DNA of 54,327 nt from NCBI RefSeq assembly GCF_003336425.1, contig NZ_QEIO01000015.1, positions 1 to 54,327 of the forward strand, read 5' to 3'. Numbering within the stretch: the first letter of the stretch is position 1; every line of letters starts with the position of its first letter. The notes under the pieces were generated by a model, which had not been told where the DNA came from, made no database searches, and was given only the letters and a program-made list of their open reading frames with translations. The DNA is from Marinitenerispora sediminis. GTDB lineage: Bacteria; Actinomycetota; Actinomycetes; Streptosporangiales; Streptosporangiaceae. The position numbers and the translations under genes were made by a program. This document shows, in pieces, positions 1-54,327 of the stretch.

Positions 1-322
1 GGAAGACCGCCGCCCGATCATCGAACGCCATCTCCCGCCACCCCGGCGCCGCCGCCTTCGCCGCCGCCACCGCCGCACGCGCGTCCTCATGCGTGGCGTT
101 GGCGGTGTGGCCGAGGACCGCGGTGTGCCGGTGCGGCTGGACCACGTCGATCCGGTCACCGCCCGCCATCCGCCGCTCGCCGCCGATGGTCATGGCCAGC
201 TCGGCCGGCTCCTTGGCGAGGGCGTCCAGCCGATCGGCCAACTCGGCCCGCTCGGGGCTGCCCGGCGCGTAGGTGAGGACGGGCTCGTTCACCGGGACGG
301 GAACGTTCGTGACGGCGTCCAT
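1..322 (-). CDS. pruA: L-glutamate gamma-semialdehyde dehydrogenase, N-terminal part (truncated by window edge)
   Basis: The first ~107 residues of an aldehyde dehydrogenase run off the left edge. The start MDAVTNVPVPVNEPVLTYAP, followed by a segment with MTIGGER, VVQPHRHTAVLG and then ATHEDARAAVAAAKAAAPGW, matches the N-terminus of 1-pyrroline-5-carboxylate dehydrogenase. That enzyme oxidises glutamate semialdehyde (P5C) to glutamate in cytosolic proline breakdown. ATG at 322 is preceded by a GGGAGG ribosome site about 6 nt upstream. The catalytic Cys and Glu lie outside the window. It is divergent from a PucR-type regulator across ~125 bp, an arrangement that suggests the regulator controls proline use; that link is inferred. 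Confidence 0.85.
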   Translation of the reverse strand, partial: MDAVTNVPVPVNEPVLTYAPGSPERAELADRLDALAKEPAELAMTIGGERRMAGGDRIDVVQPHRHTAVLGHTANATHEDARAAVAAAKAAAPGWREMAFDDRAAVF

Positions 323-447
323 GGGGTGCCTCCCGAGAGGGTCGTCGTTGAACTGCACAAAAGTTATGTCCGCGAATCCGGGACGACATTGGCTGTCCGC
401 CCACTCTTTGACACGCTGGATTAGCCGATCGAACAAGCCGAGGTGCC

Positions 448-2124
448 ATGGCCGCACTAGACCCGCCTGCCCCGCCCGTTCCGCCGAGCCCGGCCGCGGA
501 TGCGGTCGGCTCCGCTCCCGGCGTGCCGCTGCGGCGGCTGCTGCTCGCGGTGGGCGACCCGCTCCTGGACGTGCTCGCCGCACCGGGCGGGCTGGACGTG
601 CGGGTGGACGACGTCGTCATCCTCGATCCCGAGGACGAGGGCGGCCCGCACGCCGGCGACCTCGTGCTGCTCGTCGGCGCCCGGGGCCGCGCCGCCGGCC
701 GGCTGGTGCGGGCGGCGGGCCGCCGGGGAGCCTCGGCGGTCGCGGTGAAGGTGGGCGGCCCGGCGGAGGCCGACGTGCTGCGCGGCGTGGCCGGCGACGC
801 CGGGGTGGCGCTGCTGGCCGTCCACCCCGAGGCCCGGTGGGAGCAGCTGCAGTGGCTGTTCCGCAGCATGGTCGACGACGCCCGGCTGGCGGTCGGGGGT
901 GACCCCGGCGAGGCACCGGGCGACCTGTCCGCCCTGGCGCAGACGGTCGCCACCCTCACCGGCGGGCTGGTCAGCATCGAGGACGCGGCGAGCCGGGTGC
1001 TCGCCTACTCCGGAGGCGAGGACGCCGACGAGCTGCGCCGGCTCTCGGTCCTCGGCCGACGCGGCCCGGAGCAGTACCTCGCGCTGCTGCGCGAGTGGGG
1101 GGTGTTCCAGCGGCTGCGCTCCGGCGAGGAGGTGGTGCGGGTCGAGGAGCATCCCGAACTCGGCATCCGCCGCCGGATCGCGGTGGGCATCCACGCCGGC
1201 GCCCAGCCGCTGGGGGCGATCTGGGTCCAGGAGGGCGGCACCCCCCTGGAGCCGCACGCCGAGGAAGCCCTGCTCGGCGCCGCCCGCATCGCGACCCTGC
1301 ACCTACTGCGGCAGCGCACGGAGGCGACCGCTGGGCTGCGGCTGCGCGAGGACCTGCTGGCGAGCCTGCTGGAGGGGCGCATCGAGGCCGCCGCGCTCGC
1401 CGACAGCGTCCGCGCCGACCGCGACCGGCCGGTGATGGTCGTGGTGTTCGCGATGGCGGCCGGGGAGTCGCGCACGGCTGGCGGGCGCTCGGAGGCGGAG
1501 CTGCAGCGCGCGCAGCTCACGAACCTCATCTCGGTGCACGCCGCGGCCTTCCGGCGGCGGGCCCTGGTGACGACGCTGGGCGGCCGGGTGTACGCGCTGC
1601 TCCCCGACCTGGCGCGCCCGGCCGCGGAGGCCTCCGTGCTCGCGCTGACCCGCCGGATCGTCGGCGCGGCGCGCGCCCTGCTGGGCGGCACGGTCCAGGG
1701 CGCGGTGGGCTCGCTCGTGGACACACTGGGCGAGGTCGCGCGGTCCCGCACCGAGGCCGACCGGGTGCTCGACGCGATGGGCCGCGACCTCGCCATGGAC
1801 GTGGCCACGATCTCCGACGTCCGGTCCCGGGTGCTGGTCAGCGAGACGCTGGCGGAGCTGCGGTCCAACCCCCGGCTGCGCGACCCCCGGGTCGACCTGC
1901 TGGTCGCACACGACGCGGCGCACGGTTCGGCCCTGGTCGTGTCGCTGGTCGCCTACCTGGAGGCGTTCGGCGACGTCCGCGCCGCGGCCGCGCGGTTGCA
2001 CATCCACCCCAACACGCTGCGCTACCGGGTGCGGCGGGCCGAGGCGGTCAGCGGGCTGGACCTCCGCGACCCGAACGAACGGCTCTTCACCCACCTGCAG
2101 CTGCTCCTGGCGCGCCGGCTGTGA
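448..2124 (+). CDS. PucR-family transcriptional regulator, probable regulator of proline catabolism
   Basis: This is a 558-aa cytoplasmic regulator. The C-terminal ~60 residues hold the PucR helix-turn-helix (FGDVRAAAARLHIHPNTLRYR, then VSGLDLRDPNERLFTHLQLLL), typical of PucR/CdaR-type activators. A GGDEF-like central region (about 310-440) and an N-terminal sensory region (about 1-300) precede it. The first ~30 residues are Ala/Pro-rich and the start could lie further in. ATG 448 has a GAGG element ~6 nt upstream. It is divergent from pruA, and actinobacterial relatives commonly sit beside and control proline dehydrogenase/pruA. The effector is not visible. Confidence 0.85.
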   Translation: MAALDPPAPPVPPSPAADAVGSAPGVPLRRLLLAVGDPLLDVLAAPGGLDVRVDDVVILDPEDEGGPHAGDLVLLVGARGRAAGRLVRAAGRRGASAVAVKVGGPAEADVLRGVAGDAGVALLAVHPEARWEQLQWLFRSMVDDARLAVGGDPGEAPGDLSALAQTVATLTGGLVSIEDAASRVLAYSGGEDADELRRLSVLGRRGPEQYLALLREWGVFQRLRSGEEVVRVEEHPELGIRRRIAVGIHAGAQPLGAIWVQEGGTPLEPHAEEALLGAARIATLHLLRQRTEATAGLRLREDLLASLLEGRIEAAALADSVRADRDRPVMVVVFAMAAGESRTAGGRSEAELQRAQLTNLISVHAAAFRRRALVTTLGGRVYALLPDLARPAAEASVLALTRRIVGAARALLGGTVQGAVGSLVDTLGEVARSRTEADRVLDAMGRDLAMDVATISDVRSRVLVSETLAELRSNPRLRDPRVDLLVAHDAAHGSALVVSLVAYLEAFGDVRAAAARLHIHPNTLRYRVRRAEAVSGLDLRDPNERLFTHLQLLLARRL

Positions 2125-2217
2125 CCGGGCGCTGGCGCGGCCCGGGCCGGATGTCCCGGACGGCGCGGGCGCCCGCCGCCCCGCACGCGGGTCGCGGGGG
2201 CAGCGGGCGCCGGCGGC

Positions 2218-3681
2218 TCAGGACGCCGGCGGCGACCCGGCGGACTCCGGCCGGTTCAGGTTGGACCGCCGGTAGGAGTAGGCGAAGTAGATGACCAGTC
2301 CGATCAGCAGCCACACACCGAACCGCGCCCAGGTGTGCCAGTCCAGGAAGCTGATCAGCCAGAGCGAGAACACCACGCCGATGGCGGGCACCACGGGCAT
2401 GCCGGGGGTGCGGAACGTGCGCGGCAGGTCCGGGCGGCGGTAGCGCAGCACGATCACCGCGATACACACGACCACGAACGCCGAGAGGATGCCGATGTTG
2501 GTGAGCGCGGCGGCCTCGCCGATCGGCAGGAACCCGGCGATGACGGCGGAGATCGCCCCGGCGATCCAGGTGACGCGGGTCGGGACGTGCCGCTTGGGGT
2601 CGGTCTTGGCGAACCACTTGGGCAGCAGCCCGTCCCGGCTCATCGCGTACCAGACCCGGGTCACGCCGAGCATGAACGTGAACATGACGGTGAGGATGCC
2701 GACGATCGCACCGAGCGCGATGAGGTTGGCGAGCCCGCCCAGCCCGACGGAGGCGAAGGCGGTGGCGAAGCCGCTGCGGGGGTCGATCTCGGTGTAGTGC
2801 TGCATCCCGGTGAGCACGAGGCAGGCGAGCACGTAGAGCACCATGGAGATGGCCAGCGACAGCAGGATGGCCTTGGGCATGTGGCGCTGGGCGTCCTTGG
2901 ACTCCTCGGCCGCCGTGCTCATGGCGTCGTAGCCGAACACCGCGAAGAACACCACGGCGGCGCCGGCGAACGTCCCGCCGACCCCGAACGGGAAGAACGG
3001 TGTGTAGTTGTCGGTGTTGATGAAGAACACCCCGGCGCCGATGATGACGAGCACGATCAGCACCTTGATGCCGACCACGATCGTCTCGAACCGGGCCGCA
3101 CTGCGCATGCCCCGCGTCAGCAGGAACGCGATGAACAGGCAGAGCACCATCCCGAACAGGTCGACCTTGTAGCTGCCCGCGGGCACTCCCGCGGGTTCGG
3201 TCCCGGGGGCGCCGAGCATCCACAGCGGCAGGTCGATGCCGAGGTTCTGCAGCAGGAAGCCGAAGTAGCCGGAGATGCCGATCGCCACCACGGCGACGAT
3301 CGCGGTGTACTCCAGCAGCAGGTCCCAGCCGATGAACCAGCCGACGATCTCGCCGAGCACCGCGTAGCCGTAGGTGTAGGCGGACCCGGCGCGCGGGATG
3401 AGGCCGGCGAACTCGGCGTAGGAGAAGGCCGCGGCGGCACTCGCCACCCCGGCGATCAGGAAGGAGATCAGCACGGCCGGACCCGCGGTCCCCTGGGCGA
3501 CCTCGCCGGCCAGTGAGAAGACCCCGGCACCGATGATGGCGCCCACGCCGATCGCGGTGAGCTGCCACAGTCCGAGTGAGCGCGCGAGACCGCCGGAGCC
3601 CTGCTCCTCCTCGATGTTCTCGATGGGTTTGCGGCGGAAGACACTGGAAGCGATCCCGGGTCTCTGCTGTGCGGATGCCAT
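2218..3681 (-). CDS. APC-superfamily amino-acid permease (cationic amino-acid transporter type)
   Basis: A 487-aa integral membrane protein with about 12 hydrophobic segments. The N-terminus reads SLGLWQLTAIGVGAIIGAGV, the consensus first helix of APC transporters; the segment with AEFAGLIPRAGSAYTYGY is the family's helix-3 signature, and FGYDAMSTAAEES the helix-6/7 region. The start at 3681 (MASAQQRPG) was chosen over further upstream codons because homology begins there and the usual family length (~480-500 aa) is met. It probably imports an amino acid with protons or sodium. It converges with the PucR gene and stands alone. The substrate cannot be read from sequence. Confidence 0.88.
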   Translation of the reverse strand: MASAQQRPGIASSVFRRKPIENIEEEQGSGGLARSLGLWQLTAIGVGAIIGAGVFSLAGEVAQGTAGPAVLISFLIAGVASAAAAFSYAEFAGLIPRAGSAYTYGYAVLGEIVGWFIGWDLLLEYTAIVAVVAIGISGYFGFLLQNLGIDLPLWMLGAPGTEPAGVPAGSYKVDLFGMVLCLFIAFLLTRGMRSAARFETIVVGIKVLIVLVIIGAGVFFINTDNYTPFFPFGVGGTFAGAAVVFFAVFGYDAMSTAAEESKDAQRHMPKAILLSLAISMVLYVLACLVLTGMQHYTEIDPRSGFATAFASVGLGGLANLIALGAIVGILTVMFTFMLGVTRVWYAMSRDGLLPKWFAKTDPKRHVPTRVTWIAGAISAVIAGFLPIGEAAALTNIGILSAFVVVCIAVIVLRYRRPDLPRTFRTPGMPVVPAIGVVFSLWLISFLDWHTWARFGVWLLIGLVIYFAYSYRRSNLNRPESAGSPPAS

Positions 3682-4072
3682 GTCGGTTCCCGTCCCATTG
3701 TGAGCGGAGAGGTGCTTTTGCGCCGAGCACGGGGGTACGCGGCGTTTGAGGCACCGTACGCCCATCGCGTCCCGCCCGTTCTGTCCGGGGCGACGGAAGT
3801 CGGCACACGCCGTTGTCCGATCGCACGAACCGGCGTTCCGGCTGACAACGGCCAGGATGACATGAAGCGGGGCGAAGACCCGGGAGGCGACACCCGCGCA
3901 CCCGGCGGGTGGGCGGCCACCGGGAACGGACGGCGGCGCCACCGCGTCAGAGGGGGCGGCACCGGCGACAGGGGGCGCGGCCAGCGGTTTCCCGGCGCGG
4001 GGACGGAAAATCCGCGCGCCCGGAACGGGAGTGCGGGGCCGTTCGTTGGAGGCTTAGGAGAAGTGTGCGCGG
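3682..4072. other. Intergenic region between permease and tRNA, no gene seen
   Basis: About 390 bp. It holds the 5' flank of the permease (minus strand) and the 3' flank of the tRNA. Open frames here are short and of low-complexity composition. I see no strong hairpin or recognisable operator. Confidence 0.6.
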
Positions 4073-4146
4073 TGCCCCCGGTCGGACTCGAACCGACACT
4101 TGTGACCCTTTTAGGGGGCCTGCCTCTACCATTGGGCTACGAGGGC
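4073..4146 (-). tRNA. Atypical class I tRNA with apparent anticodon UAA
   Basis: 74 nt, read from 4146 down. The 7-bp acceptor stem is GCCCTCG/CGGGGGC (one G-U pair) with discriminator A; CCA is not encoded. The T arm is GTCGG-TTCGAGT-CCGAC, and U8 A9 and the D-loop GG are present. The anticodon arm is GGCCC-CCTAAAA-GGGTC, so positions 34-36 are UAA (reads UUA, Leu) with C instead of the near-invariant U at 33. The variable loop is only ~6 nt, whereas bacterial tRNA-Leu is class II with a long variable arm. The D stem is also irregular (three clear pairs). It could be a special or pseudo-tRNA; the amino acid identity is open. Confidence 0.7.
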
Positions 4147-4210
4147 GCGACCATCATACCCGTGACAGACAAAACTCCGGATTCGCCGGGGTTGGGACTC
4201 TGTACCCGAA

Positions 4211-4239
4211 ACGGCCGACCCCGTCGCGGGGTCGGCCGT
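4211..4239 (-). terminator. Intrinsic terminator downstream of ndh
   Basis: Perfect 13-bp inverted repeat (ACGGCCGACCCCG, 3-nt loop, CGGGGTCGGCCGT), about 50 nt past the ndh stop. There is no long U-tract, as is common for GC-rich actinobacterial terminators. It separates ndh from the tRNA. Confidence 0.8.
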
Positions 4240-4290
4240 GGACACTGCTCCCGGTGCTGACGGTCGTCGGGTCGGAGCTTCCCGCCGGAG

Positions 4291-5676
4291 TCAGCTCGCG
4301 CGGCTCAGCAGCTGGCCGTTCTCGACCTGCGGCCTGCTGGCCTCCTGGAACGCCTGGCGCGGTTCGCCCATCTCCGGCAGCGCCGCGAAGTCGCGCCGCA
4401 GGAAGAAGGCCAGCGTCCAGTCCGCGAGGACCCGCAGCTTGCGGTTGAAGGTCGGAACCGCGAACAGGTGGTAGCCGCGGTGCGCCCACCAGGCGAACCG
4501 CCCGGTCAGCTTGACCTTGCCGAACAGCTGAGCGGCGCCCTTGTGGAGGCCGAGTCCGGCCACCGCGCCGAGGTTCTTGTGGCGGTAGGCGGTGAGCTTC
4601 GCCGATCCGCGCAGCGTGGCGATGACGTTGTCGGCGAGCACCGGGGCCTGCCGCACCGCGTTCTGCGCGTTGGGCGGGTAGTACCGGCCGGGGTTGTTCA
4701 GGTCGGGGACCTGGGCGTTGTCGCCGCCCGCGAAGGCGTTGTCGACCCCGTTGACCTGGAGGAACTCGTTGGTGTCGACGTGCCCCTTCGGCCCCAGCGG
4801 CAGGTCGCTGGCCTGCACGACCGGGCTGGGCTTCACACCCGCGGTCCACACCAGGGTGCCGGCGTCGAACTCGGTGCCGTCGCTGAGCTTGATGTGCTGG
4901 TCGACCGCCGACTCCAGGAAGGTGGACAGCCGGACGTCGATGCCGCGCAGCCGCAGCTGGTTCAGCGCCTTCTGGCCGACCTCCGGGCCGACCTCCGGCA
5001 GGATCTTGTCGGCCGCCTCGATGAGGTAGAAGCGCAGGTCGTCGATGCCGATGGAGGGGTAGATCCGCGTGGCGTCGCGCGCGAGGTCCTCCAGCTCGGC
5101 GATCGCCTCGGCGCCCGCGAACCCGCCGCCGACGAAGACGAAGTTCAGCGCCTTGCGGCGGACCTCCGGGTCGTCGGTGGAGTCGGCGATGTTCAGCTGC
5201 TCCAGCACGTGGTTGCGGAGGTAGGCGGCCTCCTCCACCGTCTTGATGCCGATGCCCCACTCGGCGAGCCCGGGGATCGGGAGGGTGCGCGAAACCGCGC
5301 CGGCCGCCATGACGAGGTAGTCGTACCGGATCTCGCGCGGCTCGCCCTCGTTCGGCTCGAACTCGACCCGGCGCCGGGCGTGCTCGATGCGGACGACGCG
5401 CCCGTTGAGCACCTTCACCCGGTCGAGCACCTTGCGCAGCGGCACGACGACGTTGCGAGGGGAGATACTGCCCGCAGCCGTCTCCGGCAGGAACGGCTGG
5501 TAGGTCATGTAGGAGTTGGGGTCGACGACAGTGATCCGGGCCTCGCCGGCACCCAGCTTCTTCTGCAGTCGCATCGCGGTGTACATGCCCAGGTATCCAC
5601 CGCCGACGATGAGCACGTGCGGAATCTCCGCGTCGTCACCACCGTGCACCAGCCGGTAGTTCCTGCTCTCGGTCAT
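4291..5676 (-). CDS. ndh: Type II NADH dehydrogenase (NAD(P)/FAD-dependent oxidoreductase)
   Basis: A 461-aa two-dinucleotide-binding-domain flavoprotein. It has an FAD-binding GxGxxG-like motif near the N-terminus (VLIVGGGYLGMYTA) and an NAD-binding motif (FVFVGGGFAGAEAIAELEDL, about residues 165-185). A third motif, NAFAGGDNAQVPDL (about 310), contacts FAD. NDH-2 enzymes pass electrons from NADH to quinone at the inner membrane face without pumping protons. The ATG at 5676 (MTESRNYRLV) has AAGGGCGG upstream and beats the longer frame from 5721. Two Rex-type operator candidates lie 160-280 bp upstream, and a terminator follows the gene. It leads the conserved ndh/ppx/DUF501/divIC/eno neighbourhood. 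Confidence 0.92.
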   Translation of the reverse strand: MTESRNYRLVHGGDDAEIPHVLIVGGGYLGMYTAMRLQKKLGAGEARITVVDPNSYMTYQPFLPETAAGSISPRNVVVPLRKVLDRVKVLNGRVVRIEHARRRVEFEPNEGEPREIRYDYLVMAAGAVSRTLPIPGLAEWGIGIKTVEEAAYLRNHVLEQLNIADSTDDPEVRRKALNFVFVGGGFAGAEAIAELEDLARDATRIYPSIGIDDLRFYLIEAADKILPEVGPEVGQKALNQLRLRGIDVRLSTFLESAVDQHIKLSDGTEFDAGTLVWTAGVKPSPVVQASDLPLGPKGHVDTNEFLQVNGVDNAFAGGDNAQVPDLNNPGRYYPPNAQNAVRQAPVLADNVIATLRGSAKLTAYRHKNLGAVAGLGLHKGAAQLFGKVKLTGRFAWWAHRGYHLFAVPTFNRKLRVLADWTLAFFLRRDFAALPEMGEPRQAFQEASRPQVENGQLLSRAS

Positions 5677-5711
5677 CGCATATCCGCCCTTGGTTCCCAC
5701 ATCACATCGCC

Positions 5712-5727
5712 CTCCAGACATCTGGAG
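5712..5727 (-). promoter_or_regulatory. Inverted repeat in the ndh 5' region
   Basis: CTCCAGACATCTGGAG is a 7-bp inverted repeat with a 2-nt centre, about 35 bp upstream of the ndh start. It could be a leader hairpin or a second operator; no regulator is recognised from it. Confidence 0.4.
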
Positions 5728-5834
5728 CGACGAAGACCGGTAATTCTTCTAGATTCGACATCTCTACCGTCGTTTTTCGCGGAAAGAAGGTTCTTCTTTT
5801 CGCTGACTGCGGCCTCACTCGACCTCATGCACGC

Positions 5835-5852
5835 TTGTGCATCCTTTCACAA
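5835..5852. promoter_or_regulatory. Candidate Rex operator upstream of ndh
   Basis: TTGTGCATCCTTTCACAA lies inside a larger dyad (GCTTGTG, 8 nt, CACAAGC at 5833-5854). It differs at one position from the general Rex consensus TTGTGAA-N4-TTCACAA. Rex is the NADH/NAD+-sensing repressor of respiratory genes in Gram-positive bacteria, and an NADH dehydrogenase is a fitting target. The site is ~160 bp upstream of the ndh ATG in an AT-richer stretch that probably holds the promoter. Confidence 0.65.
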
Positions 5853-5939
5853 GCTACCCCCGTCAAGGAAGGGACGGCCAGGAAAGGTTTAGACCACGAT
5901 ACATCGGGCGCGGGCAACGTTTGACCAGGTCAGAGCACG

Positions 5940-5955
5940 TGTGAACGCCTTAACG
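5940..5955. promoter_or_regulatory. Second, weaker Rex-like site
   Basis: TGTGAACGCCTTAACG matches 14 of 16 positions of the actinobacterial Rex consensus TGTGAACGCNTTCACA. It is less symmetric than the 5835 site and lies about 105 bp upstream of it, so the two could be bound together. The remainder of 5677-6088 shows no gene. Confidence 0.45.
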
Positions 5956-6088
5956 CCCAGGTCGCGACGTGACCGGTCTCACTTCCCCGATTCCCCGCAT
6001 TGTGGCCTTGGTCTCTTGCCACCGCCGCTGACCTGCCGGAACGCGCTCCGCGAGCCTCCCGAAAACGGACCCCGCAGGCCTCTTGCGA

Positions 6089-7114
6089 TCACCCCTGCTC
6101 CGGTCCTCCGAAGCTCAGGCTCCACGCGATGCCGTCCAGGATGTCATGCTCGCTCGTGACGAACTCGGCCGCCCCGGTGCGGGCCAGCACGCGGTCCAGG
6201 ATGAGCGCCCCCGCGCCGATGACGTCCACCCGGCCGGGATGCATGACCGGCAGCGCGGCCCGCCGCTCCCGGGGCATGGCCAGCAGCTCCAGCGCGATGG
6301 CGTGCACCCGCTCGGCCGGGATCCGGCTGTGGTGGATGCGGTCGGGGTCGTAGGCGGCAAGCCCCAGCGCGATACCGGCGACCGTCGTGGCCGTCCCCGC
6401 CACGCACACCACCGTGCCGGCCTCCTCCAGCGGCACGGCGGCCGCCGCCTGGTCCAGGGCGGCGTCGATGTCGGCGGTGGCCGCCGCGATCTGCTCGGCC
6501 GTCGGCGGATCGTCGTGCAGGTGCCGCTCGGTCATCCGGACGCACCCGATGTCGACCGAGCGGGCGGCGCGCACGGCGCCGTGGTTCTCCGGCCGCGCGT
6601 GGCCGAGCACGAACTCGGTGGAGCCGCCGCCGATGTCCACCACGAGGTGCGGGCGCGCGAACCCGGGACCGCTCGTGCGCTCCCGGCCGCCCGCGGGCTC
6701 ATCGGCGGCCGCCGCCAGCTCGGCGGTCGCCCCCACGAAGGACAGCTCCGCCTCCTCGTCGCCGCTGACCACCTCGGGCTCGACACCGAGGATGGCGCGC
6801 ACGCCCTCGATGAACTCGGCGCGGTTGCTGACGTCCCGGGTAGCGCTGGTGGCCACCATGCGCACGGAGTCGGGCCCCAGCTCGACGCCGTGCGCGCGGA
6901 TCAGGTCGGCGTAGTCGCCGAGCACGTCGAAGGTGCGGCGCAGCGCCTCGGGCGCGAAGGCGCCGGTGCGGTCCACGCCCTCGCCGAGCCGGACCACCTC
7001 CATCCGGCGCTCCAGGTCGAGCAGCTGCACCTCGTCGTCCCCCGCGTCGATGACGCCGGAGACGAGCAGCCGGAGGGAGTTGGTGCCGCAGTCGATCGCG
7101 GCGACGGTGTTCAC
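6089..7114 (-). CDS. ppx: Ppx/GppA family exopolyphosphatase
   Basis: A 341-aa cytosolic enzyme of the actin-like ATPase fold. N-terminal AAIDCGTNSLRLLV is the phosphate-1 motif and VDIGGGSTEF (about residues 140-150) the phosphate-2 motif. ERR-type segments in between match Ppx/GppA enzymes that hydrolyse polyphosphate or pppGpp. The start is GTG at 7114, directly after the TAA of the upstream DUF501 gene, so the two are co-transcribed and probably translationally coupled. The pairing DUF501-ppx downstream of eno/divIC is conserved in actinobacteria (Rv1024-Rv1026 in M. tuberculosis). At ~340 aa it is the short actinobacterial form lacking the long C-terminal domain. Confidence 0.9.
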   Translation of the reverse strand: MNTVAAIDCGTNSLRLLVSGVIDAGDDEVQLLDLERRMEVVRLGEGVDRTGAFAPEALRRTFDVLGDYADLIRAHGVELGPDSVRMVATSATRDVSNRAEFIEGVRAILGVEPEVVSGDEEAELSFVGATAELAAAADEPAGGRERTSGPGFARPHLVVDIGGGSTEFVLGHARPENHGAVRAARSVDIGCVRMTERHLHDDPPTAEQIAAATADIDAALDQAAAAVPLEEAGTVVCVAGTATTVAGIALGLAAYDPDRIHHSRIPAERVHAIALELLAMPRERRAALPVMHPGRVDVIGAGALILDRVLARTGAAEFVTSEHDILDGIAWSLSFGGPEQG

Positions 7115-7696
7115 TTACTGCTCCTCGCTGTCCTCACGGGCGCGGCCGCCAGCCGCGCCGGGGTCCTCGACGTGCACGCACGGCCCCTTCTCCCACCACT
7201 CCGGGAGGGCGTCCAGCGCCTCGCGCCCGAACGGGTTGCTCCCGGGGACCGCCAGCTCGTGGCCGACGAGCGCGTGCAGGCACTTCACCCGCGTCGGCAT
7301 GCCGCCCGCGCTCTGCATGCCCTCGGGCAGCGGCGGGACGCCGTCGGCCCGGGCGAGCGCGTCGCGGTCGGCGACGTAGGAGTCGTGGGCCGCCTGGTAG
7401 GCCGCCCGCAGCTCGGGGTCGGCGGCGAGCCGCTCGGTCATCTCCCGCATCATCCCGCTCGACTCCAGCGTTCCGATGGCGGAGGCGGCGCGGGGGCAGG
7501 TGAGGTAGTACAGCGTGGGGAACGGGGTCCCGTCCTCCAGTCGCGGCGCGGTGCGGACGACGTCGGGGAGCCCGCACGGGCAGCGGTGCGCCACCCCCCG
7601 CACCCCGCGCGGGGGACGGCCGAGCTGGAGCTCGACGGCGGCGGTGTCGGCGCCGGAGACCGGCTCGTCGGGGGTGGTGTGGTCGGCGGAAGTCAT
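7115..7696 (-). CDS. DUF501 domain protein
   Basis: 193 aa, function unknown. DUF501 features are visible: QLGRPPRGVRGVAHRCPCGLP at the start of the domain, then TPFPTLYYLTCPRAASAIG, and the C-terminal half with GGMPTRVKCLHALVGHELA. Conserved Cys and His residues (HRCPCG, LTCPR, CLHALVGH) look like a metal site, which is inference. The ATG at 7696 gives the usual family length; the first ~20 residues are low complexity. It sits between divIC and ppx as in most actinobacteria, with its stop abutting the ppx start. About 100 bp of GC-rich spacer separate it from divIC. Confidence 0.85.
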   Translation of the reverse strand: MTSADHTTPDEPVSGADTAAVELQLGRPPRGVRGVAHRCPCGLPDVVRTAPRLEDGTPFPTLYYLTCPRAASAIGTLESSGMMREMTERLAADPELRAAYQAAHDSYVADRDALARADGVPPLPEGMQSAGGMPTRVKCLHALVGHELAVPGSNPFGREALDALPEWWEKGPCVHVEDPGAAGGRAREDSEEQ

Positions 7697-7800
7697 CTCG
7701 GTCTTCAGGGTAGTGGCTGGCCGGAGCACCGGAGGCAGGGCGGCGGCGCCCCCCGTCGCGGGAGCGGCCCGGGCGGACGGCCGGCCCGGGCGGCGCGCTG

Positions 7801-8544
7801 CTAGTGCCGCGGCGGCTGCGCCTCGGGGATCTCCTCGTCGTCGGCCCCGGCCTGGTCGGCCTCCAGGACGGACTTCCACAGCTTGGTGAACCAGGGGTCG
7901 GCGGAGCCGGCGGCCTCCGGCTCCTCGGCCTGCTCGTCCGCGCCGTCGAGGACCACGTAGGCGCGCTCGCCCGGGTACTGGTAGTGCAGCCGGGTGCGGG
8001 CCTCCCGCTCGATGTAGGTGGGGTCCTGGAGCTCCTCGGCACGCTCGCGCAGTTCGGCGACGTTCTCCTGGGTGCGGGCGCGCTGCTCCTGCAGCTGGGC
8101 GATCTCCGACCGCTGCGCGATGTACTCGCGCAGCGGATAGGCGAGGCTGAGCGCGATGACGCACATGACCACACCGAGGATGGCGGCGCGGCTGGTCAGC
8201 GCGGGCCGGGGCCGGGTGGCGCGGTCGGCCGCGGCCGGCTCGGCGCTCCCGCCCTTCGCGGCTCCCGGCGCGCTCCCGGCGGAGGCCCGCCGGGGCCGCT
8301 CGGGTCCGCCGCCCGCGCGGGCGCCCGCCGCACGGCGGTCCTTCGGCTGCGGGCGCTCCGGCGCCGCGCCCTTCGGGGCGCGCCCGTCCCGCTCGCCCGG
8401 CCCGGCGGCGTCCTTGCGGCGGCGCCGGTCCGCCCGCTGGTCCCCGCCGGCCCTGCCCGCGGCCCGTCCCGCGGCGCCGGAGGCCGGGGGCCCCGCCCTT
8501 CCGGGCGTGCGGGGCCCCTTCGGCTGCTCCGGCACCTTCGGCAC
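7801..8544 (-). CDS. Septum formation initiator, FtsB/DivIC-like
   Basis: 247 aa. Residues 1-118 are a basic Ala/Pro/Gly/Arg-rich cytoplasmic tail. One transmembrane helix follows (about 121-139, AAILGVVMCVIALSLAYPL), then a coiled coil (about 145-185, AQRSEIAQLQEQRARTQENV) and a conserved YIEREARTRLHYQYPGE segment. An acidic C-terminus ends the protein. FtsB/DivIC proteins join FtsL and FtsQ in the divisome. The start is GTG 8544, 7 nt after the eno stop on the same strand, so it is in an operon with eno. The long disordered basic N-terminus is typical of actinobacterial DivIC. Confidence 0.9.
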   Translation of the reverse strand: MPKVPEQPKGPRTPGRAGPPASGAAGRAAGRAGGDQRADRRRRKDAAGPGERDGRAPKGAAPERPQPKDRRAAGARAGGGPERPRRASAGSAPGAAKGGSAEPAAADRATRPRPALTSRAAILGVVMCVIALSLAYPLREYIAQRSEIAQLQEQRARTQENVAELRERAEELQDPTYIEREARTRLHYQYPGERAYVVLDGADEQAEEPEAAGSADPWFTKLWKSVLEADQAGADDEEIPEAQPPRH

Positions 8545-8550
8545 GGCCTG

Positions 8551-11543
<2,993 letters not shown>

Positions 11544-12491
11544 ATGCAGACCCTCCTCCTGCTCGGCTTGGTCGGGTTCCTCGCCCAACTCGTCGACGGC
11601 AGCCTCGGCATGGCCTACGGGGTCACGTCGACCACGCTGCTCCTGCTGATCGGCACCAACCCCGCGGCGGCCTCCGCCACCGTGCACCTGGCCGAGATCG
11701 GGACCACCCTGGCGTCGGGGGTCTCGCATTGGCGCCTGGGCAACGTCGACTGGAAGGTGGTCCGGCGGATCGCGCTGCCCGGCGCCATCGGCGCGTTCGC
11801 CGGTGCCACCTTCCTCAGTTCGCTGTCCACCGAGGCGGCGCAGCCCATCATGTCCGGCATCCTGCTCGCGCTCGGCGTCTACGTCCTGGTGCGGTTCACC
11901 GCGTGGGGCACCCCGCGCGGCCGGCTCGGCCAGCCGCTGCGCCGCCGGTTCCTCACCCCGCTCGGCCTGGTGGCCGGCTTCGTCGACTCCACGGGCGGCG
12001 GCGGATGGGGCCCGGTGGGCACGCCCGCGCTGCTGGCCAGCGGCCGGATCGAGCCGCGCAAGGTCGTCGGCTCCATCGACACCAGCGAGTTCATCATCGC
12101 GGTGTCGGCCAGCGTGGGGTTCCTCATCGGCCTCGGCAGCGCGGGTGTCAACCTCGCGTGGGCGGCCGTGCTGCTGATCGGCGGCGTGATCGCCGCACCG
12201 ATCGCCGCCTGGATCGTCCGGCACTTCCCGCCGCGGGTGCTCGGCTCCGCCGTGGGCGGCCTGATCGTGCTGACCAACGTGCGAACGCTGATCCGCAGCG
12301 AACTCGTCGTGGTCCCCTCGGCCGCGCAGACCGCCGCCTACACCGTCATCGCGCTGGTGTGGGCGGGCTGCGTCGCCTGGTCGCTGCGCGCGCACTTCGC
12401 CGAGCGCCGGCTCGCCGCCGAGACGCCGGCCGCAGCCGACGCGGCGGACGCGCCGGACGCGCCGCCGGCCCCCGCCGAGGCGCGGGACTGA
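11544..12491 (+). CDS. TauE/SafE-type sulfite/organosulfonate exporter family permease
   Basis: 315 aa, about 8 hydrophobic segments arranged as two repeats. The first repeat starts QLVDGSLGMAYGVTSTTLLL, the second FVDSTGGGGWGPVGTPALL; both are TauE/SafE (TSUP) signature segments with the conserved small-residue turns. Such proteins move sulfite, sulfonates or related anions. The ATG at 11544 has GGAAAGG ~10 nt upstream and is preferred to 11487. Its window-mates include sulfate-activation genes, which fits a sulfur-related substrate, but they are not adjacent. The Ala-rich C-terminal tail is cytoplasmic. Confidence 0.85.
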   Translation: MQTLLLLGLVGFLAQLVDGSLGMAYGVTSTTLLLLIGTNPAAASATVHLAEIGTTLASGVSHWRLGNVDWKVVRRIALPGAIGAFAGATFLSSLSTEAAQPIMSGILLALGVYVLVRFTAWGTPRGRLGQPLRRRFLTPLGLVAGFVDSTGGGGWGPVGTPALLASGRIEPRKVVGSIDTSEFIIAVSASVGFLIGLGSAGVNLAWAAVLLIGGVIAAPIAAWIVRHFPPRVLGSAVGGLIVLTNVRTLIRSELVVVPSAAQTAAYTVIALVWAGCVAWSLRAHFAERRLAAETPAAADAADAPDAPPAPAEARD

Positions 12492-12543
12492 CGTCCGGAA
12501 AACACCCGGAGCCGGACCCCGGCAGCGCGGTAGCCTCCGCCGC

Positions 12544-13294
12544 GTGTCGGACCACGGATCCCCGGCTCCCGCACCCGCCGGGCCCGCCGGAGCCGCCGCT
12601 CAGGAGGTCCTCCTCATCGGCGGCCGGTCCGGCGTCGGCACGTCCACGGTGATGTGGGAGGTGTCTGTCCTGCTCCGGAGGGCCGGGGTGGCGCACTGCG
12701 TGGTCGAGGGCGACCTGCTGGACCAGGCGCACCCCGCGCCGCCGGACGACCCGCACCGCACCCGGCTCACCGAGCGCAACCTCGCCGCCCTGGGGCGGGG
12801 CCTACGCCGGCCTCGGCTACCGCCGGCTGGTGTACACCAACACCGTGAGCGTGCTGGAGGCCGAGCTCGTCACCCGTGCGATGGGCGGCGGGACCCGGGT
12901 GACGGGCGTGCTGCTCACGGCGGACGACACGACGGCGAACGCCCGGCTCGCCGCCCGCGAGATCGGCCGCCAGCTGGCTCCGCACATCGCGCACAGCGGC
13001 CCGATGGCGCGTCACCTCGACGCGGCGGCCCCGGAGTGGGTGGCACGTGCTGCCACGGGCGGGCGGAGGGTGCCGGACATCGCGCGCGACGTGGTCGCGG
13101 TCACCGGCTGGGGGCGACGGCCCCCTCGCCGCCCCGCGGAGCGGTGGACGCCGGTCACGCCCGGCGCGGTCCGGGCCGGACCTGGCCGGCCGCCCGTGGG
13201 CGGAACACGGCGGGCGCGGTGCGCGGCCGGGGCCGGTTCGGCGGAACGGCCGAGAGCGCCCGGACCGCCGCCATGTCGGCCACGGGGCGGATGA
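12544..13294 (+). pseudogene. Frameshifted P-loop nucleotide kinase-like protein
   Basis: Frame 1 from GTG 12544 encodes EVLLIGGRSGVGTSTVMWEV and continues to TERNLAAL. The continuation GAYAGLGYRRLVYTNTVSVL through to DIARDVVAVTGW is in frame 2 from about 12795, so one extra base (probably in the G-run 12792-12800) breaks the gene. The usual Walker A lysine is also replaced (GVGTST instead of GVGKST, an AAG to ACG type change). Past VTGW the frame runs on without a normal stop, into the 3' end of the convergent Nudix gene. Three defects together favour real decay over a single sequencing error. Function of intact relatives: predicted ATP-binding kinase, substrate unknown. Confidence 0.75.
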
Positions 13295-13796
13295 CGCCGG
13301 CCTCCGCCAGCCAGTGCACCCACACGGGTGCCAGCCCCGGCTCGCGCTCGGCGTCCGCGCGTAAGACGCGGTCGGCGCCGACGGTGTGCTCCCGCAGCCG
13401 GTCGCGCGCGTGGCTGCCCGTCCGCTCCGCCAGCGACTGCAGTTGTGCCCTGCCCATCCAGCGCGGCCGGTGCACCTCGCGCTTCGACCACGCGAGCTCC
13501 CCCGCGATACGCGCACGGTAGACGTGCCACTCGTGGCCGGGAAGCCGCCCCGGCGGCACGTCGCGGCGGCACCGGTCGGGCTGGAAGCCGGACGCGAGCC
13601 GCTCCAGCCCGACCGCCGTCAGCCCGAGTACCTCGAAGACCTTGGCCCGGGCGGCCGCCGTGAAGGAGCCGTGGCCGTTGAGGTGTCCGGCGGCCGGTGC
13701 CACACCTGCGGGCGGCGCCGCCCGCTCGAACATGAGGTACTCGTCGTCGGCGTTCCGCACGAGAACACCGACGCGCTGCAGATCGCACACGCTCAT
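13155..13796 (-). CDS. Nudix-like protein with degenerate Nudix box
   Basis: 213 aa. The start MSVCDLQRVGVLVRNADDEYL and the segments GHEWHVYRARI and RPRWMGRAQLQSLAERT fit a Nudix hydrolase fold. In the Nudix box region (GHLNGHGSFTAAARAKVFE) the REUXEEXGU core is changed: RAKVFEVLGL keeps only one of the metal-binding glutamates. It may therefore lack hydrolase activity. ATG 13796. It overlaps tail to tail with the frameshifted P-loop gene, and the C-terminal ~40 residues are low complexity. Both genes look as if they are decaying together. Confidence 0.65.
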   Translation of the reverse strand: MSVCDLQRVGVLVRNADDEYLMFERAAPPAGVAPAAGHLNGHGSFTAAARAKVFEVLGLTAVGLERLASGFQPDRCRRDVPPGRLPGHEWHVYRARIAGELAWSKREVHRPRWMGRAQLQSLAERTGSHARDRLREHTVGADRVLRADAEREPGLAPVWVHWLAEAGVIRPVADMAAVRALSAVPPNRPRPRTAPAVFRPRAAGQVRPGPRRA

Positions 13797-13951
13797 ACGC
13801 GCCCTTCCCAGCGGAATGCGGATGCGAAGGATCGTAGGGCCGCGCCGCCGGCCGCCGCTGCCGCCCCCGTCGGACCGCGGACCGTCCGGGCGGTGGTTCA
13901 GGAGCGGAAAAGGGTTTCCGTTCCCGGCGGCCGGTGTGCCAGGGTCCTCCC

Positions 13952-14479
13952 GTGTCTGATTCCCGTACCGCGCTGCTGCGCTGGCAGTTCGACCTGACCT
14001 GGTCTCTGTTCGAGTTCCACCTGGAGCGGCTGGAGCCGTCCGACTTCCTGTGGGAGCCCGCTCCCCTCTGCTGGACGGTGCGGCCCGGCGCCGACGGCGT
14101 CTGGCGGCCCGACTGGGAGGAGTCCGAGCCCGATCCCGTCCCCGTTCCCACCATCGCCTGGGTCACCTGGCACATCGGCTGGTGGTGGTCCACCGCCCTC
14201 GACCACGCGCAGGGGCGGACGTCGCGCGACCGGGTCGAGGTCACGTGGCCCGGCGACGGGCCGGCGGCGGTCGCGTGGCTGCGGAAGCTGCACGCGGAGT
14301 GGGTGACGGTGCTGGACCGGCTCACCGACGCCGACCTGGACGCGCCGGCGCTGTTCCCCTGGCAGGGCGATCCCGGGATGACCGTCGCCCACATGGTGGC
14401 CTGGCTCAACGCCGAGCTGATGAAGAACGTTACCGAGGTCGGCCAGCTCCGGATGGTGCGCGCCGCGTCCGCCGCGTGA
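13952..14479 (+). CDS. DinB-superfamily protein
   Basis: 175 aa from GTG 13952 (VSDSRTALLRWQFDLTW); GTG 13934 is an alternative. The helical-bundle pattern and motifs fit the DinB/YfiT-type metal-binding fold: TIAWVTWHIGWWWSTALDH (conserved His) and MTVAHMVAWLNAELMKNV (second His). Some family members are thiol-dependent transferases or stress proteins, but the substrate is unknown here. It stands alone, and a shared terminator hairpin separates it from the convergent siderophore-binding protein. Confidence 0.75.
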   Translation: MSDSRTALLRWQFDLTWSLFEFHLERLEPSDFLWEPAPLCWTVRPGADGVWRPDWEESEPDPVPVPTIAWVTWHIGWWWSTALDHAQGRTSRDRVEVTWPGDGPAAVAWLRKLHAEWVTVLDRLTDADLDAPALFPWQGDPGMTVAHMVAWLNAELMKNVTEVGQLRMVRAASAA

Positions 14480-14497
14480 CGCGCTGACCGCCGCCCC

Positions 14498-14530
14498 GCG
14501 TGTCCGGCGGCCCCGGGCGGCCGGACACGC
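14498..14530. terminator. Bidirectional terminator between DinB and siderophore-binding genes
   Basis: GCGTGTCCGGC and GCCGGACACGC form a perfect 11-bp stem around an 11-nt GC loop. It lies exactly between the convergent stops at 14479 and 14533, so it can serve both genes. Confidence 0.75.
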
Positions 14531-14532
14531 CG

Positions 14533-15591
14533 CTACTCCTCCGCGACCCGCTCCAGGTCGGTCAGGACGAGCTCGGCCGCCGCCGGACCGGCGTTGAGGA
14601 ACCACGGGTCGTCCTCGACGGCGACCGCGCGGCCGGCGCGCACCGCCGCGAGCCCGTCCCACAGCGACCCGTCGAGCACCGTGCCGGCGTCCGTCTCCGC
14701 ACCGCCCCCCTGGACGGAGTAGAAGATCCAGTCGCCGTCCATCCGGTCGACGTCCTCGGCGCTGACGTCTACCGAGGTGTCCTCGACGCACTGCGGCCGC
14801 GGCCGGGCCAGCCCGGCGTCGTTGGCGACGCTGCCGGTGAAGGACGCCAGCCCCCACACCCGGGTGCGCCCGGCGCTGAACCGCACCATGGAGACGGACG
14901 GCGGCGCGTCGGCGACGGCCCCGGCGATCCGGGCGGCGTGCGCCCGGTAGCCGGCGAGCACCTCCTCCGCCCGGTCCGTCTCACCCAAGGCTGCGGCGAC
15001 CAGCCGGAAGTCCTGCTGCCAGTTGACCCCGTTGCCCTCGGTGAGCACCGTCGGCGCGATCTCGGCGAGCTGGCCGTAGAGCCCGCCGCCCGCACCGGCC
15101 TCGTTGGCCAGGACCAGGTCCGGGTCCAGGTCGGCGATCCGCTCGATGTTGAGGTCCTCCCGGGTGCCCACGGACGCGATTCCGGCGAGCGCGTCGGCGT
15201 CGTCGGGGAAGGCGTGGGTGACGTATCCGGGCACGAGACCGGCCCCGGGCACGCCGGCGGCCCCCACCGGGACGGTTCCGAGCGAGAGGACGCCGTCGAG
15301 TTGGCCGGTCGCCACCACGACGATCCGCTCCGGGCGGTGGTCGATGGTGCTGGTCCCGCCGAAGTGCGCGACCTCGCGCGGGAACTCGCCGTCCTCGGCG
15401 GTGGTCCCCATGCCGGCGGGCACGGAGGTCGGCGCGGGGGCCTGGGCGGCGGGCACCGCCGCGCAGGTGCCGGCGTCCGGCGCCGGGGAGGCGTCCGGCG
15501 CGGCCGCGGAGAGCCCCTCGGCGGCCCCGCACCCGCTCAGCAGCGCGATGGCGGCCGCGGCCGCCCCCAGCCGTCTCGGTCCTGCCGGCAT
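14533..15591 (-). CDS. Iron-siderophore ABC transporter substrate-binding lipoprotein
   Basis: 352 aa. The N-terminus MPAGPRRLGAAAAAIALLSG followed by CG is a lipoprotein signal with lipobox LLSGC. After an Ala/Pro-rich linker, RIVVVATGQLDGVLSLGTVP begins the periplasmic-binding (PF01497-type) fold. DLDPDLVLANEAG, GVNWQQDFRLVAAALGETD and WDGLAAVRAGRAVAVEDD are typical of Fe3+-siderophore receptors. It captures ferric siderophore outside the membrane; its permease and ATPase are not in the window. ATG 15591 has GGGGAGC upstream. An iron box overlaps the presumed promoter, so expression should rise when iron is scarce. Confidence 0.88.
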   Translation of the reverse strand: MPAGPRRLGAAAAAIALLSGCGAAEGLSAAAPDASPAPDAGTCAAVPAAQAPAPTSVPAGMGTTAEDGEFPREVAHFGGTSTIDHRPERIVVVATGQLDGVLSLGTVPVGAAGVPGAGLVPGYVTHAFPDDADALAGIASVGTREDLNIERIADLDPDLVLANEAGAGGGLYGQLAEIAPTVLTEGNGVNWQQDFRLVAAALGETDRAEEVLAGYRAHAARIAGAVADAPPSVSMVRFSAGRTRVWGLASFTGSVANDAGLARPRPQCVEDTSVDVSAEDVDRMDGDWIFYSVQGGGAETDAGTVLDGSLWDGLAAVRAGRAVAVEDDPWFLNAGPAAAELVLTDLERVAEE

Positions 15592-15617
15592 GTGCTCCCC
15601 CTCCACGGTGACCATTG

Positions 15618-15636
15618 GGAGGATAGCCTTACCTAA
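15618..15636 (-). promoter_or_regulatory. Iron box (IdeR/DmdR-type operator)
   Basis: On the minus strand TTAGGTAAGGCTATCCTCC matches 15 of 19 positions of the DtxR/IdeR consensus TTAGGTTAGGCTAACCTAA. It is ~27 bp upstream of the siderophore-binding gene start, as expected for iron-dependent repression. Confidence 0.8.
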
Positions 15637-15639
15637 ACA

Positions 15640-16078
15640 GGACAGCGGCACCGCCTCTTGGGTAAGGACGTTCCGGACACGGCCCCACCGCCCCTGGCGG
15701 ACCCGGCCGCCGGGCCGCGGCGCGGTCCTCGGCTCCGCGGCATCCGGCGGGCGGGCCCGCACGGGAACCAGGGACCGAGCGGGGGGTGGACGCGTCGGAC
15801 GGCGAGTCACGCATCGGGCGGCCCAGGCGGGCAGGCGGGAGCGCCCGTGGTCGGCGGCCTCCAGGTGCCTCCCGCCACCGGGAGGCCGCCCGGGGGGCGA
15901 TCCCGTCGGCTCGCCTCGATCACCGGGCCCGGGCGCCCCTGGGCGCGGCGGCGACGCCTGTCCCACCGGCCCGGTCCGCTTCACCGCGCGTGTGAGCGGG
16001 AACGCCGTCCGGATGACCGTCCCGGTGCGCGCGGGACCCGGCGCGGGCCCGAGCGCGGGCCCGCCGACCGGATCCGGC
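15640..16078. other. Intergenic region between siderophore-binding gene promoter and mazG end
   Basis: About 440 bp of GC-rich DNA. Open frames have no domain or start context. I see no RNA or repeat. Confidence 0.5.
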
Positions 16079-16798
16079 TCAGTCCCAGTACGCCCGCCAC
16101 TGCTCCGGCGTCAGCTCGCGCGGGTCGCGGCCGTCGGCACGCGCCTTGGCCTCGGCGGCGCGGACCCGGCCGTCGAAGCGGCGGGCGGCGGCGCGCAGGT
16201 CCATCTCGGGGTCGGCCGCGCGGCGGCGCTCGGCGTCCACGGCGGCGAACAGCTCGCCGCCCGGGCCGCCGTCGTCGGCGATGAGGTCCTCGGGGAGGCC
16301 GTTGCGCACGGCGCGCTTCTGGAGCTCGTAACCGAGCAGCGCGGCCGGCTGGCCGAACGGGACCCCCTCCAGGATGGACGCGTCGCGCTGGCCCTTCTCG
16401 ACGCGCTCGGCCGCCTTGATGGTCTCCCAGTTGGCGCGGACGTCGTCGACCCCGGCCACGTCCGCGCCACCGAAGACGTGCGGATGGCGGCGGGTGAGCT
16501 TGTCGATGATGGCGTCGGCGACGTCGTCGATCGTGAAGCCCTCCGGCCCGCGCTCCTGGGCGATCCGCGCGTGGAAGACCACCTGGAGCAGCACGTCGCC
16601 CAGCTCCTCGCGGAGCGTGCCGAGGTCGCCGTGCTCGATGGTCTCCAGCGTCTCGTACGCCTCCTCGATGAGGTACTTGGCCAGGGAGGCGTGGGTCTGG
16701 CCGGCGTCCCACGGGCACTGGCGGCGCAGGGTGTCCATGACCTCGACCAGCGCGAGGACGCGGTGCCCGGCCGGGGGGTGCGGCTGCTCGTCGTTCAT
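16079..16798 (-). CDS. mazG: MazG nucleoside triphosphate pyrophosphohydrolase
   Basis: 239 aa. The MazG core is clear: LRRQCPWDAGQTHASLAKYL, then EEAYETLETI, and REELGDVLLQVVFHARIAQE, with the EExxE...ExxD metal ligands. FTIDDVADAIIDKLTRRHPH and VFGG complete the signature. It cleaves NTPs to NMP and pyrophosphate, cleaning the nucleotide pool. ATG 16798, GAGGG close upstream. The C-terminal ~70 residues are a family-typical helical extension (WRAYWD end). It lies 4 bp after the sat/cysC-like gene on the same strand, so co-transcription is likely though functions differ. In Streptomyces mazG is also near eno and mfd. Confidence 0.93.
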   Translation of the reverse strand: MNDEQPHPPAGHRVLALVEVMDTLRRQCPWDAGQTHASLAKYLIEEAYETLETIEHGDLGTLREELGDVLLQVVFHARIAQERGPEGFTIDDVADAIIDKLTRRHPHVFGGADVAGVDDVRANWETIKAAERVEKGQRDASILEGVPFGQPAALLGYELQKRAVRNGLPEDLIADDGGPGGELFAAVDAERRRAADPEMDLRAAARRFDGRVRAAEAKARADGRDPRELTPEQWRAYWD

Positions 16799-16802
16799 AC
16801 CC

Positions 16803-18323
16803 TCAGCCTGCCATCCTGGGCAGCCACCCGCCGGCGCGCAGCTCCCGCAGCACGGCCGCCACCGACTCCGCCTCCGTGGCGTCGCTGGTGTCGATGACCA
16901 GGTCGGCGTCGTCCGGCGCCTCGTAGGGGTCGGAGATGCCGGTGAACTCCGGGATCTCGCCCATCCGCGCCTTCGCGTACAGGCCCTTGCGGTCGCGCGC
17001 CTCGCAGACCTCCAGCGGGGTCGCGACGTGCACCAGGAAGAAGTCGCCGGTCTCCTCCGCCATGGCGCGGACCTCGGCGCGGGTGGCCGCGTACGGCGCG
17101 ATCGGCGCGCAGACGGCGACGCCGCCGTGCCGGCTGATCTCGGCGGCGACGTAGCCGATCCGGCGGATGTTGAGGTCGCGGTCGGCCCGCGAGAACGTCA
17201 GGCCGGAGGAGAGCATCCGGCGCACCACGTCGCCGTCCAGCAGGGTGACCGTGCGGCCGGCCCGCCGGACCGCGTCGGCCACCCCGCGGGCGACGGTCGA
17301 CTTACCGGAGCCGGACAGCCCCGTGAAGAAGAGCGTGAGCCCGCGCCGCACCCGGGCCGGGCGCCGGCGGGCGAGTTCGGCGGAGACCCGCGCCGACGTG
17401 AACCACGCCGGCAGCGCCTCCCCCCGGCCGAGCATGTCCTCCACCTCGGTCGGGGTGAGCTCGCGGCGGGCCTCGCCGGCGCTGATCCGCTCGGCCGGGC
17501 GCCACGCGCCGGTCCGCGCGTCGTAGGCCCACTCCCCGGCGGCGACCAGCGGGATCGGGGAGTCGTCGGTGATCACGGCCGGCGGCTGGTCGGGGTCCCG
17601 GTTGACGAGGAGGTGGCTCGCCCCGTAGCGCGCGGCGACGTGCGCGGCCAGCTGTTCGGCGCGCCCCGCCGGCAGCGCCGTGCCGTCGGTGGTCCCGGCG
17701 CGGGGCAGCGTCAGCACCGAGAACCTGGTCCGGGGCGGCAGCAGCGGCTCGGCGGCGAGCACCGCGGGCACCGCCCCCTCGTCGTCGAAGGGGGCGTCGA
17801 CCAGCACCAGCACCTCCACCGGTCCGCCCCCGCCGATCTCCTTGACGGCGGCGCGGACCTGGTGCAGTGCGCGGTGGTGCAGCGGGCGGTCGGTGAGCAC
17901 CGCCAGCATCGGCCGGTGCGCGAGGGCGCCGATCTCGCGGCTGCCGCGTACCTCGACCGGAGCGCGCCGCAGGCTGCGGTACACCCCGTGCACGGGCGGC
18001 CGGGCGAAGTGCACCTCGCCGGCGAGCCGGTGCCCGCCGTCGGCCCACCAGCGCTCGGACACCGCCAGCTCGGCCAGCGGCGCGCCCTCGGCGTCGGTGA
18101 GCAGCACGCGCTCGGCGGCGACCAGCTCGTCGGGCACCGGCAGGGTGACCGGCACCGGCCAGGGGGTGCCGTCCGGCAGCCGGCCGCGTTTGGCGACCGA
18201 CGCCGTCTCGCTCGCGGTCATGAACCCGGTCAGCGGGCAGGCGCCGTTGAGGATGAGCTCCAGATGGGCCATGGCGTCCGGTCCCGGGGTGAACGTCGGC
18301 CGGTCTGCGGCGGCACCGGTCAT
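16803..18323 (-). CDS. cysC: APS kinase (CysC) fused to a degenerate ATP-sulfurylase-like N-terminal domain
   Basis: 506 aa. Residues ~330-500 are APS kinase: Walker A FFTGLSGSGKSTVARGVAD, then LLDGDVVRRMLSSGLTFSRA, NIRRIGYVAAEISRHGG, and GLYAKARMGEIPEFTGISDPYE. It phosphorylates adenylyl-sulfate to PAPS. Residues ~1-320 resemble Sat-type ATP sulfurylase (NGACPLTGFMTASETASV; PLTGF is a family mark). The catalytic motifs are lost: QxRNPxHxxH reads LTDRPLHHRALH, and GRDHAG reads VNRDPDQPP. So only the kinase is likely active, and ATP sulfurylase would come from CysDN. No cysH or sulfite reductase is nearby, so PAPS for sulfotransferases is the probable output. Confidence 0.88.
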   Translation of the reverse strand: MTGAAADRPTFTPGPDAMAHLELILNGACPLTGFMTASETASVAKRGRLPDGTPWPVPVTLPVPDELVAAERVLLTDAEGAPLAELAVSERWWADGGHRLAGEVHFARPPVHGVYRSLRRAPVEVRGSREIGALAHRPMLAVLTDRPLHHRALHQVRAAVKEIGGGGPVEVLVLVDAPFDDEGAVPAVLAAEPLLPPRTRFSVLTLPRAGTTDGTALPAGRAEQLAAHVAARYGASHLLVNRDPDQPPAVITDDSPIPLVAAGEWAYDARTGAWRPAERISAGEARRELTPTEVEDMLGRGEALPAWFTSARVSAELARRRPARVRRGLTLFFTGLSGSGKSTVARGVADAVRRAGRTVTLLDGDVVRRMLSSGLTFSRADRDLNIRRIGYVAAEISRHGGVAVCAPIAPYAATRAEVRAMAEETGDFFLVHVATPLEVCEARDRKGLYAKARMGEIPEFTGISDPYEAPDDADLVIDTSDATEAESVAAVLRELRAGGWLPRMAG

Positions 18324-18616
18324 GCGCGCTCCCTCTCCTACGCGGGCGGATCCACATCAGCGTATGGCCTCGCCTCCCGCCGGCCCGGGCCCGCCCGAGG
18401 CCGGGAGCGGGAACAGCGGAGGCCGCGGCGGCGTTGCGCATGTGTGCGGCGCTCGCGCCGGTCACGGCGGTCGGCGCCCGGCGATGCTGATGCTCGCGGT
18501 AGGGTGCGCGGCGTAGGCTAGGAGCGGGGAGCCAACCGATTCAGCCCAGCGTGTCCTGTTCTCCGTAACCAACGCACGCACCATCGGTACCACCGTCACA
18601 CGCCCCACCTGGTGAT

Positions 18617-22201
<3,585 letters not shown>

Positions 22202-22237
22202 GGTGCGGCGGCGCGGGGCCGCCTCCGAGGCCGGCAC

Positions 22238-22291
22238 CGGGACGCGCCCGGGACGAGGAGATCCCCTCCTCGCCCCGGGCGCGTCCCGTTT
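22238..22291 (+). terminator. Strong intrinsic terminator of mfd
   Basis: A 15-bp outer stem (CGGGACGCGCCCGGG with its complement at 22274-22288) and a 6-bp inner stem (GAGGAG/CTCCTC) are followed by GTTT. It lies 37 nt past the mfd stop. The rest of 22202-22627 is GC-rich and holds no gene I can support. Confidence 0.85.
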
Positions 22292-22627
22292 CCCACCCCG
22301 TCGCCCTGCCGATCGGCCGCCCGGAGGACGCCGGACGCGACTGACACGGCGGAGGCGTCCGGCTCCACCCGCCTGCCGGACGCGGCCTGCCCGCGCCCCG
22401 CGCGCCGGACACCCGTCGCCGGGGCCGGGGAGGGTCGGCGGGTCCCCGGCACGCCGACCCGCGCCGCTCGGGACGGCGCACGCCGACCGGCAGGCGGCGC
22501 GGCCGATCCTCCGGCCAGGCGGTGACCGGTCCCCGGGGCGGCCGAGGCGCGCCGCGGCGGGCGCTCGCGGAGGCGCGGGGCCGCCGCCGTCCGAGCGCCC
22601 GCGGCTTCGGACCGGTACGGTGCCGGT

Positions 22628-23071
22628 GTGATGGTCCGAGTCACCGCCGTCGTCATCGAGGACGGCCAGCTGCTGCTCCTCGACCAGGACACCGGCTCCG
22701 GCAGGTCCTGGAGCCTGCCCGGCGGCACGGTGGAGGAGGGCGAGCCGCTAGCCGCCGCCCTGGTCCGGGAGGTCCGGGAGGAGACCGGCCTGGAGGTGGC
22801 GGTGGGCCGGCTGCTGTACCTGTGCGACCACATACCGCCCGGCGGCGCCGGGCCGCACGTCCTGCACGTCACGTTCGAGGCGCGCCGCACCGGCGGCGCC
22901 CTCGGCCGCCCCCGGCCGGGGGCGGACTCCCGGCCGATCCGCGGCGTACGGTACGTGGACCTCGGTGAGCTGCCCGGGCTGGGGTTCGGCGCGGTGTTCG
23001 TGCGACTGGCACGTGAGGGCTTCCCCGGCGCGGGCGGATACATGGGCCCCAAGGCCGCCATCGGGCTGTAG
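22628..23071 (+). CDS. Nudix hydrolase
   Basis: 147 aa from GTG 22628 or ATG 22631 (MVRVTAVVIEDGQLLLLDQD). The Nudix box is intact: G, TVEEG, E, PLAAALV, then REVREETGL, matching GX5EX7REUXEEXGU. The preceding SWSLPGGTVEEGEP is the usual entry. It hydrolyses a nucleoside diphosphate linked to another group; the substrate cannot be deduced. Unlike the Nudix-like protein at 13.2-13.8 kb, this one has all metal-binding residues. No operon partner is evident; the next gene starts 163 bp downstream. Confidence 0.9.
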   Translation: MMVRVTAVVIEDGQLLLLDQDTGSGRSWSLPGGTVEEGEPLAAALVREVREETGLEVAVGRLLYLCDHIPPGGAGPHVLHVTFEARRTGGALGRPRPGADSRPIRGVRYVDLGELPGLGFGAVFVRLAREGFPGAGGYMGPKAAIGL

Positions 23072-23234
23072 CGGCTGCCCGCCCGGCCCATGGCGGGTCC
23101 GCCGGGCGGCCGTCCCCGTCCTCCTCCGCGCGGCGGAGCCCGACCGCGTCCGGCAGGCGATGCGCCCAGGCGGCCCGCGCGCGATGCTCGGAGGCGGACC
23201 GGGCGGACCCCGCCCGCGGGAACAGGAGGCCCCC

Positions 23235-23861
23235 ATGAACACTCTCACCGGAGCACCGCCCGCCCCTGGTCGGTTACGCGCCGCCTGGCGGGCGGCCCAC
23301 GCCCCCGTGGCCGGGGTGCCCCGCTGGGCGCGGATCGCCGCGTACGCCATCCCGTTCGCGGTGCTGCCGTCCGGCCTGTGGCGGATCGCGGCCGTCGTCC
23401 TCCACACTCCCCTCACCGACGGCCCGCAGGGCACCGGCGACCTGCCGTCCTGGCTGCCCATCGAGGTGTACGTGGTCCTGCTGTCGGTCGGCTCCGAACT
23501 CCTGGCCTTCACCGCGATCGGGCTGGTCGCGGCCTGGGGCGAGGTCGTCCCGCGCTGGGTCCCGGTGCTGCGCGGACGGCGGGTGCCGGTGGCGGCCGCC
23601 GTCGTCCCCGCGCTGCTCGGCGCGGCGGCCCTGACGACCCTGTGGACATCCATGGCCGTCCTTTCGGCGGTCGGCCGCACCCTGCAGGGCGACCCGCTCC
23701 CGGCGGGCATGCCCCTGGCGGCGTTCGACTGGCAGGCCGCCGTGTTCGCCGCGACCTATGCGCCGCTGCTGCTGTGGGGCCCGCTGCTGGGCGCGGTCGC
23801 GCTCGCCTACTGGCGGCGGCGCACCGGGGGCGGTCCGGCCCCGGCGGTGGCCGCGGCCTGA
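23235..23861 (+). CDS. Small integral membrane protein, unknown function
   Basis: 208 aa. About four hydrophobic segments are visible: IAAYAIPFAVLPSGLWRIAA; VVLLSVGSELLAFTAIGLVA; VPVAAAVVPALLGAAALTTL; and a C-terminal AATYAPLLLWGPLLGAVALA. Arg-rich loops flank them. ATG 23235 is strongly supported by AGGAGG six nt upstream. I recognise no catalytic motif; similar proteins are annotated as hypothetical membrane proteins in actinobacteria. Neighbours give no functional hint. Confidence 0.8.
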   Translation: MNTLTGAPPAPGRLRAAWRAAHAPVAGVPRWARIAAYAIPFAVLPSGLWRIAAVVLHTPLTDGPQGTGDLPSWLPIEVYVVLLSVGSELLAFTAIGLVAAWGEVVPRWVPVLRGRRVPVAAAVVPALLGAAALTTLWTSMAVLSAVGRTLQGDPLPAGMPLAAFDWQAAVFAATYAPLLLWGPLLGAVALAYWRRRTGGGPAPAVAAA

Positions 23862-24121
23862 GCCCGTGCGGCCGGCGCCGGGGCCCGATGGGCCCCCGGG
23901 GACCGGTGCGGGCGCGCCCTACTCCGGCGCCCGCCGCGCCACCTCGCCGTCCAGAGTCCGTCGCGGCGCTCTGGCGCGTTGAGGGAGAACCGGTATCGGA
24001 GCCCCGCCCGGGCGACGGCGCCCCGGCATCGTCGCAGCTCGATGTCCGATCACCGCCAGACTTCGCCGTGCCGGTGCAGGAGCATCGACGTGTTCCCGAC
24101 ACCGACATGGAAGCGGACGAC

Positions 24122-24865
24122 ATGACTGCGGTACTGGACGGCAAGGTGGCCTTCGTGACCGGCGGCAGCCGGGGCATCGGCGAGGCGGTGGCGGTCCGGT
24201 TGGCCGAGGAGGGCGCGGACGTCGCGCTGACCTACCAGCACAGCGCCGATCGCGCGGCGGAGGTGGTGGACCGGATCACCTCGCTGGGCCGGCGGGCCTG
24301 GGCGGTGCACGCCGACAGCGCGGACCCGGCGGCGGTGCGCGAGGCCGTGGACGGCGTGGCCGCCCGGTTCGGGCGGCTGGACATCCTGGTCAACAACGCG
24401 GGGGTCGGGGTGCTCGGCCCGGTCGAGACGATCTCGCTCGCTGACGTCGACACGGTGCTGAACGTCAACGTGCGGGCCCCGTTCGTCGCGGCGCAGGCGG
24501 TCCTGCGCCACATGGCCGACGGCGGCCGGATCATCAACATCGGCAGCTGCATGGCTGAGCGGGTCGCGTTCCCCGGCGGCTCCCTGTACGCGACGAGCAA
24601 GACGGCGCTGACCGGCCTGACCAAGGCGCTGGCCCGCGAACTCGGCCCGCGGGGCATCACCGTCAACCTGGTGCACCCCGGACCGACCGCGACCGACATG
24701 AACCCCGAGGACGGACCGGGCGCGGACATGCAGCGCGGGTTCACCGCCCTGGGCCGCTACGGCAGCCCCGCGGACGTCGCCGCGACCGTGGCCCACCTGG
24801 CGGGCGACGGGGCACGCTACGTGACCGGCGCCGGGATCGCCGTGGACGGCGGCTTCGCGGTCTGA
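24122..24865 (+). CDS. SDR-family oxidoreductase (FabG-like)
   Basis: 247 aa classical short-chain dehydrogenase. Cofactor motif TGGSRGIGEAVAVRLAEEGA (TGxxxGxG), then DILVNNAGVGVLGP (NNAG), catalytic Ser in INIGSCMAER, catalytic YATSK (YxxxK, about residue 155), and PGPTATDMN after the active site. DGGFAV ends the protein as usual. The absence of a basic residue pair before the G-motif and the TYQHSADRAA stretch suggest NADP use, which is inference. ATG 24122 is preferred to ATG 24107 because GGAAG lies ~12 nt upstream. The gene stands alone. Confidence 0.88.
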   Translation: MTAVLDGKVAFVTGGSRGIGEAVAVRLAEEGADVALTYQHSADRAAEVVDRITSLGRRAWAVHADSADPAAVREAVDGVAARFGRLDILVNNAGVGVLGPVETISLADVDTVLNVNVRAPFVAAQAVLRHMADGGRIINIGSCMAERVAFPGGSLYATSKTALTGLTKALARELGPRGITVNLVHPGPTATDMNPEDGPGADMQRGFTALGRYGSPADVAATVAHLAGDGARYVTGAGIAVDGGFAV

Positions 24866-25662
24866 GGCCGCACTGCGCGTGGCCGCCCGGGCGGGGCGCC
24901 GGCCACCGCTCCGGTCCCGTCTGCGCCGGGCCGCGCCGGCGGGCGGCGGTGCGCGAGGGACGGGACCGGTGCGGCGGCGCCGACGCGAACGGCGGGCGGG
25001 AACGCGGCGGCGGGGTCCCGAACGGCTCGACGGCGTCCGGGCGGCCGGTGCGGCCACCGCACCGCGAGCGCCCGGGCGCCCGTCGCCGGCGCCGCTGCGC
25101 GGGGCCCGCGGGTCCCACCCAGCTCGGCTGTCCGCCCGCGAGACCGCGAGACCGCGAGCCAGCCTGAGCCGCGGCTCAGGCCCGCACGCCCACGCGGGTT
25201 CCCCGGACCGGACAGCTACCGGGCAGAGACAGCCCCGAGGGAAGCAGCCGTGCGAGTGCCCCTCCCGCCGGTCCTCGCCGTCGGAGGGGCCACACCTCCG
25301 GGAAGCCGAGCGCCATCGGGCCGCCGACCCGCACCGGGCGGCGATATCCGGAAGGCGCAGTCGCAGACGGCGGCCCGCGAGAGTCCGGCCCGCGCTCACA
25401 CGCCGTGGGTCCACCTCCCTGCCACGCCATCCGGTTGTCCGCACCTCGGGACAGGGCGAAAGCTCCACGGGAATGGGCGATTCCCCGGGCACGGCATGCC
25501 GAAGGCCCCGGCCCGCCCGGGGCCGGCCCTCGCAGGCGTTCCGCGGGCCGGACGGCCGCCGGGGCGGGGAAGCGGCCCCCTGGGGGCAGAGCGCGAGCGT
25601 CCCGCCTAGCAGGTCATGGGCCGGGTGCGGGCGCCCGCCCCGGCGGCGGGCACCCGCGTCCC
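24866..25662. other. Non-coding GC-rich region before transposase remnant
   Basis: About 800 bp without a credible gene. It holds three tandem copies of a CCGCGAGA-type octamer (about 25134-25158), immediately followed by a perfect palindrome. It may be the flank of a decayed insertion. Confidence 0.5.
25162..25181. repeat. Perfect 20-bp palindrome
   Basis: GCCTGAGCCGCGGCTCAGGC equals its own reverse complement. It lies ~300 bp past the SDR stop and ~480 bp before the transposase remnant. It could be a terminator or an insertion-associated end. Confidence 0.7.
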
Positions 25663-25986
25663 AGGCCGGAGGCTCTGCTGGGCGACAAGGGCTACTCGGC
25701 CCGGCGGATCCGCGAATACCTGCGGCAGCGCCGCATCACCACGGTCATCCCCGGACCTCGGGACCAGGGCGCCTACCGTGCCCGCAAGGGCCGGGGCGGT
25801 CGGCCACCGCGCTTCGACGCTGAACCGTACAAGCCACGCCCCGCACCCTGGTCGAGCGGTGCTTCGCTCGGCTCAGGCGGTTCCGCGCGATCGCGACCCG
25901 GTTCGACAAGCTGGCCAGCCGTTACCGACCCGGGGCGCTCCTGGCCAGCCTCCTCCTATGGCTCCGCGAATTACCAGACACGCCCT
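25663..25986 (+). mobile_element. IS5-family transposase remnant (C-terminal fragment, frameshifted)
   Basis: Frame A from 25663 reads RPEALLGDKGYSARRIREYL and continues to GGRPPRFDAEPYK; DKGY and the arginine-rich helix are standard for IS5-group DDE transposases. After a frame change near 25835, frame B continues with TLVERCFARLRRFRAIATRF and DKLASRY, ending LLASLLLWLRELPDTP; VERCF carries the last catalytic Glu. The N-terminal two thirds, the first Asp residues and both ends are missing. It is a fossil at the left border of the polysaccharide locus. It also contains a TTA codon (about 25971), rare in this DNA. Confidence 0.85.
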
Positions 25987-26437
25987 GGCGCGTCCAAGCC
26001 GCCGCATGCGCCACCGCACCTCCACGACGGCGAGCGCCATCACGTTCCCCGTCCGCGCCTGATCGGCGGAAATCCGTAAGACCCGGTCGCGCACAGCGCG
26101 GGCGGGTTCGGCCAGCAGCAGCCCGGAGGCGTCCGGGCCGGCCCCGCCGCCGTAGGTGCCTTCCCCTGGTCATCCCGGCAAGGTGTCCGTCCGCCATTCC
26201 GGTGACCTCGCTCCCGGCCGCCTCCGGGTCGGCGTGTCCCGAGCGCGGCAGCGTGGTCGGCGGGTCCGAGAGCGGGGTGGCAGGCGGGCCGCTGCGGTCG
26301 GGCGGCCGCTGGACGTGCGGCGCGACCCGGCGCGGTTGGACTGTGGATATCGACCACTCTCCGCGCGCGAAGCACTACGCTGCGTATCCATATACATCCA
26401 TTGCGTGGTACCCGCACATGGAAGGACCGAAATCCAG
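25987..26437. other. Upstream region of the polysaccharide locus
   Basis: About 450 bp. The last ~90 bp before 26438 are AT-richer (CTACGCTGCGTATCCATATAC near 26377-26397) and should carry the promoter of the chain-length gene. No further transposase homology or gene is visible. Confidence 0.5.
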
Positions 26438-28375
26438 ATGGACACCGCTGCCTCCGGACCGGAACTCGGCGACTACACGGCCTTCCTGCGCCGGCGCTGG
26501 TGGATCGTGGCCGTCGGCGCCGCCGTCGGGGTCACCCTGGCGGCGCTCGCGCTGCTCGTCGTCCCCGCCACCTACACCGCCAAGACGGCGGTGCAGGTGC
26601 GTCCCACCGGCGTCCCCGACCTCACCGGCGAGCGGTCCGGCCGGACCAACGGCGAGGTGAACCTCGACACCGAGGCGCAGGTCGTGGCCTCGACCCAGGT
26701 CGCCTACGCCGCCGTGTCGCTCATGGACTCCGCCGAGGAGGTCACCGAGGCGCGCGAGCGCGTGTCGGTCACCGTTCCGCCGAACAGCAGCGTGCTGGAG
26801 ATCGCCTTCTCCGACGCCACTCCCGAACTGGCGCGCCGCGGGTCGGCAGCCTTCGCCGCCGCCTACCTCGACTACCGCAGGGCCCAGGTGACCGACCAGC
26901 TCGACGGGCGCATCGCCGCGCTGCGGGACGAGCGCGAGGGGCGGCGCGCGGAGTTGGACGCGCTGGCCGAGCGCGCGGCCACCTCGTCCGGCGGTGCGCG
27001 GGTCCGCGCGGAGAGCCACCTCGCGGCGGTCCAGGGCGAGCTCACGGAGCTGAACAACCAGATCAACCCGCTGAGCGCGCTCCGGGAGTCGGTGGTGCCC
27101 GGCCGCATCATCACCGCGGCCACCGCCCCGGACTCCCCGAGCTCGCCCGTCGCGCTGCTGTGGCTGACCGGCGGCGCCCTCCTCGGCCTGCTGGGCGGCC
27201 TCACCGCCGGCTATGTCGTGGACCGCTCAGCGCCCCGGCTGCACCGGGTCCGGGAGCTGCGCGGCAGCGTGGGCGCTCCGCTGCTGCTGGACCTCACCGA
27301 CGAGGCGGAGGCCGTCAGCGCCGCCGGCGGTCCGCTGCCCTCCGCCGGACGAGCCGCCCAGGGCTTCCACGCGCTGGCGCACACCCTCCGCAACCGGCTC
27401 GGTGTCACGGGCCGGCTGCTGCTGGTGCCCGCCGTGCCCCCGGGCCGCTCCGGAGGGATCGCGGCGGTGAACCTCGCCGCCGCGTTGGCCCGCACCGACG
27501 CCGACGTCCTGCTGGTCTGCGCCGACCTGGAGGACCGGACCGCCGCCGAGCTGCTGGACGTCACCGACGGCCCCGGACTCGCGGAGGTCCTGGAGGGCGC
27601 CGCCGAACACACCGAGGTGGAGCGGCGGCCGGCCGGCGTGCCGGGGCTGCGGGTGCTGCCGCCGGGCCGCCCCGGCGAGCACACCGCCGAGCTGCTGCAG
27701 CGCGACGTGATGAGCGTGCTGCTGCACGAGCTGCGCGGCAGTGCGCGCTATGTGCTCATCGCGACCGCCCCCACCTCGGTGCGGGCCGACGCCTACGCCA
27801 TGGCCGACGACGCCGACGCCGCGATCGTCACCGTCGAGCTGGGCCGCACCCGGGTGTCCGACGCCGTGGACGCGGTCCAGCGGCTGGAGCGGCTCGGCGT
27901 CGAGGTGCTCGGCACCGTGGGGCTGCCCGAGCGGCGCCCGGCCGAGGTCCCCGTGCCCGAGGCGGCCCCGGCGGAGCACGCCGGGCAGCGTTCGGCGGGC
28001 GCCGCGATCCGCACCGCCCGTGACCTGTTCGAGCGGCTGCGCGTCTGGTGGGGGCTGCCGCCGTCGTCCGCGGCCGCCACCCCGGCGGGCGTCACCGCCG
28101 CGCAGCCGACGGAGGACCGCCCCGCCGGAGCCGAGCAGGCGGAGAAGGCGGACAGGACCGGGACGTCAGAGCCGGCAGCTCCGGCGGCGCCGCCGGAGCC
28201 CGCGGAGGAGGACCGCACGGAGCAGGCCGTCCCCGAGGCGGAGCCGGCCGCTCCCGGCCCGGAGGCGCCCGCCGCCCCTGCGGCGGCGGACGGCCCGGTG
28301 GTCAAGAAGTCGGCGGTCCCGGCGCAGCAGGCCGGCACCGCCGCCGACGACGCCGACCTCGCGCCGCAGCGTTGA
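26438..28375 (+). CDS. Wzz/BY-kinase-like polysaccharide chain-length protein with missing kinase site
   Basis: 645 aa. Transmembrane helix 1 at about 22-42 (WWIVAVGAAVGVTLAALALL), an extracellular Wzz domain with coiled-coil potential (about 130-215), and helix 2 at about 230-255. Then comes a cytoplasmic domain like bacterial tyrosine kinases (VTGRLLLVPAVPPGRSGGIA, AAVNLAAALARTDADVLLV, CADLED). The Walker A lysine is absent (GRSGGI instead of GxGKST) and Walker A' DAD reads CAD, so catalysis is unlikely. The last ~110 residues are a Pro/Ala/Glu-rich tail without a tyrosine cluster. ATG 26438 with GGAAGG upstream. It probably sets chain length of the polysaccharide made by this locus. Confidence 0.85.
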   Translation: MDTAASGPELGDYTAFLRRRWWIVAVGAAVGVTLAALALLVVPATYTAKTAVQVRPTGVPDLTGERSGRTNGEVNLDTEAQVVASTQVAYAAVSLMDSAEEVTEARERVSVTVPPNSSVLEIAFSDATPELARRGSAAFAAAYLDYRRAQVTDQLDGRIAALRDEREGRRAELDALAERAATSSGGARVRAESHLAAVQGELTELNNQINPLSALRESVVPGRIITAATAPDSPSSPVALLWLTGGALLGLLGGLTAGYVVDRSAPRLHRVRELRGSVGAPLLLDLTDEAEAVSAAGGPLPSAGRAAQGFHALAHTLRNRLGVTGRLLLVPAVPPGRSGGIAAVNLAAALARTDADVLLVCADLEDRTAAELLDVTDGPGLAEVLEGAAEHTEVERRPAGVPGLRVLPPGRPGEHTAELLQRDVMSVLLHELRGSARYVLIATAPTSVRADAYAMADDADAAIVTVELGRTRVSDAVDAVQRLERLGVEVLGTVGLPERRPAEVPVPEAAPAEHAGQRSAGAAIRTARDLFERLRVWWGLPPSSAAATPAGVTAAQPTEDRPAGAEQAEKADRTGTSEPAAPAAPPEPAEEDRTEQAVPEAEPAAPGPEAPAAPAAADGPVVKKSAVPAQQAGTAADDADLAPQR

Positions 28376-28420
28376 CGGACCCGATGCGATCCGCTATCCG
28401 CCCGTCCGGGCTCTCGCCGG

Positions 28421-28458
28421 TGCCGTGGACGCTCCCCACCTTCGGAGCGTCCACGGCA
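28421..28458 (+). terminator. Hairpin after the chain-length gene
   Basis: A perfect 15-bp stem (TGCCGTGGACGCTCC / GGAGCGTCCACGGCA) with an 8-nt loop lies 45 nt past the stop. There is no U-tract. It probably ends the transcript, so downstream genes need their own promoter. Confidence 0.8.
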
Positions 28459-28976
28459 TCGCGGGCCGGCGCGACGCGACGGAACGCCGTCACCCGACGG
28501 CCGGCGGGCGGGGGCGTGCCGGTCCCGCCCGCCGGTCCCCCGGCACCCGGCCAGCCGTGCCCCCGCTGCTCCGCACCCGCGCCGGAGCACCCGTTCACCG
28601 GCCGGCCGCCGCGCGGCGGGCGGCCGATCCGAGCGGCCGCGCCGGCCGACCGCGGCGTGCGGGACCACCGCCTGCTCCCCTGCCGGCCGGCGGCCCGCAC
28701 CCTGGCCGCGCCCGCCCGTCGTCCGGCGGCGGCCGCGGCCGCCGCCTGGCCCCCGGAACCGGCATCGCCGCCGCAGGCTCCACCCGGCGGCCCGCCGACC
28801 GCGCGCCCCGCCGCCACCGTCCCGGTACTCCGCGGGCCCCGCGGCACCGAACCCGGCGCGCGCCCACCTCGGGACGCGGCGCCCCCGCACTCCGGCGGCC
28901 GCACGTCCGCCGCCCTTCCCAGCACGATCTCCTTCCCTCTCCGCCCCCCGGCTCGGGACGTCCCCGGAGGTGTCCG
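28459..28976. other. Non-coding spacer inside the polysaccharide locus
   Basis: About 520 bp, very C-rich, no credible gene. GGAGG at 28966-28970 is the ribosome site of the next gene. A promoter is expected here, but no clear -35/-10 pair stands out. Confidence 0.5.
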
Positions 28977-30338
28977 ATGACGGCCGTGCACGCCGCCGAG
29001 CAGCCGGCCCGCGCGATCCGGCTGCCGGCCGGTTGGCCCTTCGTCGCGCTGTTCGCCGGGTACCCGCTGTGGTGGGCGCTCGGACTCGGGCAGTTCGCGT
29101 TCTGGGTCTTCGCCGTTCCCATGGCGGTGGAGCTCGTCCGCCGGCACCGCGCGGGCGGACTGCGGGTGCCGCCGGGGTTCGGGCTGTGGGCGTTGTTCCT
29201 GGTGTGGTCGGTGGCCGGACTCGCGTTCGTCGGGCTCACCCCCACCGGCGCGCTGCCCGGCAGCGGCGGGCTGCTCGGCGCGCTCGTGCGCATCGGCTGC
29301 TACCTCGCCCTGACCGTCCTGCTGCTCTACGTCGGCAACCTCTCGCGAACCGAGCTCTCGGACCTCCGGGTGGCCCGGACGCTCGGCTGGCTCTGCCTGG
29401 CCACCATCGCCGGCGGGCTGCTCGGCACCGTCGCCCCGCACTTCGAGTTCACCGCCCCCGCCGAGCGGCTGCTGCCCGGGGCGCTCGCCGCCGATCCCTA
29501 CGTCCAGGCGCTGCTGCACCCCGCGGCCGCGCAGGTCATGGACGTGCTCGGCTACGAGGCACCGCGCCCCAAGGCCCCATGGGAGTACACGAACTCCTGG
29601 GGCAACAACCTTTCGCTGCTGCTGGTGTGGCTGGTCGTCGGCTGGGTCCGGTTCGGCTCCGGATGGCGGCGGTGGGCGGCCGCCCTGGCCGTCGGGCTGG
29701 CCGCCGTGCCCATCGTCTACTCGCTCAACCGGGGGCTGTGGGTCGGCCTCGCGCTGTCGCTCGGCTTCCTGCTGTACTGGCTGCTGCGCCGCCGGCGGGT
29801 GGCCGCGGCGGCGCTCTGCGGAGCCGCGGCGCTGCTCGCGGCGGCGGCGCTGCTGCTGTCGCCGCTGATGGCCATCGTCGAGCAGCGCGCCGCCAGCCCG
29901 CACAGCGACGACGGCCGGGCCACCTCCAGCGCCGCCGCCGTGCGTGCCGCCAACGAGTCGCCGGTGGCCGGCTGGGGCGCCACCCGGGAGGCGCTCGGCA
30001 GCGGCGACTCGATCGCGGTCGGCCGAACCCCGGAGTGCCCGCAGTGCGGCAACAGCACCATCGGCAACAACGGCCACCTGTGGCTGCTGCTGGTCGCCAA
30101 CGGCTGGGTGGGCGCCGCGCTGTTCGTCGGCTTCTTCGCGCTGACCGCCTGGCGCCACCGCCGCGACCGGACGCCGGTCGGCGCGGCGGCGCTGCTCACG
30201 GTGCTGCTGCTGTTCTGGTACATGTTCTTCTACGTCGCGCTCACGGCGCCGCTCGCCATCACGATGACCGCCGTCGCCCTGCTGTGGCGCCGGGCGGCCG
30301 ATCGCCCCGGCACCGCCGCCGCGCCGGTGGGGGTGTGA
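28977..30338 (+). CDS. O-antigen polymerase/ligase-family membrane protein (Wzy/WaaL-like)
   Basis: 453 aa with about 11 hydrophobic segments. The central loop between segments (about 150-205, ending PWEYTNSWGNNLSLLLVWLV) and the following VPIVYSLNRGLWVGLALSLG, with conserved SLNRG, match the Wzy_C/O-antigen ligase group. A second extracytoplasmic loop carries Cys residues (TPECPQCGNSTIGNNGHLWL). It most likely polymerises or attaches undecaprenyl-linked repeat units on the outer face of the membrane. ATG 28977 has GGAGG six nt upstream. The next gene starts only 4 nt after the stop, so they form one operon. Confidence 0.85.
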   Translation: MTAVHAAEQPARAIRLPAGWPFVALFAGYPLWWALGLGQFAFWVFAVPMAVELVRRHRAGGLRVPPGFGLWALFLVWSVAGLAFVGLTPTGALPGSGGLLGALVRIGCYLALTVLLLYVGNLSRTELSDLRVARTLGWLCLATIAGGLLGTVAPHFEFTAPAERLLPGALAADPYVQALLHPAAAQVMDVLGYEAPRPKAPWEYTNSWGNNLSLLLVWLVVGWVRFGSGWRRWAAALAVGLAAVPIVYSLNRGLWVGLALSLGFLLYWLLRRRRVAAAALCGAAALLAAAALLLSPLMAIVEQRAASPHSDDGRATSSAAAVRAANESPVAGWGATREALGSGDSIAVGRTPECPQCGNSTIGNNGHLWLLLVANGWVGAALFVGFFALTAWRHRRDRTPVGAAALLTVLLLFWYMFFYVALTAPLAITMTAVALLWRRAADRPGTAAAPVGV

Positions 30339-30342
30339 CGCG

Positions 30343-31581
30343 GTGAGCGGCGACGCCAGCTACCTGTCCGTGGTGGCCGAGGTGCTGTGGCCGTGCGGCG
30401 TGCTGGGGCGCGGCCGCGGCCGCACCAGGCACGGCGACACCCGGCTTCCGCTGCCGGACGGCGTCCGGGTGCGGGAGTACCTGCCGGTGCCCTCCGCGCA
30501 GAACCCCCGGGTCATCCTGCCGGTGGCCGACCGCTACGCCGCCGCGCGCGGCATCTCGGCGTTCGCGCAGCGCCACTCCTTCCGGCAGCGGGTGCGCACC
30601 GCGCTGCTGACCACCGCGTTCACCAGCGGCCTGGCGCCGCTGCTGCTGCGCGACCGCGTCCGGGTCGCCTCGGGCCCGACCATCGAGCACGCGCTCGCGG
30701 CGGCCCTGGACCGCGAGGTGGTCATCGCCATCCACGTGGGTCCGCCGCGGGCCAACCGCAAACCCGTCCTGCTGCTGCTCACGCCGGGCGGGCGCAAGAT
30801 CGGCTACGCCAAGGTGGGCGTCAACCCGCTGACCTCCCGGCTGGTCACCGCGGAGACCGCCGCCCTGCGCCGGCTCGCCGACGCGCGGCTGCGCGACGTC
30901 ACCGTTCCGCGGCTGGTCTACGCCGGCGACTGGAACGGCCGTCCGCTGCTGGTGCAGGAGGCGCTGCCGGTCGGCGACCAGACCGACCGCCCGACCCGGC
31001 GGCAGCTGCTGCGGTGCGTGGCCCAGATCGCGGGCCTGGAGCCGATCCAGGAGCACCGCCTCTCCGCCAGCCCCTACCGCGCCGAACTGCACCGCCGCAT
31101 CACCGCGCTCGCGGGGCGGCCGGAGGCACCGGCGCTGCGCGCGGCCGTGGAGGGGCTGCCCGACCTCCTGCTGCCGTTCGGGGCGTGGCACGGCGACCTC
31201 ACGCGCTGGAACATCGCGAGCACGCCGCGCCGCGCGTTCGTGTGGGACTGGGAGCGGCTGGCCTCGGGCGTCCCGGTGGGGCTGGACGCCCTGCACTACG
31301 AGTTGACCGAGTGCGTGCAGGCCGGCGTGCACCCGGGTGTGCACCGCTGGCTGGACAGCGGCTCGCGGCTGCTGCGCGACCCCCTCCTGCTCGGCGCCGG
31401 CCTGCGGCCCGACTCCGTCTCCACCGTCATGGCGCTCTACCTCGTCGACCTGGCCACCCGCTACCTCCAGGACCGCCAGGCCGAGGCCGGCGCCCGGCTC
31501 GCCGCGGTGCACGAGTGGCTGCTCCCCGCCCTTGCCGGGCTCCGGGAACGCGCCGCCCACGAGGCGAGGCACGCCACGTGA
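30343..31581 (+). CDS. Aminoglycoside-phosphotransferase-fold kinase in the polysaccharide operon
   Basis: 412 aa. The catalytic loop GAWHGDLTRWNI (HGDxxxxN, about residue 285) and FVWDWERLASG (metal-binding D) match APH/choline-kinase-like enzymes. An N-lobe lysine may be in RKIGYAKVGVNPL. There is no signal peptide, so it should act in the cytosol. The start is GTG 30343, 4 nt after the Wzy-like gene. A sugar, lipid-linked intermediate or alditol could be the substrate; that is inferred from context only. The first ~110 residues have no recognisable domain. An antibiotic-resistance role is unlikely given the operon. Confidence 0.75.
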   Translation: MSGDASYLSVVAEVLWPCGVLGRGRGRTRHGDTRLPLPDGVRVREYLPVPSAQNPRVILPVADRYAAARGISAFAQRHSFRQRVRTALLTTAFTSGLAPLLLRDRVRVASGPTIEHALAAALDREVVIAIHVGPPRANRKPVLLLLTPGGRKIGYAKVGVNPLTSRLVTAETAALRRLADARLRDVTVPRLVYAGDWNGRPLLVQEALPVGDQTDRPTRRQLLRCVAQIAGLEPIQEHRLSASPYRAELHRRITALAGRPEAPALRAAVEGLPDLLLPFGAWHGDLTRWNIASTPRRAFVWDWERLASGVPVGLDALHYELTECVQAGVHPGVHRWLDSGSRLLRDPLLLGAGLRPDSVSTVMALYLVDLATRYLQDRQAEAGARLAAVHEWLLPALAGLRERAAHEARHAT

Positions 31582-31666
31582 GCCCGCGCCGCCCGCCTCC
31601 GGCGCCGCGCCGCCGCACCGCGGACCGCGGTGCACCCGTCCGCACCGATGATTGGGGCCAGCCACC

Positions 31667-32545
31667 ATGTCCGACCGTTCCGCCCGCCCGTCCGCACGCG
31701 TCCGCGCCGCCGCGCAGGAGGCGGCCCGCCGCGGGGCCGACGCGTTCAGCCAGCGCACCCGGGGCCTGCGCGCCCTGCCCACCTTCCTCATCGCGGGCGC
31801 GCAGCGGTGCGGGACGACCTCGCTCTTCAAGGCCCTGACGCAGCACCCCGCGGTGCTCGGCCCGGTGCTGCGCAAGGGCGTGCACTACTTCGACGTCGCC
31901 CACCACCGGGGGCTCGACTGGTACCGCGGGCACTTCCCGCTGCGGGCGCGGACGCGGCCGCGGCGCGGCCGGCCGCGGGTCCAGGTCGGCGAGTCCAGCC
32001 CCTACTACCTGTTCCACCCGCTCGCGGCCGAGCGCATCGCCCGCGAGCTGCCCGGGGTGCGGATCATCGTGGCGCTGCGCGATCCCGTGCAGCGCGCCTA
32101 CTCCGCCCACGAGCACGAGCGCGCCCGCGGCTTCGAGACCGAGCCGTTCGAACACGCCCTGCGGCTGGAGGAGGAACGGCTCGCCGGGACGGAGGAGCGG
32201 CTGCGCACCGACCCGGCCGCGCTGTCGCACAGCCACCGGCACCACGGCTACCTGGCGCGCGGCCGCTACGCCGAGCAGCTGGAGCGCCTGGAGAAGCACC
32301 TCGGGCGGGACCGGATGCTCGTCGTGGACAGCGCCGAGTTCTTCGCCGACCCCGAGCCGGTGTTCGCCGAGATCGAGGCGTTCCTCGGCCTGCCGCACCG
32401 GTCGGGCGTCCGGTTCGAGCGGCACAACGCGCGCCCCCGCGCCGACATGGACCCGGCGCTGCGGGCTCGGCTGGAGGAGTACTTCGCACCCCATGACGAA
32501 CGGCTCGCGGCGTGGTGGGGCCGGACCCCGTCGTGGCGGAGGTGA
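31667..32545 (+). CDS. PAPS-dependent sulfotransferase
   Basis: 292 aa. The 5'-phosphosulfate loop is FLIAGAQRCGTTSLFKALTQ (about residues 39-58), and the 3'-phosphate motif is IIVALRDPVQRAYSAHEHE. HYFDVAHHRGLDWYRGHFPL and VGESSPYYLFHP are typical of heparan-sulfate/carbohydrate sulfotransferases. It should transfer sulfate from PAPS to a sugar hydroxyl or amine. No signal peptide is visible, so it acts in the cytosol on a precursor. ATG 31667. The flippase gene follows with an overlapping start, so modified units may be made before export. Confidence 0.9.
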   Translation: MSDRSARPSARVRAAAQEAARRGADAFSQRTRGLRALPTFLIAGAQRCGTTSLFKALTQHPAVLGPVLRKGVHYFDVAHHRGLDWYRGHFPLRARTRPRRGRPRVQVGESSPYYLFHPLAAERIARELPGVRIIVALRDPVQRAYSAHEHERARGFETEPFEHALRLEEERLAGTEERLRTDPAALSHSHRHHGYLARGRYAEQLERLEKHLGRDRMLVVDSAEFFADPEPVFAEIEAFLGLPHRSGVRFERHNARPRADMDPALRARLEEYFAPHDERLAAWWGRTPSWRR

Positions 32546-34107
32546 CCGGCGGGCCGCGCGCCGACCCCGACGGCCTGGGCCGGGTGGCGCGCGGCGGCGC
32601 CGTGAACCTCGCGGGCGCCGTGCTGGGCGCCGGCCTGAACGTGGCGCTGACGGTGGCGGTCGCCCGGGCGTTCTCCCAGCAGACCGCGGGAGCGTTCTTC
32701 TCCGCGACGTCGGTCTTCCTCATCAGCGCGACGGTGGCCAACCTCGGCACGTCCAACGGCCTCGTGTACTTCGTGGCGCGGCTGCGGGCGCTCGGTGCCG
32801 CGCGGCTGGTGCCGCACGTGCTGCGGCTCGCGCTGGGGCCGGTGGCGGTGGTCGCGGTGCTGCTCGGGGGCCTGCTGCTCGTCCTCGCCGAACCGCTGGC
32901 GGAGCTGCTGGGCGGGCCGGAGGCGGGCCGCTACCTGCGGCTGCTGGCGGTGTTCCTGCCGTTCGCGGTGGCCACCGACGCCGTGCTGGCGGCGGCGCGG
33001 GGCTTCCACGACATGCGGGGCACCGTCCTGCTGGACAAGGTGGCCCGGCCGCTCGCCCAGCTGGGGCTGCTCGCCGGCGTCGCGGCGAGCGGGGCGGCCG
33101 GGCTGCTCGCCGTGGCCTGGGCCGGCCCCTACCTGCCCGCGGCCGTCCTCGCGTGGTTCTGGCTGCGCCGCGTCATGGGGGCCGCACCGGACCCGCCGCC
33201 CGGGCCGGGTGCGGCCGGGCCGGAGGGGGCCGGCGCTCCGGCCGCACCGCGCGCGGACGCCCGGACGTTCTGGGCGTTCGCGCTGCCGCGGTCGGTGGCC
33301 AGCGTCGCGCAGATCGGCATCCAGCGCGGCGGCATCGTGCTGGTGGCCGTGCTGCGCGGTGCGGCGGACGCCGCGCTGTTCACCGCGGCCACCCGCTTCA
33401 TGGTGGTCGGCCAGTTCGGGACGCAGGCGATCCAGTTCGCCGCGCAGCCCCGGCTGAGCGAACTGCTCGCGGTCGACGACCGCGCCGCCGCCAACGCGCT
33501 GTTCCGGACCAGCACCGCCTGGTTGGTCTGCCTCACCTGGCCGCTCTACCTGCCGGTCGCGCTGTACGCGCCGCTGCTGCTGCAGGTGTTCGGGCCCGGC
33601 TACAGCACCGGCGCGGCCGTGCTGGTGGTGGTCGCGGCCGGGATGCTGCTGTCGTCGGCGTGCGGTATGGGCGACCTGGTGCTCACGATGGCCGGCCGCA
33701 CCCGGTGGAACCTGGTGAACAACCTGGCCGCGCTGGCCGCGAACGTCCTGCTGTGCGCGGCGCTCATCCCGCTGCTCGGCGCGGTCGGCGGCGCGTTGGC
33801 GTGGGCGGCGGCGGTGTGCGTGCGCAACGTGCTGCCGCTCGTCCAGCTCGCGCGCTCGCTCGGGCTGTCTCCGTTCAGCCGCGTGTGGCTGGTGGCGGCG
33901 GCCGCCTGCACGGCGTGGTTCGGCGCCGTGCCGGCCCTCTGCCACTGGGCGCTGGGCGGCGGCTGGGCGTCCCTGCTGGTCGCCCTGGCCGCGGGCTGCT
34001 CCGGCTACGCGCTCACGCTGTGGCGGCTGCGTGCGGTGCTCCGGCTGGACGGCCTGCTGCCCCGCCGGCCGCGCCGCCGCGGACCCCGTCCGGCGGTCGC
34101 GGCGTAG
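32512..34107 (+). CDS. Wzx/MATE-type lipid-linked oligosaccharide flippase
   Basis: 531 aa with about 13-14 hydrophobic segments. RVARGGAVNLAGAVLGAGLN and FSQQTAGAFFSATSVFLISA begin the MOP-superfamily pattern; FALPRSVASVAQIGIQRGGI starts the second half. It likely moves undecaprenyl-linked units across the membrane. GTG 32512 overlaps the sulfotransferase gene by 34 bp. GTG 32533 or GTG 32542 (the last overlapping the TGA) are alternative starts, and none has a clearly better ribosome site. The overlap implies translational coupling to the sulfotransferase. Confidence 0.87.
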   Translation: MVGPDPVVAEVTGGPRADPDGLGRVARGGAVNLAGAVLGAGLNVALTVAVARAFSQQTAGAFFSATSVFLISATVANLGTSNGLVYFVARLRALGAARLVPHVLRLALGPVAVVAVLLGGLLLVLAEPLAELLGGPEAGRYLRLLAVFLPFAVATDAVLAAARGFHDMRGTVLLDKVARPLAQLGLLAGVAASGAAGLLAVAWAGPYLPAAVLAWFWLRRVMGAAPDPPPGPGAAGPEGAGAPAAPRADARTFWAFALPRSVASVAQIGIQRGGIVLVAVLRGAADAALFTAATRFMVVGQFGTQAIQFAAQPRLSELLAVDDRAAANALFRTSTAWLVCLTWPLYLPVALYAPLLLQVFGPGYSTGAAVLVVVAAGMLLSSACGMGDLVLTMAGRTRWNLVNNLAALAANVLLCAALIPLLGAVGGALAWAAAVCVRNVLPLVQLARSLGLSPFSRVWLVAAAACTAWFGAVPALCHWALGGGWASLLVALAAGCSGYALTLWRLRAVLRLDGLLPRRPRRRGPRPAVAA

Positions 34108-34456
34108 CGGTGCACCGCGATGGCCATGGCGGACGGCACGCCGCTGCCCATGCGAATCCCCCCGCCGGCACCACGCACACCGCGCGCCCTCGGCCCGGGT
34201 CTCGCGGCGGGTGGCCCGACACCGCGGATCCCCAGGTGCGGGACAGCGCCGGCGACCGCGGTCACCTTCCGCCCGGGCCACCCGCACTCGGCTGACCGAG
34301 TCCGACCGGACGCCACCTCGCCTGCCAGGATCTGGGCCGGGGTACCGTCCGACTCCGCTGCCCCGGAACCACCGTCCCACGCCGGCCATGCGCGGAAACC
34401 GTCCGCGGTGTCGGCTACCGTCCGGAGGTGGAGTGTTCCCACCGGACAGGAGACCA
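34108..34456. other. Spacer between flippase and pentapeptide-repeat genes
   Basis: About 350 bp without a supported gene. The right end holds AGGAG, the ribosome site for the next gene. Confidence 0.5.
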
Positions 34457-35110
34457 ATGCGGCCGCCACGAGAGCTCGCCGACCTGCCCTACGCCGACGC
34501 GCTGCTGCCGTTCGAGGGTGCTCCCGCCGAGGGCGGCGACTACGACGGGCTGCACGCCGCGGACGCCGTCTTCGCGGAGGCCCGGGCGTCCGGCGCGCGG
34601 TTCATCGAGTGCGCGTTCACGTCCGTCGCCTTCGAGCGCGGCCGGTACCGGCGGGCGCGGTTCAACGACGTCTGGATCCACGGATCGCGGATGACGGGGA
34701 CCGACCTCGGCGAGACCGAATGGCTGGACGCCAGCGTCGTCTCCGCCTCCCTGGCCGGGGTCGCGGCGTTCGGCTCCGAGCTGCGGCGGGTGGTCTTCTC
34801 CGGATGCCGGCTCAACGCCGTCAACTTCCGGGGCGCCGAACTCCACGACGTCGTCTTCGAGGACTGCGTGCTCGTGGACGTCGACTTCGGGGAGGCGCGG
34901 CTGACCGACGTGCGCTTCCCCGGCTCGCGGCTGGAGTCCGTCCTGCTCGCCGGGGCCGCCCTGAGCGAGGTCGACCTGCGCGGTGCGACCGCGGTCGACC
35001 TCGCCTCGGGTCACGACGCACTGCGCGGCGCCACCATCGACTCCCGGCAGCTGGTGGACCTCGCGCCCGCGCTGGCGCGGGCGCTGGGGATCACGGTCCG
35101 GGACACCTGA
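34457..35110 (+). CDS. Pentapeptide-repeat protein
   Basis: 217 aa. From about residue 50 to 185 the chain follows the A(D/N)LxX-type five-residue periodicity (GARFIECAFTSVAFERGRYR, ARFNDVWIHGSRMTGTDLGE, CRLNAVNFRGAELHDVVFED, ARLTDVRFPGSRLESVLLAG), which forms a right-handed quadrilateral helix. Such proteins range from DNA mimics protecting gyrase to unknown roles; nothing here decides. ATG 34457 with AGGAG ~5 nt upstream. It is convergent with the acyltransferase gene and may be a bystander in the polysaccharide region. Confidence 0.85.
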   Translation: MRPPRELADLPYADALLPFEGAPAEGGDYDGLHAADAVFAEARASGARFIECAFTSVAFERGRYRRARFNDVWIHGSRMTGTDLGETEWLDASVVSASLAGVAAFGSELRRVVFSGCRLNAVNFRGAELHDVVFEDCVLVDVDFGEARLTDVRFPGSRLESVLLAGAALSEVDLRGATAVDLASGHDALRGATIDSRQLVDLAPALARALGITVRDT

Positions 35111-35134
35111 CCCGCGCCGCGCCGGCCGGGGCCG

Positions 35135-36220
35135 TCACGTCCGCCCGTGCCCGACGCCGTGCCGCGACGCTCCCAGGCCGAAGACGGCCCGGGCCGCCCC
35201 CACGCGGCGGATCGCCTCATAGGACGCCAGGCTCAGTACGAACGACAGCACCATGACGGCCAGGAAGGGGACGACCCCGCTGTCGGCGACGAGCAGGACG
35301 TAGTAGCCGACCGCGACCAGGAAGGTCTGGTGCAGGACGTACACCGGGAAGGACGCCGGACCGAAGTAGGTCATCGCCGCGGAACGCCTGTTCAGGTACC
35401 GTTTGCCGTAGCCGAGCATGGCGAGCAGGGCCACCCAGCAGGCGAGCTGCTCCAGGCCGGCGGAGAGGGCGTCCGGCCGGTCGCCGGGGACGCGGATGTC
35501 GGCGAGGACGCCGGCCGCTCCCAGCAGCGCCGCCGCGAGGTACCACCGGCGGTGCCTCTCGACCGCTCCGACGACGGCGTCGTCCGCCGCCACGAGGAAG
35601 CCGAGCAGGAAGTACCCCGCGAAGACGAGGATGTTCTTTCCGGCCAGGTCCGGGAGAAGGGACAGCACCGCCAGGACCGCGGCCGGCAGGACCAGCAGAA
35701 CCGGGTGCCGCGGCCATCCCGGCGCGTATCCGGTCCGGACGGCGGCGCGCATCGGGAGCACCAGGGCGGCCGAGATGACGAAGAGGAACAGGATGAACCA
35801 CAGGTGGGCCGGCGAGATGCCGCCCGCGTACTCCGACCAGTCGGAGAAGTCGGTGAAGTAGCTCCGCAGGAACTCCCCGTATCCGCCCTGGTAGTCGCGG
35901 TGGAACCGCATCGCGTAATAGGACTGCGGCGGAACGATGACCAGCGCACCGAAGAGGAACGGGACGAGCAGCCGAAAGACCCGCTCCCTGAGGTAGCGCC
36001 CGGCCGATCTGCGCCGCAGCGCGTGGTGGCTGGCGGCGCCGGCGAGCAGGAAGAGCAGCGGCATGAACCAGTACGACAGCTCCACCAGCACCGAGGAGAA
36101 CGCGTTCACCTCGCCCTTGACGTAGAAGGGCGTGCCCTCGTTGAACACCCGGGCCGTGTGGTACGGGAACAGGTAGAGGATCCCGAGGCTGCGGAGCCAG
36201 TCGACGTAGTCGCTCCGCAT
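35135..36220 (-). CDS. Acyltransferase family 3 membrane protein (OafA-like)
   Basis: 361 aa with about 10 hydrophobic segments. The N-terminus MRSDYVDWLRSLGILYLFPY with HTARVF nearby is the family-3 catalytic region; FRLLVPFLFGALVIVPPQSY and ISPAHLWFILFLFVISAALV are conserved segments. Such enzymes acetylate or acylate exported sugars. ATG 36220 is preferred to the long upstream extension, which shows no homology. It is the last gene of a TetR/lipoprotein/acyltransferase set on the minus strand and may decorate the polysaccharide. Confidence 0.87.
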   Translation of the reverse strand: MRSDYVDWLRSLGILYLFPYHTARVFNEGTPFYVKGEVNAFSSVLVELSYWFMPLLFLLAGAASHHALRRRSAGRYLRERVFRLLVPFLFGALVIVPPQSYYAMRFHRDYQGGYGEFLRSYFTDFSDWSEYAGGISPAHLWFILFLFVISAALVLPMRAAVRTGYAPGWPRHPVLLVLPAAVLAVLSLLPDLAGKNILVFAGYFLLGFLVAADDAVVGAVERHRRWYLAAALLGAAGVLADIRVPGDRPDALSAGLEQLACWVALLAMLGYGKRYLNRRSAAMTYFGPASFPVYVLHQTFLVAVGYYVLLVADSGVVPFLAVMVLSFVLSLASYEAIRRVGAARAVFGLGASRHGVGHGRT

Positions 36221-36282
36221 GGTGGTCGCCGTTCCTGTGTCGGTGGCGCGCCGGACGCGGTGCGCGTGGGCGCGGCGGGCGC

Positions 36283-37050
36283 TCACGCGCCGGCCGCCGT
36301 GCGCACGTCGATGGCACCGTTGTCGGTCCGCACCGTGACGGCGTGCGGGCTGCCCGGGTCCTGCGCCACGTCGGAGCGCACGGCGCCGTTGTCCGTCGCG
36401 GTCGTGACGTCGTAGGCGGTGTCGGGGAGTTCGATCGTCACCGCCCCGTTCTCCGCCGCCGCCACCACCCGCGCGGGGGCGGCGGCGAAGGAGAGGTGGA
36501 TCTCCCCGCTCCTGGATTCGACCGCGACGCGGGCCGAGCGGACGCCGGAGCCGCGCAGCTCCCCGTTGTCGCTGCGCAGCGTGAGGGGGCCGGAGACGTC
36601 CTCGACCCGGACCGCGCCGTTCTCCGAGTCGATCTCCAGCGCCGCGTCGAACCCGGCCGCCGTGACCTGGGCTCCGCCTCCCTCGACCGTCAGCGCCACG
36701 TCTCGGGGCACGAGCACCTCGTACCGGACGTCGCAGCGGCCCAGGCTGAGCGGACCGCACCCGGTCCCCATTTCCAGCCTGTCGCCGACGAGTTCCCAGG
36801 CCGCTTCGGTCTCCGCGCCGAAGGACGGCCATCCACCGAGCCACCGGGTCACCTCGACCTCGGCGACGTCGGAGGGGCGGACGTCCAGGTCACCGCGGTC
36901 GACGGCGATGGTGAGCCGGTCTCCCACCGGCCCGAAGCCGCGCTCCTCGCGTTCGGATCCGCCGCCGGGCGCGCAGGACGCCAGGACGGCGACCGTGAGG
37001 AGCGCGCCGGCCGCGGGACGGACGCGCGGGGCGCGGGCGGGCATGGTCAC
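36283..37050 (-). CDS. Secreted lipoprotein with DUF4097-type beta-helix repeats
   Basis: 255 aa. Lipoprotein signal with lipobox LASC (PAAGALLTVAVLASC). After it, repeated strands such as ALEIDSENGAVRVEDVSGPL, TLRSDNGELRG, AAENGAVTIELPDTAYDVTT and VRTDNGAIDVRTAAG show the xxDNGxhxh periodicity of DUF4097/putative adhesin domains. GTG 37050 sits 6 nt after GGAGG; ATG 37044 is possible. Role unknown; it should be anchored outside the membrane. It lies between a TetR regulator and an acyltransferase on the same strand and is probably controlled by that regulator. Confidence 0.85.
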   Translation of the reverse strand: MTMPARAPRVRPAAGALLTVAVLASCAPGGGSEREERGFGPVGDRLTIAVDRGDLDVRPSDVAEVEVTRWLGGWPSFGAETEAAWELVGDRLEMGTGCGPLSLGRCDVRYEVLVPRDVALTVEGGGAQVTAAGFDAALEIDSENGAVRVEDVSGPLTLRSDNGELRGSGVRSARVAVESRSGEIHLSFAAAPARVVAAAENGAVTIELPDTAYDVTTATDNGAVRSDVAQDPGSPHAVTVRTDNGAIDVRTAAGA

Positions 37051-37137
37051 GGGGTGCCTCCAGGAGACGGGAGCAGCGGGTGGTCGGCTCCGCCCCGCCC
37101 GGGCGCGGTCGGCGGCCGCGGGCGGCGCGGTGGTTCG

Positions 37138-37776
37138 TCAGGAGCGCGGGGGCGGGGCCAGCAGCGCGGTCAGCACGGTGGTGAGGGCCTGTTCGGCGGT
37201 CTCGGCGCTCACGGCCGCCGGATCGGCGAGATGCTCCATGGACAGGCCGTTCGTCAGGCAGTGCAGGATCAGCGCCGCGAGTTCGGGATCGACGGCCGGA
37301 CCGCGGCCACCGCGCCGCGCGGCCTCCGCGATGGCCCGGGACGCCGCCTCGCGCTGCGCGCGGCGCAGCGCGGCGACGACCTCGCGGGTCGGTTCCTCCC
37401 GGGCCGCGCGGGCCGCGAACTCCAGTCCGAGCCGGCCGCGCTCGGTGTCGTCGACGATGCGCCGAGCGACGAGCCGGGCGGCCCCGCGGAGGGCGTCCCC
37501 GAGATCGCCGCCGCCGCGGACCTCGGCCAGCACGGCGGTCGACTCGGTGTCGGAGCGCTCGCGCAGCAGCGCGCCGAACAGCTCCTGTTTGCTGCCGAAG
37601 TTGGAGTAGACGGCGCCCTTGGTGAAGCCGGCGGCACGGGCGATGTCCTCAAGCCGGCTGTCGGCGTAGCCGCGCTCGGCGAAGACCTTCGCCGCCGCGG
37701 CCAGCAACCGCCGGCGCACCTCCGCGCGGGGCGTGCGCGGGGTCGGCTCGGGGAGAGGTTCGTCGGACTGGCTCAT
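37138..37776 (-). CDS. TetR-family transcriptional regulator
   Basis: 212 aa. The N-terminal helix-turn-helix is clear: RRRLLAAAAKVFAERGYADS followed by RLEDIARAAGFTKGAVYSNF and GSKQELF. The C-terminal ligand-binding half is diverse, as usual. ATG 37776. It is followed on the same strand by the lipoprotein and acyltransferase genes, so it probably controls this unit and itself. A tandem operator sits 16-50 bp upstream of its start. The divergent Alg14-like gene starts 212 bp away and could share the control region. Confidence 0.92.
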   Translation of the reverse strand: MSQSDEPLPEPTPRTPRAEVRRRLLAAAAKVFAERGYADSRLEDIARAAGFTKGAVYSNFGSKQELFGALLRERSDTESTAVLAEVRGGGDLGDALRGAARLVARRIVDDTERGRLGLEFAARAAREEPTREVVAALRRAQREAASRAIAEAARRGGRGPAVDPELAALILHCLTNGLSMEHLADPAAVSAETAEQALTTVLTALLAPPPRS

Positions 37777-37791
37777 GGAGAGGACGTTAGC

Positions 37792-37826
37792 ATACCCACG
37801 GGTATCGAATACTCATTGGTATCGAA
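37792..37826. promoter_or_regulatory. Tandem TetR-type operator
   Basis: Two head-to-tail copies with 17-bp period: ATACCCACGGGTATCGAA (37792-37809) and ATACTCATTGGTATCGAA (37809-37826). Each has an ATACYC/GGTAT dyad, and only 3 of 18 positions differ. The spacing and position just upstream of the TetR start point to autoregulation, perhaps also control of the divergent Alg14/Alg13 genes. Confidence 0.75.
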
Positions 37827-37988
37827 ATATCCCTTCGGATCCGCCGCGCACGGACCGGCCCTCTCCGGACGCCCGCCCGCCAGAACCTCCGCACCGCGAC
37901 CGCCGCGACCGGGGTGGGCGACACGAGGAGCAGCACTCCTCACATGGAGTTACCGAATAATCACGTAGTGCCATGACATCATGGCGGC

Positions 37989-38447
37989 ATGCCTGCTGCC
38001 CCTGTCCTGTTCGTCGCTTCGAGCGGGGGTCACCTCGCGCAGCTGTGGTCCCTGCGTCCCTGGTGGGAGGGGCGGGACCGGCTCTGGGTCACCTTCCGCA
38101 CCCCCGACGCCGTCTCCACGCTCGCCGGCGAGCGGGTCCGGTGGGCCCACCACCCGACCACGCGGCACCTCGGCAACCTGCTGCGCAACACGGTCCTCGC
38201 CGTCCGTGTACTCGCCGGCCGCCGGCCGGCCGTGGTGGTCTCCACGGGGGCCGGGGTGGCGCTGCCGTTCTTCGCCGTCGCCTGGCTGCTGCGGGTGCCC
38301 ACCGTCTACATCGAGGTCTACGACCGCATCGACGCCCCGACGCTCACCGCCCGGCTCTGCCGGCCCTTCACCCGGCTGTTCCTCGCCCAGTGGGAGGAGC
38401 AGCGCGACTTCATGCCGACCGCGATTACCGTAGGACCGCTGCTATGA
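37989..38447 (+). CDS. Alg14-like glycosyltransferase subunit (PssD/EpsE type)
   Basis: 152 aa. VLFVASSGGHLAQLWSLRPW is the SSGGH signature of Alg14/PssD, the membrane-anchoring and acceptor-binding half of a split GT28 enzyme. VVVSTGAGVALPFFAVAWLL supplies the central hydrophobic region, and VPTVYIEVYDRIDAPTLTAR follows. It needs an Alg13-like partner to bind the sugar nucleotide; that partner is the N-terminal domain of the next protein, which starts inside this gene's stop (ATGA overlap). ATG 37989 has no strong ribosome site. Confidence 0.88.
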   Translation: MPAAPVLFVASSGGHLAQLWSLRPWWEGRDRLWVTFRTPDAVSTLAGERVRWAHHPTTRHLGNLLRNTVLAVRVLAGRRPAVVVSTGAGVALPFFAVAWLLRVPTVYIEVYDRIDAPTLTARLCRPFTRLFLAQWEEQRDFMPTAITVGPLL

Positions 38448-39937
38448 CCGAGAGCCACGCCCGCGACGACCGGCCGCTCGTGCTGGTCAGCATCGGTACC
38501 GACCACCACCCCTTCGACCGGCTGGTCGACTGGGTCGACGCCTACGCGGCCGACCATCCCGCGGTCCGCTGCCTCGTCCAGCACGGCGGCACCCGCCCGC
38601 CGTCGGTCGCCGAGGGGGTCGCCTTCCTCGACCACGACCGCCTCGGCGCGCTGATGGCCGAGGCCGCCGCCGTCGTCACGCACGGCGGTCCCGCGACCGT
38701 CACCGAGGCGCGGCGCAGCGGCCACCTTCCCATCACCGTCGCCCGCGACCCGGAACTCGGGGAGCACGTCGACGACCACCAGCTGCGGTTCGTCTCGCGC
38801 CTGGACATCGCCGGCATGGTGCGGTCCTGCGCCAGTTCCCAGCAGCTGGCCGCGACCCTCGACAAGGCGCTCCGCCAGCCCACCGACTTCCGGCTGGACC
38901 CCGACGCCGGCACCGGGCCGGCCGCGGCGGCCCACCGCGCCGGCGAGCTGATCGACCTGCTCTGCTCGGCGGGCGAGGAACCGGCGCCGCGCCCGCTCCC
39001 CCGGCCCCGGCCGGCCGCGGCGGCCGGCCCCTGGCCGGACGTGACCGTGGTCGTTCCCACCCGGGACCGGCCCGAGCTGCTGCGCCGCACCCTGCGCTCG
39101 ATCACCATGCAGGACTACCCGGGCGTGGTCACCACCCTGGTCGTCTACGACCACGACGACCCGGACCACGCGCTGTCCGACGACTGCGGCGACCGCCCGG
39201 TCCTGGTGCTCGGCAACACCATGAGCCCCGGCCTGGCCGGCGCCCGCAACACGGGCCTGCTCGCCGCCGAGACCGACCTCGTCGCCTTCTGCGACGACGA
39301 CGACACCTGGCTGCCGCACAAGCTGCGCGCCCAGGTCGAGGTGATGCGCGCCGAGCCCGAAACGGAGATCGTGTGCTGCGGCATCCGCGTCGCCTACGAC
39401 ACCACCGAGCGCACCCGGGTCCTGGAGCGCACCGCGGTGACCTTCGCCGACCTGCTGCGGTCCCGGCTCACCGAACTCCACCCCTCGACGTTCCTGCTGC
39501 GCCGCGACGCGCTCGTGCACGGCTGCGGCATGGTCAGCGAGGAGATCCCCGGCAGCTACGGCGAGGACTACGAGCTGCTGCTCCGCCTCGCCCGCCGCGC
39601 GCCGATCCGCAACCTGCCGGATCCGGCGGTGCGGGTGCTGTGGCATCCGCGTTCGCACTTCACCGGCCGGTGGCAGACCGTCTCCGCCGCGCTGCGCTGG
39701 CTGCTCGCCGAGTACCCGGAGTTCCGGCTGGTGCCGCGCGGCTACGCCCGGGTGGCCGGCCAGATCGCCTTCGCGGAGGCCGCGGCCGGCCGCCGGGGCG
39801 CCGCGCTGGAATGGGCCCTGACCACTCTGCGCGCCCGCCTACTGGAGCCTCGGGCGCCGCTGGCCGTCGCGGTGGCCTGCGGCCTGCCGGCCGACGCGCT
39901 GCTGCGCACCCTGCACCGGCGGGGCAAGGGCATCTAG
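38444..39937 (+). CDS. Alg13-like (PssE) domain fused to a GT2-family glycosyltransferase
   Basis: 497 aa. Residues ~8-165 are Alg13-like: VLVSIGTDHHPFDRLVDWVD, then AAAVVTHGGPATVTEARRSG, where HGG binds the nucleotide sugar. A Pro/Ala linker follows (~180-198). Residues ~199-420 are a GT-A fold: DVTVVVPTRDRPELLRRTLR, AFCDDDDTWLPHKLRAQVEV (DxD) and GSYGEDYELLLRLARR (ED motif). So two successive sugar transfers may be made by one polypeptide plus the Alg14-like partner, whose stop overlaps this start. The Alg13-GT2 order is unusual; Alg13 is normally a stand-alone ~160-aa protein. Confidence 0.87.
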   Translation: MTESHARDDRPLVLVSIGTDHHPFDRLVDWVDAYAADHPAVRCLVQHGGTRPPSVAEGVAFLDHDRLGALMAEAAAVVTHGGPATVTEARRSGHLPITVARDPELGEHVDDHQLRFVSRLDIAGMVRSCASSQQLAATLDKALRQPTDFRLDPDAGTGPAAAAHRAGELIDLLCSAGEEPAPRPLPRPRPAAAAGPWPDVTVVVPTRDRPELLRRTLRSITMQDYPGVVTTLVVYDHDDPDHALSDDCGDRPVLVLGNTMSPGLAGARNTGLLAAETDLVAFCDDDDTWLPHKLRAQVEVMRAEPETEIVCCGIRVAYDTTERTRVLERTAVTFADLLRSRLTELHPSTFLLRRDALVHGCGMVSEEIPGSYGEDYELLLRLARRAPIRNLPDPAVRVLWHPRSHFTGRWQTVSAALRWLLAEYPEFRLVPRGYARVAGQIAFAEAAAGRRGAALEWALTTLRARLLEPRAPLAVAVACGLPADALLRTLHRRGKGI

Positions 39938-40088
39938 CGGCCGTCGCCGGACGAGCGGGGGGCCGGGGACCCGCCCTCGCGCGCCATGGGCGGACGGCGC
40001 GCGCACCGCGGGAGCGGCGGGATCGGGCCATGGCCGGTCTGGGCCGCGGGCCTGCGCCGGACCGGAGGCACCGGCTCCGGAGCGGTCC

Positions 40089-41753
40089 TCACCCGCCGGA
40101 CCGCTCCCCGTCCTCCTCCGCACTGTCCTCCCGTCGCCGGCGGGCCTCCTCCCGCGCTTCCTGCCGGGCCTCCTCCTGCGCCTCCTCGACCAGTGACAGC
40201 GCGTCCTCGACGGCCTCCCGTGCCCGCGGCGGCAGGTTGACGTAGGGATCCCGTCCCGCCTGCGCGAACCCGCGGATGGCGTGGGGGTCCTCAAGGACGC
40301 GGAAGTCGCAGGTGGGCGCGGTCACCCCGTCCCAGACCTTGACGGCCCGGACCCGCTCGTACCCGCGCAGCACCTCGGGGATCTCGGCGTACCACGCGGC
40401 CGTGGCCTGCGGGTCCCCCGGGATCGGGACGGTCCCCATCTCGCCGATCATCACCGGCTTGTCGGGGTCGATGCCGTGCTTCGGCCCCTCCGTCTGCACC
40501 CACTCGTAGGTCGGGGCGAGCGCCTCCTCGAAGCTCAGCACCTCCTCCCAGTCCGGCTGGAGCTCGCAGCCGGTCATGTTGTACGCCTCCCAGCTGAGCC
40601 AGTCGACGTAGTCGTTGCCCGGCCACAGCCCGGGCAGCCGGTCCAGGTTGGCCGGCCACCCGGTCACGTTCCACACGAAGATGGCGTTGCCGGCGCCGTT
40701 GCGGCGGTACAGCTCCACGATGTGCCGCCACGCCTGCGTGAACTCCTCCGGCGTGCCGCGCTTCTCGTACCGGCGGCCGGCGTCCGCCTCGTGGTCGAAG
40801 GTGATGAAGTAGGGGCGGCCGGTCGCGGCCACGCCGCGCGCCTGGGCGGCCAGCGACGCGTCGAACTCGCCGTCGATGATCTGGCGGTAGGACACCTCGG
40901 GGTGCCCCGGTTCCGTGAACCGCCGGGCCTCGACGTTGGCGTGCAGGAACCGGCCCTCGTCGAGCAGGACCCGCTCCTCCTCGTCGGGGATGTCGTGCTG
41001 GTCCACCCCGTGCCACGTGTAGACGATGTCCATGCGGCGGCCGGCGGCGCGCTCCAGCGGGTAGACGTCGCCCTGCCACGGGCTGGCCCCCCACCAGACA
41101 CCGCAGGACGGCTCCAGGATCTCGCTCACCCGGCACCGCTCCTCCTCCGACACGGCGGTCGGCGGGGCGGGCTCGGCCGGCGGCTCGGGCTGCACACTCG
41201 GCTGCGGAGCCTCGTCCGGGCGCGGCGGGACCGGGACGGGCGGCGGCTGCGGCCCCGCCGGCTCCTGCTGGGCCGGGGACGCGTCCGCGGACGGCGCCGC
41301 CGCGGGAGCCGGTGACGGCACCGCCTCCGGGGACACGGACGCCTCCGGAGACGGTGCCGCGTCGGGGGACGGCGACGGCTGCGCCTCCGGTGCCGCGATG
41401 GCCTCTGGCGACGCGGCCGGCGCGGACGGTGGAGCCTCCGCCGGTGGCGGCGCCGCGTCCGGCGGCGCCGGCGCGGCGGGGGCGCTCGCAGCCGGCGCGG
41501 GCGCCTGCGCCGCGGGAACCGCGGTCTTCCCCTCGGGGGACGGCGGGGCGCTCGGCTGCTGCGACGGCGAATCCGAGGAGGCGTCGTACAGGCTGATCGG
41601 CCACTCTCCGGCCGGTGCGCACGCGGTCGCGGCCGTGGTCACCGCCACCAGCAGCACGCCGAGCCGCTCGGCCGGGCTCCGGCTGCCGCGCTCCCGCGAG
41701 CGGCGCGCCCCGCCCCGTCCTCCCGCATTCGCGGAACCTGGCTGTCCGCACAT
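40089..41753 (-). CDS. Secreted GH26-like glycoside hydrolase with long Pro/Ala linker
   Basis: 554 aa. The N-terminus has a hydrophobic segment ending ATACAPAG, which may be a weak lipobox. Residues ~65-225 are a Pro/Ala/Ser/Glu linker. The catalytic part (~230-520) has GVWWGASPWQGDVYPLERAA, ITFDHEADAG (acid/base Glu candidate), FVWNVTGWPAN, DYVDWLSWEAYN and PVMIGEMGTVP (nucleophile Glu candidate), all consistent with GH26/beta-mannanase-like folds. A charged coiled-coil tail ends it. ATG 41753 has no ribosome site, and a possible -10 (TATGGT, minus strand) lies ~15 nt upstream, so it could be leaderless. It may trim the polysaccharide. Confidence 0.78.
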   Translation of the reverse strand: MCGQPGSANAGGRGGARRSRERGSRSPAERLGVLLVAVTTAATACAPAGEWPISLYDASSDSPSQQPSAPPSPEGKTAVPAAQAPAPAASAPAAPAPPDAAPPPAEAPPSAPAASPEAIAAPEAQPSPSPDAAPSPEASVSPEAVPSPAPAAAPSADASPAQQEPAGPQPPPVPVPPRPDEAPQPSVQPEPPAEPAPPTAVSEEERCRVSEILEPSCGVWWGASPWQGDVYPLERAAGRRMDIVYTWHGVDQHDIPDEEERVLLDEGRFLHANVEARRFTEPGHPEVSYRQIIDGEFDASLAAQARGVAATGRPYFITFDHEADAGRRYEKRGTPEEFTQAWRHIVELYRRNGAGNAIFVWNVTGWPANLDRLPGLWPGNDYVDWLSWEAYNMTGCELQPDWEEVLSFEEALAPTYEWVQTEGPKHGIDPDKPVMIGEMGTVPIPGDPQATAAWYAEIPEVLRGYERVRAVKVWDGVTAPTCDFRVLEDPHAIRGFAQAGRDPYVNLPPRAREAVEDALSLVEEAQEEARQEAREEARRRREDSAEEDGERSGG

Positions 41754-41956
41754 AGCAAAGTGATTACCATACGCGTCGCACCAGTAACGGTAAGTATGCA
41801 GAGAGGCGAGTTGCCCCCACAAGCCCGCAGCCACGGCAGTTGCCGCAACCAGCACGGAAGCCCCCGATCAGGAACAACCCCGCTTTCCTCCCGATCTCGG
41901 CCACCGGGGACCGGCGGCCGCCGCGTGCAGCCGCCGCCCAGGGCCATACTGAGCCC

Positions 41957-42685
41957 ATGGACGAGGCACTGACGCGGGCGGTCGACGATCTGTACGCGGT
42001 CTTCGCCCGGTACCCGGCTCGCCCGACCATCGCGGCCTGCCCGCACTGCATCAGCCCGGCCGCGCAGGCGGCGCTGCGGGCGGCGCCCCCGCGGCGGCTC
42101 GCCGCGGCTGCGCTGCGCCCCTTCACCACCAAGGCACTGTCCACCTGGGGCGACGCCGACGACTTCCGGCACTTCCTGCCGCGCATGCTGGAACTCGGCG
42201 CTCTGGACGACGCGTGGTTCCGATGGGACCTGGCCGTGGCCACCGGCAAACTCCGCCGGGCGCGCTGGCACACCTGGCCGGCCGACGAGCAGCGCGCGGT
42301 GACGGCCTACTGCCACGCCCTGTGGCACCACGTGCTCACCGTCAGCCCCGACGAGCGGCCGGCGGAGGAGCTGCTCCGCGCGCTGCACAACCTGTTCGAT
42401 GACGTCACCCCCTTCCTCGCCGCCTGGCGGCAGGACGCCTCGGAACCGGCTCTGCGCCAGCTCGCCGCCGTGATCCGGTCGGTCGCGCGCACCCCGCCCG
42501 CCCACCTGGACGGACGGATCCTCGCCTGGATCACCCACCCGCGGACCCGCGAGGACGTCGAGGCCGGGTTCTTCCGCGCCGGTTCCCCGGCGGTCGCGCG
42601 GGAGCTCTCGGACGCCCATGACGACGTGGTGGCGCTGTGCGGTGCCGCCGGCCCGGCGGCACCGCCACGCGCACCCCGCGACTAG
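41957..42685 (+). CDS. Conserved hypothetical protein with N-terminal CPHC motif
   Basis: 242 aa, mostly helical, no signal or membrane segment. An N-terminal ACPHCISPAAQAAL element (about 27-40) contains CxxC with a His, a possible zinc or thiol site. Further conserved-looking segments are STWGDADDFRHFLPRMLELG and LDDAWFRWDLAVATGKLRRA. I do not recognise the family. ATG 41957. Codon use matches neighbouring genes, so it is real. It is divergent from the GH26-like gene; no functional link is clear. Confidence 0.75.
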   Translation: MDEALTRAVDDLYAVFARYPARPTIAACPHCISPAAQAALRAAPPRRLAAAALRPFTTKALSTWGDADDFRHFLPRMLELGALDDAWFRWDLAVATGKLRRARWHTWPADEQRAVTAYCHALWHHVLTVSPDERPAEELLRALHNLFDDVTPFLAAWRQDASEPALRQLAAVIRSVARTPPAHLDGRILAWITHPRTREDVEAGFFRAGSPAVARELSDAHDDVVALCGAAGPAAPPRAPRD

Positions 42686-42771
42686 CGGACCTCCGCCGCG
42701 CCGCCGCCCCCGGGGTCGGCCGCCCGGCCAGGCCGTGCGCCAGACCACCCACCGGGGCACCACCGTCGCGA

Positions 42772-42802
42772 TTGACCTCCAGTTCGCTTGAGGTCCTAAC
42801 GT
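42772..42802 (+). promoter_or_regulatory. SoxR/MerR-type promoter-operator
   Basis: TTGACC (-35, 42772-42777), 19-bp spacer, TAACGT (-10, 42797-42802). The spacer carries the dyad CCTCCAGTTCGCTTGAGG, which matches 15 of 18 positions of the SoxR box CCTCAAGTTAACTTGAGG. A 19-bp spacer is the hallmark of MerR-family-activated promoters. It reads into the NmrA-like gene at 42838. Confidence 0.78.
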
Positions 42803-42837
42803 TGCGGTGACCCTCCACCGACGACGGGAGAAACGAC

Positions 42838-43671
42838 GTGATCCTGGTGACCGGCGCGACCGGGAACATCGGCCGCGAGCTTGTACGGCAGCTGCACGCC
42901 GAGGCGGCCGTGCCGCTGCGCGCCCTCACCCGCGACCCGGCGCGGGCCGCGTTCCCCGACGGGGTCGAGGCGGTCGAGGGCGACCTCGCGTCGGCCGCGT
43001 CGCTGAAGCCCGCCCTGGAGGGGGTGCGGTCGCTGTTCCTGATCCCGGGTGCCGGAGCCGAAGCCGAGATCATCGAGGCCGCCCGGCACGCGGAGGTGCG
43101 GCACGTCGTCCTGGTGTCGTCCATCACGGTCCAGACCCATCCGCACCTGCCCGCCACCCGGACGAACCTGGCCGCCGAGCGGGCACTGCGGGACAGCGGC
43201 CTGGGCTGGACGGTCCTGCGGCCGACCCAGTTCGCGTCCAACGCCCTGTGGTGGGCGGAGTCGATCCGCGCGTACCGGACGGTGCACGCGCCTTTCGGCG
43301 ACGTCGGCCTGCCCGCCATCCACCCGGCGGACATCGCCGCCGTGGCGCGGGTGGCCCTCACCGAGCCGGGACACGAGGGGCGCACCTACCCGCTGACCGG
43401 CCCGGAGCGCGTCACGCCGCGGGAGCAGGTGGCGGCCATCGCGGCGGCGCTCGGCGAGGCGGTGTCCTTCGTCGGTATCAGCCGGGAGGAGGCGCAGCGG
43501 AGCATGGCCGCCTTCCTCGGGCCGGAGACCGCGGACGCCGTGCTCGACCTGATGGGCGGGGACGTCAACGACGGCCTGCTGGCCGTCCACGACACGGTGC
43601 CCTCGGTGACGGGTACCCCGGGGCGGTCCTTCCGGGAGTGGGCGGCGCAGAACGCGGAGGCCTTCCGGTGA
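42838..43671 (+). CDS. NmrA-like NAD(P)-dependent epimerase/oxidoreductase, probable SoxR target
   Basis: 277 aa atypical SDR. GTG 42838 begins MILVTGATGNIGRELVRQLH (GxxGxxG nucleotide loop), followed by ALTRDPARAAFP, VEAVEGDLASAASLKPALEG and HVVLVSSITVQTHPH. LGWTVLRPTQFASNALWWAE completes the NmrA/QOR2-like pattern. The ribosome site is GGGAGAAA. The 19-bp-spaced promoter with a SoxR box suggests induction by redox-active compounds. In Streptomyces coelicolor an NAD-dependent epimerase/dehydratase gene (SCO1178) is one of the few SoxR targets, so this may be its counterpart. No soxR gene lies in the window. Confidence 0.88.
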   Translation: MILVTGATGNIGRELVRQLHAEAAVPLRALTRDPARAAFPDGVEAVEGDLASAASLKPALEGVRSLFLIPGAGAEAEIIEAARHAEVRHVVLVSSITVQTHPHLPATRTNLAAERALRDSGLGWTVLRPTQFASNALWWAESIRAYRTVHAPFGDVGLPAIHPADIAAVARVALTEPGHEGRTYPLTGPERVTPREQVAAIAAALGEAVSFVGISREEAQRSMAAFLGPETADAVLDLMGGDVNDGLLAVHDTVPSVTGTPGRSFREWAAQNAEAFR

Positions 43672-43729
43672 CAGCAGGCGAGGGAATGCCTGTACACCGC
43701 GTCCCAGATCCCGCCTAGAGTTCTCCACC

Positions 43730-44029
43730 ATGGACACTCCCACCGCGTTCGCCGTGGCCGCGAACCTGACCTCGTGGGCGCTGTTCGCCTCCACCATGAC
43801 CGCCGGAGCGGACCGCGACCGGCGCATCGCCAGGGTCGGGGAACTGCTGAAGCGCAACAGCGCGGAGCTCACGGAGATTCGCCGGAGCGCCGCACTGGCA
43901 TCGGACCGGACCGAGGACTTCGACCGCGTACCCGGACGCCATCCCGCGACCCGGCTCCGAGGGCGGGCCGCGCCCACGCTGCGCGCCGCACACCAGCGCG
44001 CGGGCCGCCGGAGCGCACGCCCGCGGTGA
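43730..44029 (+). CDS. Small hypothetical protein
   Basis: 99 aa. The first ~23 residues are hydrophobic (MDTPTAFAVAANLTSWALFA), possibly a membrane anchor. A helical stretch follows (RIARVGELLKRNSAELTEIR), then a basic Arg-rich tail. ATG 43730; the upstream region has no strong ribosome site. I recognise no family. Because the tail is compositionally plain, the true end could be earlier or the gene could be spurious. Confidence 0.45.
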   Translation: MDTPTAFAVAANLTSWALFASTMTAGADRDRRIARVGELLKRNSAELTEIRRSAALASDRTEDFDRVPGRHPATRLRGRAAPTLRAAHQRAGRRSARPR

Positions 44030-44154
44030 GGGCCGCGGGGCTCCGCGGCGCCCGCCCTCCGGCAGCGGTCACCGCCCCCGGCCCCCGGTACGGCGCGGTG
44101 CGGCGCGCGCGGCGGCGTCCGCCGCTGCTGGGTCGGAGCGCCGGAGGCGCGCCG

Positions 44155-45090
44155 TCAGTAGCCGTAGCGCCGGCGGGCCGGAGCTGTCAGCGCGGACACC
44201 ACCATCCGGTGCCGGAGAGCCAGACCACCCCGCCACGAGGCGTCCTCGCGCACCGTCACGGGACCGGTGGTGAAGCGCATGGGGTTGCCGGAGACCGTGT
44301 GGGTGCGCGACAGCGACGCGGTGCCGTCGGCCCCGATCGGCAGCACGCCGTCATGGCCGACGAACTCGGCGATCCCCGCGAACTCCCGCGCGGGGGCCGC
44401 CGCGAAGTCCTCGTAGCGCACCCGCCGGGTCGGCACCCCGCGCCGCGCGAGCGACGCCAGCACCGCGTTCTGCGCCATCCACTGCACGGCGGTGCGGCCG
44501 GGAGAGTAGCGGGCCATCTCCTGCTCGGGGCTGGTCGCGGTGGCGTCCGGCCGGCGCATCCGCTTGGTCCAGGAGTGCGCGACCGCGCGCGGGTCGCGGA
44601 CAACGTGCAGCACCCGCATCCGCCGGCCGTAGCGGTGCCAGAGGCAGGCGGCGAGGGAGGCGTGCTTGCTGGCATCCACCACGGTCCGGCAGCCGCTGAC
44701 CTGCGCGATGGCGGTGTACAGCTGGTCGTACAGCGCGGTGTAGCGCCGCAGCGCGGCCGCGAGGGCCTGCGGGGGGTCGTGCCGGAGCAGGGCCGGGACG
44801 TACCGGGTGCGGTCCACCGAGGCCCGCAGGCCCAGCGCGTCGCCCGGGTCCAGCCGGTCCCAGCCGCCGAACGCCGCCGCGCCCACCCGCCGCCAGAACT
44901 CGCAGTCGCCGAACGGCGCGCCGCAGCCGCAGAGCTCGTCGTCGACCAGGCTGCGCCGCCACATGTGCACGACCTCGCCGACCGAGCAGACCCCCGGGAG
45001 TTCGCCGAGCAGTCGCTCGATCAGCGTGGAGCCGGAACGGCCGATTCCACCGACGAAGACCAGCTGAAATCCGTCCACGGACCACCACAC
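44155..45090 (-). CDS. PAPS-dependent sulfotransferase (Sulfotransfer_3-like)
   Basis: 311 aa. The 5'-phosphosulfate loop FVGGIGRSGSTLIERLLGEL is at residues ~12-31, and the 3'-phosphate motif VLHVVRDPRAVAHSWTKRMR at ~160-180. GLRASVDRTRYVPALLRHDP and VDASKHASLAACLWHRYGRR lie between. GTG 45090 gives MWWSVDGF; GTG 45078 is an alternative start. It follows cysN on the same strand with 92 bp between, so PAPS-forming and PAPS-using enzymes are adjacent. The acceptor is unknown but expected to be the polysaccharide or a lipid-linked precursor. Confidence 0.88.
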   Translation of the reverse strand: MWWSVDGFQLVFVGGIGRSGSTLIERLLGELPGVCSVGEVVHMWRRSLVDDELCGCGAPFGDCEFWRRVGAAAFGGWDRLDPGDALGLRASVDRTRYVPALLRHDPPQALAAALRRYTALYDQLYTAIAQVSGCRTVVDASKHASLAACLWHRYGRRMRVLHVVRDPRAVAHSWTKRMRRPDATATSPEQEMARYSPGRTAVQWMAQNAVLASLARRGVPTRRVRYEDFAAAPAREFAGIAEFVGHDGVLPIGADGTASLSRTHTVSGNPMRFTTGPVTVREDASWRGGLALRHRMVVSALTAPARRRYGY

Positions 45091-45125
45091 TAGTACGCAC
45101 GGTGATCGATCTGTGACATGACGCG

Positions 45126-45171
45126 AGCGCGCGGCGGCCTCCGTGGTGCTGCCCGGGCACCGCCGCGCGCT
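45126..45171 (-). terminator. Hairpin between cysN and the sulfotransferase gene
   Basis: A perfect 12-bp stem (AGCGCGCGGCGG / CCGCCGCGCGCT) with a 22-nt loop starts 12 nt past the cysN stop. It could terminate or attenuate the cysN transcript and lower sulfotransferase expression. Confidence 0.6.
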
Positions 45172-45182
45172 GGCGGACCGGC

Positions 45183-46451
45183 TCAGCTCGCGCGGACGAC
45201 CATGCCGGCGCCGACGGTGGCGTTGGTGCCCTCGTCGATCAGGATGAAGCCGCCGGTGAGCCGGTTGCGCTTGTACTCGTCCACGAACAGCGGCTGGGTG
45301 ACCCGCAGGTTGACCCGTCCGATCTCGTTGAGGGCCAGCCGTCCGGCCGCCTCGTCGCGGTGCAGGGTGTTGACGTCCAGCCGGTAGTGCAGCTCGCGCA
45401 CCAGCGCCTTCGCGGTGCGGGTGGTGTGCTTGATGACGAGCTTGGAGCGCGGCGTGAGGTCGCGCGCCTCCGACATCCAGCAGACCATCGCCTCGACGTC
45501 CTGGGTGACGGTCGGCCGGTTGTTCGGCCGGCAGATCATGTCGCCGCGGGAGATGTCGATGTCGTCCTCCAGCAGCAGCGTCACCGACATCGGCGCGTAG
45601 GCCTCGGCGACCTCTCCATCGGCGGTGCGGATGCCGGCGATCCGGGTGTTCAGTCCCGAGGGAAGGTGCACCACCTCGTCACCCGGCTTGAGCACGCCGC
45701 CGGCCACCTGGCCCGCGTAGCCGCGGTAGTCGTGCAGCTCCAAATCGTCGGCGCGCTGCGGCCGGACCACGTACTGCACCGGGAAACGCACGTCGATCAG
45801 GTTGCGGTCGGAGGCGATGTGCACGTTCTCCAGGTGGTGCAGCAGCGAGGGGCCGTCGTACCACGGGGTGTTCAGCGACCGCTCCACGACGTTGTCGCCG
45901 TGCAGCGCCGAGATCGGGATGAACGCGAGGTCGGCGACGTCCAGCCGGGTGGCGAACGCCGAGAACTCCCGCTTGATCTCCTCGAAGCGCTCCTCGGCGT
46001 AGTCGACGAGGTCCATCTTGTTCACCGCCAGCACCAGGTGCGGCACCTGCAGCAGGGTGGCCAGGAACGCGTGCCGCCGGCTCTGCTCCTGCAGGCCCTT
46101 GCGGGCGTCCACCAGGATGATCGCGAGGTCGGCCGTGGAGGCTCCGGTGACCATGTTGCGGGTGTACTGGATGTGGCCCGGGGTGTCGGCGATGATGAAG
46201 GTCCGGCGCGGCGTCGCGAAGTAGCGGTAGGCGACGTCGATGGTGATGCCCTGCTCGCGTTCGGCGCGCAGCCCGTCGGTGAGCAGTGCCAGGTTGGTCT
46301 GCTCCTCACCGCGCGAGCGGCTGGTGCGCTCGACCGCGTCGAGCTGGTCTTCGAGGATGGACTTGGAGTCGTAGAGCAGCCGGCCGATCAGGGTGCTCTT
46401 GCCGTCGTCGACGGAACCGGCCGTGGCGAAGCGCAGGATGTCAGTGCTCAT
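45183..46451 (-). CDS. cysN: Sulfate adenylyltransferase large (GTPase) subunit
   Basis: 422 aa. GTPase motifs: G1 TAGSVDDGKSTLIGRLLYDS, G3 ADTPGHIQYTRNM, G4 LAVNKMDLVDY. TDGLRAEREQGITIDVAYRY is the switch region specific to CysN. Beta-barrel domains II/III fill the C-terminal half (FPVQYVVRPQRADDLELHDY onward). With CysD it makes APS from ATP and sulfate, driven by GTP. There is no fused CysC domain, so APS kinase comes from another gene (the 16.8-18.3 kb fusion). ATG 46451. CysD ends 61 bp upstream on the same strand. Confidence 0.95.
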   Translation of the reverse strand: MSTDILRFATAGSVDDGKSTLIGRLLYDSKSILEDQLDAVERTSRSRGEEQTNLALLTDGLRAEREQGITIDVAYRYFATPRRTFIIADTPGHIQYTRNMVTGASTADLAIILVDARKGLQEQSRRHAFLATLLQVPHLVLAVNKMDLVDYAEERFEEIKREFSAFATRLDVADLAFIPISALHGDNVVERSLNTPWYDGPSLLHHLENVHIASDRNLIDVRFPVQYVVRPQRADDLELHDYRGYAGQVAGGVLKPGDEVVHLPSGLNTRIAGIRTADGEVAEAYAPMSVTLLLEDDIDISRGDMICRPNNRPTVTQDVEAMVCWMSEARDLTPRSKLVIKHTTRTAKALVRELHYRLDVNTLHRDEAAGRLALNEIGRVNLRVTQPLFVDEYKRNRLTGGFILIDEGTNATVGAGMVVRAS

Positions 46452-46512
46452 GTGCGGGTATCCCATACGTCGAGAGGAACGGGCGCGGAGGCGGGCGGCT
46501 GGTCGGAGCGGG

Positions 46513-47445
46513 CTAGAAGTATCCCTCGCGCTTGCGGTCCTCCATGGCGGCCTCGCTGGTGCGGTCGTCGGCGCGGGTCTGGCCGCGCTCGGTGATCCGG
46601 GTCGCCGCGATCTCCGCGATGACCTCGTCCAGCTCCACGGCCGTGGAGCGGACCGCGCCCGTGCAGGTCATGTCGCCCACCGTGCGGTAGCGCACGCTGG
46701 CCTCGAAGACCTCCTCGTCGTCGTCGCGCGTGACGAAGGGGGTGTCGGCGAGCAGGATGCCGTCGCGTTCGAAGACCCGGCGGCGGTGCGCGAAGTAGAT
46801 CGAGGGCAGCTCCAGCCGCTCGCGCGCGATGTAGCCCCAGATGTCCAGCTCGGTCCAGTTGGACAGCGGGAAGACCCGGATGTGCTCGCCCTGGTTGATG
46901 CGGGTGTTGAAGACGTTCCACAGCTCCGGGCGCTGGCTCTTGGGGTCCCACTGGCCGAACTCGTCCCGGAAGGAGAAGACGCGCTCCTTCGCGCGCGCCT
47001 TCTCCTCGTCGCGGCGGGCACCGCCGAAGGCGGCGTCATGGCGGCGGTCCTCCAGCGCCTCCAGCAGCGCGGCGGTCTGCAGGCGGTTGCGGCTGGCCCA
47101 GCGGCCGGTCGGCTCGGTGACCTTGCCGGCGTCGATCTGCTCCTGGACGGAGGCCACGACCAGCTCCACCCCGGCCTCGGCCACCCGGCGGTCCCGGAAC
47201 TCCATGACCTCGGGGAAGTTGTGGCCGGTGTCGACGTGCATCACCGGGAACGGGATCCGCGCCGGCCAGAACGCCTTCTCGGCGAGCCGGAGCATGACGA
47301 TGGAGTCCTTGCCGCCCGAGAAGAGCAGCACCGGCCGCTCGAACTCCGCGGCCACCTCGCGCATGATGAAGATCGCCTCGGCCTCCAGGACGTCCAGCTG
47401 CGAGAGCTGGTACCGCCCCGGGGCCGCCTGACTCGCCTGACTCAT
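46513..47445 (-). CDS. cysD: Sulfate adenylyltransferase small subunit
   Basis: 310 aa. PP-loop motif PVLLFSGGKDSIVMLRLAEK (about 38-57), then MHVDTGHNFPEVMEFRDRRV, GGARRDEEKARAKERVFSFR and FPLSNWTELDIWGYI, all typical of CysD. The end EDRKREGYF is the conserved C-terminus. It binds sulfate/ATP and forms the ATP sulfurylase complex with CysN. ATG 47445 with GAGGCGGG upstream. It is separated from cysQ by 142 bp that carry four tandem hairpins, a possible processing or attenuation point in the operon. Confidence 0.95.
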   Translation of the reverse strand: MSQASQAAPGRYQLSQLDVLEAEAIFIMREVAAEFERPVLLFSGGKDSIVMLRLAEKAFWPARIPFPVMHVDTGHNFPEVMEFRDRRVAEAGVELVVASVQEQIDAGKVTEPTGRWASRNRLQTAALLEALEDRRHDAAFGGARRDEEKARAKERVFSFRDEFGQWDPKSQRPELWNVFNTRINQGEHIRVFPLSNWTELDIWGYIARERLELPSIYFAHRRRVFERDGILLADTPFVTRDDDEEVFEASVRYRTVGDMTCTGAVRSTAVELDEVIAEIAATRITERGQTRADDRTSEAAMEDRKREGYF

Positions 47446-47470
47446 GTATCCCGCCTCACACTCGCGACGC

Positions 47471-47574
47471 CCTCCCGGTCCACCGGGAGGCTGTCCCTCC
47501 CGTTCGCCACGGGAGCGCTGCTCCCCGTTCACGCCACGGGAGCACTACTCCCCGTTCACGCCACGGGAGGCTTT
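47471..47574. repeat. Four tandem hairpin repeats between cysQ and cysD
   Basis: Units of 25-27 bp, each an inverted CTCCCG...CGGGAG stem: 47471-47495, 47496-47520, 47521-47547 and 47548-47574. The last two share an identical 22-bp core (CTCCCCGTTCACG at its start). They lie in the 142-bp leader of cysD within the operon. Confidence 0.8.
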
Positions 47575-47587
47575 CGCGGGAACCCGG

Positions 47588-48379
47588 TCAGGCTCCCGCG
47601 TGTGGATCGGCGCTGTTCAGGTCCGCGACCTCGCGGACGCTGGCCAGCAACATACTCGACAATTCCGGTCGACAGACAAGGATATCTGGCAGTGACGGAT
47701 CGACCTCGTTGTAGGTCAGCTTCGAGCCGTCGATGCGTGAGGCGTGCAGGCCGGCGGCATGCGCGACGGCCACCGGCGCCGCGCTGTCCCACTCGTACTG
47801 GCCCCCGGCGTGCAGGTAGATGTCGGCGATCCCGAGCAGCACCGCGCAGATCTTCGCGCCGGCCGACCCCATCGGCAGCACCTCCGCGCCGAGCTGGGTC
47901 GCGAGCCGCTGCACGAACTCCGGCGGCCGGGTGCGGCTGGTGGTGATGCGCAGCCGCTGGTCGGAGGGCCGCTCCTCGGGAAGCCACGGCGGGTCGACCG
48001 TGGAGAGGGTGCTGCCCTGGGCGGGCAGCGACACCGCCCCGGCCACGAGTTCACCGTTCTCCCACAGCGCCACGTGCACGGCCCAGTCCCCGCGGCCCGC
48101 CTCGGCGAACTCGCGGGTGCCGTCGAGGGGGTCGATGATCCACACGCGCCGTGCGCTCAGCCGGCGGCGGTCGTCGACGCCCTCTTCGGAGAGCACGGCG
48201 TCGCTGGGCCGCAGCCGCTCCAGCGCGGAGAACAGGAACTCGTGCGAGAGCCGGTCGCCCAGGGTGCGCAGCACCTCGGGTTCCTCGAAGCCGTGCCGGT
48301 CGCGGAGCCGCAGCAGCTGCTGCCCCGCCTCCGTCGCGAGATCCCGCGCCACCTCATGATCGTTTCGGATGCTGCTCAC
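47588..48379 (-). CDS. cysQ: 3'(2'),5'-bisphosphate nucleotidase (PAP phosphatase)
   Basis: 263 aa inositol-monophosphatase fold. The metal-binding motifs are VLSEEGVDDRRRLSARRVWI (EE), IIDPLDGTREFAEAGRGDWA (DPxDGT), and a C-terminal YEWDSAAPVAVAHAAGLHAS (WD). CysQ removes 3'-phosphoadenosine 5'-phosphate, the inhibitory by-product of sulfotransferases, and can recycle PAPS. GTG 48379 (VSSIRNDHEV) starts 5 nt after the phosphoglycosyltransferase stop, giving tight coupling. The ribosome site is weak. Confidence 0.9.
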   Translation of the reverse strand: MSSIRNDHEVARDLATEAGQQLLRLRDRHGFEEPEVLRTLGDRLSHEFLFSALERLRPSDAVLSEEGVDDRRRLSARRVWIIDPLDGTREFAEAGRGDWAVHVALWENGELVAGAVSLPAQGSTLSTVDPPWLPEERPSDQRLRITTSRTRPPEFVQRLATQLGAEVLPMGSAGAKICAVLLGIADIYLHAGGQYEWDSAAPVAVAHAAGLHASRIDGSKLTYNEVDPSLPDILVCRPELSSMLLASVREVADLNSADPHAGA

Positions 48380-48384
48380 CAGAC

Positions 48385-49863
48385 TCAGTATGCTCCCGCC
48401 CCACGGACCACCGCTGACCACGTCTTCCAGAGGATCTGGACGTCGAGGGTCAGCGACCAGTTTTCCACGTACCGCAGATCCAGGCGGACGGATTCCTCCC
48501 ACGAGAGATCCGCACGCCCGCTCACCTGCCACAGCCCCGTCATCCCGGGTTTCACCACCAGCCGGCGCCGCACGTCGTACCCGTACTCGGCCACCTCCTC
48601 GGGCAGCGGCGGCCGCGGGCCCACGAGGGACATGTCCCCCAGCAGCACGTTGGCGAGCTGGGGAAGCTCGTCCAGTGAATACCGTCGCAGCCACGCACCC
48701 ACGGGTGTCACCCGGGGGTCCCGCCGCATCTTGAACAGCACACCGTCGTGCTCGTTCCGGGGGCGCAGCACCGCTCTGAGCGCCTCCGCACCGACGACCA
48801 TGGTACGAAACTTGTAGAGGGTGAACTCGGCTCCGTCCCGCCCCACACGGGTCTGGCGGAACAGCACCGGCCCGGGTCCACTGGCGCGGACCAGCAGCGC
48901 CAGCACCGCGAACAGCGGGGCGAGCAGCACCAGGGCGGCCGCCGCCGTGACGCGGTCGAACAACTCCTTCACCACCCGCCGCACACCGGCGAGCTCCGGG
49001 TGCTCCACGTGCAGCAGCGGCAGCCCCGCCACCGGGCGGATCGACGTGCGCGGACCGGCGACCTCCATCAGCGCCGGAGCCACCGTGAGGTCCGTTCCGC
49101 TCTTCTCCAGCTGCCAGGCCAGCCGGCGCAGCTCGACCCCGTCCAGCTCGGGGCAGCTCAGGATCGCCACGGTGTCCGCGCCGGTCACCTCGACCACGTC
49201 CGGCACCGCCGCGAAGTCGCCGTAGACGGGCCGGCCGTCGACCTCGTCCAGACCACCGTCCGCCTCGTCGCACTGGTCGACCGGCAGGCAGACGCCGACG
49301 ACGTTCATCCCGTGGTAGGGCTCGCGCCGGAACTGCCGGATGAGGTCGCGGGCGCCGTCGCGGTACCCCACCACGATGACCTGCCGCATGCACGCCCCGG
49401 ACCGCCGGCGGCGGTGCAGCCGCTTGCGCAGCGCGTAGCGCAGCGCCAGGCTGAGCAGCGTCAGCAGCGGGAGCGCCACGATGACGTAGCCCCGGGCGAC
49501 GTCGATCTTGGTCGCGTAGGCCGCGATCGCCACGAGGGCGGTCAGCGCGACACCGGCGCTCAGGACCCGGCGGAACTCCTCGGTGCCCACGCCGATGAAC
49601 CGCCGCTCGTACCCCCCGGCCACCGCCACGGCGACCACCCACAGCAGGGGCAGCAGGAAGGTGGCCAGCAGGTACGGCGCCACCGCGGGGGTCCCGATCG
49701 CCTCGGCGAACCGGACCCGCACCGCGAGCAGTCCGGCGGCCGCGGCGGAACCGAGGTCGACGGCCGCCATCCCGCGCACGTAGGCCCTGGTCCACGCGAG
49801 CGGGGCCATCGGTCTGGACCGTGCTTCCCGGGCACCGGTCTGCACGCCGCTGATGACGGCCAT
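48385..49863 (-). CDS. Polyprenyl-phosphate phosphoglycosyltransferase (exopolysaccharide initiation)
   Basis: 492 aa. N-terminal ~150 residues hold about 5 hydrophobic segments, then a Rossmann-like domain (MRQVIVVGYRDGARDLIRQF). The C-terminal sugar transferase has KELFDRVTAAAALVLLAPLF, FRQTRVGRDGAEFTLYKFRT, YSLDELPQLANVLLGDMSLV, GPRPPLPEEV and KPGMTGLWQVSGRADLSW. This is the WcaJ/CpsE type that puts the first sugar-1-phosphate on undecaprenyl phosphate. ATG 49863 with GGGAGAG upstream. It heads the operon with cysQ, cysD, cysN and a sulfotransferase. Confidence 0.93.
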   Translation of the reverse strand: MAVISGVQTGAREARSRPMAPLAWTRAYVRGMAAVDLGSAAAAGLLAVRVRFAEAIGTPAVAPYLLATFLLPLLWVVAVAVAGGYERRFIGVGTEEFRRVLSAGVALTALVAIAAYATKIDVARGYVIVALPLLTLLSLALRYALRKRLHRRRRSGACMRQVIVVGYRDGARDLIRQFRREPYHGMNVVGVCLPVDQCDEADGGLDEVDGRPVYGDFAAVPDVVEVTGADTVAILSCPELDGVELRRLAWQLEKSGTDLTVAPALMEVAGPRTSIRPVAGLPLLHVEHPELAGVRRVVKELFDRVTAAAALVLLAPLFAVLALLVRASGPGPVLFRQTRVGRDGAEFTLYKFRTMVVGAEALRAVLRPRNEHDGVLFKMRRDPRVTPVGAWLRRYSLDELPQLANVLLGDMSLVGPRPPLPEEVAEYGYDVRRRLVVKPGMTGLWQVSGRADLSWEESVRLDLRYVENWSLTLDVQILWKTWSAVVRGAGAY

Positions 49864-50193
49864 ACTCTCCCACCCTCGACTCCCGACGCCCTCTCCCCGC
49901 CTCGCGCGCGGGGCGCACCGGCATGCCCACAACGGACATGCCACACCGAAGGCACCCAGCCTCCGCGGCGGTGAACTGATGACGAAAAAGGCGCAACGCG
50001 ACCTGACGCCGTGAATAGTAACTAAAGGTAGCGCGCAAGTCGCGTAACGTGACGCAGAGTGATCAGTAAAACCCGTAAGGACGGTGAAAAGCGGATTTCT
50101 GCGACCGCTCGGCCGCAACGGGCACCCGACGGTGGACCTCCCCAGCCGCCAGCCCGACGGCTCCGGGGCCACGGCACCGCGCGCCGGCGCGCG
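49864..50193 (-). promoter_or_regulatory. Long leader/promoter region of the phosphoglycosyltransferase operon
   Basis: About 330 bp with an unusually AT-rich core (49975-50090). A 9-bp hairpin with a 5-nt loop (49920-49942) lies ~60 bp upstream of the start. GTAAC motifs occur at 50015 and 50044. No known riboswitch is recognised. The right end of the interval is the pth 3' flank. Confidence 0.5.
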
Positions 50194-50696
50194 TCAGCCG
50201 GCGGTGTGGTAGATGAGCTGCGCCTTCTCCAGGCCCTCGGTGAGCACCGTCTCGACGGCGTCGGCGGCGCGCTCGATGTTGAGGTCCAGCTCCTTGCGCT
50301 CCGCGGTGCCGAAGTCCTTCAGCACGTAGGCGGCCGGGTCCATCCGACCGGGCGGGCGGCCGATTCCGAACCTCACCCTGATGTAGTCCGGGCCCGACAG
50401 CGAGGTGGTGATCGAGCGCAGCCCGTTGTGCCCGCCCGATCCGCCGCCGCGCTTCAGCTTCAGCGCGCCGTAGGGGATGTCCAGCTCGTCGTGGATGACC
50501 ACGATGCGCTCCGGGGGGACCTGGTAGTACTGCCGCAGACCGGCGACCGGTCCGCCCGAGAGGTTCATGAAGGTGCGCTGTTTCGCGAGGACCGCGCGGG
50601 GGCGTCGACCACCATGAATCCGGCGTTGTGCCGGTTACCGGCGTACTTCGGACCCGGGTTGCCCAGACCCACCACGAGCCACCACTCGACGCTCAC
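50194..50696 (-). pseudogene. pth: Peptidyl-tRNA hydrolase with internal deletion and frame change
   Basis: The N-terminal part (GTG 50696, GGGAGGG 6 nt upstream) reads [32 protein letters not shown]. The C-terminal part, in another frame, reads [40 protein letters not shown] and ends LIYHTAG. Compared with the E. coli and Streptomyces enzymes, ~25 residues between VVDA and RAVLAK are missing, and the two parts are out of frame at about 50600. Pth is normally essential, so either a second copy exists or the sequence or assembly lost a segment here. The catalytic N and H of NRHNAG and the TFMNLSG, HDELD motifs are all present on the two pieces. Confidence 0.85.
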
Positions 50697-50814
50697 ATCG
50701 CCCTCCCGGTCGGGCCGCCCCTCCGGAGACGCGGACGCGTGGCCTCCCAGCAGGCGGCTGAGGAGACCACGCATCGGTTCGGTTCGCTCTCCGTGTTCGC
50801 GGGTGCGGAACGGC

Positions 50815-51432
50815 CTACTCCGCGGACTCGGCCGGAGCCTCGGTCTCGGCGGCCGGCTCGGCGGCCTCCGCCTCGGCCGGGGCCTCCTCCGAGACGCGCT
50901 CGGCGGCGACGGTGAGGATGATCGTCTCGGCGTCGGTCACCAGCTCCGTGCCGGTGGGCAGCTTCAGGTCGCCGGCGGTCACGTGCGCGCCCGCCTCCAG
51001 GCCCTCGACGTCGACCTCGACGCCCTCGGGGATGTGGGTGGCCTCGGCCTGGACCTCGACCTGCACGAGCTCCTGGTTCAGCACGCCGCCGGGGGCGACC
51101 TCGCCGGTCGTGGTCACCGGGATCTCGACCGCGACCTTCTCGCCCTTCTTCACGACGAGCAGGTCGACGTGCTCCAGGAAGCCCTTGATCGGGTCCCGCT
51201 GCACGCTCTTGGGAAGCGCGAGGTTGTCGCCACCCTCGATGCCGTCCACGCGCAGCAGCACGTTCGGGGTCTTCAGGGCGAGCATCAGGTCGTGACCCGG
51301 AAGGTTGATGTGGCGCGGCTGGGTGCCGTGGCCGTAGAGGACGGCCGGCACCTTACCCGCGCGGCGAGCGCGACGTGCGGCGCCCTTACCGAACTCCGTG
51401 CGCGGCTCGGCAGCGATGCGTACCTCGGACAC
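50815..51432 (-). CDS. rplY: 50S ribosomal protein L25/general stress protein Ctc
   Basis: 205 aa, the long CTC/TL5 form. The N-terminal 5S-rRNA-binding domain ([40 protein letters not shown]) is followed by the second beta domain ([40 protein letters not shown]). An acidic Glu/Ala tail ends it. GTG 51432 with GAGGAG ~8 nt upstream is preferred to the longer frame. It lies between prs and pth on the same strand, the conserved actinobacterial order. Its leader carries three hairpins. Confidence 0.95.
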
Positions 51433-51445
51433 GACAAAACTCCTC

Positions 51446-51529
51446 GGGATCATCCCCGCTCGACGGGGAACACGACTTCTCTGGAACCACTCCCGCATGG
51501 GCGGGGAACCCCGAGTTCACGGGGAACGC
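51446..51529 (-). repeat. Three hairpin elements in the rplY leader
   Basis: On the minus strand three related elements with TTCCCCG...CGGGG stems follow one another: about 51505-51529, 51483-51510 and 51446-51473. They resemble degenerate type I-E CRISPR repeats in base pattern, but spacing is 9 nt or less, so it is not an array. They end just before the rplY ribosome site. Confidence 0.6.
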
Positions 51530-51685
51530 AACCGCGCCGGGCCACATTGAAAGTGCACGCGACCAAGAGGGACGAGCCCCACACAGACGCGGGACACTCG
51601 TTCCAGTCTAGTGGGTCTTCGGACAGGTCCGAACACGGCCGACAGGCCCGACGGCGCCGCGCTCCGCCGGGCCGGGCCGGGGCCG

Positions 51686-52663
51686 CTAGCTGGCGCCCTC
51701 GAACAGGCTGGTCACCGAGCCGTCGCTGAACACCTCGCTGATGGCGCGCGCCAGCAGCGGGGCGATGGTCAGCTGCGTGAGCTTGTCGAACTGGCGCTCC
51801 TTGGGCACGGGCAGCGAGTTCGTGATGACGACCTCGGAGATCCGCGAGTTCTGCAGGCGCTCCGCCGCCGGGCCGGAGAGCACGCCGTGCGTCGCCGCCG
51901 CGATGACCTTGTCGGCACCGTTGTCGAACAACGCGTCAGCGGCCTTCACGATGGTGCCGGCGGTGTCGATCATGTCGTCGACCAGCACGCAGGTGCGGCC
52001 CTCGACCTCACCGACGACCTCGTGCACCTTGACCTCGTTGGCGACGTCGGGGTCGCGGCGCTTGTGGATGATGGCCAGCGGCGCGCCGAGGCGGTCCGCC
52101 CAGCGGTCGGCGGTGCGGACCCGGCCGGCGTCGGGCGAGACCACCGTGATCTCCGCCGTGTTCACCTGCGAGCCGACGTAGTCGGCCAGGATCGGCAGCG
52201 CGAAGAGGTGGTCGACCGGCCCGTCGAAGAAGCCCTGGATCTGGTCGGTGTGCAGGTCGACCGCCATGAGCCGGTGCGCGCCGGCGGTGCGGAACAGGTC
52301 GGTCATGAGGCGGGCCGAGATCGGCTCCCGCCCGCGGTGCTTCTTGTCCTGGCGCGCGTAGCCGAGGAACGGCGTCACCACGGTGATGCGCTTGGCGGAC
52401 GCCCGCTTGAGCGCGTCCACCATGATGAGCTGCTCCATGATGGACTCGTTGATCGGGTCGGAGTGGCACTGGAGGACGAAGGCGTCGCAGCCGCGCACCG
52501 ACTCCAGGTACCGCACGAAGATCTCGCCGTTGGCGAAATCCTGGAATCTCGTCGGGGCCACGTCCACACCCAGGTGCTCGGCCACCTGCTCCGCCAACTC
52601 GGGGTGGTTGCGCCCCGAGAACAGCATGAGCTTCTTCTGACCCGCGGCCTTCTTGCCGGTCAC
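51686..52663 (-). CDS. prs: Ribose-phosphate pyrophosphokinase
   Basis: 325 aa. KLMLFSGRNHPELAEQVAEH begins the conserved N-terminus; FLGYARQDKKHRGREPISAR is the ATP/regulatory flexible loop. VDLHTDQIQGFFDGPVDHL, and the PRPP loop VLVDDMIDTAGTIVKAADAL, complete the family signature. It makes PRPP from ribose 5-phosphate and ATP for nucleotides, His and Trp. GTG 52663 has GGGGGAG ~9 nt upstream. It lies 19 bp after the glmU stop on the same strand, a conserved pair. Confidence 0.96.
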   Translation of the reverse strand: MTGKKAAGQKKLMLFSGRNHPELAEQVAEHLGVDVAPTRFQDFANGEIFVRYLESVRGCDAFVLQCHSDPINESIMEQLIMVDALKRASAKRITVVTPFLGYARQDKKHRGREPISARLMTDLFRTAGAHRLMAVDLHTDQIQGFFDGPVDHLFALPILADYVGSQVNTAEITVVSPDAGRVRTADRWADRLGAPLAIIHKRRDPDVANEVKVHEVVGEVEGRTCVLVDDMIDTAGTIVKAADALFDNGADKVIAAATHGVLSGPAAERLQNSRISEVVITNSLPVPKERQFDKLTQLTIAPLLARAISEVFSDGSVTSLFEGAS

Positions 52664-52682
52664 TTGTCGATCTCCCCCAGAA

Positions 52683-54140
52683 CTACCGGTCACTGGCTTC
52701 CTCGGCTCCCTTCGCACGCTCCGCGGCCTCGGCCGCGGGCGTTCCGGGCCGCTTGCGCAGCACCCACCCCTCGATGTTGCGCTGCCCGCCGGCCGAGACC
52801 GCCAGGGCGCCGGGTGGGACGTCTTCACGGACCACGGTGCCGGCGCCGGTGTAGGCCCCGTCGCCGACCCGGACCGGCGCGACGAACATGTTGTCGCTGC
52901 CGGTGCGGGCGTGGTCGCCGATCGAGCTGCGGTGCTTGTTGACACCGTCGTAGTTCACGAAGACCGACGACGCGCCGATGTTGACGCCGCGGCCGATGTC
53001 GGCGTCGCCGACGTAGGTGAGGTGCGGGACCTTCGACCCCTCGCCCACCGTGGAGTTCTTCACCTCGACGTAGGTGCCGATCTTGGCGCCGCGCTCCAGC
53101 GCGGCCCCCGGCCGCAGGTAGGCGTAGGGGCCCACGGAGCACTCGGGGCCGACGACCGCCTCGTGGGCGACCGCGTGCGAGATCCGGGCACCCGCCCCGA
53201 CCTCGGTGTCGCGGAGCAGCACCCCCGGGCCGACGTGCGCGTCCTCCCCGATCCGGGTGCGCCCCTGGAGCTGCGTCTGCGGTTCGATGACGGAGTCGCG
53301 GCCGACCGCCACCTCGGCGTCGACCCACGTGGTGGCGGGGTCGACGATGGTGACGCCGTCGCGCATGAGGTCGGTGAGCAGCCGGTCGTTGAGGAGCCGC
53401 CGCGCCTCGGCGAGCTGCACGCGGTCGTTGACGCCCTGGATCTCGACCCAGTCGGCGGCGGGGGTGGCGTCGACCCGGTGGCCGTCGCCGCGCAGGATCG
53501 CGACCGCCTCGGTGATGTACTCCTCGCCCTTGGCGTTGTCCGTGGACAGGCGGCCGACCACCTCGGCGAGCAGGGCGCCGTCGAAGGCGTACATCCCGGA
53601 GTTGATCTCGTCGACCGCGCGCTCCTCCTCGGTGGCGTCGGCGTGCTCGACGATGCCGGTGAAGTCGCCCGACGGGCCGCGCACCACCCGGCCGTAGCCG
53701 GCGGGGTCGGGCACCCGGGCGGACAGCACGGTGACGGCGTTGCCAGCCGCCTCGTGTGCGGCGACCAGGTCGGCCAGGGTCCGGCCGCGCAGCAGCGGGG
53801 TGTCGCCGTAGGCCAGCACCACGGTGCCGGAGAGCGCGACGCCCTCCTCGCGGAGCGCCTCGACGGCCATGCGCACGGCGTGGCCGGTCCCGTTCTGCCG
53901 GTCCTGCACGGCGGTACCGACCTCCGGTGCCACCCGCTTGAGGTGCCCGGTCACCTGGTCCCTGCCGTGGCCGACGACCACGACCGTGCGCTCCGGACCG
54001 AGTTCGGCCGCGGCGGCCAGGACGTGGCCGAGCATGCTGCGTCCGCAGATCTCATGGAGGACCTTGGGAAGCCTGGACTTCATACGGGTGCCCTCGCCCG
54101 CCGCGAGGACGATGACGGCAGCCGGGCGGCTCACGCTCAC
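52683..54140 (-). CDS. glmU: Bifunctional GlcNAc-1-P uridyltransferase/GlcN-1-P acetyltransferase
   Basis: 485 aa. The N-terminal uridyltransferase has VIVLAAGEGTRMKSRLPKVL (nucleotide loop), QNGTGHAVRMAVEAL and VLAYGDTPLLRG. The C-terminal left-handed beta-helix carries GTYVEVKNSTVGEGSKVPHL, TYVGDADIGRGVNIGASSVF and VNYDGVNKHRS, the acetyltransferase site. It makes UDP-GlcNAc for peptidoglycan, and possibly for the polysaccharide locus. GTG 54140 with AGGAG upstream. The actinobacterial C-terminal tail is short and Ala/Glu-rich. The upstream ~190 bp to the window end show no gene. Confidence 0.96.
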   Translation of the reverse strand: MSVSRPAAVIVLAAGEGTRMKSRLPKVLHEICGRSMLGHVLAAAAELGPERTVVVVGHGRDQVTGHLKRVAPEVGTAVQDRQNGTGHAVRMAVEALREEGVALSGTVVLAYGDTPLLRGRTLADLVAAHEAAGNAVTVLSARVPDPAGYGRVVRGPSGDFTGIVEHADATEEERAVDEINSGMYAFDGALLAEVVGRLSTDNAKGEEYITEAVAILRGDGHRVDATPAADWVEIQGVNDRVQLAEARRLLNDRLLTDLMRDGVTIVDPATTWVDAEVAVGRDSVIEPQTQLQGRTRIGEDAHVGPGVLLRDTEVGAGARISHAVAHEAVVGPECSVGPYAYLRPGAALERGAKIGTYVEVKNSTVGEGSKVPHLTYVGDADIGRGVNIGASSVFVNYDGVNKHRSSIGDHARTGSDNMFVAPVRVGDGAYTGAGTVVREDVPPGALAVSAGGQRNIEGWVLRKRPGTPAAEAAERAKGAEEASDR

Positions 54141-54327
54141 TGGCGGAGACTCCTCGAATCGCTGGCGGATGACTGGATCGGCGCGCGGGGATCGGACGCC
54201 GACGTGGGTGCCGGCACCGCCGTGAGCTGCCCGCGGGCACGCGAACAGACGCGACTTCCGAGGCCGACATGGGCAGCATACATGTGGCCTGTGAGCCGGG
54301 CGGGGGCGGTGAGGGGTCCCCGCGGAG

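Follow-up and report, generated by a model that had tools for sequence, protein, structure and literature searches.

APS kinases that carry an N-terminal ATP-sulfurylase-like domain (SLD) are already known from Thiobacillus denitrificans and Entamoeba histolytica. The SLD of the hexameric T. denitrificans enzyme (3CR8) was described as inactive (Gay et al., 2009, as related in the accessible parts of PMC3734648 and PMC13213808). The accessible text of PMC13213808 also reports that in the E. histolytica APS kinase (EhAPSK; 23VK and 23VL) the SLD is inactive and the kinase is active. Removal of the SLD lowered kcat about 100-fold and caused the protein to aggregate, and the E90A and Y133A substitutions decreased kcat by 21- to 60-fold (PMC13213808). 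KM dropped as well, and the authors describe kcat/KM as largely unchanged. Since KM and kcat fall together, the gain provided by the SLD may matter only at high substrate. EhAPSK is a dimer with a short linker and belongs to a mitosomal pathway, and the same source describes the precedent of fungal ATP sulfurylase, which has a dead kinase-like domain (PMC13213808). Channelling of APS has been reported in bacterial enzymes composed of an N-terminal sulfurylase and a C-terminal kinase (accessible part of PMC3734648).

A gene of this family has also been studied in Actinoplanes missouriensis. According to the accessible text of PMC13390465, wps-1 is a predicted sulfated-exopolysaccharide cluster with two sulfotransferases. 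AMIS_7390 adjoins it, and its deletion 'unexpectedly' caused severe sporangium defects. Its product is described there as a member of the sulfate adenylyltransferase/APS kinase family related to APS formation. AMIS_7390 is a likely member of the group analyzed below; the accessible part of that paper does not remark on a dead sulfurylase domain. A survey of titles and opening lines of abstracts, which took in few subscription papers, found no recognition of such a domain in actinomycetes.

Here we analyze a fusion of this type encoded in a 54,327-nucleotide stretch of Marinitenerispora sediminis DNA (contig NZ_QEIO01000015.1, hereafter the window). To the known architecture we add an actinomycete clade, a CysD partner, a lobe-specific constraint and a link to the Actinoplanes phenotype.

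The fusion protein and its sulfurylase motifs

The earlier note had placed an APS kinase with a dead-looking ATP-sulfurylase domain at 16803-18323. These coordinates are correct, and the gene is on the minus strand, encoding 506 residues from an ATG (Table 1). A search of the genome (6.01 Mb in 441 contigs) turned up no other APS kinase and no other Sat-type domain. The gene adjoins a MazG-domain protein (16079-16798, minus strand) on one side and a protein that we read as Mfd-like from its domains (18617-22201, plus strand) on the other. Next to the MazG gene, a periplasmic-binding-protein-2 family protein is encoded at 14533-15984, a type that commonly accompanies iron-siderophore uptake.

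The C-terminal half matches the APS kinase family (PF01583) at residues 327-478 with 194 bits against a cut-off of 21.1, and passes TIGR00455 (187.4 against 138.7). Its P-loop and the invariant kinase columns of a 61-row alignment are present. These family scores and conserved positions assign it to the APS kinases, and kinase activity is predicted. In the N-terminal half, the PUA_2 domain (PF14306, residues 16-99) scores 58.1 bits against a cut-off of 27. The ATP-sulfurylase domain (PF01747, residues 118-319) scores 31.6 bits against 24.3, and 30.3 in the genome search. Both domains of a Sat-type protein are thus detectable, and the PLTGF landmark is found at residues 30-34, but the QxRNPxHxxH and GRDHAG motifs are absent. 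The protein falls below the equivalog cut-offs for sopT (TIGR00339, 53.7 against 322.95) and for the bifunctional SAT/APSK enzyme (NF004040, 378.5 against 669).

Table 1. Features of the fusion gene, the CysDN genes and the polysaccharide locus in the window
Feature	Position	Strand	Basis
SLD-APS kinase fusion, 506 aa	16803..18323	-	ORF, Pfam, AF2 model
PUA-like N-terminal lobe, residues 16-99, best-kept part of the dead-looking domain	18027..18278	-	PF14306, constraint
Degenerate ATP-sulfurylase catalytic lobe, residues 118-319	17367..17972	-	PF01747
Complete APS kinase domain, residues 326-500	16824..17348	-	PF01583, 194 bits; P-loop GLSGSGKST at 335-343
QxRNPxHxxH remnant LTDRPLHHRALH, residues 143-154	17862..17897	-	alignment
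GRDHAG remnant VNRDPDQPP, residues 240-248	17580..17606	-	alignment
Glu79, alignment counterpart of Entamoeba E90	18087..18089	-	E in 46/46 motif-less and 14/14 intact rows of alignment A2
Sulfotransferase, WpsB counterpart (48%)	44155..45090	-	domain search, match to Actinoplanes G167 cluster
CysN-type GTPase subunit, 427 aa, without fused kinase	45183..46466	-	domain search
CysD, proposed APS source, only CysD match above cut-off in the genome	46513..47532	-	447.1 bits
Wzz-like chain-length protein, WpsK counterpart (34%; match 26411-27973)	26156..28375	+	
Wzy-like protein, WpsJ counterpart (43%)	29178..30290 (match limits; start codon unsettled)	+	
WpsI counterpart (43%), without a Pfam match of its own	30343..31581	+	
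Sulfotransferase, WpsH counterpart (58%)	31652..32545	+	domain search, match to Actinoplanes G167 cluster
Wzx-like flippase, WpsG counterpart (42%)	32512..34107	+	
GT2 glycosyltransferase half of ORF 37973-39937, WpsA counterpart (48%)	39041..39934	+	
GH26-like protein (16.2 bits, under cut-off 20.2), weak WpsE counterpart (22%)	40089..41855	-	

Alignment to intact fusions located the remnants of both motifs. The first, LTDRPLHHRALH, pairs with the intact QTRNPxHRAHxE; it carries the changes Q143L, R145D and N146R, retains H149, and has alanine at position 152 in place of the second histidine. The second pairs with VGRDHAGPG, so that GRDHAG has become NRDPDQ. The motif sites are flanked by two gaps relative to the intact enzymes, one of about 26 columns and one of about 19. 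We rejected the possibility, raised in the earlier note, that intact motifs lie elsewhere: RNP, GRDH and HxxH were not found at other sites across the protein, and the genome search found no second Sat-type domain. Relatives in many genomes show the same loss, so it is not an assembly accident.

The AlphaFold2 (AF2) model of the protein is confident (pLDDT 93.0, pTM 0.88), and together with the motifs and family scores it agrees with a complete kinase joined to a dead-looking sulfurylase. The SLD is therefore predicted, from its sequence, to lack sulfurylase activity. The persistence of H149 and of the overall fold might hint at weak or altered activity, but with the glutamine, the asparagine, the second histidine, GRDHAG and the flanking loops all lost, we regard this as highly improbable.

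Comparison with solved structures places the protein close to the T. denitrificans enzyme. 3CR8 is its best whole-chain sequence match (E 1.4e-89). VIA-align also puts it at the top (Z 31.1; 452 aligned residues), level with 1i2d (30.5) and 2gks (30.1); in Foldseek it comes second, behind 1m8p. 23vk, which was matched by sequence, is absent from the rows listed by the two fold searches. The SLD-kinase order, the whole-chain fold and the loss of the SLD motifs are all shared with the T. denitrificans and E. histolytica type. Bifunctional SAT/APS kinases of the Aquifex aeolicus 2GKS type (NF004040) have the same domain order and fold, but they possess the sulfurylase motifs that the window protein lacks.

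Distribution and origin of the motif loss

Matches were found in 54 of 60 sampled genomes, the window's own included, and in all 36 other sampled genomes of its family. Among the best 80 of at least 589 confirmed loci, homologues occur in Nocardiopsis, Thermobifida, Actinomadura, Streptosporangium, Nonomuraea, Micromonospora, Actinoplanes, Saccharopolyspora and others. All 60 genomes drawn from the genus of Actinoplanes aureus (L091), its own included, contain a homologue. In the same best 80 loci, both motifs are present in 17 rows (hereafter intact; QxRNPxHxxH in 17/17), just one in none, and neither in 63 (motif-less). No intact row is labelled Actinomycetes; three are Acidimicrobiia, one is labelled to phylum only and one has no label. 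The motif-less rows comprise 60 Actinomycetes, two labelled only as Actinomycetota (L074 and L087) and one Thioalkalivibrio (L138). L074 and L087 nest among the other actinomycete rows in a kinase tree of 114 rows. Every judgeable actinomycete row in this set (61/61) has lost the motifs; L119 is a fragment and could not be judged. One locus, L049, encodes an intact sulfurylase-kinase fusion in the window's own class, and its genome (G046) gave no CysD match.

Individual positions were compared in alignment A2, which holds 61 of 81 possible rows (the window and the best 80 of at least 589 loci): 46 motif-less actinomycete rows, 14 intact rows, and the Thioalkalivibrio row set apart. The intact rows have glutamine at position 143 in 13 cases and histidine in one, and N146, H152 and G241 are present in all 14. 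In the 46 actinomycete rows, Q143 and N146 are never found, H152 is found in two and G241 in five; R145 remains in 30 and H149 in 37. The catalytic lobe scores only 20-60 bits or nothing in 14 actinomycete genomes (nine with a match, five without), and about 252-307 bits in the 17 genomes with an intact SLD, two of which have a second Sat. The Thioalkalivibrio enzyme differs from the actinomycete clade. It retains RNPMH and has lost the second histidine and GRDHAG. Its SLD still scores 266.6 bits, and its genome contains a second Sat (265.1 bits).

Among the 61 motif-less rows with a recognized P-loop (from the best 80 of at least 589 loci), 52 are long forms and nine are short. In the short forms the P-loop is located at residues 235-252 and the linker region is missing. 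The model of one short form, L129, has a pLDDT of 89.4 and a poorly defined stretch near residues 221-230; its pTM of 0.57 indicates low confidence in the overall domain placement.

Two trees bear on the number of losses. The 114-row kinase-only tree requires two changes between the motif-less and intact states, and its well-supported branches force two. This tree leaves out the contig-end fragment L119, six rows that are fragments or have doubtful N-termini (L030, L048, L052, L054, L055 and L056), L111, in which no P-loop was matched, and unnamed rows identical to a named row over their last 150 residues. A second tree contains 46 hand-picked rows and three PDB chains (3cr8, 23vk and 2gks). 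In this 49-row tree the actinomycete rows hold together (97/85), and a p-AU of 0.0115 speaks against a single clade of all motif-less rows; the well-supported branches alone force only one change, and the 2gks and 23vk branches are very long. In the same tree, T. denitrificans 3cr8 is placed apart from the actinomycete clade, in a group (90/71, below the star limit) with the Thioalkalivibrio enzyme L138 and with L140, an intact row that even falls between L138 and 3cr8. Both trees disfavor a single motif-less ancestor shared with T. denitrificans and E. histolytica, although the long branches of 23vk, 2gks and L140 weaken this test. A loss in actinomycetes separate from the Thiobacillus type is thus favored by the sequences but not proven. 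The combination of a dead sulfurylase and a live kinase is not a curiosity of two organisms; it spans a large actinomycete clade, perhaps through separate loss. The intact, eroded and shortened forms make up a natural series in which the role of the retained domain could be measured.

Lobe-specific conservation of the SLD

The two lobes of the SLD differ in how well they are conserved. Among intact enzymes, conservation is higher in the catalytic lobe than in the PUA lobe for all 91 pairs. The opposite is found in 987 of 1081 motif-less pairs and in 0/91 intact pairs; this comparison used 47 motif-less rows, the 46 from actinomycetes and L138. Where kinase identity is 0.6-0.8, catalytic-lobe identity falls from 0.68-0.73 in intact pairs to 0.40-0.43 in motif-less pairs, and PUA-lobe identity is 0.58-0.60 and 0.51-0.56, respectively. 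Median dN/dS among 12 close relatives is 0.20 for the kinase, 0.39 for the PUA lobe, and 0.58 for both the catalytic lobe and the linker; synonymous sites are saturated (median pS 0.40-0.45), which makes the absolute values unreliable, and only the ranking of domains is used. Thirty-six SLD positions are at least 95% identical in the 46 motif-less rows of A2 (from the best 80 of at least 589 loci), and 27 of them lie in residues 13-102. At the sequence level, constraint on the SLD is inverted: the PUA-like lobe has kept almost the degree of conservation seen in live enzymes, and constraint on the catalytic lobe has eased.

This pattern bears on whether the SLD is vestigial and eroding neutrally. 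The short forms (9/61 rows with a P-loop, from the best 80 of at least 589 loci) and the dN/dS of the catalytic lobe relative to the kinase point in that direction. The ranking of the PUA lobe below the catalytic lobe, the concentration of near-invariant positions in it, and the confident predicted fold of both long and short forms argue against it. In addition, full loss of the SLD was not seen within the clade, at least among the loci compared here; kinase-only matches are present in genomes of the class that are less closely related. We therefore hold neutral erosion to be unlikely. The constraint retained in the PUA lobe fits better with a structural contact.

Alternatively, the SLD might act allosterically, sensing a bound sulfonucleotide (APS or PAPS) and adjusting the kinase in response. 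It would then mirror fungal ATP sulfurylase, the precedent discussed in the accessible text of PMC13213808. The fold is kept in the model, and H149 persists in 37/46 motif-less rows of A2, drawn from the best 80 of at least 589 loci. Against this stand the loss of the catalytic motifs and of two loops, and a catalytic lobe that is conserved less well than either the PUA lobe or the kinase. These features leave this proposal only a slim chance.

A structural or regulatory role, suggested by the earlier note, is consistent with the constraint on the PUA lobe and with the published Entamoeba enzyme, in which an inactive SLD accompanies an active kinase. The similarity between the two SLDs is low (19.0 bits, in the N-terminal part of the Entamoeba protein). 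EhAPSK residues are numbered here as in the paper; by our count, 23VK chain numbering is 23 higher. Of the contact pair E90-Y133, which is known for Entamoeba only, the glutamate corresponds to E79 and is kept in all 46 motif-less rows. Y133 corresponds to G113, which is glycine in all 46 motif-less actinomycete rows and tyrosine in the 14 intact rows of A2 (from the best 80 of at least 589 loci). This replacement makes an exact copy of the Entamoeba contact impossible, and judging from the alignment, the contact is not kept residue for residue in the clade. Kinase residue 350 is acidic in 46/46 motif-less and 0/14 intact rows of A2, again from the best 80 of at least 589 loci. We gave no weight to this as a sign of co-adaptation, since stand-alone APS kinases can be acidic at the equivalent position too.

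By analogy with the published E. histolytica enzyme and with what has been proposed for T. denitrificans, we think it most likely that the PUA-like lobe rests against a kinase domain, where it would steady the oligomer or speed kinase turnover. On this reading the SLD has lost its catalytic site and is retained as a folded non-catalytic part.

CysDN and the wps-1-type polysaccharide locus

The CysDN genes share the contig of the fusion gene, at a distance of about 30 kb. The earlier note had proposed pairing with CysDN, and the genome profile (50 loci) and linkage (41 genomes of the window's order) agree with it. CysD is above cut-off in 32/32 genomes with a motif-less actinomycete SLD and in 0/17 with an intact one, one of which shows a match of 18.7 bits, far under the cut-off. 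This profile covers 50 of the 80 loci (best 80 of at least 589) in related genomes; its counts are not independent, because the motif-less actinomycete rows are one clade and some of the 32 genomes are shared with the 60-genome sample. In that sample, 55 genomes have a CysD match and 52 are over the cut-off. The window's family contributes 36 further genomes to it: each has a match, and 35 exceed the cut-off, the exception being G029 (364 bits against 396.6). The Thioalkalivibrio genome has no CysD match and has the second Sat instead. A possible alternative source of APS is thus present in all 33 motif-less genomes tested.

The kinase and CysD genes are on one contig in 24 of 41 genomes of the window's order, the window's included, and on different contigs in 17. 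In the 24, the nearest CysD is 3.3-48.9 kb from the kinase. Six kinase-bearing contigs exceed 3.8 Mb (G012, G018, G021, G023, G030 and G031), and in all six CysD is 7.7-22.1 kb away. L051 (G056), the first-branching motif-less fusion of the actinomycete clade in the 49-row tree, has CysD at about 1.2 kb, which suggests that the linkage between kinase and CysDN arose early.

Co-occurrence and frequent linkage would also be expected if the SLD were a docking platform that holds CysDN beside the kinase and hands APS over directly, and APS channelling in bacterial sulfurylase-kinase enzymes (accessible part of PMC3734648) offers a parallel. The Thioalkalivibrio enzyme speaks against this, with lost motifs in a genome without CysD. 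Moreover, most of the strongly conserved SLD positions have the same residue in intact enzymes of CysD-less genomes. Docking thus seems rather unlikely to us.

Besides CysDN, the window encodes glycosyltransferases, a pair of sulfotransferases and proteins resembling Wzz, Wzy and Wzx. Eight wps-1 genes (A, B, E, G, H, I, J and K) have counterparts in it, that of E being weak. The Wps letters were assigned from the gene order in PMC13390465 to the frames of an Actinoplanes locus (L153, genome G167). With guessed frames of the G167 cluster as queries, the window yielded no counterparts of WpsC, WpsD or WpsF. The order K-J-I-H-G is that of the G167 cluster; A, E and B are elsewhere in the order, partly on the other strand. 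With its Wzz-Wzy-WpsI-sulfotransferase-Wzx order and a nearby APS kinase gene, the window contains a locus of the wps-1 type. ORF 37973-39937 joins a glycosyltransferase-28-type C-terminal domain to GT2; in L153 the WpsA-like frame encodes a GT2 protein alone.

In G167, positions 4631-18210 of L153 match the published wps-1, and an APS kinase gene adjoins them. This kinase, the only one found in G167, is 44.6% identical to the window protein and has likewise lost the motifs. By gene position and cluster content, it is probably AMIS_7390. The two loci differ in that CysD is far from the kinase in G167 and linked to it in the window, where the Mfd gene intervenes between the kinase gene and the cluster. 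We compared 12 loci for the order kinase-Wzz-WpsI-sulfotransferase-Wzx. Seven loci have it (L091, L097, L114, L116, L120, L129 and L135), and L098 follows it up to where its sequence ends. In L119, and partly in L063, the order is present with Mfd interposed, an arrangement shared with the window. L061 has WpsI and the sulfotransferase without a Wzz or Wzx match, and L092 lacks this order.

Taken together, we consider it likely that the window protein is a kinase that provides PAPS at a locus for polysaccharide sulfation and obtains its APS from CysDN, and that its dead sulfurylase has been retained in a structural or activating capacity. CysDN would make APS, and the kinase would turn it into PAPS for the sulfotransferases of the locus. 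This reading builds on the motif loss, the confident model fold, the co-occurrence with CysD, the locus content and the lobe-specific constraint; from these we infer that the sulfurylase is inactive, that PAPS goes into sulfation and that the SLD has a structural or activating function. Replacement of Y133 by glycine, loss of the linker in the short forms, the distant CysD in G167 and the largely unchanged kcat/KM of EhAPSK count against it. A further-reaching idea is that the dead sulfurylase was re-used as a coupling module, which activates or positions the kinase and takes APS from the GTP-driven CysDN, often at the same locus. We regard this as doubtful; if true, a sulfated polysaccharide of the envelope or sporangium would have a PAPS supply of its own.

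A supply of PAPS to the cluster sulfotransferases would explain the sporangium phenotype of the AMIS_7390 deletion. The motif-less sulfurylase domain of its probable counterpart makes the link of AMIS_7390 to APS formation doubtful. The testable alternative is that its product is a PAPS source for the wps-1 sulfotransferases rather than an APS maker.

The window genome contains a second PAPS_reduct match (L034), a protein with Cys-Cys and Cys-x-x-Cys near a sulfite-reductase-like frame. We take this cysteine pattern to be typical of APS reductases; both labels are our reading of the sequence rather than the outcome of a family search. If L034 is an APS reductase, cysteine synthesis would use APS, leaving PAPS free for sulfation. 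Also in the window, a short-chain dehydrogenase is encoded at 23090-24865, and its approximately 350 N-terminal residues have no Pfam match at E 0.001.
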